A DNA stretch of 64,000 bases from Herbidospora daliensis (lineage in GTDB: Bacteria; Actinomycetota; Actinomycetes; Streptosporangiales; Streptosporangiaceae): NCBI RefSeq assembly GCF_001570585.1, contig NZ_BBXF01000002.1, positions 1,128,077 through 1,192,076 on the forward strand. Direction: 5' to 3'. Numbering within the stretch: position 1 is the first letter of the stretch; every line of letters begins with the position of its first letter. The position numbers and the translations under genes were made by a program. The notes under the pieces were generated by a model. That model searched no databases, was not told the origin of the DNA, and saw nothing but the letters and a program-made list of their open reading frames with translations. Of this stretch, positions 1 through 64,000 are shown one piece after another.

Positions 1-708
1 ATCGCTGACTTCGGGAGCAACCCGGGCGACATCGAGATGCACCTGTACGTCCCCCGCACCGCGACCCCGCGACCAGGCGTCCTGGTGGCGATGCACGGCT
101 GCAACGGCGGGGCGGCGGAGTTCTTCGAGCAGACGGAGTTCCGGTCCCTGGCCGACCGGCACGGCTTCGTCGTGATCTACCCGCAGGGCGCCAAGAGCGC
201 CAAGGACGACCTGTCGAACTGCTTCGACGTCTGGTCGGAGGAGGCGCTCCGCCACGGCGGCGGCAGCGACCCCGGCTCCATCGTGTCGATGGTCGACCAC
301 GTGGTGCGGCGCCATGACGGCGACGCGGCGCGGGTGTTCGCCACCGGGTTCTCCTCGGGCGCGATGCAGACGGTCAACCTGCTCGTCACCCACCCCGACG
401 TGTTCCGGGCCGGGGTCTCCTTCGCCGGGGTGCCCTACGGCTGGTTCGGACCGCCGGGACGCGGCGACCGGGCCCGCGACGCGTTCCCCGGCTACACCGG
501 CCCCGCGCCCCGCCTGATGGCCTGGCACGGAACCGAGGACGACGTGCTCGACGTCGCCCTGTTGCAGCAGACGGTCGACCAGTTCGCCGGCCTCTACGGC
601 GCGGGCCAGGTCGAGGGCCACCCGGTCGAGGGGGCGGGGCACGACCTGCCCCATCCGGGCATGGCCGCGCGCGCCATCGGGTTCTTCGGACTCGACGGGT
701 CTGGGTGA
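1..708 (+). CDS. PHB-depolymerase-family secreted esterase, 5'-truncated
   Basis: The reading frame is open from the first base, so the gene starts upstream of the window. The first visible Met (37) is internal, because the preceding residues IADFGSNPGDIE align with FGSNPGNLR of the neighbouring esterase at 1345. It is an alpha/beta hydrolase of the PHB depolymerase / feruloyl and acetylxylan esterase type: oxyanion segment AMHGCNGG, nucleophile elbow GFSSG, acid in HGTEDD and a final GAGHDLPHPG with the catalytic His. It ends shortly after that His, with no CBM2 or linker, unlike its paralogue. It was probably secreted, but the signal peptide is not visible. The 3' end faces the MarR gene, 11 bp away. 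The family is fairly certain; the exact ester is not. Confidence 0.85.
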   Translation: MADFGSNPGDIEMHLYVPRTATPRPGVLVAMHGCNGGAAEFFEQTEFRSLADRHGFVVIYPQGAKSAKDDLSNCFDVWSEEALRHGGGSDPGSIVSMVDHVVRRHDGDAARVFATGFSSGAMQTVNLLVTHPDVFRAGVSFAGVPYGWFGPPGRGDRARDAFPGYTGPAPRLMAWHGTEDDVLDVALLQQTVDQFAGLYGAGQVEGHPVEGAGHDLPHPGMAARAIGFFGLDGSG

Positions 709-719
709 TTCTCGGGAGG

Positions 720-1151
720 TCACCCAGCCCCGGGCGGGTGCAGGGCCCGGGTGCACCGCGTGAGCGCCTCCAGCAGCGTGACCCGCGTGACGTCGTCGAG
801 GTCGGCGAGCATGTCGTCCTCGATGCCGTCGAGCGCGCGGTCGCATTTGCGCAGCGCCGTCCGGCCCTGCCGGGACAGGTGGACGCGCAGGATCCGCCCG
901 CCGTCGGGGTGGGCAGTTCGGTGGATGAGACCGCGTCTCTCCAGGTCGCGGACCACCAGATTCATCGCCTGCGGCGTGACGAAGGCGATCCGGGCCAGTT
1001 CGGCCGAGGACAGGCCGTCGCGTACGCGCAGTTCCCCGAGCGCCATGTATTCGGTCGTCGTGACGCCGTGGAACGCGAGGGCCTCGTCGAGCCGGGCGCG
1101 GATGCGGCGCTCCAGCCGGTAGACCAGATAACTCAGCCTGGGCGGGTTCAC
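720..1151 (-). CDS. MarR-family transcriptional regulator
   Basis: A 143-residue protein with the MarR winged-helix layout: an N-terminal dimerisation helix (LSYLVYRLERRIRARLDEAL), HTH around LSSAELARIAFVTPQAMNLV and a wing with the DGGR turn followed by RVHLSRQGR. MarR proteins are dimeric repressors released by small, often phenolic, ligands. It diverges from the esterase at 1345, and a near-perfect palindrome lies 40 bp upstream of its start, so autoregulation and control of the esterase are likely. In Rhodococcus the hydroxycinnamate repressor CouR is of this family. A similar ligand here is inference from the esterase and acyl-CoA ligase neighbours. Confidence 0.88.
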   Translation of the reverse strand: MNPPRLSYLVYRLERRIRARLDEALAFHGVTTTEYMALGELRVRDGLSSAELARIAFVTPQAMNLVVRDLERRGLIHRTAHPDGGRILRVHLSRQGRTALRKCDRALDGIEDDMLADLDDVTRVTLLEALTRCTRALHPPGAG

Positions 1152-1190
1152 CGCATGACCATAACGGGCGATGTAAGTTTCCGGCCCTGT

Positions 1191-1209
1191 ATATCAAGCT
1201 ACTTGATAT
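1191..1209. promoter_or_regulatory. Palindromic operator, probably for the MarR regulator
   Basis: ATATCAAG-N3-CTTGATAT is a perfect 8-bp inverted repeat in an AT-rich patch of an otherwise very GC-rich intergenic region. Its size and symmetry fit a MarR dimer site. It sits 40 bp before the MarR start and 136 bp before the esterase start, so it can serve both divergent promoters. Binding itself is inference. Confidence 0.75.
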
Positions 1210-1344
1210 GCATTGGCCCGATGACCAGCATGAGCAGCGCTTTCCCATGATCGACCGGTCGTGATCGCGTACGGGCGAAGCTTGACCGCGCTTCCGTGCC
1301 GCTCGTATACCGGCTCCGTCAGGACGTCGACCAGAGGAGGGCCG

Positions 1345-2688
1345 ATGAAGCGATTGACCGCCGTCGTCGCCGCCGGAGTGGTGTACGCCGCCACGATCCT
1401 GGCGGCCGGACAACCAGCGGCCGCCGCGACGCTGACCGAAGTGACCGGCTTCGGCAGCAACCCCGGCAACCTGCGCATGCACCTGTACGTGCCCGACAAC
1501 GTGCGTCCCAGCCCGGCGATCGTGCTCGCGATGCACGGATGCGGAGGTTCCGGGCCGGGGTTCTTCTCGGGTTCGGAGTTCCGCTCGCTCGCCGACCAGT
1601 ACGGCTTCATCGTCATCTACCCGTCGGCGTCGAAGAAGGGCAACTGCTTCGACTCGTGGTCGTCGGCCTCGCAGACGCGCAACGGCGGCAGCGACCCCGT
1701 CTCGTTGTTGTCGATGGTCAACTACACCCGGCAGCGCCACAACGGCGACGCCAACCGGATCTTCGTCACCGGCAGCTCGGCCGGCGGCATGGAGACCAAC
1801 ATCATGCTCGGCAACTACCCCGACGTGTTCAAGGCGGGTGCGGCGTTCATGGGGGTGCCGTTCGCGTGCTTCCCGAACGAGGCCGACTACGTGCCGTCGC
1901 CGGGGGTCAGCGACTGCGCCTCCGGGCGCATCAACAAGACGCCGCAGCAGTGGGGCGACCTGGTCAGGAACGCCTACCCGGGCTTCACCGGCCAGCGGCC
2001 GAAGGTCCAGCTCTGGCACGGCACCAACGACAACCTGGTCTTCTACGCCACCCACCAGCAGGCGATCGACCAGTGGACGAACGTGTTCGGGCTGAGCCAG
2101 ACGCCCACCAGCAGTGACACCCCGCAGGCCAACTGGAACCGCCGCCGCTACGCCGACTCGTCCGGCGCGGTGAAGGTGGAGGCGTACAGCATCCAGGGGG
2201 CGGGGCACAGCCTGCCGAGCGGCGGCATGGCCGCCGCGGCGATCCAGTTCTTCGGCCTGACCAGCGCGCCGAGCCCGTCGCCGTCGCCCAGCCCGTCGCC
2301 GTCGCCGAGTCCGTCCCCCAGCCCGTCGCCGAGCCCGAGTCCCAGCCCGTCGCCGTCGCCGAACCCCGGTTCCGGCTGCCGGGTCACCTACGTGCCGAAC
2401 ACGTGGAACAACGGGTTCACCGCCGAGGTCACCCTCACCAACACCGGGAGCACGGCCGTCAACGGCTGGACCGTGACCTGGTCGTGGGCCGGGAACCAGC
2501 GGGTCACCAACGCCTGGAACGCCACCGTGACGCAGTCGGGCACGCAGGTCACCGCCCGCAACGTCAACTACAACGGCACGATCGCGCCGCAGGGCCGCGC
2601 CGGCTTCGGCGTGCAGGGCACCTACAGCGGCAGTAACACGAACCCGTCGGGGTTCACGCTCAACGGCACGGCCTGCGTCATGGGATGA
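1345..2688 (+). CDS. Secreted PHB-depolymerase-family esterase with Ser-Pro linker and CBM2
   Basis: The ATG at 1345 is chosen over an upstream in-frame codon because AGAGGAGG sits just before it and a Sec signal peptide follows directly (MKRLTAVVAAGVVYAATILA...AAAA). The 447-residue protein has an esterase domain (about 30-305) with catalytic Ser145 in GSSAG, Asp229 in HGTNDN and His288 in GAGHSLP. A Ser-Pro repeat linker (about 308-340) leads to a C-terminal CBM2 (about 344-447) with several Trp residues for polysaccharide binding. The family contains feruloyl and acetylxylan esterases as well as PHB depolymerases. Fusion to CBM2 and the xylanolytic surroundings favour a plant cell-wall ester. 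It is the tandem paralogue of the truncated esterase at 1. Its 3' end overlaps the PaaX gene by 11 bp. Confidence 0.9.
   Translation: MKRLTAVVAAGVVYAATILAAGQPAAAATLTEVTGFGSNPGNLRMHLYVPDNVRPSPAIVLAMHGCGGSGPGFFSGSEFRSLADQYGFIVIYPSASKKGNCFDSWSSASQTRNGGSDPVSLLSMVNYTRQRHNGDANRIFVTGSSAGGMETNIMLGNYPDVFKAGAAFMGVPFACFPNEADYVPSPGVSDCASGRINKTPQQWGDLVRNAYPGFTGQRPKVQLWHGTNDNLVFYATHQQAIDQWTNVFGLSQTPTSSDTPQANWNRRRYADSSGAVKVEAYSIQGAGHSLPSGGMAAAAIQFFGLTSAPSPSPSPSPSPSPSPSPSPSPSPSPSPSPSPNPGSGCRVTYVPNTWNNGFTAEVTLTNTGSTAVNGWTVTWSWAGNQRVTNAWNATVTQSGTQVTARNVNYNGTIAPQGRAGFGVQGTYSGSNTNPSGFTLNGTACVMG
2271..2366 (+). repeat. Low-complexity Ser-Pro linker-coding repeat
   Basis: Imperfect tandem 6-base units of the type CCG-AGC/TCG encode about 16 Ser-Pro pairs between the esterase domain and CBM2. 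Such linkers hold catalytic and binding domains apart and may be O-glycosylated. The DNA repeat is prone to slippage, so length variation between strains is expected. Confidence 0.9.
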
Positions 2689-3511
2689 GTTCGTCCAGGA
2701 CGCCGTCGGCGACCGTCCGGGCGGGGCGCTCGTACTCCTCCGCGCGCGCGTGGAAGAGCTGCTCCGCCCGGATGGCCGGCCAGTCGTCGGGGAGGTGCTC
2801 GGCCGGCAGGTGGGGGTCCTGCCGGACGAGCTGCAGCCAGTCGGTGTGCAGCAGGAGCTGCCTGACCAGGTCGTCGGGGGCGTCGGGCAGCGGGTCGGGC
2901 CCGTCCCAGCGGGCCAGGAAGGCGCGGTAGCGCCGGGCGATCTGCTCGATGTCGAAGGCCTTGGCGACCAGGTCGGCGGCCTCGGTCGGGGTGTAGGCGC
3001 GGGCGGTCAGCACCGTGACGTGGTCGTCGACGTCGAGGCCGTCGAGCACGCCGGCGACGTCCTTGGTGCCCGGGGTGATCCACAGGCCGCTCTGCAACGG
3101 CCCGAACCCGGCCCAGACGAGGCGGGAGCGCAGGTCGTGGCGGGTGCTGCGGCGGCTGTCGGGCAACGAGAAGCCGACGACCGTCCAGGTGCCGTCCCAG
3201 TCGCGGTTGACCGCGCCGGTCTCCCAGACGCGGCGGCGGCCGTCGCGCAGCACCGTCTCGGCGTGGGCGGTGAGCCCGAGGTAGACCCGCCGGCCCAGCC
3301 GGTGGCGGACCAGCAGGTTGCGCTTGACCATCCGGGCGAGCGTCGAGCGCACGGCCTCCTCGGAGACGCCGAGGCGGGCGAACACCTCGATGACGCTGCC
3401 CGAGGAGATGGCGGTGCCGCGGTCGAGGGCGTAGACGCCGAGGAAGCTGAAGATCAGGGATTGGGGGCGCGCGGAGGGCGCGGCCGGTTCGTCGTCGCCG
3501 CCGATGGTCAC
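2678..3511 (-). CDS. PaaX-family transcriptional repressor
   Basis: The GTG at 3511 (VTIGGDDE...) is used because upstream in-frame sequence runs into the divergent gene's leader and coding region. The 277-residue protein has the PaaX layout: an N-terminal winged HTH (PQSLIFSFLGVYALD...SVIEVFARLGVSEEAVRSTLARMVKRNLL) and a C-terminal ligand domain (WDGTWTVVGFSLP, FGPLQSGLWITPG, LARWDG). PaaX proteins repress aromatic-acid catabolic genes and are released by an aryl-CoA thioester. It diverges from the amidohydrolase, with a 72-bp gap that holds a candidate operator, and an acyl-CoA ligase that could make the effector lies downstream. Confidence 0.87.
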   Translation of the reverse strand: MTIGGDDEPAAPSARPQSLIFSFLGVYALDRGTAISSGSVIEVFARLGVSEEAVRSTLARMVKRNLLVRHRLGRRVYLGLTAHAETVLRDGRRRVWETGAVNRDWDGTWTVVGFSLPDSRRSTRHDLRSRLVWAGFGPLQSGLWITPGTKDVAGVLDGLDVDDHVTVLTARAYTPTEAADLVAKAFDIEQIARRYRAFLARWDGPDPLPDAPDDLVRQLLLHTDWLQLVRQDPHLPAEHLPDDWPAIRAEQLFHARAEEYERPARTVADGVLDELIP

Positions 3512-3543
3512 AGCGAAAGCGTAGACGGGCCAGATGTCAGGCA

Positions 3544-3571
3544 CATAATTGACGAAAGTCAGATTTGTGCC
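3544..3571 (+). promoter_or_regulatory. Promoter/operator of the amidohydrolase gene (shared element, copy 1)
   Basis: CATAAT (3544-3549) resembles a -10 box, with TAGACG (3522-3527) 16 bp before it. From 3548 to 3571 runs an element that recurs at 4458-4481: ATTGACG, three variable bases, GTCA, four variable bases, TGTGCC. The TGAC-N4-GTCA core is symmetric. Placement over the presumed start site fits a repressor, most simply the divergent PaaX protein. The repeat is seen; the binder is inferred. Confidence 0.6.
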
Positions 3572-3583
3572 CAAGGAGGTCCC

Positions 3584-4444
3584 ATGAACGTCGGCGAACT
3601 CGTCGCGATCGACGTCCACACGCACGCCGAGGTCTCCGCCGACGGGCACGCCTCACTGAGCGACGACCTGAACGCCGCCTCGGCGAAGTACTTCAAGGAG
3701 GGCGCCCGGCCGACCATCCCCGAGATGGCCGCCCACTACCGCGAGCGCCGCATGGCCGCCGTGGTGTTCACGGTCGACGCCGAGCACGCCACCGGGCATC
3801 CGCGCATCTCCAACGAGGAGGTCGCGGAGAGTTGCGCCGCCCACGCCGACGTGCTGATCCCGTTCGCCAGCGTCGACCCGTGGAAGGGCAGGGCGGGGGT
3901 GCGGGAGGCCCGCCGGCTGGTGGCCGACTACGGGGTGCGCGGCTTCAAGTTCCACCCGAGCGTGCAGGGCATGGCGCCCGACGACCGGGCGGCCTACCCG
4001 CTCTACGAGGCGATCGAGGAGCTGGGCGTGCCGGCGCTGTTCCACACGGGCCAGACCGGCATCGGCGCGGGCCTGCCCGGCGGCGGCGGGATCCGGCTGA
4101 AGTACTCCAACCCGATGCTGGTCGACGACGTCGCCGTCGACTTCCCGGAGTTGCGGATCATCCTGGCCCATCCGTCGTTCCCCTGGCAGGACGAGGCGCT
4201 GGCGGTCGCCACGCACAAGCCGCACGTCTACATCGACCTGTCGGGCTGGTCGCCGAAGTACTTCCCGCCGATCCTCGTCCGGTACGCCAACACGCTGCTC
4301 AAGGACAAGGTGCTGTTCGGCTCCGACTACCCGATGATCACGCCCGACCGGTGGCTCGCCGACTTCGACAAGCTCGACATCAAGCCCGAGGTCCGGCCGA
4401 AGATCCTCAAGGAGAACGCGGCCCGGCTGCTCGGTCTGAGTTGA
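3584..4444 (+). CDS. Amidohydrolase-2 family metal-dependent hydrolase
   Basis: The ATG at 3584 follows AAGGAGG with good spacing; the open frame upstream is antisense to PaaX and not used. The 286-residue TIM-barrel protein carries the amidohydrolase marks: metal-binding DVHTHAE near the N-terminus, FKFHPS, PALFHTGQTG, ILAHPSFPW and the terminal FGSDYPM. The family holds decarboxylases (ACMSD, gamma-resorcylate) and hydrolases, including the beta-ketoacyl-CoA hydrolases of Rhodococcus and Agrobacterium hydroxycinnamate pathways. Neighbouring MHS transporter, acyl-CoA ligase and PaaX genes support work on an aromatic or aryl-CoA intermediate. The exact reaction cannot be read from sequence. 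Confidence 0.85.
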   Translation: MNVGELVAIDVHTHAEVSADGHASLSDDLNAASAKYFKEGARPTIPEMAAHYRERRMAAVVFTVDAEHATGHPRISNEEVAESCAAHADVLIPFASVDPWKGRAGVREARRLVADYGVRGFKFHPSVQGMAPDDRAAYPLYEAIEELGVPALFHTGQTGIGAGLPGGGGIRLKYSNPMLVDDVAVDFPELRIILAHPSFPWQDEALAVATHKPHVYIDLSGWSPKYFPPILVRYANTLLKDKVLFGSDYPMITPDRWLADFDKLDIKPEVRPKILKENAARLLGLS

Positions 4445-4457
4445 TACTGGGCAAAGG

Positions 4458-4487
4458 ATTGACGTCCGTCACGAATGTGCCTAAATT
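4458..4487 (+). promoter_or_regulatory. Promoter of the MFS-ligase operon with shared element (copy 2)
   Basis: TTGACG (4459-4464), a 17-base spacer and TAAATT (4482-4487) form a good sigma-70-type promoter about 50 bp before the MFS start. Positions 4458-4481 repeat the element found before the amidohydrolase gene: ATTGACG, GTCA and TGTGCC blocks in the same phase. In this copy the element fills the space between -35 and -10, a classic repression site. Confidence 0.7.
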
Positions 4488-4534
4488 CCGGGCAAGCAGG
4501 CGCAGCGGCTCACTCCCTGATCGAGGAGCTTGTC

Positions 4535-5833
4535 ATGTCGGATCCGTCGGTCTTACCCCGAAGCCAGGTTCAGCTCCGCCGCGCGGTAGCCTCCAGCTTC
4601 CTGGGCAGCGTCATCGAGTACTACGACTTCCTGCTGTACGCCACCGCCTCGGCGGTGGTCTTCGGGAAGGTCTTCTTCTCCACCCTCGACCCGCTCACGG
4701 CGACGGTCGCCAGCTTCGGCACCTTCGCCACGGGCTATCTCGCCCGCCCCCTGGGCGGGGTGATCTTCGGTCACTTCGGCGACCGGCTCGGCCGCAAACG
4801 CATGCTGGTGCTCACCATGACCCTGATGGGTCTGGCGAGCTTCCTCATCGGCCTGCTGCCGACCTACGACCAGATCGGCGTGCTCGCGCCCGTTCTGCTG
4901 GTCGCGCTGCGGATCGTGCAGGGCCTGGCGATCGGCGGCGAGTGGGGCGGGGCCGTGCTGATGTCGGCCGAGCACGCCACCAGCAGGCGCGGCCTGTGGG
5001 CGAGCTTCACCAACGCGGGCGCACCGTTCGGCATGGTGCTCTCGACCGGCGCGCTCACCGGCACCGCCGCCCTCCTCGACGAGCAGGCGTTCCTCAGCTG
5101 GGGCTGGCGGGTGCCGTTCCTGCTGAGCATCCTGCTGCTGGCGGTCGGCCTGTTCGTCCGGCTGCGCGTCGAGGAGACCCCGGTGTTCGCGGCGGCCGAG
5201 CGCACCACCCGCATGCCGCTGCTGGAGGTGCTCCGGGACCACCCCCGGACCCTGCTGCTCGGCGTGGGCGTCGGCCTGTCGGCCTTCGTGGCGCAGGGCA
5301 CGCTCACCACCTACCTGATCGCCTACGGGGTGCGGACCGGCTTCGAACGCCAGGACGTGCTCAACGGCCTGACCCTCTCGTCGGCGCTGGCGGTGGTGAG
5401 CATCATCGCCTGGTCGGCGCTTTCGGACCGGACGGGCCGGCGGCCGGTGGTGCTCGTCGGCGCGGTGCTCATGGCGGTCTTCGCCTTCGTGCTGTTCCCG
5501 ATGGTGAACTCCGGCAGCGTCGTGGTGCTCACCCTGGCGCTGGTGCTCGGCCAGGCGATCATCCACCCGCTGATGTACGGCCCCCTCGCGGCCCTCTACG
5601 CCGAGTTGTTCCCCACCAGGAACCGGTACACGGGCGCCTCGCTCGGCTACCAGATCGCCGGGCTCGGCGCCGGGCTCGGACCGCTGCTGTTCGCCCAGCT
5701 CGACGCCTCCTCGGGCGGCGGCGGCACGATGGCGATCTCCATCGTCATCGCCGTCTGCTGCGCGGTGACGGTGGTCTGCGTCCTGGCGCTGCGGGAGACC
5801 AGCACCCGAGACCTCGCCACCACCGATGCGTAA
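4535..5833 (+). CDS. MFS transporter, metabolite:H+ symporter (MHS) type
   Basis: The ATG at 4535 is chosen because CGAGGAG precedes it; the upstream in-frame ATG has no ribosome site. The 432-residue protein has about 12 hydrophobic segments and the MHS signature SSFLGSVIEYYDFLLYATAS in TM1, followed by ARPLGGVIFGHFGDRLGRKR in loop 2-3. MHS carriers bring in carboxylates (shikimate, oxoglutarate, aromatic acids) with protons. The end overlaps the acyl-CoA ligase by 8 bp, so uptake and activation are probably coupled. Codon 7 is TTA (4553-4555), rare in DNA of this GC content. Confidence 0.9.
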   Translation: MSDPSVLPRSQVQLRRAVASSFLGSVIEYYDFLLYATASAVVFGKVFFSTLDPLTATVASFGTFATGYLARPLGGVIFGHFGDRLGRKRMLVLTMTLMGLASFLIGLLPTYDQIGVLAPVLLVALRIVQGLAIGGEWGGAVLMSAEHATSRRGLWASFTNAGAPFGMVLSTGALTGTAALLDEQAFLSWGWRVPFLLSILLLAVGLFVRLRVEETPVFAAAERTTRMPLLEVLRDHPRTLLLGVGVGLSAFVAQGTLTTYLIAYGVRTGFERQDVLNGLTLSSALAVVSIIAWSALSDRTGRRPVVLVGAVLMAVFAFVLFPMVNSGSVVVLTLALVLGQAIIHPLMYGPLAALYAELFPTRNRYTGASLGYQIAGLGAGLGPLLFAQLDASSGGGGTMAISIVIAVCCAVTVVCVLALRETSTRDLATTDA

Positions 5834-7280
5834 CGCCGGGCTCGGCGGCTGGCCCGCCCGCCGTGCCCGGATGAGCCCCGGCCGGACCGCCTTCGTGCAG
5901 TCCGGCCGCCGGGTGACCTACGCGGAGTTCCACGAGAGGACCACCCGCCTGGCCTCCCGGCTGGACGTCCGGCCGGGGGACCGGGTCGCCTACCTCGGCC
6001 CCAACCACATCGCGCTGGCCGAGGTCATGTTCGCCACCCACCTGCTCGGCGGGGTGTTCGTCCCGCTGAACTTCCGGCTGGCCGCGCCCGAGATCGCCTA
6101 CATGCTGCGCGACTCGGGCGCGTCCCTTCTCGTGTACGACCCGGCGTACGCCCTGGCGGAACCGGACGTGCCGGCCGTGGACCTCGGCACGGTCGAGTCG
6201 TGGATCGCGGCCGGCGACCCCGCCCCGATCGACGTGCCGGTCGCGCCCGGCGAGGTGGCGCTGATCCTCTACACCTCGGGCACCACCGGCAGCCCGAAGG
6301 GCGCCATGCTCACCCACGCCAACCTGGTGTGGAACTGCGTCAACATGATGATCGGGGTCGACCTGACGAGCACCGAGGTGACGCTGATCAGCGCGCCGCT
6401 CTTCCACGTCGCGGCCCTGAACCAGACCCTCCTGCCGACCTTCCTCAAGGGCGGCACCTCGGTGATCATGCCGTCGTGGAACGCCGACCGCTGCTACGAC
6501 CTCATCGAGGAGCACGGCGTCACGTGGATGTTCGGCGTGACCACCATGTTCGCCGACTTCGCCCGCTCGCCCCGCTGGGCCGACGCCGACCTGTCGTCGC
6601 TGCGCACCCTCATGTCGGGCGGGGCGCCGATCCCGGTGGCGCTGATCCGGGCCTACCAGGAACGCGGCCTGGTGTTCTGCCAGGGTTACGGCCTGACCGA
6701 GACCGCGCCGGGCGCGACCTTCCTGGAGGCGGCCGACAGCGAACGCCGGGCCGGCTCGGCCGGGGTGCCGGTCTTCTTCGCCGACGTGCGCGTCGACGCG
6801 CCGCCCGGCACGCCGGGGGAGGTGCTCATCCAGGGGCCGAACGTGACCCCCGGCTACTGGGGCGACCCCGAGGCGACCGCCGCCGCGCTGACCGACGACG
6901 GCTGGTTCCACTCCGGCGACGTCGGGGTCATGGACGACGAGGGCCATCTCACCATCGTCGACCGGGTCAAGGACATGTACATCTCCGGGGGCGAGAACGT
7001 CTATCCGGCCGAGGTCGAGGCGGTGCTCTTCACCCATCCGGCGGTGGCGGAGGCCGCCGTGGTCGGGGTGCCCGATCCCCGATGGGGTGAGGTGGGCCGC
7101 GCCTTCCTCGTGCTCGTGGCGGGCGCCGAGACGACCGCCGGGGAACTGACCGGATTCTTGCGCGAACGGCTGGCGAAGTACAAGGTTCCGGTGTATTTCG
7201 ATGTGGTCGAGGCCCTGCCCAAGACGGGCTCCGGAAAAATCCGCAAACCGGTGCTCCGCGCGCTCGACCTCCCCAGATGA
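5826..7280 (+). CDS. Acyl-CoA synthetase (AMP-forming), class I adenylate-forming family
   Basis: A 484-residue ligase that joins a carboxylic acid to CoA through an acyl-adenylate. Motifs are in order: the P-loop-like LILYTSGTTGSPKG (about residue 145), QGYGLTE, the hinge region GWFHSGDVG...IVDRVKDMYISGGENVYP, and the C-terminal KTGSGKIRKP with the catalytic Lys. The length is at the short end of the family but complete. The start overlaps the MFS stop (ATGCGTAA). Together with the transporter, amidohydrolase and PaaX it suggests activation of an imported aromatic acid. Ferulate or coumarate is an attractive substrate because feruloyl-esterase-like genes lie on both sides, but an ordinary fatty or phenylacetic acid cannot be excluded. 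Confidence 0.9.
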   Translation: MRNAGLGGWPARRARMSPGRTAFVQSGRRVTYAEFHERTTRLASRLDVRPGDRVAYLGPNHIALAEVMFATHLLGGVFVPLNFRLAAPEIAYMLRDSGASLLVYDPAYALAEPDVPAVDLGTVESWIAAGDPAPIDVPVAPGEVALILYTSGTTGSPKGAMLTHANLVWNCVNMMIGVDLTSTEVTLISAPLFHVAALNQTLLPTFLKGGTSVIMPSWNADRCYDLIEEHGVTWMFGVTTMFADFARSPRWADADLSSLRTLMSGGAPIPVALIRAYQERGLVFCQGYGLTETAPGATFLEAADSERRAGSAGVPVFFADVRVDAPPGTPGEVLIQGPNVTPGYWGDPEATAAALTDDGWFHSGDVGVMDDEGHLTIVDRVKDMYISGGENVYPAEVEAVLFTHPAVAEAAVVGVPDPRWGEVGRAFLVLVAGAETTAGELTGFLRERLAKYKVPVYFDVVEALPKTGSGKIRKPVLRALDLPR

Positions 7281-9106
<1,826 letters not shown>

Positions 9107-9149
9107 CAGCGGCGCCTCCCCGCCGAACGCTCCCCCCGAAGAAGGATCG

Positions 9150-11531
9150 ATGCTCCCATTTCCCTCCACCCTGAGAAGGCGGCTGTCGGCCGCGGCGACC
9201 GCGCTCGGGCTGACCGTCGCGGTCACCGTGGCGGCGGTCTCCCCGGCCGCCGCGGCGACCACGACCCTCTACGCCTCGGCCTCCGGGTCGGGCACGGCCT
9301 GCACCTCGGCGCAGCCGTGCTCGATCTCGGCGGCCCAGTCGGCGGTCCGGTCGCTGAGCGCCGGCATGTCGGGTGACGTCGTGGTCGAACTGGCCGCGGG
9401 CACCTACCGGCTGACCTCCCCGCTGCGGCTGACGGCCGCCGACTCGGGCAACAACGGCTACACCGTGCGCTGGCAGGCCGCCTCGGGCGCCCGCCCGGTG
9501 ATCACCGGCGCCCGCGCCGTCACCGGCTGGACGCTCGCCGACTCCGCCAAGAACATCTGGCGGGCCAGCGTCGGCACCGGCGTCGACACCCGCCAACTCT
9601 ACGTCAACGGCGCGGCCGCGATCCGGGCGCGCACCCAGGTCAACCGGGCCGACTTCACCGCGAGCAGCACCGGCATGCGGTTCACCAGCGGCGCCCTGAG
9701 CTATCTCAACAACCTGGCGAACCAGAGCCGGGTCGAGATGGAGAGCGTCGGGTCGTTCACCGACCGCTACTCCCCGGTGCAGAGCATCAGCGGCGGCCAG
9801 ATCACCATGCAGCAGCCGGCCTGGAACAACAACAACTTCGGCTACGACACCTTCACCCAGCCGCACCGGGCCGGGCCGCTCTACCTCACCAACGCCTACG
9901 AGTTCCTCGACGCCGCCAACGAGTGGTACCTGAACACCGGCACCGGGGTGCTCTACTACATCCCGGCCTCCGGCCAGAACATGAGCAGCCTCAGCGTCGA
10001 GATGCCGGTGCTGCAGTCGCTCGTGTCGGTCGGCGGCACCCTGTCGGCGCCCGCCCACCACATCACGTTCTCCGGCATCACCTTCACCGGCACGACGTGG
10101 CTCGGGCCGAGCAGCAACCAGGGCTTCGTCGACCAGCAGACCGGTTCCTACATCTACGGCAACTGGAACTGGCCCGGCTTCTCGACCTGCCACAACGGCT
10201 GCACGCAGTTCGAGGCGGCCCGGCCGAACTGGAACCAGATGCCGGCCGCCGTGCAGATCTCGGCCGCCGACAACGTCACCTTCACCGACTCCCAGTTCGT
10301 CAACCTCGGGCAGACCGCGATCGGCATCGGCAACGACGCCAACGCGACCACCAGCGGGGTCGGCCTGGCGGCCAGCAACATCACGATCACCCGGTCGGAG
10401 ATCGCCCGCAGCTCGGCCGGCGGCGTCGTGGTCGGCGGGGTCAGGGCCGACGCCCACCACCCCAGCGACCAGCGCATGGTCAACCGCTACATCACGGTCA
10501 GCAACAACCGCATCCACGACCTGGGGCTCGACTACCGGGGCATCGTGTCGGTGCTGACCACCTACGTCAACGACGCGACGGTGTCGTACAACGAGGTCTA
10601 CAACATGCCCTACACCGGCATGTCGATCGGCTACGGCTGGGGCGCCAACGACACCGGCGGCAACACCCAGTACGCCAACCGGGGCCTGTACAACTACCAG
10701 CCCCGCTACACGACCCCGACGACGGCCGCGAACAACCGGCTCATCGGCAACTACGTCCACGACGTGATGCAGCAGATGAACGACGGCGGCTGCATCTACA
10801 CGCTGTCGTGGAACCCGGGCGCGGTCATCAGCGACAACCACTGCCTGCGCACCAACGGGCACTTCGGCGTCTACTTCGACGAGGGGTCCAAGTACTACAC
10901 GGTCCGCAACAACGTGTTCTCCTCCATCGGGGTCTGGGCCACCGCCAACTACTGGGGCGGCGAGAACATGGGCAACTGGACGGTCACCGGGAACTGGACC
11001 AGCAGCAGTTCCACCAACGTGACCAACGGTGACCGGGGCAACGTCGTCAACAACAACACCGTGGTCAGCAACGGCCAGTGGCCCTCGGGTGCGCAGGCCG
11101 TGATCAACGCGGCCGGACCGCAGGGCGGCACCACCACCCCGACGACCGTGGAGATCGTGGGCGCCCAGTCGAACCGGTGCGTCGACGTGCAGAACAACAG
11201 CAACGCCAACGGTTCGCCGACGCACATCTGGGACTGCTCCGGGGTGTCCACCCAGCGGTGGTCGCGGACGTCGTCGGGCCAGTTCACGGTGTTCGGGAAC
11301 AAGTGCCTCGACGCTTCGGGCCAGGGCACCGCCAACGGGACCCCGGTGGTGATCTGGGACTGCAACGGCCAGGCCAACCAGCGGTGGACCGTCAACGCCA
11401 ACGGCAGCATCACGAGCGTCCAGTCGGGGTTGTGCCTGGACGCGTCCGGCAACGCCACGGCCAACGGCACCCGGCTGCATCTGTGGGCCTGCCACGGTGG
11501 CACCAACCAGCGCTGGACCCTCCGGGGCTGA
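9150..11531 (+). CDS. Secreted right-handed beta-helix glycosidase (GH141-like) with CBM13
   Basis: A 793-residue protein with a signal peptide (MLPFPSTLRRRLSAAATALG...PAAAA). After an N-terminal segment (ASASGSGTACTSAQPC, then GTYRLTSPLRLTAADSG and PVITGARAVTGW) comes a long parallel beta-helix (about 300-640) with repeated short N- and V-rich coils. A C-terminal CBM13 (about 665-793) has three QxW repeats. The N-terminal pattern and helix recall family GH141, whose characterised members are an alpha-L-fucosidase and a xylanase; this assignment is from memory. It is a close paralogue of the cytoplasmic protein at 16717. A strong hairpin follows the gene. Confidence 0.75.
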   Translation: MLPFPSTLRRRLSAAATALGLTVAVTVAAVSPAAAATTTLYASASGSGTACTSAQPCSISAAQSAVRSLSAGMSGDVVVELAAGTYRLTSPLRLTAADSGNNGYTVRWQAASGARPVITGARAVTGWTLADSAKNIWRASVGTGVDTRQLYVNGAAAIRARTQVNRADFTASSTGMRFTSGALSYLNNLANQSRVEMESVGSFTDRYSPVQSISGGQITMQQPAWNNNNFGYDTFTQPHRAGPLYLTNAYEFLDAANEWYLNTGTGVLYYIPASGQNMSSLSVEMPVLQSLVSVGGTLSAPAHHITFSGITFTGTTWLGPSSNQGFVDQQTGSYIYGNWNWPGFSTCHNGCTQFEAARPNWNQMPAAVQISAADNVTFTDSQFVNLGQTAIGIGNDANATTSGVGLAASNITITRSEIARSSAGGVVVGGVRADAHHPSDQRMVNRYITVSNNRIHDLGLDYRGIVSVLTTYVNDATVSYNEVYNMPYTGMSIGYGWGANDTGGNTQYANRGLYNYQPRYTTPTTAANNRLIGNYVHDVMQQMNDGGCIYTLSWNPGAVISDNHCLRTNGHFGVYFDEGSKYYTVRNNVFSSIGVWATANYWGGENMGNWTVTGNWTSSSSTNVTNGDRGNVVNNNTVVSNGQWPSGAQAVINAAGPQGGTTTPTTVEIVGAQSNRCVDVQNNSNANGSPTHIWDCSGVSTQRWSRTSSGQFTVFGNKCLDASGQGTANGTPVVIWDCNGQANQRWTVNANGSITSVQSGLCLDASGNATANGTRLHLWACHGGTNQRWTLRG

Positions 11532-11539
11532 TCAGGGCC

Positions 11540-11568
11540 GGGGGGCCGGTCTCGGCGTCCGGCCCCCC
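11540..11568 (+). terminator. Hairpin terminator after the GH141-like gene
   Basis: GGGGGGCCGG and CCGGCCCCCC pair perfectly over 10 bp around a 9-base loop, 8 bp past the stop codon. There is no clear T-run, as is usual for actinobacterial terminators. It separates the secreted esterase/beta-helix pair from the GntR-led operon. Confidence 0.75.
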
Positions 11569-11624
11569 TCTGGCGTGAGATGTGCGGCCTCATGGTGAGG
11601 TCCATCAGTCGTACTCTTGGGGGT

Positions 11625-12392
11625 GTGGCAGAGCAGACGAACGGCTCAGAACGGGCGGCGGGCCCCTACCGGCCCGGATACGAGGTGGCGGCGGAACAGG
11701 TACTGGAGCTGATCAGCCGGTTGCGGCTGCGGCCGGGTGACCGCATGCCCACGGAGATAGACCTGGCGCAGCGGCTGGGCACCAGCCGCACGGTGGTCCG
11801 CGAGGCGGTGAAGATCCTTTCCGCCCTGGGCCGGGTGCGGGCCCACAAGGGCCGGGGCCTCTACGTGGCCGACGACGAGGGCATGCTCGGCAGCGGCCGG
11901 TGGGCGCCGTTCTTCCTGCCGGCCGACCTCGACCACGTCTACATGTTGTTCGAGTTCCGGCGTACCCAGGAGATGGAGACCAGCCGCCTGGCCGCGCGCC
12001 GGGCCACGCCCGCGGAGCTGCGTGAGATCGAGAAGGCCGCGGGCGTCTGCCGGCATGGGTTCGAAACGGAGCGCCAAGACCTGTTCAACGAGGGCGACGA
12101 CGCCTTCCACACGGCCATCGCGACCGCCTCGCACAACATGTTCCTCCAGGTGTCCGTCAGGGAGGCGCGGCGGCTCCAGGCGCAGTCGAGCCTGATCGGC
12201 ATGAGCGGGTCGGTCGGCGGCCACGCGGCCAAGGCGGTCGAGGAGCACGAGGCGATCTACCAGGCGATCCGGATCGGCGACGCCGAGGCCGCGGCCGAGG
12301 CCGCCGCCGCCCACATCGACGCCACTCTCGAGGACTACCGGACAGAGATTCAGCAACGGATCTTCTCGGCGACCCAGGAAGTATTGACGTAA
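11625..12392 (+). CDS. GntR-family (FadR/FCD) transcriptional regulator
   Basis: A 255-residue regulator with an N-terminal winged HTH (YEVAAEQVLELISRLRLRPGDRMPTEIDLAQRLGTSRTVVREAVKIL) and an all-helical FCD effector domain (metal or acid-sugar-binding type). The GTG at 11625 (VAEQTNGSE) is preferred to an upstream ATG. A TACTCT -10-like box lies only 7 bp before it, which would give a nearly leaderless mRNA. FCD regulators of sugar-acid pathways often bind the pathway's keto-acid or acid. It directly precedes the importer operon, and an operator overlaps its stop codon. Confidence 0.88.
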   Translation: MAEQTNGSERAAGPYRPGYEVAAEQVLELISRLRLRPGDRMPTEIDLAQRLGTSRTVVREAVKILSALGRVRAHKGRGLYVADDEGMLGSGRWAPFFLPADLDHVYMLFEFRRTQEMETSRLAARRATPAELREIEKAAGVCRHGFETERQDLFNEGDDAFHTAIATASHNMFLQVSVREARRLQAQSSLIGMSGSVGGHAAKAVEEHEAIYQAIRIGDAEAAAEAAAAHIDATLEDYRTEIQQRIFSATQEVLT

Positions 12393-12412
12393 GACGTCAT
12401 ACGAATTACGTT
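12384..12412 (+). promoter_or_regulatory. Promoter and GntR-type operator of the importer operon
   Basis: TTGACG (12384-12389), a 17-base spacer and TACGTT (12407-12412) make a plausible promoter. The spacer is largely filled by CGTAAGACGTCATACG (12388-12403), a 16-bp palindrome with one mismatched pair. Its complementary strand reads CGTATGACGTCT, the exact 12-base word found again before the second GntR gene at 20393. Position and symmetry fit repression by a FadR-type dimer. Confidence 0.7.
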
Positions 12413-12466
12413 CCGGTTCACATGAGCGGCCGGGCCGACCGGCCGCCGCCGGGAGAGTGAACAGCG

Positions 12467-13741
12467 ATGAAGCGAACCCTTTGGCCGGGCGTCGTGGTCC
12501 TAGCGCTGACTGTGGCCGCATGCGGCAGTGCGACGCGTCAGGAGTCCACGCCGACCGGATCGGCCGCCGCGGCCCCCGCGAGCAAGCTCGTGGTCTGGGA
12601 CTGGAAGTCCGGTGAGCCGTACGCCAAGACATACATCGAGAAGGCGAAGGCCGACTTCGCCAAGAAGCACCCGAACGTCACCGTCGAGTTCGTGCCCCAG
12701 CCGTTCGAGCAGTACTACACGCTGCTCGGCGCGGCGATGCAGACCAAGACCGGCCCCGACGTCATGCTCTTCAACGGCGGCGGCCAGATCCGCGACCGGG
12801 CCGACTCGCTCCTGCCCCTCGACGAGTACGTCGCCGAGGACAAGTCGCGCCTGGCCGGCTGGGAGGCCTTCGCCAAGGACGGCAAGACCTACGGCGCCCC
12901 GGTGACCCTCCAGGGCCACCCGATCTACTACAACAAGGCCCTCTACGAGAAGGCCGGCATCGCCGCCCCCGCCACGACGTGGGACGAGTTCCTCGCCAAC
13001 TGCGACAAGCTCAAGAAGGCGACCGGCGCCGCCTGCTTCGCCCTCGGCAACAAGGAGGGCATCGGGCCGCAGTTCTGGCTTTCCGGTATGGGCTCGGGCG
13101 TCCTGACGCCGGCCGAGTACGACGACTGGATCGCCGGCAAGCGCGACTGGAAGTCCCCCAACGTCAAGAAGATCTTCGAGATGTTCAAGGAGACCGGGGA
13201 CAAGAAGCTCAACAACGAGGGCGCCAACTCCACGGCGATGTTCACCGACATCTTCTCGGTGTTCAACACCGGCAAGGCCGCCCACATCATCGGCCTGATG
13301 TCCGACATCGGTCACTGGAAGGACTTCGGCGAGTTCATCGGCCCCGACAAGGTCGGCATCATGCTCGCCCCGACCGTCACCGACGGCGCCATGCCGAGCC
13401 TGCCCTACGACGGCGGCATCGGCTACGCGGTGGCCAAGTGGACGAAGGACCCCAAGGCCGCGGCCGACCTGGTCCGTTCGCTGACCACCACCGACGCCCT
13501 GTCGTCGTTCTCCGCCGAGGCGGGCGCGATCGCGTCCGACACCACCATCTCCGCGCCGCAGGACGCCCCCGTCGTCGGCGAGATCGTGGCGCAGCTCAAG
13601 GCGGGCAAGCCGGCGCTGCACGTCGCGATGGACTCCAAGACCATCGACCTGATGGGCCGGCTGTCGCAGAAGCTGCTGAGCGGCTCGGCCACCGTCGACG
13701 AGGCGGTGGAGGAACTGGCCGCCTCCGACCAGGAGAACTGA
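12467..13741 (+). CDS. ABC sugar importer, lipoprotein substrate-binding protein
   Basis: A 424-residue cluster-B solute-binding protein with a lipoprotein signal (MKRTLWPGVVVLALTVAAC; lipidated Cys19). The mature part has the usual two-lobe features: KLVVWDWKSGEP, FAKKHPNVTVEFVPQPFEQYYTLLGAAMQ, PDVMLFNGGG and TYGAPVTLQGHPIYYNKALYEKAG. Such proteins bind oligosaccharides at the membrane and feed two permeases. It is followed at 4 bp by the first permease. No ATPase gene is present, so a shared MsiK-type ATPase is likely. Downstream enzymes suggest a fucosylated or L-galactosylated oligosaccharide. Confidence 0.9.
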   Translation: MKRTLWPGVVVLALTVAACGSATRQESTPTGSAAAAPASKLVVWDWKSGEPYAKTYIEKAKADFAKKHPNVTVEFVPQPFEQYYTLLGAAMQTKTGPDVMLFNGGGQIRDRADSLLPLDEYVAEDKSRLAGWEAFAKDGKTYGAPVTLQGHPIYYNKALYEKAGIAAPATTWDEFLANCDKLKKATGAACFALGNKEGIGPQFWLSGMGSGVLTPAEYDDWIAGKRDWKSPNVKKIFEMFKETGDKKLNNEGANSTAMFTDIFSVFNTGKAAHIIGLMSDIGHWKDFGEFIGPDKVGIMLAPTVTDGAMPSLPYDGGIGYAVAKWTKDPKAAADLVRSLTTTDALSSFSAEAGAIASDTTISAPQDAPVVGEIVAQLKAGKPALHVAMDSKTIDLMGRLSQKLLSGSATVDEAVEELAASDQEN

Positions 13742-13745
13742 GCCG

Positions 13746-14714
13746 GTGCCGACGAGGAACACCTCGCCGGCGGTCCGCCCGGAGGAATCCGGGCGGGCCG
13801 TCGAGGGAGGCACGAAGAGGGAGCGGGCCCGCCACGGCGCGGCCCGCCGCAGGGGGCGCTCCGAACGCTTCGCGCCGTATGTGCTGATCGCTCCGGCGGT
13901 GCTGATCATCGTGGCGCTGCGGCTCTACCCGCTCGCGCTGGGCGTCAACTTCTCCTTCACCGGAGACGGCGACGCCAACGGCACCGCGGTCGGCCTCGCC
14001 AACTACCTGGAGCTGCTCGACGACCCGCTGTTCCAGACGGCGCTCGCGAACGTGGGGCTGCTGGTGCTGCTCCTGCCGGTCGCGGTCGCGATCCCGGGAC
14101 TGCTGGCGACGTTCATCTACCTGAAGGTGCCGGGCCACCGGTTCTTCCGCAGCGTCTACTTCTTTCCCGCCGTGTTGTCGCCGGTGATCGTCGGGGCCAT
14201 CTTCAACCTGATGCTCTCCTTCGACGGCCCGCTGAACGAGCTCCTCGGCACGATCGGCCTGGGCCCGGTCGACTGGCTGGGCGACCCGGGCGTGGCGAAG
14301 TTCGCCGTCGTCGGGGTGCAGATCTGGGCGACGTTCGGCATGGCCCTGGTGGTGTTCCTCGCCGGCTTCGCCACCCTCGACGCCTCGCTGCTCGATGCGG
14401 CCCGCGTCGACGGCGCCTCACTCCGCCAGAGCATCTGGCACGTGATCATCCCGAGCCTGAGCCAGACGATCCAGTTCGTCTTCGTCACGACGATGATCGG
14501 CATGCTGACCTCGATGTTCGGCCTGCTCTACGTGATGACCAGCGGCGGGCCCGAGGGCTCGACCTATCTGCCCGAGTACTACATCTGGATCCAGCAGGGG
14601 CAGATGAACCGGCCCGCGCTCGCCTCGGCGGCCTCCACGGTCCTGTTCCTCATCATGCTCGTGGTGGGCCTGCTGCAGATCAGCGTGCTGCGCCGCGCGG
14701 GACGGGAGGACTGA
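13746..14714 (+). CDS. ABC sugar importer permease (MalF type)
   Basis: A 322-residue permease that starts at GTG. A charged N-terminal tail of about 40 residues precedes six predicted membrane segments. The ATPase-contact EAA loop reads DAARVDGASLRQSIWHVIIP. It follows the binding protein closely and its stop overlaps the next permease start by one base (TGATG). Confidence 0.92.
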   Translation: MPTRNTSPAVRPEESGRAVEGGTKRERARHGAARRRGRSERFAPYVLIAPAVLIIVALRLYPLALGVNFSFTGDGDANGTAVGLANYLELLDDPLFQTALANVGLLVLLLPVAVAIPGLLATFIYLKVPGHRFFRSVYFFPAVLSPVIVGAIFNLMLSFDGPLNELLGTIGLGPVDWLGDPGVAKFAVVGVQIWATFGMALVVFLAGFATLDASLLDAARVDGASLRQSIWHVIIPSLSQTIQFVFVTTMIGMLTSMFGLLYVMTSGGPEGSTYLPEYYIWIQQGQMNRPALASAASTVLFLIMLVVGLLQISVLRRAGRED

Positions 14715-15535
14715 TGCGGCGCGTCGCCAAGTGGGTGGTCGCCGTTCCGATGGCGATCCTGGCCCTGGCCACGATCTATCCCCTCATCTTCACGGCCAAC
14801 GTGGCCATGAAGACCCGGCGCGAGTACGTGCTCGACCGCTTCTCGCTGACCGAGTCGCTCCACTGGGAGAACATCGCCACGGCGTGGAACAGCGTCGGCA
14901 TGGCCCGCTACTTCGCCAACTCGCTCTTCGTGGTCGCGGCGTCGGTGTTCCTGCTGCTCTGGCTGGGCTCCATGGCCGGATTCGCGCTGAGCAGGCTGCC
15001 CTTCCGGGGGTCGAAGGCGCTGTTCATCGGCTGCCTGGCCGCGCTGTTCATCCCGTTCCAGGTGATCATGGTGCCGCTCTCGCGGGTCATGGCCGACACC
15101 GGCCTCATCGACACCTATCCGGGGCTGATCCTCGCTTACGTGGCCCAGTTCCTCCCGTTCACCGTCTTCCTGATGACCAGCTACTACCGCTCGGTGCCCA
15201 GGGAGATCGTCGACGCGGCCCGCATCGACGGCAACACGGTCTACGGCGTCTACCGCCGGATCATGGTGCCCATCGGCCGGCCGGCGTTGTTGTCGGTCGG
15301 CATCCTGGACGCCCTGTTCTGCTGGAACGACGTGCTCATCGCGCTGCTGATGATGCCGTCGGCCGACCACCGCACCCTCATGGTCGGGGTCACGTCCCTG
15401 CGGGGCCAGTACACCGACAACATTCCCACCTTCGCGTCCGGGGTCCTGATCGCCGCCGTACCCGTCCTGCTCGTCTATCTGTTCCTCCAGCGTCAAATCG
15501 CCGACGGTGTGACCGCCGGTTCCACGAAGGGCTGA
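14714..15535 (+). CDS. ABC sugar importer permease (MalG type)
   Basis: A 273-residue six-segment permease with the EAA loop VDAARIDGNTVYGVYRRIM and the typical C-terminal end (LLVYLFLQRQIADGVTAGSTKG) of the MalG group. It is translationally coupled to the preceding permease and only 1 bp from the dehydratase gene, so import and metabolism are expressed together. Confidence 0.92.
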   Translation: MRRVAKWVVAVPMAILALATIYPLIFTANVAMKTRREYVLDRFSLTESLHWENIATAWNSVGMARYFANSLFVVAASVFLLLWLGSMAGFALSRLPFRGSKALFIGCLAALFIPFQVIMVPLSRVMADTGLIDTYPGLILAYVAQFLPFTVFLMTSYYRSVPREIVDAARIDGNTVYGVYRRIMVPIGRPALLSVGILDALFCWNDVLIALLMMPSADHRTLMVGVTSLRGQYTDNIPTFASGVLIAAVPVLLVYLFLQRQIADGVTAGSTKG

Positions 15536-15536
15536 C

Positions 15537-16688
15537 ATGCGCATCTCGGGGTATCGCGCGTTGACCACCGTCCATGATTGGGGCCGTCCCGTCGGGGACG
15601 CCAACGGTCTCTACGCCGACGGGGTCGTCAAGGTCCCGCTCGTCGTCGTCGAGACCGACGAGGGCATCACGGGCGTCGGCGTGGGTCCGCACGTGGAGAT
15701 CGACTCGATCTTCGCCGCGCTGGAAGGAGAGGACCCCCGCGGCGTGACGGCGCTCTACGACCGCATGCTGCGGCGGGTCTTCAAGGCCGGGCACGCGGGG
15801 GCCGTGTTCGGCACGATCGGGGCGTTCGACACCGCCCTGTGGGACATCAAGGCCAAAGCGGCCGGCGAGCCGCTTTGGAGGCTGTTGGGCGGGCGCGATC
15901 GGCGCGTGCCCGCCTACGCCTCCGGTTTGGACATGGGCCTCGACGACGCCGGGCTCGTCAGCCTCTACAAGGAGTACGCCGAACGCGGCCTGCGCGCGGC
16001 CAAGCTCAAGGGCGGCCTCGACGTCGACCGCGACCGCGAGCGCCTGACGCTCGTCCGCGACGTGCTCACCGAGGCGGGGAACGGCGCCCGGCCGGGGCTG
16101 ATGCTCGACGCCAACGAGGTCTGGTCGCGCAAGCAGGCGGTCCGCCACGTGACCGAGCTGGAGCGCACCCTCGACCTGACCTGGGTCGAGGAGCCCGTCC
16201 GGCGGTGGGACGCCGACGGGCTCGGGGCGGTCGGCCGGGGCGTGCGCGCCGCCGTCGCCACGGGCGAGAACCTCACCGGGCTGGAGCAGTTCCGGCCGCT
16301 GGTCACGGCCGGGACCGTCGACGTCGTCCAGACGGCGGCGGTCTGGGGGATCACCCACTTCCTGCGGGTGGCGGCGCTGGCGCACGCCTACGACCTGCCC
16401 GTCAGCCCGATCGGCACTACCCCCCACGGCCTGCTGCACGCCGCCACGTCGGTGCCGAACCACCTGGTCACCGAGTTGCAGGACCTCCGGCCGCCGACCG
16501 GGTTCGTGCTCGACCACTCCATCGAGGACGGCGCGTTCATCCTCGGCGACGCGCCGGGGGCGGGCCTCACCCTCGACGAGGACGCGATCAGGGCGATCAC
16601 CGCCGGGCCGGTCACCCGCGCCTACGACAGCCCCGCGGTCCGTCCCGGCCTGGCCGGCCTGCACCTGCTGGCTCCCCGGGTGCACTGA
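15537..16688 (+). CDS. Enolase-superfamily acid-sugar dehydratase (mandelate racemase/MLE type)
   Basis: A 383-residue protein with an N-terminal capping domain and C-terminal barrel. Visible marks: the KxK-type base in AAKLKGG, metal ligands in LMLDANEVWS, TWVEEPVRRW and ATGENLTG, and a His in SPIGTTPHG. Members dehydrate L-fuconate, L-rhamnonate, galactonate and similar acids to 2-keto-3-deoxy acids. The fuconolactonase-like gene in the same operon makes an L-fuconate- or L-galactonate-type substrate the best guess. The Asp that usually pairs with the catalytic His (normally in a VQPD-like segment) is not obvious here, where the sequence reads VVQTAAVWGIT, so mechanism and specificity may differ. 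Confidence 0.82.
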   Translation: MRISGYRALTTVHDWGRPVGDANGLYADGVVKVPLVVVETDEGITGVGVGPHVEIDSIFAALEGEDPRGVTALYDRMLRRVFKAGHAGAVFGTIGAFDTALWDIKAKAAGEPLWRLLGGRDRRVPAYASGLDMGLDDAGLVSLYKEYAERGLRAAKLKGGLDVDRDRERLTLVRDVLTEAGNGARPGLMLDANEVWSRKQAVRHVTELERTLDLTWVEEPVRRWDADGLGAVGRGVRAAVATGENLTGLEQFRPLVTAGTVDVVQTAAVWGITHFLRVAALAHAYDLPVSPIGTTPHGLLHAATSVPNHLVTELQDLRPPTGFVLDHSIEDGAFILGDAPGAGLTLDEDAIRAITAGPVTRAYDSPAVRPGLAGLHLLAPRVH

Positions 16689-16716
16689 CGTCCACGCGGA
16701 AAAGAAAGGATCTGCC

Positions 16717-19536
16717 GTGTCTCTCTCACCCGTGGTCGTCACCGTCGCCCCCACCGGCGCCGCGAACGCCGACGACGCCGGGCCGGGCAGGCGGAACCGC
16801 CCGCTCGCGACCCTGGGGGAGGCGCGGCGGCGGGTGCGCGCCGCCCTGGCCCAGGGCCAGCTCGACGTGACGGTGGAACTGCTCGACGGCGTCCACCGGC
16901 TGACCGAGCCGCTGCGGCTGGAGGCGGCCGACTCCGGCCGCGACGGCCACCCCGTGGTCTGGACGGCGGCCCGCGGCGCGGACCCCGTGATCAGCGGCGC
17001 GATCCCGGTCACCGGGTGGCGGCCCGACGACCCGGCGACGGGCGTCCGGCGCGCCCGGGTGGAGCCCGGGTTCGACACCCGCCAGCTCTACGTCGACGGC
17101 GCGCTCGCCCGGCGGGCCCGGATCACGCTGCCTCGTGAGCGTGTCACGCTGACCGCCACCGGCCTCACCCTCGACGACCCCGGGCTGGCGTGGCTGGCCG
17201 ACCTGCCCGACCAGGGGCGGGTCGAGTTCCAGGCGACGTCGGCGTTCACCAACCGGTTCGCCCCGGTCGAGCGGGTCACCCCGGGTGAGATCGTCATGCG
17301 GCAGCCGGCCTGGGACAACAACACCTACGGCTACGACACCCTCCAGGCGCCGATGCGCACCCCCGAGTACTTCCTGGTCAACGCGCGGAGCTTCCTCACC
17401 GAACCCGGCGAGTGGCACCTGGATCCGGCGGCGGGCCTGCTCTACTACTGGCCGCTGCCGGGGCAGGACCTGGACACGGCGCGGGTCGAACTGCCGCGCC
17501 TGGAGTCGCTGCTGGAGGTCGGCGGCACGTACGACGAACCCGCCCGCCACCTGCGGTTCGAGCACCTGACCTTCACCGGCACCACGTGGTTGCGCCCGTC
17601 GTCCTCCGACGGCTACGCCAACCAGCAGACCGGCGCCTTCATCGCCGGCCCGCAACCGCACCGCCCGGCCGACGCGTTCGCCACGTGCGCGGTCGGCTGC
17701 GCCGGGTTCGAGGCGTCCCGCGACGGCTGGTTCCAGGTGCCCGGGGCCGTGCAGGTGTCGGCGGCGGAAGACGTCGCGTTCGCCGGGTGCACCTTCGCCA
17801 ACCTCGGCTCGGTCGCGCTCGGCATCGGCAACGACGCCAACGCCCACGCCACCGGCGTCGGGCTGGGCGCGCGCCGGATCACGGTCAGCGGCGGCACGTT
17901 CACCGCCAACGCCGGGGGCGGCATCACGGTCGGCGGCGTGCGCCCGGACGCCCACCACCCGAGCGATCCCCGCATGGTCAACGCCGACATCGTGATCAGC
18001 GACAACCGCGTCGTCGCCACGGCCGTCGACTACCTCGACCACGCCGGCGTCTTCGCCAGCTACGTCACCCGGCTGACCATCGCCCGCAACCAGGTCGCCG
18101 ACCTGCCCTACTCGGGCATCGCCCTCGGCTACGGCTGGGGCGCCAACGACCCGGGCGGCAGCCCCGACTACCTCGCCCGCGGCCTCTACGCCTACCGCCC
18201 CGTCTACGACACCCCGACGACGATGCGCGACGTGCACGTCGTCGGCAACCACGTGCGCGACGTGGTGCAGACGATGTCCGGCGGCGGCGCCCTCTACACC
18301 CTCTCCTCGATCCCGGGCGGCGTCGTCGAGGAGAACTTCTGCGAGAACAGCGGCCAGTACGGCATCTACTTCGACGAGGCGTCGCGCGACCTGACCGTGC
18401 GCGGCAACGTCTTCGTGAACACGGCCGGGCCGTGGGCGCACGCCAACATCGCGAACGGCAACCGCACCGGCGACCTGACCCTGACCGGCAACCACGTCAC
18501 CAACCCGGTCGTCACCGGCATCGCCGACGGCCTGCGGGGCGACGTCCTGCGCGACAACGTGACCGTCACGCCCGAGACCCTCCCCATGGAGGCCGCCCGG
18601 GTGATCTACGAGGCGGGTCCCTCCGGCGACCACCGCGGACCGGCCGACCCGGGGCGGCCCCCTTTCGGCGTGACCGTGACGGCCGACCGCCCCGTGCTCG
18701 ACGCGGGTGAGACGGCGGTCGTCACGGTGACCGTGCGCAACCTGAGCGAACGCCGGGCGTCGGCGGTGACGGTCGCGCTGGTCGTCCCCGACGGCTGGCT
18801 GGCCGAACGCGCCGGACGGCCGGCGCGGTGCGGGCTCGACTCCAAGACGTCCGGCACGGAGACCTGGAAGGTCACCGCGCCCGCCTCGGTCCGGGTCCCG
18901 GTGGGCCCGGCCGTGGTGAAGGCGGTCGTCTCGGGCTGGGCCGACCTGGCCGGGGCGGAGGTGGTGCGCTCGCTCACGGTGACCGCGCTCAACCCGCTCA
19001 CGTCGCTGAAGTCGCGCGGCTCGGTGTCCAGCCGCTTCGCCGAGGCCGGTTCCCGGTACGCCATCCTCATCGGCGCCCCCGGCACGCCGGGGAGCGAGGA
19101 GTTCGGCGTCGTCTACCGCGACGGCGTGGCCGGTCCCTCGTCGGTCGTCACCGCCCGGGTCACCCACCTCGACGGCGCCGACCCCGGGGCCGAGGCCGGG
19201 GTCGTGCTCCGCGACGACCTCTCGTGCTGCTCGCGCGGCCACGCGGCCATGGTCGCCACCCCGGGCGGGGGCGTCTGCTTCCGCTGGGACGCCGACGGCG
19301 ACGGCCGGCTCGACTCGGCCGGCTCGGTGCCGGACATCGGGGCGCCGGTCTGGGTGCGGCTGGTGCGCTCGGGCGGCCAGGTCAGCGGCTACTACTCCCG
19401 CAGCGGCGCCACATGGATCAAGGTCGGCCCGACCGCCGACCTGAGGGGCGTCGCCCACCGGCAGGACGCGGGCTTGATGGCCGCGTCGCGCGCGGGCTGG
19501 TTCGGTTTCAGCGACTTCAGTGTGAGGCAGGCATGA
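16717..19536 (+). CDS. Cytoplasmic GH141-like beta-helix glycosidase with C-terminal accessory domains
   Basis: A 939-residue protein starting at GTG after AGAAAGGA. There is no signal peptide: it opens VSLSPVVVTVAPTGAANADD. The first 640 residues follow the secreted paralogue at 9150 closely (PVISGAIPVTGW, RQLYVDGA, WDNNTYGYDTL, ANQQTGAFI, GYGWGANDPGG, YGIYFDEAS). It then carries an Ig-like NEW3-type domain (about 649-735, AGETAVVTVTVRNLS) and a C-terminal beta-sandwich-like domain (about 765-939) instead of CBM13. Location after an importer implies hydrolysis of imported oligosaccharides in the cytoplasm. GH141 includes an alpha-L-fucosidase, which suits the pathway genes around it; activity is inferred. 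Confidence 0.75.
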   Translation: MSLSPVVVTVAPTGAANADDAGPGRRNRPLATLGEARRRVRAALAQGQLDVTVELLDGVHRLTEPLRLEAADSGRDGHPVVWTAARGADPVISGAIPVTGWRPDDPATGVRRARVEPGFDTRQLYVDGALARRARITLPRERVTLTATGLTLDDPGLAWLADLPDQGRVEFQATSAFTNRFAPVERVTPGEIVMRQPAWDNNTYGYDTLQAPMRTPEYFLVNARSFLTEPGEWHLDPAAGLLYYWPLPGQDLDTARVELPRLESLLEVGGTYDEPARHLRFEHLTFTGTTWLRPSSSDGYANQQTGAFIAGPQPHRPADAFATCAVGCAGFEASRDGWFQVPGAVQVSAAEDVAFAGCTFANLGSVALGIGNDANAHATGVGLGARRITVSGGTFTANAGGGITVGGVRPDAHHPSDPRMVNADIVISDNRVVATAVDYLDHAGVFASYVTRLTIARNQVADLPYSGIALGYGWGANDPGGSPDYLARGLYAYRPVYDTPTTMRDVHVVGNHVRDVVQTMSGGGALYTLSSIPGGVVEENFCENSGQYGIYFDEASRDLTVRGNVFVNTAGPWAHANIANGNRTGDLTLTGNHVTNPVVTGIADGLRGDVLRDNVTVTPETLPMEAARVIYEAGPSGDHRGPADPGRPPFGVTVTADRPVLDAGETAVVTVTVRNLSERRASAVTVALVVPDGWLAERAGRPARCGLDSKTSGTETWKVTAPASVRVPVGPAVVKAVVSGWADLAGAEVVRSLTVTALNPLTSLKSRGSVSSRFAEAGSRYAILIGAPGTPGSEEFGVVYRDGVAGPSSVVTARVTHLDGADPGAEAGVVLRDDLSCCSRGHAAMVATPGGGVCFRWDADGDGRLDSAGSVPDIGAPVWVRLVRSGGQVSGYYSRSGATWIKVGPTADLRGVAHRQDAGLMAASRAGWFGFSDFSVRQA

Positions 19537-20390
19537 GCAACTCCGTCGTCGACGCCCATCACCATCTGTGGGATCTGTCCCGCCGTCCGCAGGACTGGCT
19601 GACCTCCCCCGAGATGAAGGTCCTCTATCGCGACTTCACCCCGGCCGACTTCGCCGCCACCGCCGCCGAGGCGGGGATCGGCCGGTCGGTGCTGGTGCAG
19701 GTCCTGGCCGACGCGGAGGAGACGCGGGAGTTCCTCCGTACGGCGGCCGAGTCGGAGACGATCGCGGCGGTGGTCGGCTGGGCCGACCTGACCCGGCCCG
19801 ACCTGCCGGAGGAGCTGGCCGCGCTGGCCGCCTCGCCCGGCGGCGGGCTGCTGCGCGGCATCCGCCACCTCGTGCAGGCCGAACCCGACCCGGCCTGGTT
19901 GTCCCGCGACGACGTGCGCGCCGGTCTCGAGACCGTCGCCTCGGCCGGGCTCACCTACGACCTGCTGGTGGCGCCCCACCAGCTGCCGGCCGCGATCGAG
20001 ACCGTGCGGGCCCTGCCCCACCTCGGCTTCGTCCTCGACCACCTGGCCAAACCCGCCATCGCGGCGGGGGAGCTGCGGTCGTGGGAGGCGCTGCTGCGGC
20101 GGCTGGCGGCCGAGCCCAACGTGACCGCCAAGCTCTCGGGCCTCATCACCGAGGCCGACCGGGAACGGTGGGACGCCGCCGCCCTGCGGCCCTATGTGGA
20201 GGTGGCGATCGACGCGTTCGGGCCCGACCGGCTGATGTTCGGCTCCGACTGGCCCGTCTGCCTGCTCGCCGGGTCGTTGCCCCGGTGGACCGACACGGTC
20301 CGGACTCTGCTGGCCGGACTGCCGGAGGCCGATCGGCAGGCGGTCTTCAGCGGGACCGCCGAGCGCGTGTACCGCCTGTCCACCGCGTGA
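19533..20390 (+). CDS. L-fuconolactonase-like amidohydrolase (COG3618)
   Basis: A 285-residue TIM-barrel hydrolase. The start overlaps the beta-helix stop by 4 bp (ATGA). It shows VVDAHHHLWDLSRRPQDWL at the N-terminus, GIRHLVQAEPD, FVLDHLAKPAIAAGE and the terminal FGSDWPVCLLAG, the signature set of the L-fucono-1,5-lactonase / L-rhamnono-lactonase branch of amidohydrolases. It would open a sugar lactone to the acid used by the dehydratase at 15537. The matching sugar dehydrogenase and the keto-acid enzymes are not in this window. Confidence 0.85.
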   Translation: MSNSVVDAHHHLWDLSRRPQDWLTSPEMKVLYRDFTPADFAATAAEAGIGRSVLVQVLADAEETREFLRTAAESETIAAVVGWADLTRPDLPEELAALAASPGGGLLRGIRHLVQAEPDPAWLSRDDVRAGLETVASAGLTYDLLVAPHQLPAAIETVRALPHLGFVLDHLAKPAIAAGELRSWEALLRRLAAEPNVTAKLSGLITEADRERWDAAALRPYVEVAIDAFGPDRLMFGSDWPVCLLAGSLPRWTDTVRTLLAGLPEADRQAVFSGTAERVYRLSTA

Positions 20391-20392
20391 TT

Positions 20393-20409
20393 CGTATGAC
20401 GTCTAGACT
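20393..20409 (+). promoter_or_regulatory. Second GntR-type operator with -10 box
   Basis: CGTATGACGTCT (20393-20404) is the same 12-base word, in inverted orientation, as in the importer promoter at 12388-12403. It overlaps TAGACT (20404-20409), a good -10 hexamer for the GntR gene that follows 38 bp later. No clear -35 is visible. The shared word suggests one FadR-type regulator acts at both ends of the unit. Confidence 0.65.
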
Positions 20410-20446
20410 CGTCGCACACGTGCGGTGGGGGTCAGCTGGAGGGGAC

Positions 20447-21217
20447 ATGGCGGCATCTCGGAGGGCGTCCGCGGGCACCGGACCCTCTCCCGACTGGACC
20501 AAGCGCCCGGCCAACCTCGCCCAGGCGCTCACGGGGGAGCTCGTCGCCCGCATCGTGCGCGGCGTCCACGCCCCCGGCACCCCGCTGCCGCCCGAGCCGG
20601 CGTTGTGCGAGTCGTTCTCCGTCAGCCGGACCGTGGTCCGGGAGGCGGTGAAGGTCCTGCAGGAGAAGGGGCTGGTCCAGGTCCGCCAGGGCAGCGGCAC
20701 GATCGTCACCGCGCCCACCGAGTGGAACATGCTCGACGAACTCGTGCTGGGCGCGACCATCGCCCAGGACGACGGCATCACCGTGCTCGACGACCTGGTC
20801 GTCACGCGGCGGCTGCTGGAGTCCGACATGGCCAACGTGGCCGCGCGCGTCGCCGACGGCGAGATCGTCGAACGCCTGCGCGCCCTGGTCGACCGCATGG
20901 ACGAACTCGTCGGCGACCCGGTCGCCTACGCCGACTACGACCGCGCCTTCCACGACACGATCATGCGGGCCTCCGGCAACCGGATCGCGCGGGCGGTCGT
21001 GCGGCAGCTGGAGAGCCAGGTGATCAACACCTCGCGCTACACGGGCCGCACCGAACGCGCGCTCTGTGTGGCCTCCAACCTCGGCCACCGGCGCGTCTAC
21101 GAGCGCATCGCCGGCGGCGACGCCGAAGGCGCCTCCGAGGCGATGTTCACCCACATCACCGAGGCGTGGCTGGTCCGCCGGGGCGGACCGGGCGAGCCGG
21201 TGCGCCTGCGCCGCTAG
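20447..21217 (+). CDS. GntR-family (FadR/FCD) transcriptional regulator
   Basis: The ATG at 20447 follows GGAGGGG; an upstream in-frame codon has no ribosome site and lies inside the promoter. The 256-residue protein has a winged HTH (ALTGELVARIVRGVHAPGTPLPPEPALCESFSVSRTVVREAVKVL) with wing GLVQVRQGSGTIV, then an FCD domain with D and H residues spaced for metal binding (DYDRAFHDTI, LGHRRVYERI). It closes the importer/dehydratase unit and carries the shared operator before it, so it is probably autoregulated. Its 3' end overlaps the LacI gene by 4 bp. Confidence 0.9.
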   Translation: MAASRRASAGTGPSPDWTKRPANLAQALTGELVARIVRGVHAPGTPLPPEPALCESFSVSRTVVREAVKVLQEKGLVQVRQGSGTIVTAPTEWNMLDELVLGATIAQDDGITVLDDLVVTRRLLESDMANVAARVADGEIVERLRALVDRMDELVGDPVAYADYDRAFHDTIMRASGNRIARAVVRQLESQVINTSRYTGRTERALCVASNLGHRRVYERIAGGDAEGASEAMFTHITEAWLVRRGGPGEPVRLRR

Positions 21218-22242
21218 CCGGCCCGGGGGGCGACCGACTCCCGGGGCCGCACGGGCATGGGGACCCGGAACACCTGACCGGGCTCCACCTCCCCGGCCAT
21301 CTGGGCGAACAGCACCTCGACAGCCTTGCGGCCGAGGTCGTAGTGGGGCAGCGCCACGGTCGTGAGCTTGGGCCTTATCCACGACGCGATCGGGTGGTCG
21401 TCGAACGACACGACGGAGACGTCGCCGGGCACCGAGAGCCCGGCCTCGTCGAGCGCCTGGTAGGCGCCCAGGGCCACCCGGTCGTTGAGGCAGATCAGCG
21501 CCCGGGGGCGGTGCTCGGCCAGCAGCGCGCGGGTCTCGGTCAGGCCGTGTTCGGGTTGCCAGTCGACGCAGACCCGCCCGCCGGCGATCTGGAGGCCGGT
21601 CTCCTTGATGCCGATCAGGCGCTCGACGGCCGCGACGCTGTCGGGGGGCACGTCGTTGAGCGTCGGCCCGGCGCCGATCATGTAGACCCCGTCGTGGTGC
21701 CCGGCGTCGAGCAGCACCCGGGCGGCGGCCCGTCCGGCGCCGATCTCGTCGGGCACGATCGAGGGCAGGCCCGAGGCCGGCCGGGGCAGCGCGTTGAGCA
21801 GCACGGCCGGGCCGATGTCCTTCGGGACCTCGATCGTGCGGGTGAACATGGCGGCCAGGATGATGCCGTCGACCTGGCGGTCCTGCATGGCGTGCAGCAG
21901 GCCGCGCTCCAGCTCGGGATCGCCCTCGCTCTCGCCGATGAACAACATCACGCCGCGTTCGCGGGCCGCCTCCAGGGCGCCCTTGATCATGTCTCCGGCG
22001 AGGTGCGTCGTCGCGACGGTGTCGGAGACGAAGCCGATCGTGCGTGAGGTGCCGGTGCGCAGCCCGACCGACACCGCGTTCGGGCGATAGCCCAACTCGT
22101 CGGCGGCACGCAGTACCCTCTGCTCGACATCGTGGGAAATGCGCAGCTCACGGCCCCGGCCCGTCATCACGAGCGAGGCGGTCGTACGGGACACTCCGGC
22201 CGCCTCGGCCAGATCGGCCAAGGTGACCCGACGTCGGCTCAC
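21214..22242 (-). CDS. LacI-family regulator of the sucrose/fructan unit
   Basis: The GTG at 22242 has GGAGG eight bases upstream and is preferred to two upstream in-frame ATGs. The 342-residue protein starts with the LacI HTH (VTLADLAEAAGVSRTTASLVMTGRGRELRISHDVEQRVLRAADELGYRPNAVS) and continues with a periplasmic-binding-like sugar domain (GFVSDTVATTHLAGDMIKGAL, LICLNDRVALGAYQALDEAG, SFDDHPIASWIRPKLTTV). It diverges from the importer and GH68 genes, which it most likely represses through the site at 22319. Confidence 0.92.
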   Translation of the reverse strand: MSRRRVTLADLAEAAGVSRTTASLVMTGRGRELRISHDVEQRVLRAADELGYRPNAVSVGLRTGTSRTIGFVSDTVATTHLAGDMIKGALEAARERGVMLFIGESEGDPELERGLLHAMQDRQVDGIILAAMFTRTIEVPKDIGPAVLLNALPRPASGLPSIVPDEIGAGRAAARVLLDAGHHDGVYMIGAGPTLNDVPPDSVAAVERLIGIKETGLQIAGGRVCVDWQPEHGLTETRALLAEHRPRALICLNDRVALGAYQALDEAGLSVPGDVSVVSFDDHPIASWIRPKLTTVALPHYDLGRKAVEVLFAQMAGEVEPGQVFRVPMPVRPRESVAPRAG

Positions 22243-22280
22243 CGGGGAGACCTCCAACATTTCAACCCAGTTACGGGCCC

Positions 22281-22334
22281 TTGACACGGTTGGACACGCA
22301 CGGTGAGACTATCGCATCGCTAATCCGATTTAGC
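22281..22334 (+). promoter_or_regulatory. Promoter and LacI operator of the GH68 importer operon
   Basis: TTGACA (22281-22286) with GAGACT (22305-22310) 18 bp later is a likely promoter. GCTAA-N6-TTAGC (22319-22334) is an inverted repeat just past the expected start site and 15 bp before the binding-protein ATG. This is the usual place for a LacI-family operator, and the regulator gene diverges from it. Confidence 0.65.
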
Positions 22335-22349
22335 AAAGGGAGACGCACC

Positions 22350-23720
22350 ATGTCTCGTCGAGTTCACTCCCGCCGGAGCCGCGTGGCGATGGTGGTCATC
22401 CTGGGGGGAAGCCTGGCCGCCGCGTGCGCCGCGCCGGGCAGTGGCAACGCTCAGCCGACGGCCGCCGCCACGTCGGCCGCGCCCATGTCGGCCGCGCCGA
22501 CCTGCGGCACCGAGCCGATCACCCTGAAGGCCTACTACGAAACGGGCTTCCCGATCACGAAGGCCCTCAGCGACGAGTTCGCCAAGCAGCACCCCAACGT
22601 CACCTGGGACATCCGCGAAGACCAGTTCGCGGTGATCACCCAGAACGCGCCGCGTGTGCTGGCCGACGACCCGCCCGACCTGATGCGCCTGCCCCAGGTC
22701 TCCGAGCTGGTCAAGAACAACCTGCTCAAGAACCTCGACGACTACGCCAAGGTGTTCGGCTGGGACCAGTGGCCCGCCTCGCAGCTGGAGCAGATGCGGC
22801 TGGCCCCCGGCGGCGCCGTGCGCGGCGAGGGCTCCCTCTACGCCATGGGCCTCAACTTCTCCATGACGGGCGTCTTCTACAACAAGAAGCTGGCCGAGCA
22901 GATCGGCATGACCACCCCGCCCGAGACGCTCGCCGACCTCGACGCCGCCCTGGCCAAGGCCAAGGACGCGGGCCTGGCCCCGATCGCCCAGTTCAACGGC
23001 GGCGCGACCGGCGGCCTGGCCTTCCCGCTCCAGGACCTGATGGCCTCCTACGGCCCGCCGGCGCCGATCAACGAGTGGATCTACCAGAAGCCGGGCGCGA
23101 CCATCGACACCCCGTCGAACCTCCAGGCCACCCAGCACCTGGAGAAGTGGATCAAGGCCGGCTACTTCTGGAAGGACGTCAACGCGGTCGACTACGCGAC
23201 CATGATGAGCCGCTTCATCAAGGGCGACGGCCTGTTCATGTTCAACGGCGACTGGGAGTCGGGCAACCTCGACAAGCAGATGGCCGGGAACATCGGCTTC
23301 TTCCTGATGCCCCCGGCCCAGGCCGGCGGCAAGCGGGCCGCCATGTCGGCCCCGCTGACCTTCGGCATCGGCGCGAACGCCAAGAACGCCGACTGCGCCG
23401 CCGCGTTCCTCAACTGGGTCGCCACCGACACCCAGGCGCGCACGATCGGCGTCGAGATCGGCGGCTCCCACCCGATGGGCCCGGCCGACGCCCCCATGCC
23501 GACGGTCGCGGCGGGCAGCGTCACCGAGAACACCCTGGCGGCGGGCGCGCAGATCGCGACCGACAACGGCGCGATGGACTTCATCGCCAACGCCACCGGC
23601 GCGATCTACGCCAAGAGCTGGACCCCGAACCTGCAGAAGCTGGTGGCCGGCGAGCAGACGCCCGACGGCCTGCTGAAGAGCGTGCAGGCCGACTACCAGA
23701 GCCAGGTCAAGGGAGGCTGA
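22350..23720 (+). CDS. ABC sugar importer, lipoprotein substrate-binding protein
   Basis: The ATG at 22350 follows AAAGGGAG. The 456-residue protein has a lipoprotein signal with lipobox SLAAAC (Cys26). The mature protein has cluster-B binding-protein features (ITLKAYYETGFPITKALSDEFAKQHPNVTWDI, LYAMGLNFSMTGVFYNKKLAEQIG, MFNGDWESGNL). The ligand is probably sucrose or a short fructan, because the operon ends in a GH68 enzyme; this is inferred from context only. Confidence 0.9.
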   Translation: MSRRVHSRRSRVAMVVILGGSLAAACAAPGSGNAQPTAAATSAAPMSAAPTCGTEPITLKAYYETGFPITKALSDEFAKQHPNVTWDIREDQFAVITQNAPRVLADDPPDLMRLPQVSELVKNNLLKNLDDYAKVFGWDQWPASQLEQMRLAPGGAVRGEGSLYAMGLNFSMTGVFYNKKLAEQIGMTTPPETLADLDAALAKAKDAGLAPIAQFNGGATGGLAFPLQDLMASYGPPAPINEWIYQKPGATIDTPSNLQATQHLEKWIKAGYFWKDVNAVDYATMMSRFIKGDGLFMFNGDWESGNLDKQMAGNIGFFLMPPAQAGGKRAAMSAPLTFGIGANAKNADCAAAFLNWVATDTQARTIGVEIGGSHPMGPADAPMPTVAAGSVTENTLAAGAQIATDNGAMDFIANATGAIYAKSWTPNLQKLVAGEQTPDGLLKSVQADYQSQVKGG

Positions 23721-23721
23721 C

Positions 23722-24606
23722 GTGAAAGCGGCCGTGCGGCGGCGCAGGAACTGGGCCGGCTGGTTGTTCGTGCTGCCGGCGGCCGCGTTCTACGTCGTGT
23801 TCGTGATCCAGCCGCTGGCCATGACGGTGCAGTACTCCCTCTACTCGTGGGACGGCATCGGCGTGGCCACCTGGAACGGGGTCCAGAACTACCTGCGGGT
23901 CTTCACCGATCCCGACCTGTTCGCCGCGATCCTCAACGCGATCAAGCTGATCGTGTTCTTCAGCGCGGTCCCGGTCGTGCTCGGGCTGGCCATCGCGGCC
24001 ACGATCCGGCGCATCGCGGCCAGCCGCCTCGCGCTGGTGGCCCGGACGGTCATCTTCCTGCCGCAGGTCATCCCGCTGGTCGCGGCGGGCATCACCTGGA
24101 GCTGGTTGTTGTCGTCCACCGGCCTGGTGAACCAGCTGCTGTCGGCGATCGGACTGGAGAGCATCACCCGGGCCTGGCTCGGCGACTTCTCCACCGCGCT
24201 GCCGGCGGTCGGCGTGATCGGGGCCTGGGTGCTGCTGGGCCTGTGCACGCTCCTGCTGCTGGCCGGCATGAGCAAGATCGATCCGGCCCTGTACGAAGCC
24301 GCCCGCCTCGACGGTGCGGGCGCCTTCCGCGAGTTCTTCTCGATCACCCTGCCCAGCCTGCGGCAGGAGATCGGGGTCTGTGTCACCGTCACGGTCGTGG
24401 CCGCGCTGGCCAGCTTCGACATCGTCTACATCTCGACCCAGGGCGGGCCCGGCAACGCCAGCATGGTGCCCGGCTTGGAGATCTACTACCTGGCCTTCTC
24501 CGAACGGGAGGTCGGCCTCGCCTCGGCCCTCGCGGTGGTCCTCACCGCGCTGGTGATCGCGTGCGCGCTGCCGATCCAGTGGCTCACCAGGGACCGCTCA
24601 TCATGA
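23722..24606 (+). CDS. ABC sugar importer permease (MalF type)
   Basis: A 294-residue permease starting at GTG one base after the binding-protein stop, with six predicted membrane segments and the EAA loop YEAARLDGAGAFREFFSI. Its stop overlaps the next start by 4 bp (ATGA). Confidence 0.92.
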   Translation: MKAAVRRRRNWAGWLFVLPAAAFYVVFVIQPLAMTVQYSLYSWDGIGVATWNGVQNYLRVFTDPDLFAAILNAIKLIVFFSAVPVVLGLAIAATIRRIAASRLALVARTVIFLPQVIPLVAAGITWSWLLSSTGLVNQLLSAIGLESITRAWLGDFSTALPAVGVIGAWVLLGLCTLLLLAGMSKIDPALYEAARLDGAGAFREFFSITLPSLRQEIGVCVTVTVVAALASFDIVYISTQGGPGNASMVPGLEIYYLAFSEREVGLASALAVVLTALVIACALPIQWLTRDRSS

Positions 24607-25427
24607 AAACCGCTCGTCGTGAGGCCCTGACCGGCCGGGTGCTGCTGCTGGTGCTGATGGCCTTCACCCTGATGCCGTTCGTCAGCCTCTTCGTCACCGC
24701 GCTGCACCCGTCGGGCACCTATCCGCTCGGCCTCGACTGGCCCGACGACCCGCAGTGGGGCAACTTCGCCGACGCGTTCACCGCCGCGCGGATGACCGAG
24801 CTGCTGAAGTCGAGCGTGCTGATCGTGCTCGGGGTGGTGCCGATCTCGCTGGTGGTGGCCACCATGGCCGGGTTCGCCATCGGGCACCTGCGCATCCCCG
24901 GGCGGCGCTTCGTCTTCGTGGCGTTCGTGCTCGGGCTGACGTTGCCGTTCGAGGGCATCATCACGCCGCTCTACTACCTGGTGCGCGACATGGGCGTGCT
25001 GAACACCCGGTGGGCCATCATCCTGCCGCTGATCGGCCTGTTCATGCCGTTCTCGGTGTTCTGGATGCGGGCCCACTTCGTGAACATGCCGGAGGAGCTG
25101 TCGGAGAGCGCCCGCATCGACGGCGCGGGCACCTGGCAGCTGTTCTGGAAGGTGCACGTGCCGCTGGCCGCCCCGGCGACCTCGTCACTGGCGATCCTGC
25201 TGTTCCTCTGGACGTGGAACCAGTTCCTGCTGGCGATCGTGCTGGTCGACGACCCGTTGCAGCGCACGATGTCGGGCGCGCTCGGGGCGTTCCAGGGACA
25301 GTGGGGCACCGACATCCCGCTGCTGTGCGCGGGCTCGCTGCTCATCCTCACCCCGACCCTGCTGGTGTTCCTGATCTTCCAGCGCCGCTTCGTGACGGCC
25401 CTCCTCCAGGGCTCGTTGAAGGGATGA
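24603..25427 (+). CDS. ABC sugar importer permease (MalG type)
   Basis: A 274-residue permease with six membrane segments and the EAA loop SESARIDGAGTWQLFWKVHV. It overlaps both neighbours by 4 bp, so the whole operon is translationally coupled. As in the other importer, no ATPase gene is present. Confidence 0.92.
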   Translation: MKTARREALTGRVLLLVLMAFTLMPFVSLFVTALHPSGTYPLGLDWPDDPQWGNFADAFTAARMTELLKSSVLIVLGVVPISLVVATMAGFAIGHLRIPGRRFVFVAFVLGLTLPFEGIITPLYYLVRDMGVLNTRWAIILPLIGLFMPFSVFWMRAHFVNMPEELSESARIDGAGTWQLFWKVHVPLAAPATSSLAILLFLWTWNQFLLAIVLVDDPLQRTMSGALGAFQGQWGTDIPLLCAGSLLILTPTLLVFLIFQRRFVTALLQGSLKG

Positions 25428-26443
25428 CCGTGACGACGACCCGGTGGACCCGTCACCACCTCGACCTGATCACCGACGACCCGGCGACGACCGCGCCGCT
25501 CATCACCGGCCCGGTCGAACCGGCGCTGCCGGGCTTCGACCTGTGGGACATGTGGCCGATCCAGGAAGAGGACGGTGCCACCGCCCTCTTCGACGGCCGC
25601 GAACTCTGGATGGGCCTGGCCGCCCCGGCGGCCGGCCATCCGGAGGACCGCCACGACGTGGCCCGCATCAGGAAGCTCGCCTACGACGACGGCAAGTGGA
25701 TCGACCTGGGGGACGTCTTCGCCGACGGCGAGACGCCGGGCAGCCGCGAGTGGTCGGGCACCGCCATCCGGAGGGGCGACGGCACGGTCTCGGTCTTCTA
25801 CACGGCGACCGGCTTCCGCGGCGAGCAGCGCCCCACCTTCGCCCAGCGGGTGTTCGAGGCGCGCGACGGCGTACACGAGGAGATCGCCCGGCCCGACCTC
25901 CGGCACTTCCTGCCCGCCGACCAGGTCGATGGCGGTCCGGGCCGGATCCTGGCCTGGCGCGACCCGGCCTGGTTCCGGGGCCGTCTGCTGATCGCCGCCT
26001 CGATCCCGTGGGGCGAGCGCTACATGGGGGCGATCGCCCTCACCGACGGGGGCTCGGGGAACCATCCGCTCCTGGTCGCCGACGGGATCAACCGCGAGCT
26101 CGAACGCCCGCACATCGTGGTCCGCGACGGCCTCTTCTACCTGTTCTTCTGCACCCACCGCCAGTCGTTCGAACCGGCGGACGCCGCCCCGACCGGCCTC
26201 TACGGCTTCGTCGCGACGGCGCTGGACGGACCGTGGGAACCCCTCAACGGCTCCGGCCTGGTGATCGGGAACCCGCGGGCCCAGCCCGACCAGGCGTACG
26301 CCTGGATGGTGCTCGACGACCTGCGGGTGGTCAGCTTCCTCGACTACCGGGGCCCGGTCGAGCGGGCCAACTTCGGCGGCACGGTGGCCCCCCTGCTCAG
26401 ACTGCGCCTGGAGGGCCACCGCACTTGGATCGAACCCTGCTGA
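25424..26443 (+). CDS. GH68-family beta-fructofuranosidase-like enzyme, no signal peptide
   Basis: A 339-residue protein with five-bladed-propeller GH68 motifs: nucleophile segment DLWDMWPIQ, REWSGTA, the RDP stabiliser in AWRDPAWF, and the acid/base Glu in RELERPHIV. GH68 holds levansucrases, inulosucrases and beta-fructofuranosidases. It begins MTVTTTRWTRHH with no export signal and overlaps the permease by 4 bp, so it probably hydrolyses imported sucrose or fructo-oligosaccharides inside the cell rather than building levan outside. It is shorter than secreted levansucrases. Its stop abuts the stop of the convergent GH43 gene with no gap. Confidence 0.85.
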   Translation: MTVTTTRWTRHHLDLITDDPATTAPLITGPVEPALPGFDLWDMWPIQEEDGATALFDGRELWMGLAAPAAGHPEDRHDVARIRKLAYDDGKWIDLGDVFADGETPGSREWSGTAIRRGDGTVSVFYTATGFRGEQRPTFAQRVFEARDGVHEEIARPDLRHFLPADQVDGGPGRILAWRDPAWFRGRLLIAASIPWGERYMGAIALTDGGSGNHPLLVADGINRELERPHIVVRDGLFYLFFCTHRQSFEPADAAPTGLYGFVATALDGPWEPLNGSGLVIGNPRAQPDQAYAWMVLDDLRVVSFLDYRGPVERANFGGTVAPLLRLRLEGHRTWIEPC

Positions 26444-29053
26444 TCAGGTCCGGGGGGTGCCCCCGTACCCGACGATCAGGGCGTCGGCGTCGCGGAGCAG
26501 GGTGGTGCGGACGATCTCGTCGGCCTCGACGCGGTGGTCCTTCACCCCGCTCTTGAACTTCTCGAGCGCCTTGACGACGTTCTTGTCGTCCTTTTCCTCG
26601 GCGATGGCCGCGAGGACGCGGTCGAGTGCCTTGTGGAGACGGACGGCGCTGCTGGCGTTGGTCTTGTCCTCGGCCGCGAAGCGGTCGATGAGCGCCGAGA
26701 CGTCCTCGACCGAGGTGGTGATCGTGAACCCGACGGTCTTCACCGTCTCGTTCCCGGCGTTGTCGACGGCGGTGACGACCAGCTCGTGCTCGCCCAGGGC
26801 CTGGGTGTAGAGCGTGATCGCGCCGGGCTGGACCGGCTGGCCGTCCAGGGTCGCGGAGATCGAGGCGACGCCCGACTCGGTGTCCTCGGCGGTCCAGCCG
26901 AGGGTCAGGTCGCCGCTGTCGCCGTACTCGCCGCCGTCGGTCACGCCGGTGACGTCGACCGCGGGGGCGGTCTCGTCCTCGGCCTGGCTCTCGAAGGCCC
27001 ACGAGTCGATCTCGAACAGGTCGGTGCTCGCCGGACCGGCGTAGGTGAAGTAGACGTCGTGCGTGCCGGTCAGGCCGTCGACCTCGGCGGTCAGCTCCGT
27101 CCACGCGTTGAGCGGGGCGTCGACGGGGATCGACGCGACCACCGGCGCGGTGCGGGTGTCGAGGCGGACGTCGATCCGGCCGCCGGCGACGAGGGGCTTG
27201 ACCTTGGCGGTGAGCGCGGTGGCGCCCTTCGCGCCGAAGTCGACCGAGGCGAGCGAGGTCCAGTCGCCGTTGTCGACGTCGTGCAGCACCAGGTTGGGCG
27301 CCTGTGCCCCGAACTCGGCCGAGGAGCCGTCGACCTTCTTGGTCGCGATGCCCTGCTGCCAGGCGATGGTCTCGGCCTCGATCACCCGGTAGGGCGCCAG
27401 GTCGTGGAGCTTCTGGACGCCGTCGTAGGTGCCGAGGACCTCCTTGATCGAGCCGTCGGCGTTGAACTCGAGCTTGGCGATGTGCGGGCTGCGGAAGCCC
27501 TGGGTCGCGCCGCCGGTGATACGGCGGTTGAGCGTCTGCGCGTGGTAGGTGAAGTAGTAGTCGCCGCCGAGCTGGAAGACCGACTGGTGGTTGTTGCCGC
27601 CGGCGCCGAAGAAGTTGCCGGGGTTGCGGAAGATGACGCCCTTGTACTTGTCGGCGGTCCAGGGGCCCATCGGGTGGTCGGCCACCATGTAGGCGATGGC
27701 GCCGGTCGGGGGACCGGCGGGGTCGATCGGGCCGCCGAAGCCGAAGTTCGAGGAGTACGAGTAGTAGTACTTGCCCTCGCGCTTGAAGACGTGGCCGGCC
27801 TCGAACATGAGCGGCCCGTCGATGACCTCGGCCGAGCCGACGGTGCTGGTCATGTTCTCGCCGAGCTTGATCACGCGGGTCGACTTGGGGTGGTTGGTGT
27901 TCTCGTAGCTGCCCGACCCGTCGTCGCCGCCACCGCCGAAGTAGAGGTAGCCCTGGCCGTCGTCGTCGATGAAGACACCCGGGTCGAAGAGCCAGTTCCG
28001 GCCGTTGGAGGCGCCCGGGGTCTGGCCGGTGATCAGCAGGCTGCCGCGCTCGTCCCGCCACGGGCCGACGGGCGAGTCGCCGACGATGACGCCGGTGGCC
28101 GCGCCGTTGTTGGCGAAGTAGAGGAAGAACTTCTCGACGCCGCCGACGACCTTGCTCTCCATCGCCGGGGCCCAGGAGTTGCCGGCGTACTTGGCGATCC
28201 CGTTCGCCCCGGCGACCGGGATCTCGCCGTGGTCGACCCAGTTCACCAGGTCGTCGGAGGAGATGACCGTGATGGTGTTGATGCCGCCGTAGGTGTTGGT
28301 CGGGGAGATCCCGTTCGGGCCCGGGTTGTACACCTGCGTGTCGTTGGTCATGTAGAGGTACACACGGCCGTCGTGGACGAAGGCGTTGCCGTCGGCCCCG
28401 AACTTGTGTGAGATGAGCGGGTTGCCCTCACCGGGGTTCTTGCCGAGCACCTCGATCGTGGTCGACGGGGTGAACTCCCGGAGGGTCACGTCGTCGACCT
28501 TGAAGTCCATCAGGTGCGTGTCAGGCGCGGCCGAGGGCGTCTGCGTCCACGGGGTCTCGACGAAGATCCGCGCGGTCGCCACGCTCTGCGCGGCCGGGAT
28601 GGTGAACGTGCCCTGGATCAGGCCCCACTGCCCGCGCGGCGTGGTCACGGTGCCGAGGTTGGTGTACGTCCCCCCGCCGTAGTGCATGGTGATGAAGAAC
28701 TGCTTGGTGGCCGGGCTGTTGGCGTTCTCGTACTTGACCCGGGCGGTCACCGAGTAGGTCTTGCCCGCCGCGACCTTGCCCGACAGGTCCTGCATCGGGC
28801 CCGATCCGGTCGTCATGCGCTGGGTGACCGCGACGGCGGCCGAGCCCGAGTAGGCGTCGGTCGTCGGGGTCAGCGCGGCCGTGTCGGCGGCGTTCCCGTT
28901 GTTCGGGAACCAGCCGGTGAGGCCCGACTCGAAGCCGCCGTTCACGATGAGGTCCGGGCCGGCGGCCTGGACGGGCGCGGCCGTGAGGGTCGACAACGTG
29001 CCCAGCATCGCGGCGGTGGTCACGATCGCGACGAGGCGCGAGCGTAATTTCAC
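26444..29053 (-). CDS. Secreted GH43 enzyme with CBM4/22-like, CBM6-like and C-terminal FIMAH-like modules
   Basis: The GTG at 29053 is used: AAGGAGAAG lies before it and a signal peptide follows (VKLRSRLVAIVTTAAMLGTL...PVQAAG). The 869-residue protein has an N-terminal CBM4/22-type domain (NGGFESGLTGWFP), a GH43 five-blade domain (about 185-480) with base Asp in KFGADGNAF, second Asp in LFDPGVFIDDDG and acid Glu in MFEAGHVFK, then a CBM6-like domain (RVIEAETIAWQQG), an Ig-like segment and a helical C-terminus resembling FIMAH domains. It probably removes arabinose or xylose from xylan side chains. Codon 3 is TTA. The last 82 or so residues are nearly identical to those of the upstream neighbour. 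Confidence 0.87.
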   Translation of the reverse strand: MKLRSRLVAIVTTAAMLGTLSTLTAAPVQAAGPDLIVNGGFESGLTGWFPNNGNAADTAALTPTTDAYSGSAAVAVTQRMTTGSGPMQDLSGKVAAGKTYSVTARVKYENANSPATKQFFITMHYGGGTYTNLGTVTTPRGQWGLIQGTFTIPAAQSVATARIFVETPWTQTPSAAPDTHLMDFKVDDVTLREFTPSTTIEVLGKNPGEGNPLISHKFGADGNAFVHDGRVYLYMTNDTQVYNPGPNGISPTNTYGGINTITVISSDDLVNWVDHGEIPVAGANGIAKYAGNSWAPAMESKVVGGVEKFFLYFANNGAATGVIVGDSPVGPWRDERGSLLITGQTPGASNGRNWLFDPGVFIDDDGQGYLYFGGGGDDGSGSYENTNHPKSTRVIKLGENMTSTVGSAEVIDGPLMFEAGHVFKREGKYYYSYSSNFGFGGPIDPAGPPTGAIAYMVADHPMGPWTADKYKGVIFRNPGNFFGAGGNNHQSVFQLGGDYYFTYHAQTLNRRITGGATQGFRSPHIAKLEFNADGSIKEVLGTYDGVQKLHDLAPYRVIEAETIAWQQGIATKKVDGSSAEFGAQAPNLVLHDVDNGDWTSLASVDFGAKGATALTAKVKPLVAGGRIDVRLDTRTAPVVASIPVDAPLNAWTELTAEVDGLTGTHDVYFTYAGPASTDLFEIDSWAFESQAEDETAPAVDVTGVTDGGEYGDSGDLTLGWTAEDTESGVASISATLDGQPVQPGAITLYTQALGEHELVVTAVDNAGNETVKTVGFTITTSVEDVSALIDRFAAEDKTNASSAVRLHKALDRVLAAIAEEKDDKNVVKALEKFKSGVKDHRVEADEIVRTTLLRDADALIVGYGGTPRT
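26471..26716 (-). repeat. 246-bp direct repeat, copy 1 (C-terminal module)
   Basis: This segment matches 29113-29358 with about 8 mismatches and no gaps, by eye. It codes for the helical C-terminal module (VEDVSALIDRFAA...) of the GH43 protein. Most mismatches are silent or conservative, so copying or gene conversion was recent. Confidence 0.9.
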
Positions 29054-29085
29054 GAGATCTTCTCCTTCGTGTGTTCGAGAGACGG

Positions 29086-32000
29086 TCAAGCTCGGGGGGT
29101 GCCGCCCAAGCGGACGATCAGGGCGTCGGCGTCGCGGAGGAGGGTGGTGCGGACGATCTCGTCGGCCTCGACGCGGTGGTCCTTGACTCCGCTCTTGAAC
29201 TTCTCGAGCGCCTTGACGACGTTCTTGTCGTCCTTCTCCTCGGCGATGGCCGCGAGGACGCGGTCGAGTGCCTTGTGGAGGCGGACGGCGCTGCTGGCGT
29301 TGGTCTTGCCCTCGGCCGCGAACCGGTCGATCAGCGCCGAGACGTCCTCGACCGAGGTCGAAACGGTGAACCGGACGGTCTCCACGGTCTCGTTGCCGGC
29401 CTTGTCGACGGCGGTGACGACCAGCACGTGCTCGCCCAGGGCGAGCGGGTAGAGCGTGAGCCTGCCGGGCTGGAACGGCTGACCGTCGAGGGTCGCGGTG
29501 GTCGAGCCGACCCCGGCCCCCGCGTCGGTGACCTCCCAGGCGATCTGGAGGTCCCGGCTGTCGCCGCCGTCCTCCACACCCGAGATCTCGACGACCGGGC
29601 CGGTCGTGTCCTCGATCTCCAGCGTGCCGAGACGGGCCAGCTGGTAGCTGAGCGCCCGCTCCGGCGCGTCGATCTGGTTCTGGGTGCCGAACGCGCCCGC
29701 CCGTGCCGCCTTCGCCGCCGCGAGCGCCTGCTGCGCGTCGGCCCAGGCGTCGGCCGGGTAGAGGTGCTCGTTCAGCGTGCCGGCGTGCGTGATGGCCGCG
29801 TCGAGGCGGGTGGTGTCGAGCGGCCGGTTCTGCGCGGTCAGGGTGTCGCTGAGCAGGTAGTGGTCGAAGTCGACCCGGCCGCCCTTCTCCTGGGTCGCGT
29901 AGTTGAACAGTCCGACCCGGTGGCCCATGAAGTGGGCGAGGCTGCCGTCGAGCGTCTGCGGGCCGACGCGGTTGCCCAGGCGGGTCCAGGTCTGGCCGTC
30001 GAGGCTGTAGTAGAAGGTCGTCCACAACTGGCCGACCGGCGAGGCGAAGTCGAGGTCGGCCTTGACCGACACCTCGGTGGCGTCACCGAGCGGGACCGTC
30101 GTGCCCGCGACGAACGCCTCCAGCGAGGCTTGGTCGAGGTCGACGCCGAACGGCTGCGGCCGGTTCACCACGCCCAGCGTGTTCACGCCGTCGGCCCGCT
30201 TGACCGCCACGTAGGAGAAGCCGCGGTTGAAGGCGGCCAGGCCCGCGACGTCGCCGTTCTTCATGCCCGAGACGTCCATGCGGGTCTCGACCGACTGGCG
30301 CGGCCCGAACGTGCGCTGGGTCAGCGTGTTGCGGGCCTCCTCCAGCCACGCCAGTTCGGCCCGGTTGGACAGCTTGGTGTAGACGTACTGGCCGGTCACC
30401 GGCTTGCCGGTGGTCAGCCGCAACCAGCCGTCGCGGTCGGTCAGCGACCAATAGCGGTTGTCGGGGGCGTGGTTCCACTCCCAGGCCACGTCGAGCCGCG
30501 AGCCGTTGGGGGCGATCTCGGCCTCGGTCGGGTACTCCGCCGTCGGCGGGAGCCCGACGACCGAGACGTCGTCGATCAGATATTCCACGCTGGACGAGGC
30601 CGGCTGCGGGTTGGCCCACGGCGTCTCCACCGCGAACTTGAAGTTGTTCAGGTTGGCCGTCGTCGGGACGGTGAAGCGGCCGGTGACCGTCGTCCACTGG
30701 CCGATCGGCACGTTCCCGAACGTCATGACCTGCACGCCGGAACCCCAGTCGGCCGCCAGGTTGAAGCGCACGCTGCTCGGGCCGGAGGTGTACTTGATCT
30801 TCGCGGACACGGTGTAGGTCACGCCGTGCTGCATCTTCCCGTTGAGGTACTGGTTGGGCCCCGAACCGTTGAGGGTGCGCGTGCCGACCTTCAGCGCGGC
30901 CGAACCGGCGGCGGGGTCACCGGTGTCCCGGCTGAGGGTCGCGCCGAACTGCGCCGCCCACGGGGAGGTCGACTCGGCCTCGAACCCGGGGTTCTGCAGC
31001 AGTTCGACGCCGATCAGCGACTCGTCGACGTCGGGCGGCTCGGGGATCGTCCAGTCCTCCTCCGTGTACGCCCGCTCCGGGGCGTCGTTGGCGAAGTCGT
31101 CGGAGGCGACGATGCTCTTCTGCCGCTCGAAGGTCTCCTGCGCGGGGTCGAGCGCGATCGGCTTCGGGAACGCCCCCTCGACCTGCACGACGCCGTTGTT
31201 CCCGAAGGTCGGCCAGCCGTCCTGCCAGGTCGCGGGGATCAGCGCCGGGATGCGGCCGATGGGGAAGGTGTCGCGGAAGAACATGCCGTGCCAGTCGGTC
31301 CGGCCGTCCTCGCGGGAGATCGGCACCAGGCTGCCCTGCGCGAAGCCGTTGGAGTTGAGCACCCCGCGCGCCTCGTAGGTGTTCACGCCGCCGGCGGAGG
31401 TGTAGCGGCCGAGTAGGTCCCTGGAGCGGAACATGACGACCTGGCGGCCCTGCCCCGACGGCCAGGTGATGATGACCGCGTAGTACCAGCCGTCGATGTA
31501 ATAGAACTGGGCGCCCTCGAACAGGCCGCCGATGAAGGGCCGCCCGGCGTAGTCGCCCGCGGTGAAGATGTTCGGGTAGTCCTGCACGATCGCCGTCAGG
31601 CCGGCGTTGAGCCGTACGGCGCTCGTCCCGCCCGAGCCGTAGAAGATGTACGCCGTGCCGTCGACGTCGAAGAACAACGAGGGGTCGTGCAGGCCCCGGC
31701 CGAGGGCGGTGCGCTCCCACTTCCCGTCGTCGATGTCGTCGGTCCGGTAGAGGTAGGCGCCGCCGAGGTTGTTGGTGTTGAAGGCGACGTAGTACATGCC
31801 GTCGTGGTAGCGCAGCGACGACGCCCACTGGCCCTGACCGTAGGAGTTCTGCCCGTTGCGCAGCGAGAAGGAGTCTCCGACGTTGGCACGGTCGAAGACG
31901 TAGTTGACGATCTCCCAGTTCACCAGGTCGTACGACTTCATGATCGGCGCACCCGGGCTCATGTGCATCGTGGTGCTGATCATGTAATAGAGGTCGCGGC

Positions 32001-32226
32001 CCTCGTCGTTCTCGGCGGCCGGGACCCGTTCGACGCTGATGTCGGGCACGTCGGAGCGCAGGAGCGGGACGGTGTAGGTGCCGTCGCCCCTGTCGGTGGA
32101 GGTGTACGACGAGGCGGGCGACCAGGAGTCCGCCGTCGCACTCGTGGACATCAAGCCGGAACAGGCGAGCATCGCCGCGATCGTGGCGGCGCGGAAACGT
32201 AAGCGGAGGCGGGGGGACAAGGGCAT
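29086..32226 (-). CDS. Secreted GH43 multidomain enzyme with C-terminal FIMAH-like module
   Basis: A 1046-residue protein with a signal peptide (MPLSPRLRLRFRAATIAAMLACSG...ATA). The GH43 domain (about 45-370) shows base Asp in DVPDISVE, second Asp in GLHDPSLFFDVDG and acid Glu in GLFEGAQFY. It is followed by a CBM4/22-like domain (LLQNPGFEAES), a concanavalin-type sandwich (WEWNHAPDNRYWSL ... VGLFNYATQEKGGRVDFDHY) as in xylosidase-type GH43 proteins, an Ig-like segment and the helical FIMAH-like end. It leads a two-gene operon, 32 bp before the second GH43. Two LacI operators lie 50 and 170 bp upstream. Codon 9 is TTA. Confidence 0.88.
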   Translation of the reverse strand: MPLSPRLRLRFRAATIAAMLACSGLMSTSATADSWSPASSYTSTDRGDGTYTVPLLRSDVPDISVERVPAAENDEGRDLYYMISTTMHMSPGAPIMKSYDLVNWEIVNYVFDRANVGDSFSLRNGQNSYGQGQWASSLRYHDGMYYVAFNTNNLGGAYLYRTDDIDDGKWERTALGRGLHDPSLFFDVDGTAYIFYGSGGTSAVRLNAGLTAIVQDYPNIFTAGDYAGRPFIGGLFEGAQFYYIDGWYYAVIITWPSGQGRQVVMFRSRDLLGRYTSAGGVNTYEARGVLNSNGFAQGSLVPISREDGRTDWHGMFFRDTFPIGRIPALIPATWQDGWPTFGNNGVVQVEGAFPKPIALDPAQETFERQKSIVASDDFANDAPERAYTEEDWTIPEPPDVDESLIGVELLQNPGFEAESTSPWAAQFGATLSRDTGDPAAGSAALKVGTRTLNGSGPNQYLNGKMQHGVTYTVSAKIKYTSGPSSVRFNLAADWGSGVQVMTFGNVPIGQWTTVTGRFTVPTTANLNNFKFAVETPWANPQPASSSVEYLIDDVSVVGLPPTAEYPTEAEIAPNGSRLDVAWEWNHAPDNRYWSLTDRDGWLRLTTGKPVTGQYVYTKLSNRAELAWLEEARNTLTQRTFGPRQSVETRMDVSGMKNGDVAGLAAFNRGFSYVAVKRADGVNTLGVVNRPQPFGVDLDQASLEAFVAGTTVPLGDATEVSVKADLDFASPVGQLWTTFYYSLDGQTWTRLGNRVGPQTLDGSLAHFMGHRVGLFNYATQEKGGRVDFDHYLLSDTLTAQNRPLDTTRLDAAITHAGTLNEHLYPADAWADAQQALAAAKAARAGAFGTQNQIDAPERALSYQLARLGTLEIEDTTGPVVEISGVEDGGDSRDLQIAWEVTDAGAGVGSTTATLDGQPFQPGRLTLYPLALGEHVLVVTAVDKAGNETVETVRFTVSTSVEDVSALIDRFAAEGKTNASSAVRLHKALDRVLAAIAEEKDDKNVVKALEKFKSGVKDHRVEADEIVRTTLLRDADALIVRLGGTPRA
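29113..29358 (-). repeat. 246-bp direct repeat, copy 2 (C-terminal module)
   Basis: Second copy of the segment at 26471-26716, at the 3' end of the other GH43 gene and 2642 bp away. The repeats are in the same orientation, so recombination between them would delete one whole GH43 gene. Confidence 0.9.
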
Positions 32227-32275
32227 TACGAACTCCAGACACGGAGGTACAGCGGGCGCCAGAAAGAGACAGAAG

Positions 32276-32289
32276 TGTTATCGCTAACA
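32276..32289. promoter_or_regulatory. LacI operator, copy a
   Basis: TGTTATCGCTAACA is a 14-bp inverted repeat (TGTTA-N4-TAACA), 50 bp before the GH43 start at 32226. The same sequence occurs at 32396, 46967 (inverted) and 47351. Confidence 0.85.
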
Positions 32290-32395
32290 TTTCGATGGGC
32301 AGGGGCGTTTCCGTATTCGGGCGTGGACGTGCGTCACCCACCTCTGCTGATGGAGGCGGCGAAGCTCCTGGAAGGATCGGCGCGTGTAGGCGAGC

Positions 32396-32409
32396 TGTTA
32401 TCGCTAACA
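32396..32409. promoter_or_regulatory. LacI operator, copy b
   Basis: An exact copy of TGTTATCGCTAACA, 120 bp from copy a and in the same orientation. Two sites at this distance could support looping by a tetramer or simply raise local repressor concentration. Confidence 0.85.
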
Positions 32410-32637
32410 ATTCGGGGGACGAGTACACGCGGGGATTCGGTCAGGACACGAAAGCACCCTTCGGATGGACGGGAGGCGGGAGCGCCTCAACCGGGCATGC
32501 GGTCAAGAAGGTGGCAGTTATTTTCGGGTTATTTTCTGAACCTTTCGTCTGAAACTGTAAAGTCACCGGACACTCCAGACAAGAGCCCCGGAACAAGATC
32601 CCGTAACAACCGCGAAACCTGGCTCGGAAACGGCCTC

Positions 32638-32663
32638 GCCGCCGCGGTGGCACCCGCGGCGGC
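32638..32663 (-). terminator. Hairpin terminator of the seven-gene glycosidase operon
   Basis: GCCGCCGCGG and CCGCGGCGGC pair perfectly (10 bp) around a 6-base loop, 29 bp beyond the GH95 stop in the direction of transcription. No T-run follows. Confidence 0.75.
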
Positions 32664-32692
32664 GAGGAGTCGGACGTTTCCACGCAGATCGA

Positions 32693-35530
32693 TCAGACCG
32701 TGACGAGGGTCCACTGGTTGTTGCTGTTGGTGTTGGGCGCCCACATGCAGACGGTGGAGCCGGAGGTGGCGTTGCCCATGCCGTCGAGGGCGGTGCCGGT
32801 ACCCCGGTTGATGATCTGGTAGCGGCCGTTGCCGGTGGAGGCGAGCCGCCACTGCTGGTTGTTGCCGCCGTTCCACGCCGACTGGCGGGCGTTGGCGCCG
32901 TTGGCGGTGTTGCCCCAGCTGTCGATCACCATGCCGTTGGTGCGGTTGACGATCCGGTACCAGCCGCTGCCCAGGTCGACCAGCTGCCACTGCAGGTTGG
33001 TCGAGCTGCCCGACGTCCACTGCTTGACGACCGACCCGGAGGCGACGTTGCCGCCGCTGTCCAGGACCAGCCCGGTGGTGCCGTTGACGATCCGCACCCA
33101 GGAGGTGGGTTGCTGCGGGGTGCCGGTCCCGGTCAGCCGGTAGGTGCGGCCCGCCTGCCCGGTGAAGGAGACCAGGTCGGATTCGGGCTTGGTGAAGGTG
33201 ACCGCGGCGCCGCTGTCGGTGACTTCGACGGTGCCGGTGAAGACGGCGTTGCGCACCCGGACGGTCCCGGCCCGGTCGAACCGCACCAGGATCTCGGTGG
33301 CCCGGCCCGAGCTCCAGGTGGTGGAGACGGTGTAGCCGCCGCGTCCGCGCAGGCCGGTGACCTTGCCGCCGGCCCAGGCCGACGGCAGCGCGGGCAGGAT
33401 GTGCAGCTCGCCGTTGTGGCTGTGCAGCAGCATCTCGGCGATGCCGGAGGTGGCGCCGAAGTTGCCGTCGATCTGGAAGGGCGGGTGCAGGTCGAACATG
33501 TTCGGCGCGAGCCGGGAGGTGGTGACCAGCAGCCGCAGCAGGGTGAGGGCGCGGGCGCCCTCCTCCAGCCGCGCCCAGTAGTTGATCTTCCAGGCGAGCG
33601 ACCAGCCCGTCCCGTCGTCACCTCGCAACTCCAGCGTCCGGCGGGCGGCGGTGTAGAGGCTCGGGGTGCCGCGCCGGGTGATCTGGTTGCTGGGGTGCAG
33701 GCCGTAGAGATGGGAGACGTGCCGATGGTTGGTCTCGGGCTCGATCCAGTCGTACAACCACTCCTGGATGTTGCCGCGTGACCCCGTCTTCATCGGCGCG
33801 AGGCGGTCGCGGGCGGCCAGGACCTGGGTGCGGAAGGAGGAGTCCACATTGAGGACCTGGCTGGCCTGGGCGACGCCGTTGAACAGGTCCCGGAGGATCT
33901 GGTTGTCCATCGTCGGGCCCGCGCACACGCTGACGCCGTTGTGGTGCCCGAGTTCAGGGCTGTTGGACGGGTTGGTGACGAGGTAGCCGAGGCTGGGTTC
34001 GGTGACGAGAGTGTCGAGGAAGAACTGCGCCGCGCCCTTCATCGCCGGGTAGTAGGAGCTCAGGAAGTTCACATCGCCGGTGAACTGGTAGTGCTCCCAG
34101 ATGAGGGTGGCCAGCCACGCGCCGCCGGTCTGCCACATGCCCCAGAACGCGCCGTCCACCACCGAGGCGCCGCGCCAGGCGTCGGTGTTGTGGTGGGTGA
34201 CCCAGCCGCCGGCGTTGTACTGCGCCTGCGCGGTGCGGGCGCCGGTGACGGTGAGATCGCCGATCATCTTGAACACCGGGTCGAAGCACTCGGCCAGGTT
34301 CGTGGTGTTGGCGTGCCAGTAGTTCATCGGCAGGTTGGCGTTGATCGTGTACTTCGAATCCCACGACGGGGTCAGGGAGTCGTTCCAGATGCCCTGCAGG
34401 TTGGCCGGCTGGGTGCCGGGGCGGGAGGAGGAGATGAGCAGGTAGCGCCCGAACTGGAACAACAAGGCGGCGAACTGCGGGTCGTTGACGCTGTTGTGCT
34501 GCGCGATGCGCACGTCGGTGGGCTGGTCGGCGGCCGAGGTGCGGCCCAGGTCGAGCGTGGTGCGGTTGAACAGGGTCTGGTAGTCGGCCACGTGCCGGCT
34601 GCGCAGGTCGTCCCAGGAGCGGCCGGCGGCGTTGTTGAGGTGGCCGCGGGCGATGCCCTGGTAGTCGCCGCTGACGTCACGGAAGTTCTTGTAGCTCGAC
34701 CCGATCGACACCAGCACGGTCACGCTGTTGGCCTGGCGGACCTGCACCGTGCCGCCCGAGCTGCTGACCGAACCGCCGTCGGCCACCACCTTGGCCAGGC
34801 CGAGGAAGCGGACCTGACCCGAGATGCCCTCGAAGTCGCCCGAGACGCCGTCGAGCGCCACGGTGGTGCTGTCGGGGCTCGACCGGGTGACCCGCTGCGG
34901 ACTGTCGAAGGTCGCCGAGAAACTGATCGAGGCGGACCGGTCGGCGGTCAGCCGGATCGCGATGACCTGATCGGGAGCGCTGGCCAGGATCTCGCGCCGG
35001 TAGCGGATGCCGTTCTGGGCGTAGGTGGTCACCGTGGTGGCCGTGGTCAGGTCGAGGTAGCGGTTGTACTCCGACACGCCGCTGGTGTTGCCGATCGACA
35101 ACCGCAGGTTGCCGACGGTCTGGTAGGCCAGCTGCCCGGCCGGGCGGCCGAGCATGTTCTGGTCGATCAGGCTCTGCGCCTGGCTCCACTGGTTCTGGAA
35201 GACCAGGTTCCGGATCTGGCCCAGCGAGTTCGCGTTCCGGCCGCTGCTCTGGTCGTAGGGCCCGCCGGCCCAGACGGTGTCCTCGTTGAGCTGCAGGCGC
35301 TCGACGTCGACGTTGCCGTAGACCATCGCGCCCAGCCGGCCGTTGCCGATCGGCAGGGCGCGCAGCCAGTCGGTGCCGGCGCTCTCGTCGTACCACAGGG
35401 CCAGGTCGCCGGCCTCCGCCGGCGGGGCCGCGGCGGCCCGGGCGACCGCCGTCCACTGCAGGGGGAAGAGGGCCGCGCCGGCGCCGGCGGCGCCGAACTG
35501 CAGCACTCTTCTGCGAGAGATGTCGGACAT
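32693..35530 (-). CDS. Secreted GH95 alpha-L-fucosidase or alpha-L-galactosidase with CBM13
   Basis: A 945-residue protein with a twin-arginine-type signal (SRRRVLQFGAAGAGAALF). The mature protein has the GH95 layout: an N-terminal beta domain (LALWYDESAGTDWLRALPIGNGRLGAMVYG, QLNEDTVWAGGPYD), an (alpha/alpha)6 barrel (WNDSLTPSWDSKYTINANLPMNYWH, GWVTHHNTDAW, HRHVSHLYGLHPS, LAWKINYWARLEEG, NLFD-like MFDLHPPFQIDGNFGATSGIAEML) and a C-terminal domain. A CBM13 (about 805-945) is added. GH95 removes alpha-L-fucose or, in some gut Bacteroides, alpha-L-galactose from glucuronoarabinoxylan. It is last in the operon, 6 bp after GH27. Confidence 0.9.
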   Translation of the reverse strand: MSDISRRRVLQFGAAGAGAALFPLQWTAVARAAAAPPAEAGDLALWYDESAGTDWLRALPIGNGRLGAMVYGNVDVERLQLNEDTVWAGGPYDQSSGRNANSLGQIRNLVFQNQWSQAQSLIDQNMLGRPAGQLAYQTVGNLRLSIGNTSGVSEYNRYLDLTTATTVTTYAQNGIRYRREILASAPDQVIAIRLTADRSASISFSATFDSPQRVTRSSPDSTTVALDGVSGDFEGISGQVRFLGLAKVVADGGSVSSSGGTVQVRQANSVTVLVSIGSSYKNFRDVSGDYQGIARGHLNNAAGRSWDDLRSRHVADYQTLFNRTTLDLGRTSAADQPTDVRIAQHNSVNDPQFAALLFQFGRYLLISSSRPGTQPANLQGIWNDSLTPSWDSKYTINANLPMNYWHANTTNLAECFDPVFKMIGDLTVTGARTAQAQYNAGGWVTHHNTDAWRGASVVDGAFWGMWQTGGAWLATLIWEHYQFTGDVNFLSSYYPAMKGAAQFFLDTLVTEPSLGYLVTNPSNSPELGHHNGVSVCAGPTMDNQILRDLFNGVAQASQVLNVDSSFRTQVLAARDRLAPMKTGSRGNIQEWLYDWIEPETNHRHVSHLYGLHPSNQITRRGTPSLYTAARRTLELRGDDGTGWSLAWKINYWARLEEGARALTLLRLLVTTSRLAPNMFDLHPPFQIDGNFGATSGIAEMLLHSHNGELHILPALPSAWAGGKVTGLRGRGGYTVSTTWSSGRATEILVRFDRAGTVRVRNAVFTGTVEVTDSGAAVTFTKPESDLVSFTGQAGRTYRLTGTGTPQQPTSWVRIVNGTTGLVLDSGGNVASGSVVKQWTSGSSTNLQWQLVDLGSGWYRIVNRTNGMVIDSWGNTANGANARQSAWNGGNNQQWRLASTGNGRYQIINRGTGTALDGMGNATSGSTVCMWAPNTNSNNQWTLVTV

Positions 35531-35536
35531 GTGCCC

Positions 35537-37186
35537 TTACCCCCTGGTCCAGCGCTGGTTGGTGGCGCCGGTGCAGCTCCAGATCTGGATCCTGGCGTTG
35601 TTGGCGGTGGAGGCCCCCGACACGTCCAGGCACTTGTTCGCGCCGATCGCGGTGATGCTGCCGTCGCTGTTGAAGCGCCACTTCTGGTTGTTCTGGCCGT
35701 TGCAGTCCCAGATGAGGACGCCGGTGCCGTCGGCGGTGCCGTTGTTGTTCACGTCGAGGCACTTGTTGCCGTAGACGCGCAGCTCACCGGCCGAGGTGGA
35801 GGTCCACTGCTGGTTGCTCTGGCCGTTGCAGTCCCAGAGCACCACGGCGGTGCCGTTGTTCTGGGAGGCGCCGGTGACGTCCACGCACCGGTTCGAGGCC
35901 ACGCCTCTCAGCGGGCTGGTCGAGGTCGTGGGCGTCGGGGTGGGCGAGGGCGTGGTGGGGGTGCCGCCGCTGACGCGGTAGACGACCGTGCCGTGGGCGG
36001 GCACGCTGGCCGAGATCGTGCCGGTGGTGCTGGTGACGGCGTTGCTCCAGGCCTCGCGCAGGTTGAAGGAGTTGCCCGACAGGCCGATGGTCGCGGCGGT
36101 GGTGCTCATCGTGATGGTGCTGCCGCCCTGGTTGAACAGGGCCACCGCGACGTCGCCGTTGGCCAGGCGCTTGGCCAGGATGCGCCGGGTGCCGTCGTTG
36201 CTGATCTGGGTCGCCTGCAGGCCGAGCGCGTCCTGGTTGATGGCGATCAGGTTCTGGTTCTTCATGATCGTCGAGGTGGCGTTGTCCATGTTCCGGACGT
36301 CGTTGCCCGCGATCAGCGGCGCGGCCATGATCGCCCACAGGGCGAAGTGGCTGCGCATCTCGGTGTCGTTCATGCCTCCCCGGCCGACCACCATCATGTC
36401 GGGGTCGTTGAACGAGCCGGGCGCGGCGTAGCCCGACAGCGGCGCGTTCACGTTGACGATGTTCTGGATGCCCATCGGGTAGCCGTTGGTCTGGCCCGAG
36501 TTCCAGGTGTTGGTGATGTCCTCGGTGGTCCGCCAGATGTTGGCGACATCACCCCAGTTGCGGCGCGGGCCCGTCTTGTCGTGGATGCTGTTGGAGTTGA
36601 TGCTGTACAGGATCGGGCGGCCGGTGGCGGCGAGCGCGTCGCGCATCTTGGCGAAGGCCCTGACCTGGTCGTCCATGGTGCCGGTGGGGGAGCACCAGTC
36701 GTACTTGAGGTAGTCGACGCCCCAGGCGGCGAACTGGCGGGCGTCCTGGGCCTCGTGGTTGAGGCTGCCGGTCGCGCCCGGGTAGGCGCCGAAGTACTGC
36801 GCGCAGGTCCGGTCGAGCGGGGCCTGGTAGATGCCGAACTTCATGCCGCGGGCGTGGATGTAGTCGCCCAGCGCCTTCATGCCGCTGGGGAAGCGCGACA
36901 GGTTGGCCTGCAGGTTCCCGGAGGAGTCGCGGTTGGGGTCCATCCAGCAGTCGTCGACGACGACGTACTGGTAGCCCAGGTCGCGCATGCCGTTGTTGAC
37001 CATCGCGTCGGTGGTCTGCTTGATCAGCGTTTCGTTGATGTTGCACCCGAAGGTGTTCCAGGTGTTCCACCCCATCGGCGGGGTGCGGCCGACTCCGTTG
37101 TTCAACGCCTGCGCCTGGGTAAGAGGGGTGAGCGCCACGGCCACGACGGTCAGGGCCAGCAGCGCGCGGGTTCTTTTCCGGTTCAT
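35537..37186 (-). CDS. Secreted GH27 alpha-galactosidase with CBM13
   Basis: The ATG at 37186 is chosen because a signal peptide follows (MNRKRTRALLALTVVAVALTPLTQAQA); the upstream open frame is antisense shadow. The 549-residue protein matches GH27: NNGVGRTPPMGWNTWNTFGC, VVDDCWMDPNRD, nucleophile Asp163 in YLKYDWCS, and SFNDPDMM with the acid/base Asp. A beta-sandwich, a Pro-Thr linker and a CBM13 (about 425-549) follow. It would remove terminal alpha-D-galactose from xylan side chains or galactomannan; a beta-L-arabinopyranosidase role, known in this family, is also possible. It starts 14 bp after the GH43 stop. Confidence 0.92.
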   Translation of the reverse strand: MNRKRTRALLALTVVAVALTPLTQAQALNNGVGRTPPMGWNTWNTFGCNINETLIKQTTDAMVNNGMRDLGYQYVVVDDCWMDPNRDSSGNLQANLSRFPSGMKALGDYIHARGMKFGIYQAPLDRTCAQYFGAYPGATGSLNHEAQDARQFAAWGVDYLKYDWCSPTGTMDDQVRAFAKMRDALAATGRPILYSINSNSIHDKTGPRRNWGDVANIWRTTEDITNTWNSGQTNGYPMGIQNIVNVNAPLSGYAAPGSFNDPDMMVVGRGGMNDTEMRSHFALWAIMAAPLIAGNDVRNMDNATSTIMKNQNLIAINQDALGLQATQISNDGTRRILAKRLANGDVAVALFNQGGSTITMSTTAATIGLSGNSFNLREAWSNAVTSTTGTISASVPAHGTVVYRVSGGTPTTPSPTPTPTTSTSPLRGVASNRCVDVTGASQNNGTAVVLWDCNGQSNQQWTSTSAGELRVYGNKCLDVNNNGTADGTGVLIWDCNGQNNQKWRFNSDGSITAIGANKCLDVSGASTANNARIQIWSCTGATNQRWTRG

Positions 37187-37200
37187 GGGAGCGGTTCCTG

Positions 37201-39009
37201 TCACTGGAAGGAGGCGTCGTCGATGTACAGCCCGTCGGTGCCGGCTGCCGTCTCGACGTAGAAGGAGGCGTTGGTCAGCGTGCCGGTCCACGAGACGGTC
37301 GCGGTGCCGGTGAGCTGGGTCCAGCCGTTGGCGTTCACCGTCGCGGCGGGGGTGAGCTGGAGGTAGCTCGTCGTGCCGTTGGCGGTGAGCGTCAGCGTCG
37401 CCTTGGCGCTCGGGCTGTTGCCCTGCGAGCGGACCCAGACGCTCGTGGTGTAGCTCTTGCCGTTGGTGAGCAGCGAGGTCACGTTCTGGTGCGGGCCCTG
37501 CCAGGCGGAGGTGCGCCCGGAGTTGAGCAGCGACCGGCTGCCGGAGTGGGCCACGTTGGTGGCGGAGGAGAGCGAACCGCCGGAGGAGGTCCAGCCGGTG
37601 GTGCCGTCCTCCATGCCGCTGTTGGACAGCAGGTTGCCGCCGGTGCCGCCGCCCCCGCCGGTGAACTGCCACCAGTTGAGGTTGAGCAGGTAGCCGCTGT
37701 TGCCCGCGAAGCGCAGGTAGAGGTCACGGGTGCCGGTCGCGCCAGAGATCGGGCAGGTGACGGTGGTCCAGGTCTGCCAGCCGCCGGTGCCGGGCACGGT
37801 GCAGGTGCCCACGACCGTGCCGGTGGCCGACCCGAGCCGGACCTCGATCCGGCCGCCGCTGGTGCCCGAGGCGACCCGGGCGCTGAAGGAGGACGCCCCG
37901 GTGCCGAAGGCCGCGCCCTTGACCTTGATGTAGTCGCCGTTCTCGATGAAGCCGACGTTCATCCCGCCCTCGCTGGAGACCTCGGTCTCCACGCCGGAGG
38001 ACCAGGCGATCGTCTCGGCCTCCTGGCGCACGTAGGGGTCGAGGGTGCCGACCTGGGGCGGTCCGGCGCTGGTCATGTTCATGGTCGGGATGGTGCCGTC
38101 GCCGTTGTAGGTGAACTTCTCCACCGCGACCGACCTGGTGTAACCGCTGCCGCCCGGCAGGGCGCCGTTGTGGTAGAAGAAGTACGACCCGCCCGCGAAG
38201 TCGACGATGCCGGCGTGGTTGGTGAAGCTCGCCCCCTGCCGCGGCATGACCGTTCCCCGGTACGTCCACGGCCCGGTGGCACTCGGAGCCGTCGAGTACG
38301 CGATGAACTCCGAGCAGCACTCGGCCGCGAACACGTTGTAGTACAAGCCGTTGCGCTTGTAGACCCAGGGGCCCTCTTCGTAGAGGGTCGGCCGCTGGGC
38401 GTTGCCGCTGCGCGCGCCGAACCCGGCGGCGGTGAGGGAGATGTAGTTGATGCCGCCGCTGTAGCTGATCATGTCGCTGTTGAGGCGGACATAGGCCAGC
38501 CGCGGGTTGCCCCAGTAGAGGTAGGCCTGGCCGTCGTCGTCGATGAAGACGTTGGGGTCGATCTCGTTGTTGTCGACCAGCGGCCGGCCCAGGGCGTCGG
38601 TGAAGGGCCCGGTGGGGCTGTTCGACACGCCCACGCCGATGACCATGCGGCCGGTGGAGCGCTGGCGGACCGGGACGTACCAGTAGAACTTGTTGTTGCG
38701 GTAGGCGACGTGGCCGGCCCACGCGTTGGCGTCGGCCCACGAGAAGGTCGCCAGGCTCATGGGGGAGCCGTGGTCGGTCCAGTTGGCCATGTCGGAGGAG
38801 GAGTAGACGCGCCAGTCGCGCATCGTGAAGTAGGTGGAGCCGTCCTCGTCGTGACCGGTGTAGAGGTACACGCGGCCGTTGTGGACGAGCGGCGCGGGGT
38901 CGGCGGTGTAGATCGTCTGCACGATCGGGTTGTCGGCCCTGGCCGACGTGGCGGGCAGCAGGGCCGTCAGGCAGAGCAGGCCCGTGATCCAGGCCAGCCG
39001 GGCTCTCAT
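37201..39009 (-). CDS. Secreted GH43 arabinofuranosidase-like enzyme with CBM6 and CBM4/22-like domains
   Basis: A 602-residue protein with a signal peptide (MRARLAWITGLLCLTALLPATSARA). The GH43 domain (about 28-310) has base Asp in YTADPAPLVHNGRVYLYTGHDE, second Asp in NEIDPNVFIDDDGQAYLYWG and acid Glu in LYEEGPWVYKRNG, as in arabinoxylan arabinofuranohydrolases. A CBM6 (about 325-450, RQEAETIAWSSGVETE, NLNWWQFTG) and a C-terminal CBM4/22-like domain (NLLSNSGMEDGTTGW) follow. Fourth from last in the operon, with a 63-bp gap to GH62 upstream. Confidence 0.9.
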   Translation of the reverse strand: MRARLAWITGLLCLTALLPATSARADNPIVQTIYTADPAPLVHNGRVYLYTGHDEDGSTYFTMRDWRVYSSSDMANWTDHGSPMSLATFSWADANAWAGHVAYRNNKFYWYVPVRQRSTGRMVIGVGVSNSPTGPFTDALGRPLVDNNEIDPNVFIDDDGQAYLYWGNPRLAYVRLNSDMISYSGGINYISLTAAGFGARSGNAQRPTLYEEGPWVYKRNGLYYNVFAAECCSEFIAYSTAPSATGPWTYRGTVMPRQGASFTNHAGIVDFAGGSYFFYHNGALPGGSGYTRSVAVEKFTYNGDGTIPTMNMTSAGPPQVGTLDPYVRQEAETIAWSSGVETEVSSEGGMNVGFIENGDYIKVKGAAFGTGASSFSARVASGTSGGRIEVRLGSATGTVVGTCTVPGTGGWQTWTTVTCPISGATGTRDLYLRFAGNSGYLLNLNWWQFTGGGGGTGGNLLSNSGMEDGTTGWTSSGGSLSSATNVAHSGSRSLLNSGRTSAWQGPHQNVTSLLTNGKSYTTSVWVRSQGNSPSAKATLTLTANGTTSYLQLTPAATVNANGWTQLTGTATVSWTGTLTNASFYVETAAGTDGLYIDDASFQ

Positions 39010-39072
39010 GGTGCTCCTTTCCGCGTGCCGGACGGTGGGCCCGGGGTCGCCGGGCCCACCGTGGTCACATCG

Positions 39073-40542
39073 TCAGCGCTGGAGGGTCAGCAGACCCGGA
39101 CGGTAGGGAAGCAGGCCGTAGTCGCCGCCCGAGCTGGGGCTGCGGCCCTGGTAGAGGAGCTGCAGGTTGCAGGGGTCGACGGTCATGGTCTGGTCGGCGC
39201 TGGTGCGCAGGAGCTCACCGTGGCTGATGTCGTTGGTCCAGGTGGCGCCGCTGTTGGCCTTGCCCGCGAACGGGTTCGACTCGGAGGTGGCGTTCGGGGT
39301 CCACGAGCCGCCGAGGCTGGTGGCGGTGAACGACCGGAAGTAGCGGCCCTGGGAGCCGATCGCCTCGACGATCATCAGGTAGCGCTGCTGGCCGGCCAGC
39401 TTGTACACCTGAACCGCCTCGAACAGGTTGTTCGTGGTGTCGGTCATGATCGTCGTGTAGTTGGAGCCGAAGCTGCCGGGGAAGTTGCCGATCGGCATGC
39501 TGGCCCGGTAGATGCGGCCGTTGTCACCGGCGAAGAACAGGTACATGTTCTGGTCGTCGCCGATCAGCGCCTGGTCGATCGGGCCGGTGCCCGAGTTGGA
39601 GATGCTGCCCGTGAACAGCGTCTGCGCCGACGACCAGCCGTTGGCGTTGGTCGGGTTGGTGGAGGTCTTGTACGAGAACGCCGGGCCACCCCACTGGTAG
39701 GCCAGCACCCAGATGCTCTTGGGAGCGAAGTAGAACAGCGACGGCGCGACCGTGCCCGAGTTCATCGCGTTCTGGGTCGCCGAGCCCATCTGGTTGTAGT
39801 TGCTGAACAGGGAGAAGTTCATCGAGCCCCAGCTCGACCCGAAGTCGTGCGTGGTGGCGTAGACGAGCTGCTGCCCGTTGTAGGGGGCGACGGTGAAGTC
39901 CTTCAGCGACACCCAGCCCGAACGCGGCTGCGCGAGCGCGCCGGTCGAGGTCCAGCGGTAGGTCGTGGGCAGGTTGCACCCACCCGTCGGCGTCGGCGTG
40001 GGCGTGGGGGACGGGGTGGGGTTGCCGCCGCCGATCGGGACGAGCTGCCACTGCTGGTTGGCGCCGCCCCAGTCGTCGTACTGGACGATGTTCCCGCCGT
40101 CGGCCGTGGACGCGCCCTGCACTTCCAGGGCCTTGTTGCTGTGGCGGGCGATGAAGCGCACGTAGCCGCTGTCGCTGTCGGCCAGGCGCCACTGCTGGTT
40201 CTGGCCGTTGCCGTCGCTCCACTGGATGATGGCCGCGCCGTTGGCGGTGGAGACGCCGGAGACGTCGAGCACCTTGCCGCTGAGGCGCGACTTGATCCGG
40301 TAGTAGCCGCCGCCGGAGTCGACGAACTGCCACTGCTGCTGGTTGCCGTTGTTACGGGTCCACTGGGTGATGCGGGCCCCGTCGGCGGTGGACAGGTTGT
40401 ACACGTCGAGCGCCTTGCCGCTGTTGCGGTTGATCAGCACGTACCAGGCGTTGGTGTCGACGGTGGCCGCGTTGGCCGAGGGTAAGGCGACGAACAGCGC
40501 CGCCACCAAAGCGGCGATGACGGCAATGGGTTTGAACTTCAC
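39073..40542 (-). CDS. Secreted GH62 alpha-L-arabinofuranosidase with N-terminal CBM13
   Basis: A 489-residue protein with a signal peptide ([25 protein letters not shown]). An N-terminal CBM13 (about 27-163) with repeated QQW motifs is joined by a Pro-Thr linker to a GH62 domain (about 183-489): [22 protein letters not shown] with the catalytic-base Asp, [32 protein letters not shown] with the acid Glu and [11 protein letters not shown]62 enzymes release arabinofuranose from singly substituted xylose. Leu20 is encoded by TTA (40483-40485). The CBM13 DNA is nearly the same as in the GH43 gene at 42112. Confidence 0.95.
40045..40461 (-). repeat. CBM13-coding repeat, copy 1 (GH62)
   Basis: A 417-bp segment that aligns without gaps to 43672-44088 and, with one codon missing, to 40575-40988. 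It encodes the three-fold ricin-B lectin module. The close nucleotide match across three genes suggests recent duplication or conversion. Confidence 0.85.
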
Positions 40543-40556
40543 GTTTTACTCCGATT

Positions 40557-44165
<3,609 letters not shown>

Positions 44166-44169
<4 letters not shown>

Positions 44170-46865
44170 AGGAACCTCCAGAGGTTGTTGGCCGAGCCGT
44201 TGTCGTCCGAGAGGACCGCCTGCGCGCCCTGCGAGGTCCCGCTGAGGCCGAGGACCCGGCCCCCATTGGCGCACTGGATGCGGAAGGCGGCGTTGGACCC
44301 GTACCGCAACCGCCAGCGGTGGTCGTTCGCCCCGTTGTCGGCCCACTGGAGGATGCGGGAGCCGGCGGCGGTGGCGGCGTTCTCCACGCCGAGCACCTTC
44401 TGGCTGTTGGAGTTGCGGAAGCGCAGGTAGCCGCCGGTGTCGACGATCGCCGTCCACAGGTGGTCGGCGGTGCCGGTGTCGCCCCACTGCAGGACGAGCG
44501 CGCCGTCGGCGGTGGACATGTTCGTCACGCCGAGGACCATGCCGGTGCCGACGTTCTGGATGCGCCGCGCGCCGTTCGGCACGAACCGCCACAGGTTGTC
44601 GCCGCTGCCGTTGTCGGAGTCCTGGACGGCCTGCGCGCCGTTGGCCGTCGAGCCGTTCTGGGTGCCGATCAGCTTGGAGCTGTTGACGTTGCGGATCTTG
44701 ACCGCGCCGTCGCCGTTGTCGGTGATCGTCCAGCGGTGGTCGGCGGTGCCGTTGTCGGCCCACTGGAGCACCCGGGCGCCGTCGGCCGTCGACATGTTCT
44801 CGACGCCCAGCACCTTGTTGCTGTTGACGTTGCGGAAGCGCAGCGCGCCGCCGTCGACGATGGGCACCCAGTCATGGTCGGCGGTGCCGTTGTCGGTCCA
44901 CTGCAACGCGAGGCCGCCGTCGGCGGTCGACATGTTCTGGATGCCGAGGGCCAGCCCGCTGGCCGCGTTGATCAGGCGGAAGCTGGCCGAGCCGCCGCCG
45001 GTGCCGCCGCCGCTGGTGGCGAAGTAGACGACGTAGTTGTGGTTGTGCGCGTCGTAGAACGGGCCGAGGTTGATCGACCCGTTGGCGGTGAAGGCCAGCG
45101 ACGACGTGCTCGTGCGGGTGATCGTCGAGGGGGTCAGCGCCGGGGCGGCCGACAGGGAGGTGCTGCCGTAGTTGCCCGAGAGCACGACCGGTCCGTACAC
45201 GACCGCCTGGAGGTTCGGGTTGTCGTTGGCGGCCTTCATGATCACGCGCATCGGGAGCTGCACGGTCACCGTGTCGCCCGAGGTCCAGTTGCGGGTCAGC
45301 GCCGCGTAGGTGCCGGGCGTGGTGGTGATGCTCTGCTGCACCCCGTTGACGCTGATCGTCGCGCCCAGGGTCCAGCCCGGGATGCGGATCTGCATCGTCC
45401 ACGAACCGCTCACGTTGCCGGTGACCTGCAACGACGTGGTGTCGGTGACCGGGTAGGAGGTGGTCTGGGTGACCGTGATGCCGCGCTGCGACCAGTTCAG
45501 CGTCGAGGGCTGGAACAGGTTCACGAACAGCGTGGTGCCGTTGTGGAAGTAGATCGAGTCCATCAGCTTGGTGTTGGTCTCGATGCCGGTGCCCTGGCAG
45601 CACCACATGGAGTTGTAGTCGGTGCTCCACGTGCCGCCGCCCCACGCCGGGCCGACGCCGCGCCGCCCGCCGGGGTTGAGCGGGGTGAAGTAGGTGACGT
45701 GACCCCTGCTGTCGGCCGGGTTCTGCTGGCCGATCAGGTGGTTCATCAGCGCGTTCTCGAAGAAGTCGAAGTAGTCGGCCCGGGAGGGGTTGAGCTGCCA
45801 GAGCTCCCGGGTCAGCTTGAGCATGTTGTAGGTGTTGCACGCCTCCCCGGTGTCGCGGCTCAGGTAGCCCGCGATGGCGTTGGGGGCGCGGAAGTGCTCG
45901 GCCTGGCTGTTGGAGCCGTTGGCGTAGCTGTGCGCGTTGACGGTCATGGTCCAGGCGTTCGACGCGATGTCGCGGTAGCGCGTCGTGCCGGTGGCCTTGT
46001 ACTCGCGGGCCGCGCCGATCCACTTGGGCACCTGCGTGTTGGCGTGCAGGCCGTTGAGCTGGTCCTGGTTGTTGGCCAGCGGGTTGAAGACGGCGGCGTG
46101 GTCGAAGCGCTGGGCGGTGACGAGCCAGCGGGAGTCGCCGGTCATCTGGTAGAGGTCGGTCAGCACGGCGTTCATGCCGCCGAACTCGGTGCCGAGCATC
46201 GACTGCATCTGGCTCGACGACAACCGCGAGGTCCGGGTGTCGACCCAGCCGGCCAGGTTCAGCAGCACCGTCCGGGCCTCGGTGTTGCCGATGAGCCGCC
46301 ACACGTCCAGCAGCCCGGCGAGGGTCTTGTGGATGGCGTAGTAGGGCACGTTGCCGTTCGACAGCGTGCGGTTCTCCACGGCGGTGATGTCCGACTCGGG
46401 GAAACCCGACAGGTAGCCGTTGGACGCCTGGCACTTGGCCAGTTCGGCGACCATGTAGTTCGCCTTGTCGCGGCAGGTCGTGTCGCCGAGCACGGCCCAC
46501 GCCTGGGCCCAGGCGGTCAGGAAGTGGCCCTGCATGTGCGAGCGGAAGGGGAAGTTGGGGGCGTCCCACCCGCCGTTGGCCGAGGCGCCGTTGGTCGACC
46601 GGCCGTGGTTGGCGCGGAAGACGTACAGCAACCGGTCGACGTCGACGTACCGCAGGTAGGCGAGGGTGCGGTTCTGGTTGTCGAGCCAGCGGCCGGAGGT
46701 GAGGCGCACCTGGCCGAGATCGAATTCGTACGCGGACACGCCGATGTCGGCCCGCGCCCAGGGGAGCGCGGCCTGGGCGGCGGAGGCGCCGATCACCTGG
46801 CCGGCGGCCGAGAACGCGACGGACGCGCCCGCGGCCTGGAAGAGCTGGCGACGGCTCAAGGACAT
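44166..46865 (-). CDS. Secreted GH127 beta-L-arabinofuranosidase-like enzyme with two CBM13-like modules
   Basis: An 899-residue protein with a twin-arginine-type signal (MSLSRRQLFQAAGASVAFSAAG). The (alpha/alpha)6 catalytic part (about 45-520) has Glu341 and Cys343 in TGEACNTYN and Cys422-Cys423 in MWCCQGTGIET, matching the zinc-bound Glu-Cys-Cys-Cys set of GH127 HypBA1 whose first Cys of the pair is the nucleophile. A beta domain and two ricin-B-like modules (about 625-899, with repeats such as NxSTADGxxxLQWxDNGTADH) follow. It opens the seven-gene operon, with a LacI operator 101 bp upstream, and overlaps the next gene by 4 bp. Confidence 0.88.
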
Positions 46866-47025
46866 GGGGGAGCTCCTTGGGGGAGGGGGATTGACGACCG
46901 GCAGGCGGTCAGGGCGGCCGGTCGTCGGTTTTCACCTGGTCAGGCCGGGTGTCAGCCTGCGGATTCTGTTAGCGATAACATTCAGCGCCCGGGAATGCCC
47001 GGTGGGAAATCGCCCGCCGCGGCGG
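46866..47025. promoter_or_regulatory. Leader region of the seven-gene operon with LacI operator (46967-46980)
   Basis: TGTTAGCGATAACA at 46967-46980 is the inverse-strand form of the operator found at 32276, 32396 and 47351, 101 bp before the GH127 start. No clear -35/-10 pair could be fixed. The ATG is preceded by a weak AAGGAGCT-type ribosome site in the minus sense. Confidence 0.8.
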
Positions 47026-47280
47026 TCAGACGTGGAGGCGCCGGCAGCGGTGGAGTGCGGAGGTGGCCGGTGCGGCGACGCCGCGTGCGGGAGCCGTGCG
47101 GGGGCCGGGCTCGGTGACGGCCTGGTGCGCGTCCGCCGAGTCGTCCGGAGCGTCTTCCGGCACGGTGTCGCGGAGATAGTCGCCGGTCGCAGAGGTGTCG
47201 GCGCTGGTGGCGTGCGTGACGACGAGGGCGGGTGCTCGTCGCGAAGAGGGCGCGATGGTCAGGATCGCGGAGGGGAGCAT
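47026..47280 (-). CDS. Small hypothetical protein, 84 aa
   Basis: An 84-residue frame with AAGGAA 7 bases before the ATG. It starts MLPSAILTIAPSSRRAPALVV and has an acidic middle (DTVPEDAPDDSADAH); no family is recognised and there is no clear signal peptide or membrane segment. The reason to list it is an exact LacI operator 71 bp upstream, which otherwise has no minus-strand gene close to it. It could equally be a chance frame inside the leader of the GH127 operon, with the operator serving a longer transcript. Confidence 0.4.
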   Translation of the reverse strand: MLPSAILTIAPSSRRAPALVVTHATSADTSATGDYLRDTVPEDAPDDSADAHQAVTEPGPRTAPARGVAAPATSALHRCRRLHV

Positions 47281-47752
47281 GCCGGTTCCTTGGGGGGTGA
47301 GGAGTCAGCAGGTAGAGGGGGTCCGATCAGCGGGTGTGGTCACCGAAATCTGTTATCGCTAACATTCGTGATCTCAGAGATCCATGGTCTGCTCCTGCGG
47401 GGGTTCGCGGTTGCCTGAGTACACCCAACTGCTGATTCGGCGTCAACGGTGCCGCCCCCCTCGCTGAGCTGGGCGTTACCGGCGAGAGTGCGCCCGGCCT
47501 GCCCATTCGCCCCGAGGGGGCCCGCACCTTTCGGTCCGTGCATGTGAAAATTTCATAGAAGTTACCTGTTGGCAACCGTAGATTTCCGGGAGGGTGCGGG
47601 TGGTTGTCAGAGAGGGGCCCGACCTGGCAGATAAAAGTTTCAAGAAAGTTGCGAAAAGTTTCGGCGAACGGTTTCCGCCGACGCCGAGATGGTTATCACC
47701 ATCAGCGCAAACGACGCCGCGTGACGTCCGAAAACACCCATAGAATTCCGCT
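47281..47752. other. Divergent control region before the LacI gene
   Basis: No convincing gene is present. It holds one LacI operator (47351) and, nearer the LacI start, an AT-rich stretch with several GAAA/TTTC elements: TGAAAATTTCA (47545-47555), AAAGTTTC (47634-47641) and CGAAAAGTTTCG (47652-47663). The symmetric ones may bind a second regulator. Confidence 0.6.
47351..47364. promoter_or_regulatory. LacI operator, copy d
   Basis: An exact TGTTATCGCTAACA between the GH127 operon and the LacI gene, 384 bp from the copy at 46967 and 388 bp before the LacI start. It may serve the small gene at 47280, loop with the copy at 46967, or autoregulate LacI. Confidence 0.85.
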
Positions 47753-48796
47753 ATGACCTCGACCGACGATGCCCCCCATGCCGGTCCGGCGTCCTCCGAA
47801 GCCCTGACTCTCACCCAGCTCGCCGAGATGGCCGGGGTCTCGGTCGCCACCGTCTCCAAAGTCGTCAACGGGCGCTCCGAGGTCGGTTCCGACACCCGGG
47901 CGCTGGTCGAGCGCCTCATCAGGGAGCACGGGTTCCGGCGGCAGCGCCGCCGGGTGAAGCCCGCCGGGCTGGTCGAGCTCGTCTTCCACGAACTGGCCGG
48001 CGACTACCCGATAGAGATCGTCAAGGGCGTCAAATCGGTGGCCGGGCAACACGGCCTGAGCGTGGTGGTCTCCGAGCTCGGCGGCCGGCACGTGCCCGGC
48101 CAGCAGTGGATCCAAGATGTGCTCAGCCGCCGTCCCGCCGGGGTCATCACGGTCTTCTCCGGGCCCACCGAGGAGCAGCGGGTGCTGCTGGCGACCCGCG
48201 AGGTCCCGCTGGTCGTGCTCGACCCGGCGGGCGACCCCGGCCGGGGCGTGCCGTCGGTGGGGGCCACCAACTGGAGCGGCGGGCTGGAGGCCACCCGCCA
48301 CCTGATCGAACTGGGCCACCGGCGCATCGCCATGATCACCGGCCCCGACTTCGCCCTGTCGAGCCGGGCCCGCCTCGACGGCTACCGCGCCGCCCTCGAC
48401 GCCGCCGGGGTGCCGGTCGACCCCGACCTCATCTGCCACGGCGCGTTCCAGGTCGACGACGGCGTCGTGCACACCCAGCGGCTGATGGCCCTGCCGAAGC
48501 CGCCGACGGCGATCTTCACCGCCAACGACGGGCAGGCGATCGGCGTCTACCACGCCGCCCACCAGCTGGGCCTGCGCATCCCCGACGACCTCAGCGTGGT
48601 CGGCTTCGACGACATGCCCCCGTGGAGGTGGGCCATCCCGCCGCTCACGACCGTCCGTCAGCCGCTGACCGAGATGGCGGCCACGGCCGCCATGATGCTG
48701 ATCAACCTGGCCGAGGGCGAGCCGCTGCTCCAGCGGCGGGTGGAACTCGGCACCGAACTGGTGGTCCGGGGCAGCACCGCCCCGCGCCGGGGGTGA
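47753..48796 (+). CDS. LacI-family regulator of the arabinoxylan enzyme regulon
   Basis: A 347-residue protein with a LacI HTH (LTLTQLAEMAGVSVATVSKVVNGRSEVGSDTRALVERLIREHGF) and a sugar-binding core domain (LVELVFHELAGDYPIEIVKGVKSVA, GHRRIAMITGPDFALSSRARLDGYR, IFTANDGQAIGVYHAAHQLG, VVGFDDMPPWRWAIPPLTTV). It diverges from the glycosidase operon, and four identical LacI-type palindromes sit before the minus-strand units, so it is the natural candidate repressor. The ligand would be a xylose- or arabinose-containing sugar, by inference. It is convergent with the MBL-fold gene, 7 bp away. Confidence 0.92.
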   Translation: MTSTDDAPHAGPASSEALTLTQLAEMAGVSVATVSKVVNGRSEVGSDTRALVERLIREHGFRRQRRRVKPAGLVELVFHELAGDYPIEIVKGVKSVAGQHGLSVVVSELGGRHVPGQQWIQDVLSRRPAGVITVFSGPTEEQRVLLATREVPLVVLDPAGDPGRGVPSVGATNWSGGLEATRHLIELGHRRIAMITGPDFALSSRARLDGYRAALDAAGVPVDPDLICHGAFQVDDGVVHTQRLMALPKPPTAIFTANDGQAIGVYHAAHQLGLRIPDDLSVVGFDDMPPWRWAIPPLTTVRQPLTEMAATAAMMLINLAEGEPLLQRRVELGTELVVRGSTAPRRG

Positions 48797-48803
48797 CCGC
48801 GGG

Positions 48804-49616
48804 TCAGCTCCGCAACGACGACCACGTGCCGTGGTCGGCCACGCGGAGCACGGCCGACAGGCCGGCCTCGTCGAAGGCGGTCTCCACCTCGGCCCGGCCC
48901 TCGGAGAAGTGCGTCCACCCGTCGTAGTGGGCGGGCACCACCACGCCGACGCCCAGCACCGCGGCCGCCGCGGCGACCCGGCGGCCGTCCATCGACAGCG
49001 GGCGTTCGCGGAACTTGCCCCGCACCCGGGCCGCGCCCGCGTTCAGCACCGCGGCGTCGATCTCGGGCACCCGGCGGGCGATCTCGCCGACGACGCGCAT
49101 CGAGGCGTTGTCGCCGCTGACGTAGACCGTCGGCAGCCCCCGGCCCGACAACACGAAACCGGTCACCTCGCAGTTGACGAAGCCGTCGGCGTCGCGTTCG
49201 CCGTCCTCCGGGCCGTGGACGGCCGGCACCGCCAGCACGAACAGGTCGCCGCCGCCGTCGGGGCGCGGCGCGGTGAAGGTGGTCCAGGGTTCGAGCGCGG
49301 TCGCGCCCAGCCGGGCGGCCGCGCTGGGCGTCGTCAGCGTGAGGACCGCCTGGGAGGCGAACGCGCGGCCCCGGTCGTCAAGGTTGTCAGGATGCGCGTC
49401 ATGGCTGACCAGGACCAGGTCGACGAAACCCAGTCCCGTCTCATCGACCACAGGCGGAAGGGTTTTGGTCAGATAGCCGTGCGGGCCGGGAGCGTCGAAA
49501 GTGGGATCCACGACTATCCGCAGGCCACCCATGTCGATCACGGTCGTCGGACCGCCCAGAACCGTCGCGGCACAATCCCGCCTCGGCAGGTTCTGCTCAC
49601 CAACTCGCTCGCTCAC
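48804..49616 (-). CDS. MBL-fold metal-dependent hydrolase (UlaG-like group)
   Basis: A 270-residue protein if started at the GTG at 49616; a start at 49661 would add 15 residues without better support. Features of the UlaG-like metallo-beta-lactamase fold are present: VLGGPTTVIDMGGLRIVVDPTFDAPG, LVLVSHDAHPDNLDD, PTVYVSGDNASM and VVPAHYDGWTHFSEG. The metal motif is SHDAHPDN rather than HxHxDH, which I believe is common in one actinobacterial subgroup. The substrate is unknown. No link to the sugar genes is evident. Confidence 0.82.
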   Translation of the reverse strand: MSERVGEQNLPRRDCAATVLGGPTTVIDMGGLRIVVDPTFDAPGPHGYLTKTLPPVVDETGLGFVDLVLVSHDAHPDNLDDRGRAFASQAVLTLTTPSAAARLGATALEPWTTFTAPRPDGGGDLFVLAVPAVHGPEDGERDADGFVNCEVTGFVLSGRGLPTVYVSGDNASMRVVGEIARRVPEIDAAVLNAGAARVRGKFRERPLSMDGRRVAAAAAVLGVGVVVPAHYDGWTHFSEGRAEVETAFDEAGLSAVLRVADHGTWSSLRS

Positions 49617-49945
49617 GGTCCCATGCTGCCGGTCGGCACGTCCCCTCCCTGGCCGACACACCGCCCCGGTCGTCTACCGAACCGCAGGTGGAAGGGCATT
49701 CATCAGGGAAAGCGCGCGGCGTCCCAATCTGGACAACCCACTTGGCAATATCTCATCTAGCGGGACAAATAAGAGCTAACTAAACTCCCTGACAGATCGG
49801 AACGTTCTAAGGCGAACAGTCCGGTTATCGTCAACCAACCGGGGAGGGTTGCAGCCCTTTTGCGCGTCCAATTTCGGACGCTGCCCGGGGGGTGGCGCGA
49901 TTCCTCCTTGTGCGGTGACGAATCCCCAGCACCCATGGAGGTTTC
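49617..49945. other. Intergenic region before the subtilase
   Basis: No gene seen. The 49740-49850 part is AT-rich for this genome and is the likely promoter area; TTGGCA (49742-49747) with ACAAAT (49765-49770) 17 bp later is only a weak candidate. The ribosome site ATGGAGG lies just before the GTG start at 49946. Confidence 0.5.
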
Positions 49946-52900
49946 GTGTCAAGGTTAAGACTGACCGTCGCCACGGCCGCAGCGGTCGGCCTGGTGGCTG
50001 CGTTGGTCCCGGCTGGGTCGGCGGTCGCCGATCCCACCCCGACTCCCACGCCCTCGTTCACCGCCGTCCCGCTGACCAACCCCGAGGTGGTCACCGGGGC
50101 GAAGTCGCTCACCGGTCAGCTGGCCAAGAGCGACGAGGCGCTGCTCAAGGCGACCTCGACGAAAGCCGTGAACGTCGTCGTCAAGCTCGACTACGACTCG
50201 CTCGCCGCCTACAAGGGCGGGGTCAGCGGATACGCCGCGACCAGCCCCAGCGCCACCGGCAAGGGGCTCGACCCCGACAGCGCCGCCGCCGAGAAGTACG
50301 TCGAGCACATCGAGGCCGTCGAGAACAAGTTCCTGGCCGCGCTGCCCGGCGAGGTCGCCGGCGCCAAGGTCGGCCAGAAGCTGCGCACCGTCTACGGCGG
50401 CGTCGCGCTCACCGTTCCGGAGAACGAGGCCAAGGACCTGCTGAAGCTGCCCGGCGTGGCCGCCGTGCAGCGCGACGGCCTGGAGAAGCCGCTGGCGACC
50501 GACGAGAGCGAGGCCATCGACGCCACGCCGGTCTACAACAGCCTCGGCGGTGCGCCGAACTCGGGCAAGGGCGTCATCGTCGGCATCCTCGACTCCGGCC
50601 TCTGGCCGGAGCACCCCATGATGGCCGACAGGCCCGGCCTGCCGACGCCCCCGGCCAAGGCCGACGGCACCCCGCGGACCTGCGACTTCGGCGACAACCC
50701 GCTGACCCCGGCGGCCGACGTCTTCGTCTGCAACAACAAGCTGATCGGCGGCCAGCCGTTCCTGGACACCTACAACCTCGTGGTCGGCGGCGACGTCTAC
50801 CCCGACTCGGCGCGTGACTCCAACGGCCACGGCACCCACACCGCCACCACCGCCGCCGGCGGCCCGGTCGCGGACGCCAACCCGCTCGGCATCTCGCGCG
50901 GCGCGACCCACGGCATCGCCCCGGCCGCGCACGTCTCCGTCTACAAGGTCTGCGGCGCCGAGGGCTGCTACCAGACCGACTCGGCGGCGGCCGTCGGCCA
51001 GGCCATCCTCGACGGCGTCGACGTGATCAACTTCTCGATCTCCGGTGGTGCGAACCCGTACACCGACCCGGTCGAGCTCGCCTTCCTCGACGCCTACGCC
51101 GCGGGCGTGTTCGTCGCGGCCTCCGCCGGCAACTCAGGTCCCGGCGCGGCCACGACCGACCACCGCTCCCCGTGGGTGACCACGGTGGCGGCCAACACCC
51201 AGAAGCGCACCTTCGAGTCGACCATCACCTTCAGCGGTGGCGGCCCGACCATCAAGGGCGCCTCGATCACCGCCGGCGTCTCCTCCGCCACCCCCGTGGT
51301 GCTGGCGTCGGCTCCGCCGTACAGCGACGCGCTCTGCCTCACCCCCGCTCCCGCCGGGCTGTTCACCGGCAAGATCGTGGCCTGTGAGCGCGGCCCGAAC
51401 CGCGTGCTCAAGGGCTTCAACGTGAAGCAGGGCGGCGCGGCCGGCATGATCCTGTTCAACAGCACGCCGCTCGACATCATGACCGACAACCACTGGTTGC
51501 CGACCGTGCACATCGACAAGCCGGCGTCCGACGTCCTGCTCGCTCACCTCGCCGCCTCTCCCGGGGCGACGGCGACCTTCACGCAGGGCGCCAAGACCAA
51601 CTGGCAGCGCGACGTCATCACGACGTTCTCCTCGCGCGGCCCCGGCGGCGACTTCCTCAAGCCCGACGTCACCGCCCCCGGTCTGCACATCCTCGCCGGT
51701 CACACCCCCACGCCCGAGTCGCCGCTGGAGGGCCCGCCCGGGAACCTCTACCAGGTGATCGCCGGCACCTCGATGTCGTCCCCGCACGTCGCGGGCGCGG
51801 CGGCGCTGGTGTTCGCGGCCAACCCCGGCTTCACCCCGGGCCAGGTCAAGTCGGCCCTGGAGACCACCGCCCGCACCAACGTCACCAAGCAGGACCGGGT
51901 CACCCCGGCCGACCCGTTCGACATGGGCGGCGGCCGCATCGACCTGAGCCAGGCGTACAACTCGGTGCTCACCATCGACGAGACCGCGGCCGACTTCGCG
52001 ATCTCCGCCGACGACCCGCTGAACCGCATCGACCTGAACATCCCCTCGGTGAACGCGCCCACCATGCCGGGCCAGATCACCACCACCCGTACCGTCAAGA
52101 ACGTCACGGGCGAAGAGGTCGAGTACACCTCGCGCGGCAAGACCACCACCGCGGGCACGCACATCGACGTCACGCCCGAGCGCTTCACCGTCCCGGCGGG
52201 CGGCACCAAGGAGCTGACCATCACGATCAGCGCCCCCGACGTGCCCGACGGCCAGTACTTCGGTGAGATCGACCTCCGCCAGGAGGACGGCAACAAGGAC
52301 CACCGGATCCCGGTCGCGTTCTACCGCCAGGAGGGCGCGATCCCGGTCGACCAGACCTGCGCCCCGACGACCATCCCGAAGAACGCCGAGACGACCTGCA
52401 CCGTCACCGTCTCCAACGGCACCCTGAACGACACCGAGGTCACCGCCACCAGCGTGCTCGACGGCCGCCTGCGGCTGAACAGCGTCACCGGCGCGACCCA
52501 GGTGAGCAGCCAGGAGGCCACGGTCACCACCACGCTCGACGGCCGCCAGCCCGACGCGCCGGTGATCACTCCGGGCGGTCTGTTCGGCTACATCCCGCTC
52601 GACGCGTTCGGCACCGCGCCGGTCCCGGTGGGCGACGAGCAGGCGGTCAACTTCAACGTCCCGGCCTTCCGGTTCGCCGGCCAGACGTTCACCCGGATCG
52701 GCATCACGTCCAACGGCTACCTCGTGGCCGGCGGCACCAACGGCTCGGCGGACATCCAGTTCACCCCGCAGACGCTGCCCGACGCCACCCAGCCGAACGG
52801 CGTGCTCGCGCCGTTCTGGACCGACCTCGACGGCACCGGCGCCCCCGGCGTCTACGCGACCACGCTGACCGACGGCGTGTCCGACTGGATCGTCGTCGAG

Positions 52901-53260
52901 TGGCGGGTGAACCTCTACGGCACCAACACGCTGCGCACGTTCCAGACGTGGATCGGCGTCAACGGCGTCGAGGACGTCAGCTTCGCCTACCCGAGCGCCC
53001 TGCCCTACCCGGGCCCCGCCTACGGCCTGACCGTGGGCGCGGAGAACTCCGACGGCACCGCCGGCAGCCAGATCCCGGCGGGCACCGGCGTGACCAGCGA
53101 CTACACCATCGCCAGCACGCCCGGCGCGCCGGGCGAGACGCTGACCTACACGATGAAGGTCAAGGGCGCCATCACCGGCGTCGGCTCGGTCACGACCTCG
53201 GTCGTCACCGACCAGGTCAAGGGCGTCACCGTGGAAGTCGACAAGATCACCGTCCAGTAG
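49946..53260 (+). CDS. Secreted S8 subtilisin-like serine peptidase with PA and C-terminal beta domains
   Basis: A 1104-residue protein with a signal peptide (VSRLRLTVATAAAVGLVAALVP). An I9-type propeptide (about 75-175) precedes the S8 domain with Asp216 in GILDSGLWPEHP, His295 in NGHGTHTAT and Ser609 in GTSMSSPHVAG. A PA domain (about 445-550) is inserted before the Ser, as in plant-type subtilases. A Fn3-like domain and beta-rich C-terminal region (about 700-1104) follow. It is a broad extracellular protease, with no visible link to the sugar genes. Codon 4 is TTA (49955-49957). A strong hairpin ends the gene. Confidence 0.95.
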   Translation: MSRLRLTVATAAAVGLVAALVPAGSAVADPTPTPTPSFTAVPLTNPEVVTGAKSLTGQLAKSDEALLKATSTKAVNVVVKLDYDSLAAYKGGVSGYAATSPSATGKGLDPDSAAAEKYVEHIEAVENKFLAALPGEVAGAKVGQKLRTVYGGVALTVPENEAKDLLKLPGVAAVQRDGLEKPLATDESEAIDATPVYNSLGGAPNSGKGVIVGILDSGLWPEHPMMADRPGLPTPPAKADGTPRTCDFGDNPLTPAADVFVCNNKLIGGQPFLDTYNLVVGGDVYPDSARDSNGHGTHTATTAAGGPVADANPLGISRGATHGIAPAAHVSVYKVCGAEGCYQTDSAAAVGQAILDGVDVINFSISGGANPYTDPVELAFLDAYAAGVFVAASAGNSGPGAATTDHRSPWVTTVAANTQKRTFESTITFSGGGPTIKGASITAGVSSATPVVLASAPPYSDALCLTPAPAGLFTGKIVACERGPNRVLKGFNVKQGGAAGMILFNSTPLDIMTDNHWLPTVHIDKPASDVLLAHLAASPGATATFTQGAKTNWQRDVITTFSSRGPGGDFLKPDVTAPGLHILAGHTPTPESPLEGPPGNLYQVIAGTSMSSPHVAGAAALVFAANPGFTPGQVKSALETTARTNVTKQDRVTPADPFDMGGGRIDLSQAYNSVLTIDETAADFAISADDPLNRIDLNIPSVNAPTMPGQITTTRTVKNVTGEEVEYTSRGKTTTAGTHIDVTPERFTVPAGGTKELTITISAPDVPDGQYFGEIDLRQEDGNKDHRIPVAFYRQEGAIPVDQTCAPTTIPKNAETTCTVTVSNGTLNDTEVTATSVLDGRLRLNSVTGATQVSSQEATVTTTLDGRQPDAPVITPGGLFGYIPLDAFGTAPVPVGDEQAVNFNVPAFRFAGQTFTRIGITSNGYLVAGGTNGSADIQFTPQTLPDATQPNGVLAPFWTDLDGTGAPGVYATTLTDGVSDWIVVEWRVNLYGTNTLRTFQTWIGVNGVEDVSFAYPSALPYPGPAYGLTVGAENSDGTAGSQIPAGTGVTSDYTIASTPGAPGETLTYTMKVKGAITGVGSVTTSVVTDQVKGVTVEVDKITVQ

Positions 53261-53275
53261 CACCCGAACGGTGAG

Positions 53276-53303
53276 CGGGCCCGGCGGTTCTCCGCCGGGC
53301 CCG
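53276..53303. terminator. Bidirectional hairpin terminator
   Basis: CGGGCCCGGCGG and CCGCCGGGCCCG form a perfect 12-bp stem with a TTCT loop, 15 bp after the subtilase stop and 15 bp from the end of the convergent small gene. It can serve both. Confidence 0.9.
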
Positions 53304-53318
53304 TTCCCGTTCAGCGTG

Positions 53319-53717
53319 TCAGCACCTCGACCGGACGTCGACCGTCAGCGGCACGCTCTGGGTGTCCGTGCCGTCGGTGGCCTGGAGCTGGGCCGTGTAG
53401 ACGCCCACTGGCGTCGGCGGGATGCTCACCCCGACGGCCGTCTGGACGGTCCCGCCATGGTTCGAGCCCGGGGGAATCGGGGACGTGCCCGACGTCGTCG
53501 AGCCGGGCGGGAGGTTCTGGACGGTCGCGCCGATGGTCGACGACCACGTCCCCTCCACGGAGACGAGGAAGTAGGTCGCGCGGCCGTAGGTCGCGTCGAC
53601 GCAGATGCGTTGCCCCAGATCACGCAGGGTCCACGTCGCGGCCGACGCGGGGGACGCCGAGGCGGCGAACAGTGCCATGAGCAGACCTGCGGTCAGGGCA
53701 CGGTGGATCGTTTTCAC
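53319..53717 (-). CDS. Small secreted protein, 132 aa, unknown function
   Basis: The GTG at 53717 is best: GGAGG lies 6 bases upstream and a signal peptide follows (VKTIHRALTAGLLMALFAASASPASA). The mature part is about 106 residues, beta-rich and Gly/Thr/Pro-rich, with two Cys (ICVD and C-terminal SRC) that could form a disulfide, and an Ig-like ending (VGVYTAQLQATDGTDTQSVPLTVDV). No family recognised. A longer frame with upstream starts exists but lacks a ribosome site. Confidence 0.75.
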   Translation of the reverse strand: MKTIHRALTAGLLMALFAASASPASAATWTLRDLGQRICVDATYGRATYFLVSVEGTWSSTIGATVQNLPPGSTTSGTSPIPPGSNHGGTVQTAVGVSIPPTPVGVYTAQLQATDGTDTQSVPLTVDVRSRC

Positions 53718-53847
53718 TGACACCTCCAGGATCGCTTGTGCGGTGCCGGTGATTATTCGAGTTTCAACCATTTACTGGAAGTTCCGCCCGACAGCGGGCC
53801 TCCGGACCTCGGAAAAGCCGATGAACGCTTCATCGTAGAGTCCTGGT

Positions 53848-55365
53848 ATGACTTCCACCCGGTATGCACCAAACGGCATGGTTTGCACCATTGACCACCT
53901 CGCGTCGGCCGCAGGTCTGGTCGTACTGGAGAAGGGCGGGAGCGCCGCCGACGCGGCGGTGGCGGCGAACGCGGTGCTGGCGGTCACCGCGCCGCACATG
54001 TGCGGCCTCGGGGGCGACCTGTTCGCGCTGGTGCACGACGGTTCGGGGGTGCACGCCCTGAACGCCTCGGGCCGCGCCGGCAGCGGCGCCGACCCCGCCC
54101 GGCTGCGGGCCGAGGGGCACGACCGCATGCCGCATCTGTACGACATCCGGTCGGTCCCCGTGCCCGGATGCGTCGACGGCTGGCTGGCCCTGCACGGCCG
54201 GTTCGGCCGGTTGCCGCTCGCCGAGGTGCTGGCCCCGGCGATCCGCCTGGCGGCCGACGGTTTCCCGGCCTCCGCGCTGCTCGCCCCGGGCGCGGCCTTC
54301 ATCGGCACCCTCCAGAGTGACTACGCGCACGTGCGGAACGTCGGCGACCCGATCAGGAGACCGGGCGCGGCCCGGGTGCTGGAGGCCGTCGCCGAGACCG
54401 GCCGGGCCGGCTTCTACCAGGGCGAATTCGGCCAGGGGCTGCTGAAGCTCGGCGCCGGCGAGTACACCGAGGCCGACCTCGCGCGGGACCAGGCCGACTG
54501 GGTGACCCCGCTGTCGGCGACCGTCTTCGGCCATGGCGTGCACACCATGCCGCCGAACTCCCAGGGCTACCTGCTGCTGCTCGCCCTCCAGATCCTGGAG
54601 GGCCTCGACCTGCCCGCCGACCCCGCCGACCCGGCCTGGGCCGATCTGCTCATCGGGGCCGCCGTCGCCGCCGGGCACGACCGTCTCGACGTCCTGTACG
54701 AGAACGCGCCCGCCCCCCTCGACACCGCCGGGGCCCGCCGGGCGCTGGTCGGCACGCCGGGCCTGACCGCTCCGGCGGCCAAGGGCGACACCACCTATCT
54801 CTGCGCCGTCGACGCCGACGGCCTGGGCGTCTCGCTGATCCAGTCGAACGCCGCCGGGTTCGGCAGCCTGCTGTTCGAGCCGTCGACCGGTGTCAACCTG
54901 CACAACCGCGGCATCGGCTTCTCCCTGACCGAGGGCCACCCGGCCGAGTACGGCCCCGGCCGCCGCCCGCCGCACACCCTCGCGCCCGCCCTGATCACCC
55001 GCCCCGACGGCTCGCTGCGCACCGTCGTCGGCACCATGGGCGGCGACGCCCAGCCGCAGATCCTCCTCCAGCTGGTCACGCGGCTGCTCGTGCACGGGCA
55101 GACCCCCGGCGAGATCATCGACGCGCCCCGCTGGGTGCTCGGCGCGGAGACCGGCTTCGATACCTGGCGGAGCGCCGAGCACGTCGTCGAGGTCGAGCAC
55201 GGCGCGCCCTGGCAGGCCGGGCTGGCCGAACGGGGACACCGGACCGTCGCGGAGAACTACGGCGACGGGTTCGGCCACGCCCACCTGATCGACGTGCTGC
55301 CCTCGGGCGTGCTGGCGGGGGCGGCCGACCCCCGGGCGAAGATCGGTGCTGCTCTCGGGCGGTGA
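53848..55365 (+). CDS. Gamma-glutamyltransferase family protein
   Basis: A 505-residue Ntn-hydrolase. It has the N-terminal ASAAGLVVLEKGGSAADAAVAAN and MCGLGGDLF blocks, the autoprocessing site with nucleophile Thr315 in DTTYLCAVDADG, QSNAAGFGS, and the C-terminal GTMGGDAQPQI. Typical members read TTH after the cut; here it is TTY. No signal peptide is seen, so it is probably cytoplasmic. Substrates may be gamma-glutamyl compounds or glutaryl/acyl groups; precise activity is open. It stands alone. Confidence 0.9.
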   Translation: MTSTRYAPNGMVCTIDHLASAAGLVVLEKGGSAADAAVAANAVLAVTAPHMCGLGGDLFALVHDGSGVHALNASGRAGSGADPARLRAEGHDRMPHLYDIRSVPVPGCVDGWLALHGRFGRLPLAEVLAPAIRLAADGFPASALLAPGAAFIGTLQSDYAHVRNVGDPIRRPGAARVLEAVAETGRAGFYQGEFGQGLLKLGAGEYTEADLARDQADWVTPLSATVFGHGVHTMPPNSQGYLLLLALQILEGLDLPADPADPAWADLLIGAAVAAGHDRLDVLYENAPAPLDTAGARRALVGTPGLTAPAAKGDTTYLCAVDADGLGVSLIQSNAAGFGSLLFEPSTGVNLHNRGIGFSLTEGHPAEYGPGRRPPHTLAPALITRPDGSLRTVVGTMGGDAQPQILLQLVTRLLVHGQTPGEIIDAPRWVLGAETGFDTWRSAEHVVEVEHGAPWQAGLAERGHRTVAENYGDGFGHAHLIDVLPSGVLAGAADPRAKIGAALGR

Positions 55366-55454
55366 TCGGTCAAGTGACGTGTGGGACCGGTGAGACGACG
55401 GGAGACAGCGGTCGGAGGGTCCGCCCACGGGACCCCTGACCTTTGGGAGCAACT

Positions 55455-55955
55455 GTGCTCAAGTCGTCTTTCGTCGCCCTCGCCGTGCTCGCCGGCGCCC
55501 TCGTCACGGCGTCGCCCGCCGTCGCGGTGGACGCCGCCACGTGCCAGGCCGCCGAGCGGGCCGGGGCGTCGGCCGTGCCGATCACCGGCAGGGCCGTCGA
55601 CCCGGTCCACTTCCAGATGGAGACGTACGACCGGCGGAAGTTCGTCATCGAGCTGACCGACCAGGCGAAGATCGACCACGCCCGCAGGATCCTCAAGGGC
55701 GAGGAGAAGGACAAAATCCACGTCATGGGCCGCATCAAGAAGCGCGCGGCGCCGTACAACCCCGGGTGGAGCTTCCATCTCGACCCGACCACGATCATGT
55801 TCTTCCAGCATGCGATCGAGGTCTGCGACGCGAACACGTCCTACGTCGAGGACCACCTCGACGAGGCGTGCGGCGCGTTCCTGCCCGGCTGCTTCTGGTG
55901 CCCGTGGTCGTCGCGGCTGGTCGCCGAGGTGCCTTCGGTGAAGAAACAGGGATGA
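55455..55955 (+). CDS. BP74-like secreted protein
   Basis: The GTG at 55455 is preceded by GGGAG; the slightly upstream TTG is less likely. The 166-residue protein has a signal peptide (VLKSSFVALAVLAGALVTASPAVA). The mature part (VHFQMETYDRRKFVIELTDQAKI ... KIHVMGRIKKRAAPYNPGWSFHLDPTTIMFF ... AIEVCDANTSYVEDHLDEACG) resembles the N-terminal domain of Dictyostelium BP74, present in several actinobacteria as small exported proteins of unknown role. Six Cys after the signal suggest disulfides. Confidence 0.8.
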   Translation: MLKSSFVALAVLAGALVTASPAVAVDAATCQAAERAGASAVPITGRAVDPVHFQMETYDRRKFVIELTDQAKIDHARRILKGEEKDKIHVMGRIKKRAAPYNPGWSFHLDPTTIMFFQHAIEVCDANTSYVEDHLDEACGAFLPGCFWCPWSSRLVAEVPSVKKQG

Positions 55956-56020
55956 TCCGTGGGGCTCGTGGCGTTCGCGTTGAGGACGTCACGAAACCCC
56001 CGTACATGGAGAATCCGCAC

Positions 56021-56800
56021 ATGGCCGACCAGGCGACCACGACCCTGCGCTCCACCTTCGACGAACTCGCCGCCCAGGTCCGCGCCTTCGCGCCGGAGGA
56101 CCTCGTCCGTCAGTCGGGGGCGTCCGACTGGGACGTCTCCCAGGTGCTCAGCCACCTCGGCAGCGGCGCCGAGATCAACCTGGCCGCCCTCGAAGGCGCG
56201 CTGAAGGGCGCCGGCTCTCCGGACGGCGACACGATCCGCGCCATCTGGGCCCGCTGGGACGCCATGACCCCCGCCGAGCGCGCGAACGCCTTCCTCGACG
56301 CCAACGAGAACCACATCTCGCGACTGGAGGGCCTCGACCCGGCGACCCGCGAGAGCCTGCGCATCGCCCTGTGGTTCCCGAGCGAGCCGCTCGACGTGGA
56401 GACCTTCGCCAAGTTCCGGCTGAACGAACTGGCCCTGCACACCTGGGACGTCCAGGTCGCCTTCGACCCGGCCGCCGGGTTGCGCCCCGACGCCACCGAC
56501 ATCCTGCTCGACCGGGTCGGCGGCCTGCTCGGCTGGGCCGCCAAGCCCGACCGGCTCGGCCGCGCGGCCACCCTGGCCGTCCACGTGAGCGCGCCCGAGC
56601 GGTCGTTCGGCCTGGCGATCGGGGAGCAGGCCGAGATCGTGGACGTCCCGGCCGAGCCCGACGCGACGCTCACCGCCCCCGCCGAGTGGTGGTTGCGGCT
56701 GGTGACCGGGCGGCACGCGCCCGAGCACACCCCGCCGGTCGTCGAACTCACCGGTTCGATCACTTTGGCCGAACTGCGAGCGGTTTTTCCCGGCTTCTAA
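56021..56800 (+). CDS. Maleylpyruvate-isomerase/mycothiol-dependent (MDMPI) family protein
   Basis: The ATG at 56021 has GGAG nine bases upstream; an in-frame ATG at 56006 would add five residues. The 259-residue protein has a DinB-like four-helix N-terminal domain (LRSTFDELAAQVRAFAPEDLVRQSGASDWDVSQVLSHLGSGAEI) with metal-binding His positions (SHLGSG, ELALHTWDVQVA) and a C-terminal MDMPI domain (LAVHVSAPERSFGLAIGEQAEIVDVPAEPDATLTAPAEWWLRLVTGR). Members use mycothiol, an actinobacterial thiol. Substrate unknown. Confidence 0.85.
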   Translation: MADQATTTLRSTFDELAAQVRAFAPEDLVRQSGASDWDVSQVLSHLGSGAEINLAALEGALKGAGSPDGDTIRAIWARWDAMTPAERANAFLDANENHISRLEGLDPATRESLRIALWFPSEPLDVETFAKFRLNELALHTWDVQVAFDPAAGLRPDATDILLDRVGGLLGWAAKPDRLGRAATLAVHVSAPERSFGLAIGEQAEIVDVPAEPDATLTAPAEWWLRLVTGRHAPEHTPPVVELTGSITLAELRAVFPGF

Positions 56801-56842
56801 TCATTAGAACGGGCCGGCGAAACTTGTGACACCTGTGACTCC
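56795..56842. promoter_or_regulatory. Palindrome and tandem 9-mers upstream of the beta-helix gene
   Basis: TTCTAATCATTAGAA (56795-56809) is a perfect 7-bp inverted repeat around one base, overlapping the stop of the preceding gene. Sixteen bases later TGTGACACC and TGTGACTCC stand in tandem (56825-56842), just before the ATG at 56852. Both are out of keeping with the surrounding GC-rich DNA and may be regulator sites. Confidence 0.5.
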
Positions 56843-56851
56843 ACTGCCAGG

Positions 56852-57847
56852 ATGGCCCAGGTGGAGATCAAACATGTGGCGGTCACGCTGCTTCTGGCCG
56901 CCAGTGGAGTTTTGGTCGCCGGCCCGGCGCACGCCGCCGCGCCGACCGGACCCGGGATGGTGAAATGCCCGCCCGCGACGAAGACCGTGGGCACCGCGAG
57001 CCAACTCAAGATCGCGCTGGCCAAGGCCCGCGCGGGTGACGTGATCAAGTTGCGGCCCGGTCTCTACCGGGGCAATTTCGTGGCCCGGAAATCGGGCACG
57101 AAGAGCCGCCCCATTTTCGTCTGCGGCACCGCCGCCTCCGTCATCGAAGGCGGCGGCCCGAAGGGCGGCTACGGTTTCCACATCGACAAGGGGAACTACT
57201 GGCGGCTGGTCGGTTTCACCGTCAGGAACAGCCAGAAAGGCGTGATGGCCGACCGCAGCCACGGTTCGGTCATCCAGTCGCTGACCGTGCACTCCATCGG
57301 CGACGAGGCCATTCATCTGCGCGATTTCAGCACCAAGAACATCGTCCAGTACAACCGCATCTACAACACGGGCCTGCGTAAGCCGAAATTCGGCGAAGGC
57401 GTCTACATCGGCACCGCCGAGTCGAACTGGAAGAAGTACACCGGCGGCCGGATGGACCGCAGCGACGGCAACTGGGTGCGCGGAAACGAGATCAAGTCGA
57501 CCGCCGAGGCGATCGACGTCAAAGAGGGCACCAGCGGCGGCTGGATCGTCGGCAACACATTCGACGGCTCCGCACTGGTGAACGACGGCACCAACGATTC
57601 CTGGGTCGACGTCAAGGGCAACGGCTACGTCATCGAGAACAACCGCGGCCGGAGAACCCCGCTCGACGGATTCCAGACCCACGAGATCGTCGACGGATGG
57701 GGAACCGGAAACGTCTTCCGGAAGAACGTCATCAATCTTTCCGGCGCGAAGGGCGTCGGGATCAACGACACCGTCGGCGGAAACACCATCAAGTGTGACA
57801 ACAAGGTGACCGGTGGGCCACTCCTCAAAAAGGGTGCATGTTCGTAA
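56852..57847 (+). CDS. Secreted right-handed parallel beta-helix protein
   Basis: A 331-residue protein with a signal peptide (MAQVEIKHVAVTLLLAASGVLVAGPAHAA). A start at GTG 56876 has a better ribosome site but would remove the positive charge the signal needs, so the ATG is kept. The mature part has the pectin-lyase-type entry (VGTASQLKIALAKARAGDVIKLRPGLYRGNF) and about eight beta-helix coils (YRIYNTGL-type NRIYNTG, NEIKSTAEAIDVKEGT, NTFDGSALVNDGTNDSWVDVKGN). Two or more Cys pairs are likely. It could be a polysaccharide lyase or binding protein; no catalytic residues can be named. Confidence 0.78.
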   Translation: MAQVEIKHVAVTLLLAASGVLVAGPAHAAAPTGPGMVKCPPATKTVGTASQLKIALAKARAGDVIKLRPGLYRGNFVARKSGTKSRPIFVCGTAASVIEGGGPKGGYGFHIDKGNYWRLVGFTVRNSQKGVMADRSHGSVIQSLTVHSIGDEAIHLRDFSTKNIVQYNRIYNTGLRKPKFGEGVYIGTAESNWKKYTGGRMDRSDGNWVRGNEIKSTAEAIDVKEGTSGGWIVGNTFDGSALVNDGTNDSWVDVKGNGYVIENNRGRRTPLDGFQTHEIVDGWGTGNVFRKNVINLSGAKGVGINDTVGGNTIKCDNKVTGGPLLKKGACS

Positions 57848-57878
57848 TTGACACTTACGATCGGGTTCGGGAGGTCGC

Positions 57879-58172
57879 ATGAACCTGATCGAAGTGGAAG
57901 TCCCGGACTTCCGGGGCATGCAGGCACTCAACGCATGGCTGGTGGGTCACGACGCGGGCGTTCTCCTGATCGGCCCGTCCCCCGATGGCCCCGAATCGGT
58001 CATGCACGGCATCGTGACCAGACAGGAACCACTCCCCGGCGCCAGGGTGTCGCGCTGGGACACCGTGAGGGTGTGGATGAGAGACGGCGGTGGCGGCTCG
58101 GCGGGAGTCCGCGAACCGCGCACCCCGAAACCACCGGTCGGCGGGCTGGCGGAGGAACTACCGGACCACTGA
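57879..58172 (+). CDS. PASTA-domain small protein
   Basis: A 97-residue protein starting MNLIEVEVPDFRGMQALNAWLVGHDAGVLLIGP and ending PLPGARVSRWDTVRVW, the layout of one PASTA domain (VPDxxGM...A...L...QxP.PG..v..G..V.v). There is no membrane segment or kinase domain, so it is a stand-alone cytoplasmic form. The C-terminal tail is Gly/Pro-rich. GGGAGG precedes the ATG. Confidence 0.8.
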   Translation: MNLIEVEVPDFRGMQALNAWLVGHDAGVLLIGPSPDGPESVMHGIVTRQEPLPGARVSRWDTVRVWMRDGGGGSAGVREPRTPKPPVGGLAEELPDH

Positions 58173-58181
58173 GGCGACGAT

Positions 58182-58216
58182 GACGGGGAGCCGCCCTTCG
58201 GGGGCGGCTCCCCGTC
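58182..58216. terminator. Bidirectional hairpin terminator
   Basis: GACGGGGAGCCGCCC and GGGCGGCTCCCCGTC form a perfect 15-bp stem around TTCGG. It lies 9 bp past the PASTA stop and 5 bp from the end of the convergent SRPBCC gene, serving both. Confidence 0.92.
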
Positions 58217-58221
58217 GGCCG

Positions 58222-58689
58222 TCAGCCCAGGCCGTCGTAGTAGGGCTTCATCGCGGGGTAGTAGTCGGCGAAGTCGGGCTCGGGGGTCCCTTCGCGCGAG
58301 GCCACCAGGCGGTCGAGGTAGAACTCCCAGCCCGGCCCGACCTCACCGGCGCTCGCCGGGTCGATGCGATGGTGGACGAACAGCAGCTCGGTCACGCCGT
58401 CGGTCTCGGTGACGGTCAGCTCCACGTGCCAGGCGCCGTACTCGTCGAGCGACGAGAGGGCCAGCCGCCGGGGCGGCTCGCACGCCTCGACGCGCATGTC
58501 GGTCCAGGGCGCGCCCTCCTCGGCCACGAGCTGCACCTGGATCATCGGGTCGGCGTCGCCCCGCCAGGGGCCGAACCAGCGGGCGGTGCGCTCCGATTCG
58601 GTGACGCTCGCCCACACGTCGGCGGCGGACGCCTTGAAGGTGCGGGTCAGATGGAGGTCGGCGCCGAAAAGCCGGCCGGTCGGATTCAC
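58222..58689 (-). CDS. SRPBCC (AHSA1-like) domain protein
   Basis: A 155-residue protein starting at GTG, with the START/AHSA1 fold pattern (LHLTRTFKASAADVWASVTESERTARWFGPWRGDADP, LVAEEGAPWTDMRVEACEPPRRLALSS, LDRLVASREGTPEP). Such proteins bind hydrophobic ligands. It overlaps the upstream ArsR gene by 4 bp (GTGA), a common actinobacterial pair in which the regulator controls the partner. Confidence 0.9.
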   Translation of the reverse strand: MNPTGRLFGADLHLTRTFKASAADVWASVTESERTARWFGPWRGDADPMIQVQLVAEEGAPWTDMRVEACEPPRRLALSSLDEYGAWHVELTVTETDGVTELLFVHHRIDPASAGEVGPGWEFYLDRLVASREGTPEPDFADYYPAMKPYYDGLG

Positions 58690-59045
58690 GCGGTCTCCCT
58701 GTCGTCACGGTTTTCACGGTTGTCGCGGTGGTCACGACGGGTCCGGGCGACCTCGGTCTCGAGGGCGTCGAGGCGCTGTTCCCAGCCCGCGGGGGTCATC
58801 AGGGCCGACAACCATCGGTGCAGGTCGGCGAGGCCGTCGGGATTGAGCGAGTAGTAGCGGTGCCGGCCGGACAGATCGTCGGTGACCAGCCCGCTCTCCC
58901 GGAGCACCCGCAGGTGCCGGCTGACGGCGGGCCGGCTGACGGGGAAACGCGCGGCGATCTCACCGGCGGTGAGCCTCTCGTCGCGCACCATACGCAGAAT
59001 CGCCCGTCTGATCGGGTCGGCGATCGCCTCCGCGGCCTGGTCCAT
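58686..59045 (-). CDS. ArsR-family transcriptional regulator
   Basis: The ATG at 59045 (MDQAAEAIADPIRRAILRMV) is used; the frame's earlier GTG lies inside the operator palindrome. The 119-residue protein is a winged-HTH repressor (LTAGEIAARFPVSRPAVSRHLRVLRESGLVTDDLSGRHRYYSL) without the Cys metal motif, so it is not a metal sensor. It ends in a charged tail (ARTRRDHRDNRENRDDRET) rich in Arg and Asp. Co-translated with the SRPBCC gene. Confidence 0.92.
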   Translation of the reverse strand: MDQAAEAIADPIRRAILRMVRDERLTAGEIAARFPVSRPAVSRHLRVLRESGLVTDDLSGRHRYYSLNPDGLADLHRWLSALMTPAGWEQRLDALETEVARTRRDHRDNRENRDDRETA

Positions 59046-59052
59046 GGGTAAA

Positions 59053-59072
59053 GCGTAACCCACAGGTTACGC
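59053..59072. promoter_or_regulatory. Palindromic operator of the ArsR gene
   Basis: GCGTAACC-N4-GGTTACGC is a perfect 8-bp inverted repeat 7 bp before the ArsR start, in the 64-bp gap to the divergent GCS2 gene. Its size and place fit autorepression by the ArsR dimer and perhaps control of the divergent gene. Confidence 0.8.
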
Positions 59073-59109
59073 GTTCACATAATGCCCGCTGACGGGGTAG
59101 GGGACCGGC

Positions 59110-60210
59110 ATGGTTCGGACATTCGGTGTCGAAGAAGAGTTCCTGCTGGTCGACGGGGTCACCGGAGAACCCGCCCCCGAGGTCGAGAAGGTGCTGGCCG
59201 ACGTCGGCCCCCATCCCGGCGACGGCGGGACCTTCAGCGCGGAGTTGTTCCAGACCCAGGTCGAGGCGGCGTCGGGCGTCTGCACCACCCTCCCCGAACT
59301 GCGCGACCAGCTGACGGGCGCCCGCACGCGCCTGGCCGAGGCCGCCCACGCCCACGGCCTGCGCCTGCTGTCGGTCGGCACCCCCGTGCTGCCCGGCTCC
59401 ACCCCGCCCGTCTCCGAGGGCGACCGCTACGCCGACATCGTGCAGACCCACCGCGCGACGATCAGCGACTACCAGTGCTGCGGCTGCCACGTCCACGTGG
59501 GCGTGCCCGACCGCGACACGGGCGTGGCCGTGCTGAACCACGTGCGCCCGTGGTTGCCCACACTCGTGGCTTTGGGGGCCAATTCCCCGTACGACCGGGG
59601 CCGCGACTCCGGCTACGCGAGCTGGCGCGTCGCCGAACAGCTCAGGTTCCCCGGAGCCGGCCTGCCGCCCCACTTCGCCGACCCGTCCGACTACGACGAG
59701 ACCGTCGCCCGCCTGGTCGAAGGCGGCGTCCTGGTCGACACCGCCATGACCTTCTGGCTGGCCCGCCTGGGCGTACGCACCCCCACCGTCGAGATCCGCG
59801 CCGCCGACGCCTCCGCCACCGTCGACGACGCCCTCCTCCAGGCGATGCTGACCAGAGCCCTGGTCGCCACCTCACTGACCGAACTCGCGGCCGGCCGCGA
59901 GGCCCCCGACCTGCCCGAGCCCGTCGCCACGGCGGCGCTGTTCAACGCGGCCCGCAACGGCCTCACCGGGGCAGGCATCTGCCCGGCCGAGGGCCACGAG
60001 GTCGCGGCGACGGAACTGCTCGACCGGCTGCTGCGGCACGTGAGCGACACCCTGGAGGAGTCGGGCGACCTCGGCGAGACCCGGCGGCTACTGGAGTGGA
60101 TCAGCCGGACGGGCACGGGCACCGACCGGCAACGACGGGCGGCGGGACGGGGGGCGAAGGCGGTGGTCGAAATGCTGGCCGCGCAGACTACGCCTTCGGC
60201 GGATACCTGA
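59110..60210 (+). CDS. Carboxylate-amine ligase, GCS2/YbdK family
   Basis: A 366-residue protein of the glutamate-cysteine ligase type 2 family: VRTFGVEEEFLLVDGVTGEP, AELFQTQVEAASGVCTTLPELRDQL, the metal/nucleotide block CCGCHVHVGVPDR, LVALGANSPYDRGRDSGYASWR, and VEIRAADASATVDDALLQAML. Members ligate a carboxylate to an amine with ATP; actinobacterial ones are often annotated as weak glutamate-cysteine ligases or EgtA-like. The substrate is not clear. Its 3' end overlaps the MazG gene by 23 bp. Confidence 0.9.
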   Translation: MVRTFGVEEEFLLVDGVTGEPAPEVEKVLADVGPHPGDGGTFSAELFQTQVEAASGVCTTLPELRDQLTGARTRLAEAAHAHGLRLLSVGTPVLPGSTPPVSEGDRYADIVQTHRATISDYQCCGCHVHVGVPDRDTGVAVLNHVRPWLPTLVALGANSPYDRGRDSGYASWRVAEQLRFPGAGLPPHFADPSDYDETVARLVEGGVLVDTAMTFWLARLGVRTPTVEIRAADASATVDDALLQAMLTRALVATSLTELAAGREAPDLPEPVATAALFNAARNGLTGAGICPAEGHEVAATELLDRLLRHVSDTLEESGDLGETRRLLEWISRTGTGTDRQRRAAGRGAKAVVEMLAAQTTPSADT

Positions 60211-60502
60211 TCTCCACCTCGGTCATCTTCGTGTGGATCGCGTCGATCAGGTCGACGCCCAGGATGTCGGCCAGCCGGATCAGGTAGGTCGCCACGTCGG
60301 CCATCTCCGACTTCACCCGGCCCAGTTCCTCCCCGTCGAGCGACGCCGACTCCTCCGGGGTCAGCCACTGGAACTCGGCGAGCAGTTCCCCCGCCTCGCC
60401 CGCCAGCGCCATCGCCAGGTTCTTCGGCGTGTGGAAGGACTCCCAGTCGCGGGCCGCCGCGAAGGCGCGCAGCCGGGCCGCCACCTGTTCGATCTCCGTC
60501 AC
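60188..60502 (-). CDS. MazG-like nucleotide pyrophosphohydrolase
   Basis: A 104-residue all-alpha protein with the MazG motif: the EAGELLAEFQW helix (E-x2-E-type) followed by KSEMADVATYLIRLAD (ExxD), which binds magnesium and the nucleotide phosphates. It resembles the dCTP pyrophosphatase branch and would cleave a dNTP to dNMP and PPi. Probably cytoplasmic housekeeping of the nucleotide pool. Confidence 0.9.
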   Translation of the reverse strand: MTEIEQVAARLRAFAAARDWESFHTPKNLAMALAGEAGELLAEFQWLTPEESASLDGEELGRVKSEMADVATYLIRLADILGVDLIDAIHTKMTEVEIRYPPKA

Positions 60503-60511
60503 GCCACCAGG

Positions 60512-60985
60512 CTAGGGCCGGTCGGAATCGGGCCAGACATAGGGGAGATCGTCGGGTTCGTCGCCGAACAGCGGGCGGTAGAAGGACGGGTCCTTGCGCA
60601 GCAGGGCCGACCGGTGGCTCAGGTGGAAGCCGGGGTCGCCGAGCCACGGCGGCAGCTCGCCGGCCTCGGCCAGGGCGGCCTGGCTGCGGATGGCGCCGAT
60701 CTCGGTGAAGCGGGCGAGGTCGCTGCGCAGGGTGGCGGCGCAGGTGTCGGCGCGGCCGGTCGAGCACCAGCGGTCGCAGATCTCCAGGCCGTAGCGGACC
60801 AGCGCCTCCTCATAACCGCGCCACATCTTGGCGGCCGGGTGGTGCCGCCAGCCGTAGTCGTCGATGGAGGTCGCGCGGAGGACCTGGATGGCCTCGACGC
60901 GCTGTTTGCCCAGGCGGCGGGCGTCCAGGACCTCGGCGGTCGCGGTGAAGTCGGCGTAGGGCAGGAAGGTCTGCACCGGGTTCAC
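60512..60985 (-). CDS. MSMEG_6728-type protein (pyrimidine-dimer glycosylase-like)
   Basis: A 157-residue protein opening MNPVQTFLPYADFTATAEVLDARRLGKQRVEAIQVLRATS, followed by GWRHHPAAKMWRGYEEALVRYGLEICDRW and a HLSHRSALLRKDPSFYRPLFG end. This is the pattern of the family named after MSMEG_6728, distantly related to T4 endonuclease V-type glycosylases. DNA-repair function is a family-level guess. It lies 9 bp before the MazG gene and could be co-transcribed. Confidence 0.82.
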   Translation of the reverse strand: MNPVQTFLPYADFTATAEVLDARRLGKQRVEAIQVLRATSIDDYGWRHHPAAKMWRGYEEALVRYGLEICDRWCSTGRADTCAATLRSDLARFTEIGAIRSQAALAEAGELPPWLGDPGFHLSHRSALLRKDPSFYRPLFGDEPDDLPYVWPDSDRP

Positions 60986-61049
60986 GCTAGGACGAGATGA
61001 GTAGGGGGCTACTCAAGCGCGCCGGGCGGAGTGCGCCGACCATGGCGGC

Positions 61050-61583
61050 ATGGCCAAGAAAAGGGTTGGCGAGATCCGCATCAGCAAGCGGATCGTACGA
61101 ATCGCGCACGAGGTGTACCCGCTGGCGAACATCTCCCGGGTGCGGACGATGCGGGTCGTCTACAAGGGGCGGCTCTCCACCTTCTATCCGCTCGGCCAGC
61201 TCGTCGTCGTGGCGGCGCTGGCGGCCGCGGCGTCGTTCGTGGCCGAGGAGGTGCTGCCCGAGGCGCGGGAGTACCTGCCCACCGTGCTCGCCGTGGCCGG
61301 GGTCTGGGGCGGTCTGCTGGCGTTGTGGTTCCTCTACCGGCTGATCTTCCGGCGGACCAGGTACTCGCTGGTGATCGAGACGGCCGGGACGCAGTACACC
61401 GCCCTGTGGGGCACCGACCTCGACGAGCTCCGCCACATCGAGGGCCTGATCGTGGCGGCCATCGAGGATCCCCCGGCCACGGAGGAGCGCTACACGTTCA
61501 ACAACGCCTTCTACGTTGGCAACACCTTCGCGCGGGACACCTTCAACGTCAGCGGCGGCGGCCGCGCGACCGTCAACAACTAG
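61050..61583 (+). CDS. DUF6232-like membrane protein
   Basis: The ATG at 61050 is chosen over an earlier in-frame codon at the divergent promoter. The 177-residue protein has a basic, PH-like N-terminus (VGEIRISKRIVRIAHEVYPLANISRVRTMRV), two hydrophobic segments (about 47-66 and 76-97) and a cytoplasmic part (YSLVIETAGTQYTALWGTDLDELRHIEGLIVAAIEDP), as in DUF6232 proteins. The C-terminal tail ends ARDTFNVSGGGRATVNN, a motif shared with the next gene. Function unknown. Confidence 0.75.
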   Translation: MAKKRVGEIRISKRIVRIAHEVYPLANISRVRTMRVVYKGRLSTFYPLGQLVVVAALAAAASFVAEEVLPEAREYLPTVLAVAGVWGGLLALWFLYRLIFRRTRYSLVIETAGTQYTALWGTDLDELRHIEGLIVAAIEDPPATEERYTFNNAFYVGNTFARDTFNVSGGGRATVNN

Positions 61584-61592
61584 GAGCCGGAG

Positions 61593-61916
61593 ATGGGCGA
61601 CACCTACTACGGTCGCGACACCTTCAACGTGCACGACCAGGGCAACGTGACCGTCAACAACGGCTCGGTCGACGTGACCGCGGCGGCGGCCGAGTTGCGG
61701 GCGCTGATCGCGGAGCTCCGCCGGGCCGGGGCCATCGCCCCCGACGGGTCGGTCGCCGACCCGGGGGCGGTGGTGGCGGCCGTACAGGAGCAGCCGGGAC
61801 GGCTGAGGGCGCTCGCGGCGGCGGTCGCGGGCGGCGCGAAGGACGCGGTGTTGTCGCTCGTGCAGGGCGGCGTGGCCTCGCTGATCGTGGGGCTGGTGTC
61901 GACGTCTACGGGGTAG
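61593..61916 (+). CDS. Small protein sharing the RDTFNV...TVNN motif
   Basis: A 107-residue protein 9 bp after the DUF6232 gene, with a GGAG-type ribosome site. It begins MGDTYYGRDTFNVHDQGNVTVNN, echoing the tail of the neighbour, continues with a helical part (AELRALIAELRRAGAIAPDG, LRALAAAVAGGAKDAVLSLV) and ends in a hydrophobic, Gly-rich segment. It resembles the small repeat-tail proteins seen near bacterial conflict or effector-associated genes, but no family is recognised. Its end overlaps the WYL gene by 11 bp. Confidence 0.7.
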   Translation: MGDTYYGRDTFNVHDQGNVTVNNGSVDVTAAAAELRALIAELRRAGAIAPDGSVADPGAVVAAVQEQPGRLRALAAAVAGGAKDAVLSLVQGGVASLIVGLVSTSTG

Positions 61917-62790
61917 CGCGGTAGAGGGCGGCGGTCTCGGCGGCCAGGCGGGCCACCTCGTCGCGCAGCTCGCGGGGTTCGAGCACCTCGACCGACGGCC
62001 CCTGCGACAGGAAGTGGCGGGCCGCCTTCTGGATCGACTCGATGGGTACGGTCTGCTCGGCGCCGTCGCGCCGGATCACGGCCTCGCCCTGCTGGAGGAA
62101 GGCGTGGAAACGTTCCTGGTGGTCGCGCCAGTAGGCCGGGAGGTCGAAGTCGCCGGGCACCTCGAATTCCTCCTCGGAGATGCGCAGGGCGAGGATCTGG
62201 TCGACGCGGTAGGTGCGCGGGCCCGGCCCCGCCACGAGATACCAGCGGCCGGCCTTCAGCACGAGCCCGTACGGTTCCAGCTCCCGGTCGACCTCCTCGG
62301 GCGCCTTCCACCTGCGGTACCGCACGTGGAGCAGGCGGCCGCGCCAGACGGCGTCGGCGACCGCGCCGAGGAACGGCACGGAGGTGTCCTTGGCGTACCA
62401 GCCGGGGGCGTCGAGGTGGAAGCGGGCCCGCAGGCGGTCGGCCTGGGCGCGCAGGTCGGGCGGCAGGGCGGCGCGCAGTTTGAGCTGGGCGCCGGCCAGC
62501 GCCTCGCCCATGCCGAGTTCGCCCGCCGGGCCGGGCAGGCCCGACAGGAACAGCGCCTCGGCCTCGGCCGGGTTCAGGCCGGTGAGGTGGGTGCGGTAGC
62601 CCGCGACCAGCTGGTAGCCGCCCTGGTGGCCGGCGTCGCCGTAGATCGGGACGCCCGCGGCGTGCAGCGCCTCGACGTCGCGGTAGACGGTGCGCACCGA
62701 GACGTCGAGCTCCTCGGCGAGCTGGGCGGCGGTGCGGCGGCCCTTCGTCTGGAGCAGCAGGACCGTCGCGAGCAGTCGGCTCGACTTCAC
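61906..62790 (-). CDS. WYL-domain (YafY-type) transcriptional regulator
   Basis: The GTG at 62790 is used, following AAGG; the longer frame is antisense to the next gene. The 294-residue protein has an N-terminal HTH (SSRLLATVLLLQTKGRRTAAQLAEELDVSVRTVYRDVEALHAAGVPIYGDAG), a WYL domain (LLHVRYRRWKAPEEVDRELEPYGLVLKAGRWYLVAG) and a C-terminal WCX-like extension. It diverges from the 62830 gene pair, which it may regulate. Ligands of this group are usually unknown. Confidence 0.9.
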   Translation of the reverse strand: MKSSRLLATVLLLQTKGRRTAAQLAEELDVSVRTVYRDVEALHAAGVPIYGDAGHQGGYQLVAGYRTHLTGLNPAEAEALFLSGLPGPAGELGMGEALAGAQLKLRAALPPDLRAQADRLRARFHLDAPGWYAKDTSVPFLGAVADAVWRGRLLHVRYRRWKAPEEVDRELEPYGLVLKAGRWYLVAGPGPRTYRVDQILALRISEEEFEVPGDFDLPAYWRDHQERFHAFLQQGEAVIRRDGAEQTVPIESIQKAARHFLSQGPSVEVLEPRELRDEVARLAAETAALYRATP

Positions 62791-62829
62791 TGACACACCT
62801 TGGCAGTGGAGTCCCCCTATCGTCCAGGC

Positions 62830-63288
62830 ATGGCTTTCGCGGAGAAGATCCTCACCGTGCCGCCGCCGATCGAGGTCGGTGGACGCCACGTCAAGCGCTA
62901 CCACGTGGGCTCGCCGGAACCCCACGTGGAGAAGGCCGCCTACGCCCTGCTGCCCGACCTGCTGCCCGAACCCGACGGCACCCCGCCGGCCTCGTTCGTG
63001 GTGCTGCACCGGGGCGGCGACACCGGCGCCTATCTGAACGTCTACTCCTGGGCCTGGGACAACGCGCTGCGTTTCACCGGCGCGGCCGGGGGCCAGCCGT
63101 TCCTCGGCTGCCCCGACGACGACCCGGCCCACTTCGTGCGGCTGGCCCCCGACTTCATCGGCTGCGTCTTCGAGCTGCCGCCGATCACCCACGAACGCGA
63201 CGCCTGGGTGCGGCACGTGCTCGCCCCCGAACGGCCCGATCTGGCCGCCTACCTGACCGACTCGCTCCCCGAAGGGATGACCGGATGA
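62830..63288 (+). CDS. Hypothetical protein, 152 aa
   Basis: The ATG at 62830 gives a 152-residue soluble protein (MAFAEKILTVPPPIEVGGRHVKRYHVGSPEPHVEK...). It has a conserved-looking core (PASFVVLHRGGDTGAYLNVYSWAWDNALRF, HFVRLAPDFIGCVFELPPITHERDAWVRHVLAP) but I do not recognise the family. It is translationally coupled to the next gene (ATGA overlap) and diverges from the WYL regulator. Confidence 0.8.
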   Translation: MAFAEKILTVPPPIEVGGRHVKRYHVGSPEPHVEKAAYALLPDLLPEPDGTPPASFVVLHRGGDTGAYLNVYSWAWDNALRFTGAAGGQPFLGCPDDDPAHFVRLAPDFIGCVFELPPITHERDAWVRHVLAPERPDLAAYLTDSLPEGMTG

Positions 63289-63728
63289 CCGGCTTCGACT
63301 TCCTCATCGGCGACTGGACCGTCGCCAACCGCCGCCGCCTGAACTACGTCGACCCCGGCAGCGAATGGGAGGAGTTCACCGGCCACTCCACCTGCCGCCC
63401 GCTGTTCGACGGCGGGGCCAACATCGAGGAGATGGTCTGCCCGACCTTCACCGGCATCACGCTGCGGCTGTTCGACGTCGAGAAGAAGGAGTGGTCCCTC
63501 TACTGGTCGAACTCCAAGTACGGCGTGCTCCAGCCGCCGGTCGTCGGCACCTTCACCGACGGCGTGGGCGAGTTCTTCGGCACCGACCTCTACGCCGACG
63601 AGGAGATCCACGCCCGGTTCATCTGGAACGCCATCACCCCCGAGTCGGCCCACTGGGAGCAGGCGTTCTCCCAGGACGGCGGTCAGACCTGGCTGACCAA
63701 CTGGACGATGGACTTCACCCGCCGCTGA
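63285..63728 (+). CDS. DUF1579-like hypothetical protein
   Basis: A 147-residue protein beginning MTGFDFLIGDWTVANRRRLNY, continuing with FTGHSTCRPLFDGGANIEEM, LRLFDVEKKEWSLYWSNSKYGVL and WEQAFSQDGGQTWLTNWTMDFTR. The pattern is that of lipocalin-like beta-barrel proteins annotated DUF1579. Ligand unknown. It overlaps the upstream gene by 4 bp. Confidence 0.78.
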   Translation: MTGFDFLIGDWTVANRRRLNYVDPGSEWEEFTGHSTCRPLFDGGANIEEMVCPTFTGITLRLFDVEKKEWSLYWSNSKYGVLQPPVVGTFTDGVGEFFGTDLYADEEIHARFIWNAITPESAHWEQAFSQDGGQTWLTNWTMDFTRR

Positions 63729-63734
63729 GCGGGT

Positions 63735-64000
63735 ATGGGCCAGTTCGTGACTGAGGTTCGTGAACTGCGGCTCGTCGTGACGGCCGAGAACTACGAGGAG
63801 GCCCTGCACTTCTACCGCGACGTGCTCGGCCTCCCCGAGATCGCCGACTTCTCCTCCGACGACGGAAGGGTCCGCCTGCTGTCGGCGGGCCGGGCCACCG
63901 TCGAGATCGTCGACGTCCGGCAGGCGCAGTTCATCGACCGCGTCGAGGTCGGCCGCAGGGTGGCCGGGCACATCAGGGTCGCCCTGGAGGTGCCCGACGC
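63735..64000 (+). CDS. VOC/glyoxalase-fold protein, 3'-truncated
   Basis: The frame opens at ATG 63735 and runs off the window end. The visible 88 residues (MGQFVTEVRELRLVVTAENY, EEALHFYRDVLGLPEIADFS, DDGRVRLLSAGRATVEIVDV, VAGHIRVALEVPDA) match the first beta-alpha-beta-beta-beta module of the vicinal-oxygen-chelate fold. Such proteins may be resistance proteins, isomerases or dioxygenases. It lies 6 bp after the DUF1579-like gene. Confidence 0.85.
   Translation, partial: MGQFVTEVRELRLVVTAENYEEALHFYRDVLGLPEIADFSSDDGRVRLLSAGRATVEIVDVRQAQFIDRVEVGRRVAGHIRVALEVPD

Follow-up and report, generated by a model that had tools for sequence, protein, structure and literature searches.

A proposed L-galactose uptake and entry operon with a leaderless GH141-like protein in Herbidospora daliensis

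Described routes for L-fucose and L-galactose

The non-phosphorylating L-fucose pathway comprises L-fucose dehydrogenase, L-fuconolactonase, L-fuconate dehydratase (FucD), L-KDF 4-dehydrogenase and a hydrolase. The operon analyzed here lies in a 64,000-nucleotide stretch of Herbidospora daliensis DNA (the window), and it resembles this pathway in that homologues of AKR, lactonase, SDR and FAH accompany its enolase-superfamily dehydratase (ENO) in relatives or lie behind the ENO operator. However, ENO falls in another enolase-superfamily clade that lacks the His-Asp pair, and the ENO system has its own operator, its own SBP_bac_1-type importer and a GH141 partner. The proposed oxidative entry via L-galactonate is shared with Bacteroides vulgatus and Luteolibacter sp. 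LG18; their L-galactose pathways oxidize L-galactonate on to D-tagaturonate (PMC12632266), whereas a dehydratase with no altronate step is proposed here. For Acidovorax, a UxaA/GarD-family L-galactonate dehydratase is mentioned in PMC6336799, which cites unpublished data. That enzyme shares with ENO the L-galactonate dehydration (as proposed for ENO) but belongs to an unrelated protein family. Watanabe 2019 (Mol Microbiol) is reportedly linked to the Acidovorax enzyme. Catabolism of 3,6-anhydro-L-galactose is described for Streptomyces coelicolor in PMC9706016. This route is likewise actinobacterial and passes through an enzyme of the superfamily to which ENO belongs; however, the cycloisomerase 5xd7 matches ENO at only 94 bits, and the anhydrogalactose route concerns a different sugar and has no lactonase step. 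It presumably leads to the proposed product of ENO. Cereal glucuronoarabinoxylan is decorated with L-galactose, and searches of the open-access literature for bacterial L-galactose consumption yielded only tagaturonate routes and the UxaA-family dehydratase.

We lean towards reading the operon as the portion of an L-galactose regulon that covers uptake and entry, L-galactose being favoured over L-fucose, its main rival. The sugar family named by the initial annotation is probably right, and its mechanism only partly so. Gene content, synteny, operator distribution and residue conservation are reported as observed; every substrate and reaction of the regulon, and its co-regulation, are inferred.

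Gene content of the operon and its window

The genes of the operon lie on the forward strand, with gaps that are nearly nil and with a strong coding signal. The first encodes a GntR/FCD regulator (R1, 11625..12392), an ortholog of which precedes the operon in some relatives. It is followed by genes for an extracellular sugar-binding protein (SBP, 12467..13741; Pfam SBP_bac_1), two ABC permeases (P1, 13746..14714, and P2, 14714..15535; both BPD_transp_1), ENO, the proposed L-galactonate dehydratase (15537..16688; MR_MLE_N/C), a leaderless GH141-like protein (16717..19536; PF21231 and a match to BT1002), a cog3618-type aldonolactonase (LAC, 19533..20390; Amidohydro_2) and a second GntR/FCD regulator (R2, 20396..21217, with its start at 20396 or 20447). 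Coordinates, coding signal and Pfam matches thus bear out the tight unit of two GntR/FadR regulators, ABC importer, dehydratase, GH141-like protein and lactonase that had been described initially. No ATPase gene was found within the unit; SBP, P1 and P2 would import the sugar by drawing on an ATPase that also serves other importers. The order SBP-P1-P2-ENO recurs across many genera, so that the arrangement is more than chance.

A secreted GH141-like paralogue and a GH95 enzyme had also been placed in the window, and both were found. The former (9150..11531, forward strand) carries a ricin lectin domain and keeps both catalytic-Asp positions; the latter (32693..35506, reverse strand), also secreted and with a ricin lectin domain, lies inside a xylan-degrading block with GH10, GH43, GH62, GH127 and GH27. 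The GH95 protein has Thr at the position of BACOVA_03438 Thr370. Thr/His was dropped as a fucose/galactose marker, and this Thr is not counted as evidence, because a fucose-specific enzyme also has Thr (PMC8245568). Under the L-galactose reading, the secreted GH95 and an operator-bearing secreted GH141 encoded elsewhere in the genome would release L-galactose, or short oligosaccharides containing it, from glucuronoarabinoxylan.

Dehydratase, lactonase, operator and downstream enzymes

K156 and K158, which we take to be the KxK bases of ENO, and D191, E219 and E244, which we take to be its three metal ligands, were kept in 119/119 ENO rows of the alignment (near-copies included), as in FucD. 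However, the columns of FucD H349 and D322, presumably the His-Asp dyad across the active site, were gaps in all 119 ENO rows and occupied in 50/50 FucD rows. The closest NCBIfam models were not FucD but talarate/galactarate and arabinonate dehydratase, both far below their cut-offs. Moreover, the H. daliensis genome holds three FucD genes, all outside the operon, and FucD was present in 20/22 ENO-bearing genomes compared with 76/296 genomes overall. Judged by its residues, ENO is not a FucD, and the fuconate-dehydratase step first suggested, given the missing pair and the FucD genes elsewhere, is not supported. Locus context makes ENO a candidate L-galactonate dehydratase; as the FucD His-Asp pair is missing, even a dehydration is proposed from that context.

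For LAC, the sole NCBIfam match was L-fucono-1,5-lactonase (NF052480), at 217.6 bits against a curated equivalog cut-off of 400, and the best PDB match was 4dlf; with Amidohydro_2, these agree with the L-fuconolactonase-like hydrolase named initially. LAC may work like a cog3618 aldonolactonase despite the sub-cut-off score. A LAC stop flagged in locus L066 is merely a slightly earlier gene end. In the proposed entry steps, an AKR encoded elsewhere, acting as sugar 1-dehydrogenase, would form the lactone, LAC would open it to L-galactonate, and ENO would dehydrate this to 2-keto-3-deoxy-L-galactonate.

The operator TGACGTAAGACGTCA lies at 12385..12399 on the forward strand, 67 bp upstream of the SBP start. 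The 8.52-Mb genome holds three exact copies of the TGACGTnnnACGTCA site, preceding the operon, a secreted GH141 gene elsewhere in the genome and an FAH-SDR-LarABC operon, and these three units appear to be co-regulated. The exact core was present in 51/72 SBP upstream regions, and within the genus 5/5 relocated copies of the secreted GH141 carried an exact operator. Upstream of the secreted GH141-like gene at 9150..11531, the nearest operator-like site had three mismatches, and none was counted. R2 is divergent from SBP in most named loci, which makes it likelier than R1 to bind the operator. The initial annotation had placed the dehydrogenase and keto-acid enzymes elsewhere: the FAH-SDR-LarABC operon, behind an identical operator in the same genome, could supply the missing keto-acid steps, whereas no definite candidate emerged for the sugar dehydrogenase.

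In homologous loci, further genes encode AKR, lactonase, 4-dehydrogenase, FAH hydrolase and Lar, or a zinc dehydrogenase (MDR) and a KduD-type reductase, in keeping with the oxidative pathway of L-fucose/L-galactose type that had been proposed; across them ENO is linked to AKR, LAC, MDR and KduD. MDR was found in 8/23 and KduD in 9/23 ENO loci versus 1/43 FucD loci, and some ENO loci with MDR/KduD also hold KDG kinase and KDPG aldolase. Conversely, SDR4 was found in 33/43 FucD loci versus 1/23 ENO loci, and a ribose-type sugar-binding protein (labelled fucSBP in this analysis) in 14/43 versus 0/23. Because the zinc dehydrogenase/KduD route requires a C6 hydroxyl, it favours L-galactose over L-fucose. 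KduD in L108 (339.2 versus a TIGR01832 cut-off of 338.85), EDA in L154 (179.4 versus 156.05) and the glycerate kinase adjoining LarA in L137 (364.6 versus 168.45) are enzymes suited to products that end in CH2OH, which likewise argues for L-galactose. Several points count the other way: KduD (322.3; two proteins were scored for KduD) and KDG kinase (169.5 of 400) in L154 are below cut-offs, the glycerate kinase link comes from one locus, and the FucD locus L270 also holds MDR, KduD and EDA. So do the absence of a close MDR from the H. daliensis genome (best match 32%) and the co-occurrence of MDR and KduD in just 18/80 named ENO loci; in 56/80, none of MDR, KduD, SDR4 and FAH lay within the locus stretch examined. 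A KduD on C5 of the H. daliensis genome (55%) was rejected as a pathway member: it adjoins a gene that is KduI-like by eye, and no operator with fewer than two mismatches was found in the surrounding 16 kb.

If the substrate were instead L-fucose or fucosylated oligosaccharides, ENO would be a second, unrelated L-fuconate dehydratase and the route would end in pyruvate and L-lactate, the latter racemized by LarA. The SDR, FAH and LarA behind the same operator are the set of the L-fucose type, the LarA of the relative L052 passes the lactate-racemase cut-off (NF033504, 523.5 versus 460), LAC is nearest to L-fuconolactonase, and the known exo-activity of GH141 is alpha-L-fucosidase, all of which count against L-galactose; FucD also lies near the module in L099, L123, L161 and L237, and by eye in L057 and L058. 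However, ENO-bearing genomes nearly always have FucD already, FucD loci differ in transporter and downstream set, and KduD, KDG kinase, KDPG aldolase and glycerate kinase are ill-suited to a 6-deoxy sugar, so that we consider L-fucose unlikely, though a serious contender. Two observations were counted for L-galactose: a published L-KDF 4-dehydrogenase accepts L-KDGal only 5.3-fold less well than L-KDF (PMC11199699), and LarA has Gln at the LarA1 Thr359 position in 6/6 full-length distinct copies, a residue that, as PMC11770544 suggests, could explain glycerate use. A role for LarA as a sugar-acid epimerase was rejected on the L052 score and on the F, F, W, Q pattern that the copies share with the lactate-racemase group.

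Another sugar of matching stereochemistry or with the same product (for example D-arabinose, L-gulose or L-idonate) seems very improbable. D-Arabinose and L-galactose are alike at C2-C4 (PMC6336799), and archaeal arabinonate dehydratase is the second-best NCBIfam model for ENO (117 of 650 bits); however, the KduD/KDG-kinase branch requires six carbons, and the plant-xylan context fits L-galactose (PMC4491172). With L-galactose as the favoured substrate, the SDR and FAH behind the same operator in the genus Herbidospora would oxidize C4 and then cleave the product, giving pyruvate and L-glycerate, the latter to be racemized by LarA; in other actinomycetes, the zinc dehydrogenase and KduD-type reductase would invert C5 to give KDG, followed by phosphorylation and splitting.

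The leaderless GH141-like protein

The protein encoded at 16717 matches PF21231 weakly (27.3 bits versus a cut-off of 27) and the GH141 enzyme BT1002 (5mqp) strongly, with an E value of 2.1e-39 by sequence, 2.8e-63 by a profile built from 18 relatives and 3.7e-35 by Foldseek (TM 0.71/0.77). It shares with BT1002 the parallel beta-helix fold, the insertion domain and the Asp564 equivalent (Asp553, codon 18373..18375, forward strand); however, it has Gly522 (18280..18282, forward strand) in place of Asp523, so that one residue of the catalytic pair is kept. BT1002 is presumably exported; for the 16717 protein, a hydropathy rule found no hydrophobic leader, in agreement with the absence of an export signal noted initially. 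Both Asp residues of BT1002 are essential or critical according to two papers. At the Asp523 position, the five species of the 16717-protein clade have Gly and two further leaderless copies have Ala or Glu, compared with Asp in 24/24 distinct leader-bearing copies at ≥57% identity. The leaderless GH141 is under purifying selection (dN/dS 0.275), and with no internal stops in five species a pseudogene was ruled out. In the tree it descends from secreted enzymes, with a minimum of at least four leader-state changes and at least two Asp changes; these are too few for a paired leader/Asp test to reach significance, and the Fisher value ignores relatedness. A second GH141 paralogue, on C5, was first taken to mark a second catabolic locus because of an Amidohydro_2 gene about 1 kb away; that gene was set aside, as by eye it lies in a kynurenine-type cluster.

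The initial annotation had an imported L-fucosylated or L-galactosylated oligosaccharide hydrolyzed in the cytosol by the 16717 protein. The missing leader, the intact 939-residue frame, the selection, the conserved fold and the second catalytic Asp would suit this mechanism, as would the leaderless copies in L061, L062 and one of L145 that keep both Asp residues. Against it stand the replaced Asp523 equivalent, the secreted ancestry, and an operator-bearing secreted paralogue elsewhere in the genome with both Asp intact, and we judge it improbable. The leaderless protein has probably ceased to be a standard GH141 glycosidase; we propose that in the cytosol it binds a sugar or performs an altered chemistry.

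Taken together, these data allow a broader picture that we hold tentatively, as something short of an even prospect: an undescribed actinobacterial L-galactose regulon with a dyad-less ENO, two alternative downstream routes (one inverting C5 to reach KDG, the other oxidizing C4, cleaving the product and racemizing L-glycerate in a nickel-dependent step), a new GH141 specificity for L-galactosyl side chains of xylan, and a repeated shift of GH141 from a secreted to a leaderless cytosolic form. Loss of the catalytic Asp in at least two such lineages suggests a sensor or an altered-chemistry enzyme. If this picture is true, a widespread actinobacterial L-galactose pathway would be named, an uncharacterized dehydratase family and a new GH141 activity would be predicted, and GH141 would provide a case of an enzyme moved from outside to inside the cell, one catalytic residue lost and selection maintained.

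The R1-R2 unit and a putative operator

The Herbidospora daliensis genome (G000; 8.52 Mb) carries, within the window (G000:C2:1128077-1192076), a plus-strand unit that comprises the GntR/FCD regulator R1 (11625-12392), the sugar-binding protein SBP (12467-13741), the ABC permeases P1 (13746-14714) and P2 (14714-15535), the enolase-superfamily dehydratase ENO (15537-16688), a leaderless GH141-like protein (16717-19536), the aldonolactonase-type LAC (19533-20390), and a second GntR/FCD regulator, R2 (20396-21217). The domain assignments made for this unit in the initial annotation were borne out by domain matches, and no ATPase gene was found within it. Herbidospora galbida is a close named relative (ENO identity, 92%). 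On the minus strand, the block at 26444-46865 encodes several GH43 enzymes together with GH95, GH27, GH62, GH10, and GH127, a set fitting glucuronoarabinoxylan. PMC4491172 documents L-galactose and a GH95 alpha-L-galactosidase that acts on corn xylan. Adjoining the operon is a separate unit (21214-26443) in which a LacI regulator gene accompanies genes for another sugar ABC importer and for a protein of GH68 type (PF02435, 161.8 bits). What looks like a small cassette for aromatic acids lies at 3584-7280; it encodes an MFS transporter and an AMP-dependent ligase along with an unrelated protein of the Amidohydro_2 family.

The sequence TGACGTnnnACGTCA was found exactly in 51/72 regions upstream of SBP, and with two or fewer mismatches in 67/72; when 20 mononucleotide shuffles served as the control, palindromic words were common to at most 6-9 regions. 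Throughout the H. daliensis genome, the exact sequence occurred at three sites only: upstream of SBP (window 12385-12399), upstream of a secreted GH141 paralogue (C5:572975-572989), and 45 bp upstream of FAH-SDR-LarA-LarB-LarC (C1:407627-407641), FAH being a hydrolase. When one mismatch was allowed, 35 sites were obtained, compared with 13 for the reversed control pattern, and single-mismatch sites thus carry little meaning. The exact site was also present upstream of all five relocated secreted GH141 copies of the genus (L047, L049, L050, L051, and L055), and a site with at most one mismatch occurred at 10/80 GH141 places overall versus 1/289 control stretches. Scanning 11 other genomes with a longer form of the operator (at most one mismatch) yielded 14 sites in 10 genomes; 10 of these lay upstream of SBP, and the other four were upstream of GH141 (G162), in the R2-LAC gap (G027), or without evident link (G142 and G027). 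R2 or R1 is predicted to bind this operator.

The leaderless GH141 protein

When residues 505-580 of the GH141 reference chain BT1002 (5mqp) were aligned with the leaderless protein, the Asp pair of BT1002 (spacing, 41; chain numbering offset, 5 by our own count) matched Gly522 and Asp553. The catalytic roles of this pair are taken from PMC12786026 and PMC10154630. Our GH141 sample contained 85 rows, 38 of them at ≥57% identity (34 after removal of four duplicates), and leaders were called by a purpose-made hydropathy rule. A leader together with the Asp was found in 24/34 distinct rows; three were leaderless with the Asp (L061, L062, and one L145 copy), and seven were leaderless without it (five Gly, one Ala, and one Glu). 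All 47 less similar rows (<57% identity) had Asp at the Gly522 position, and Asp553 was conserved in 85/85. At L061 and L062, a gene judged by eye to resemble a cytosolic GH51 arabinofuranosidase (8742-10238 and 7177-8673, respectively) adjoins the leaderless, Asp-keeping GH141, suggesting oligosaccharide import at these loci.

In five of seven genus genomes, the operon GH141 had Gly and no leader, and another copy, located elsewhere, was secreted; the operon protein of G149 was leaderless, shorter, and had Ala, and that of G109 was secreted with the Asp present. Mean pairwise dN/dS over five species was 0.275 for the leaderless GH141, 0.245 for the secreted paralogue, and 0.174 for ENO. A predicted model of residues 1-660 (pLDDT 87.9) matched 5mqp with TM 0.71/0.77.

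ENO and its downstream genes

By sequence, ENO was closest to 2ovl (120.4 bits), 2oz8, 2og9, and L-talarate/galactarate dehydratase; the L-fuconate dehydratase (FucD) 1yey scored 71.6 bits. ENO reached 154 of the 500 bits required by the talarate/galactarate model and 117 of the 650 required by the arabinonate dehydratase model. The best structural match of its AlphaFold model (mean pLDDT 80; barrel partly weaker) was again 2ovl. When 119 ENO rows were aligned with 50 from FucD, near-copies counted, the KxK motif and metal ligands were common to both, and gaps stood opposite FucD H349 and D322, which we take to be the acid dyad, in 119/119 ENO rows.

Contig C4 of the same genome contains a complete L-fucose-type cluster (FAH, FucD, SDR, a RhaM-AKR fusion, and a LAC paralogue), and additional FucD genes are found at C1:270478 and C1:390818. 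C1 also carries a FucD-GntR unit that has a ribose-type importer, and beside it lies a second GH95 (L171 8394-11234), typed by similarity to the window GH95. No close homologue of the zinc dehydrogenase MDR was found in this genome. The LarA encoded on C1 has F, F, W, and Q at its selectivity positions. In PMC11770544, lactate racemases are described as also racemising glycerate, and Gln is suggested to favour glycerate. The LarA Gln supports glycerate use weakly, because E or Q is usual in the lactate-racemase group.

The SBP-P1-P2-ENO core recurred in a survey of 20 stretches (2 from the own genome, 18 from relatives) and 80 named loci, the latter a non-random sample because they were the best-scoring 80 of at least 573 confirmed matches; 12/80 were shorter than 15 kb. 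Two downstream sets were found: the 4-dehydrogenase SDR4 with FAH, to which Lar genes were added in some loci, and MDR with KduD, LAC, and AKR (sugar 1-dehydrogenase type). LarA, LarB, and LarC were called by Pfam matches, and LarE by position and a weak ATP-pyrophosphatase-type match. Among these best 80 of at least 573 matches, MDR and KduD occurred together in 18, SDR4 or FAH in 6, and none of the four in 56. L154 (Nocardioides) groups ENO, LAC, AKR, MDR, FAH, and SDR with an EDA aldolase above its cut-off and KduD-like (322.3) and KDG-kinase-like proteins below theirs. In L137, LarA is overlapped by the sole glycerate kinase gene among the loci surveyed. The ENO module is also present in several Streptomyces of the potato-scab group (L133, L134, L144, and L152), with GH95 and GH141 genes nearby.

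ENO loci compared with FucD loci

In a class-wide draw of 296 genomes, ENO (E <= 1e-100) was found in 22 and FucD (E <= 1e-120) in 76, with both in 20 of the 22 ENO genomes (Fisher, 3e-11, relatedness ignored). We then compared 23 ENO loci, representing all 24 ENO places of the draw, with 43 FucD loci (three own and 40 others, mainly best first of a longer list), using a purpose-made gene caller that missed ENO itself in 2/23 loci. MDR was present in 8/23 ENO versus 1/43 FucD loci, KduD in 9/23 versus 1/43, and GH141 in 14/23 versus 0/43; conversely, SDR4 was present in 1/23 versus 33/43, FAH in 2/23 versus 17/43, and ribose-type SBP in 0/23 versus 14/43. AKR (8/23 versus 40/43) and LAC (7/23 versus 23/43) were both commoner beside FucD than beside ENO.

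By stereochemical reasoning, 2-keto-3-deoxy-L-galactonate and KDG are unlike only at C5, so that oxidation by MDR followed by reduction by KduD at C5 would interconvert them; on the same reasoning, KDG kinase and glycerate kinase require a terminal CH2OH, which is absent from the main rival substrate, L-fucose. At the single FucD exception, L270 (G437:C1:4173101-4193100), FucD stands with LAC, MDR, KduD, and EDA, as if it had been recruited into an L-galactose-type route. Among the papers listed on L-galactose catabolism, L-galactonate dehydratase, 2-keto-3-deoxy-L-galactonate, and GH141 with L-galactose, mostly open access and assessed by title and abstract opening, no comparable actinobacterial system was found. 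We propose L-galactose as the putative substrate of the ENO system.
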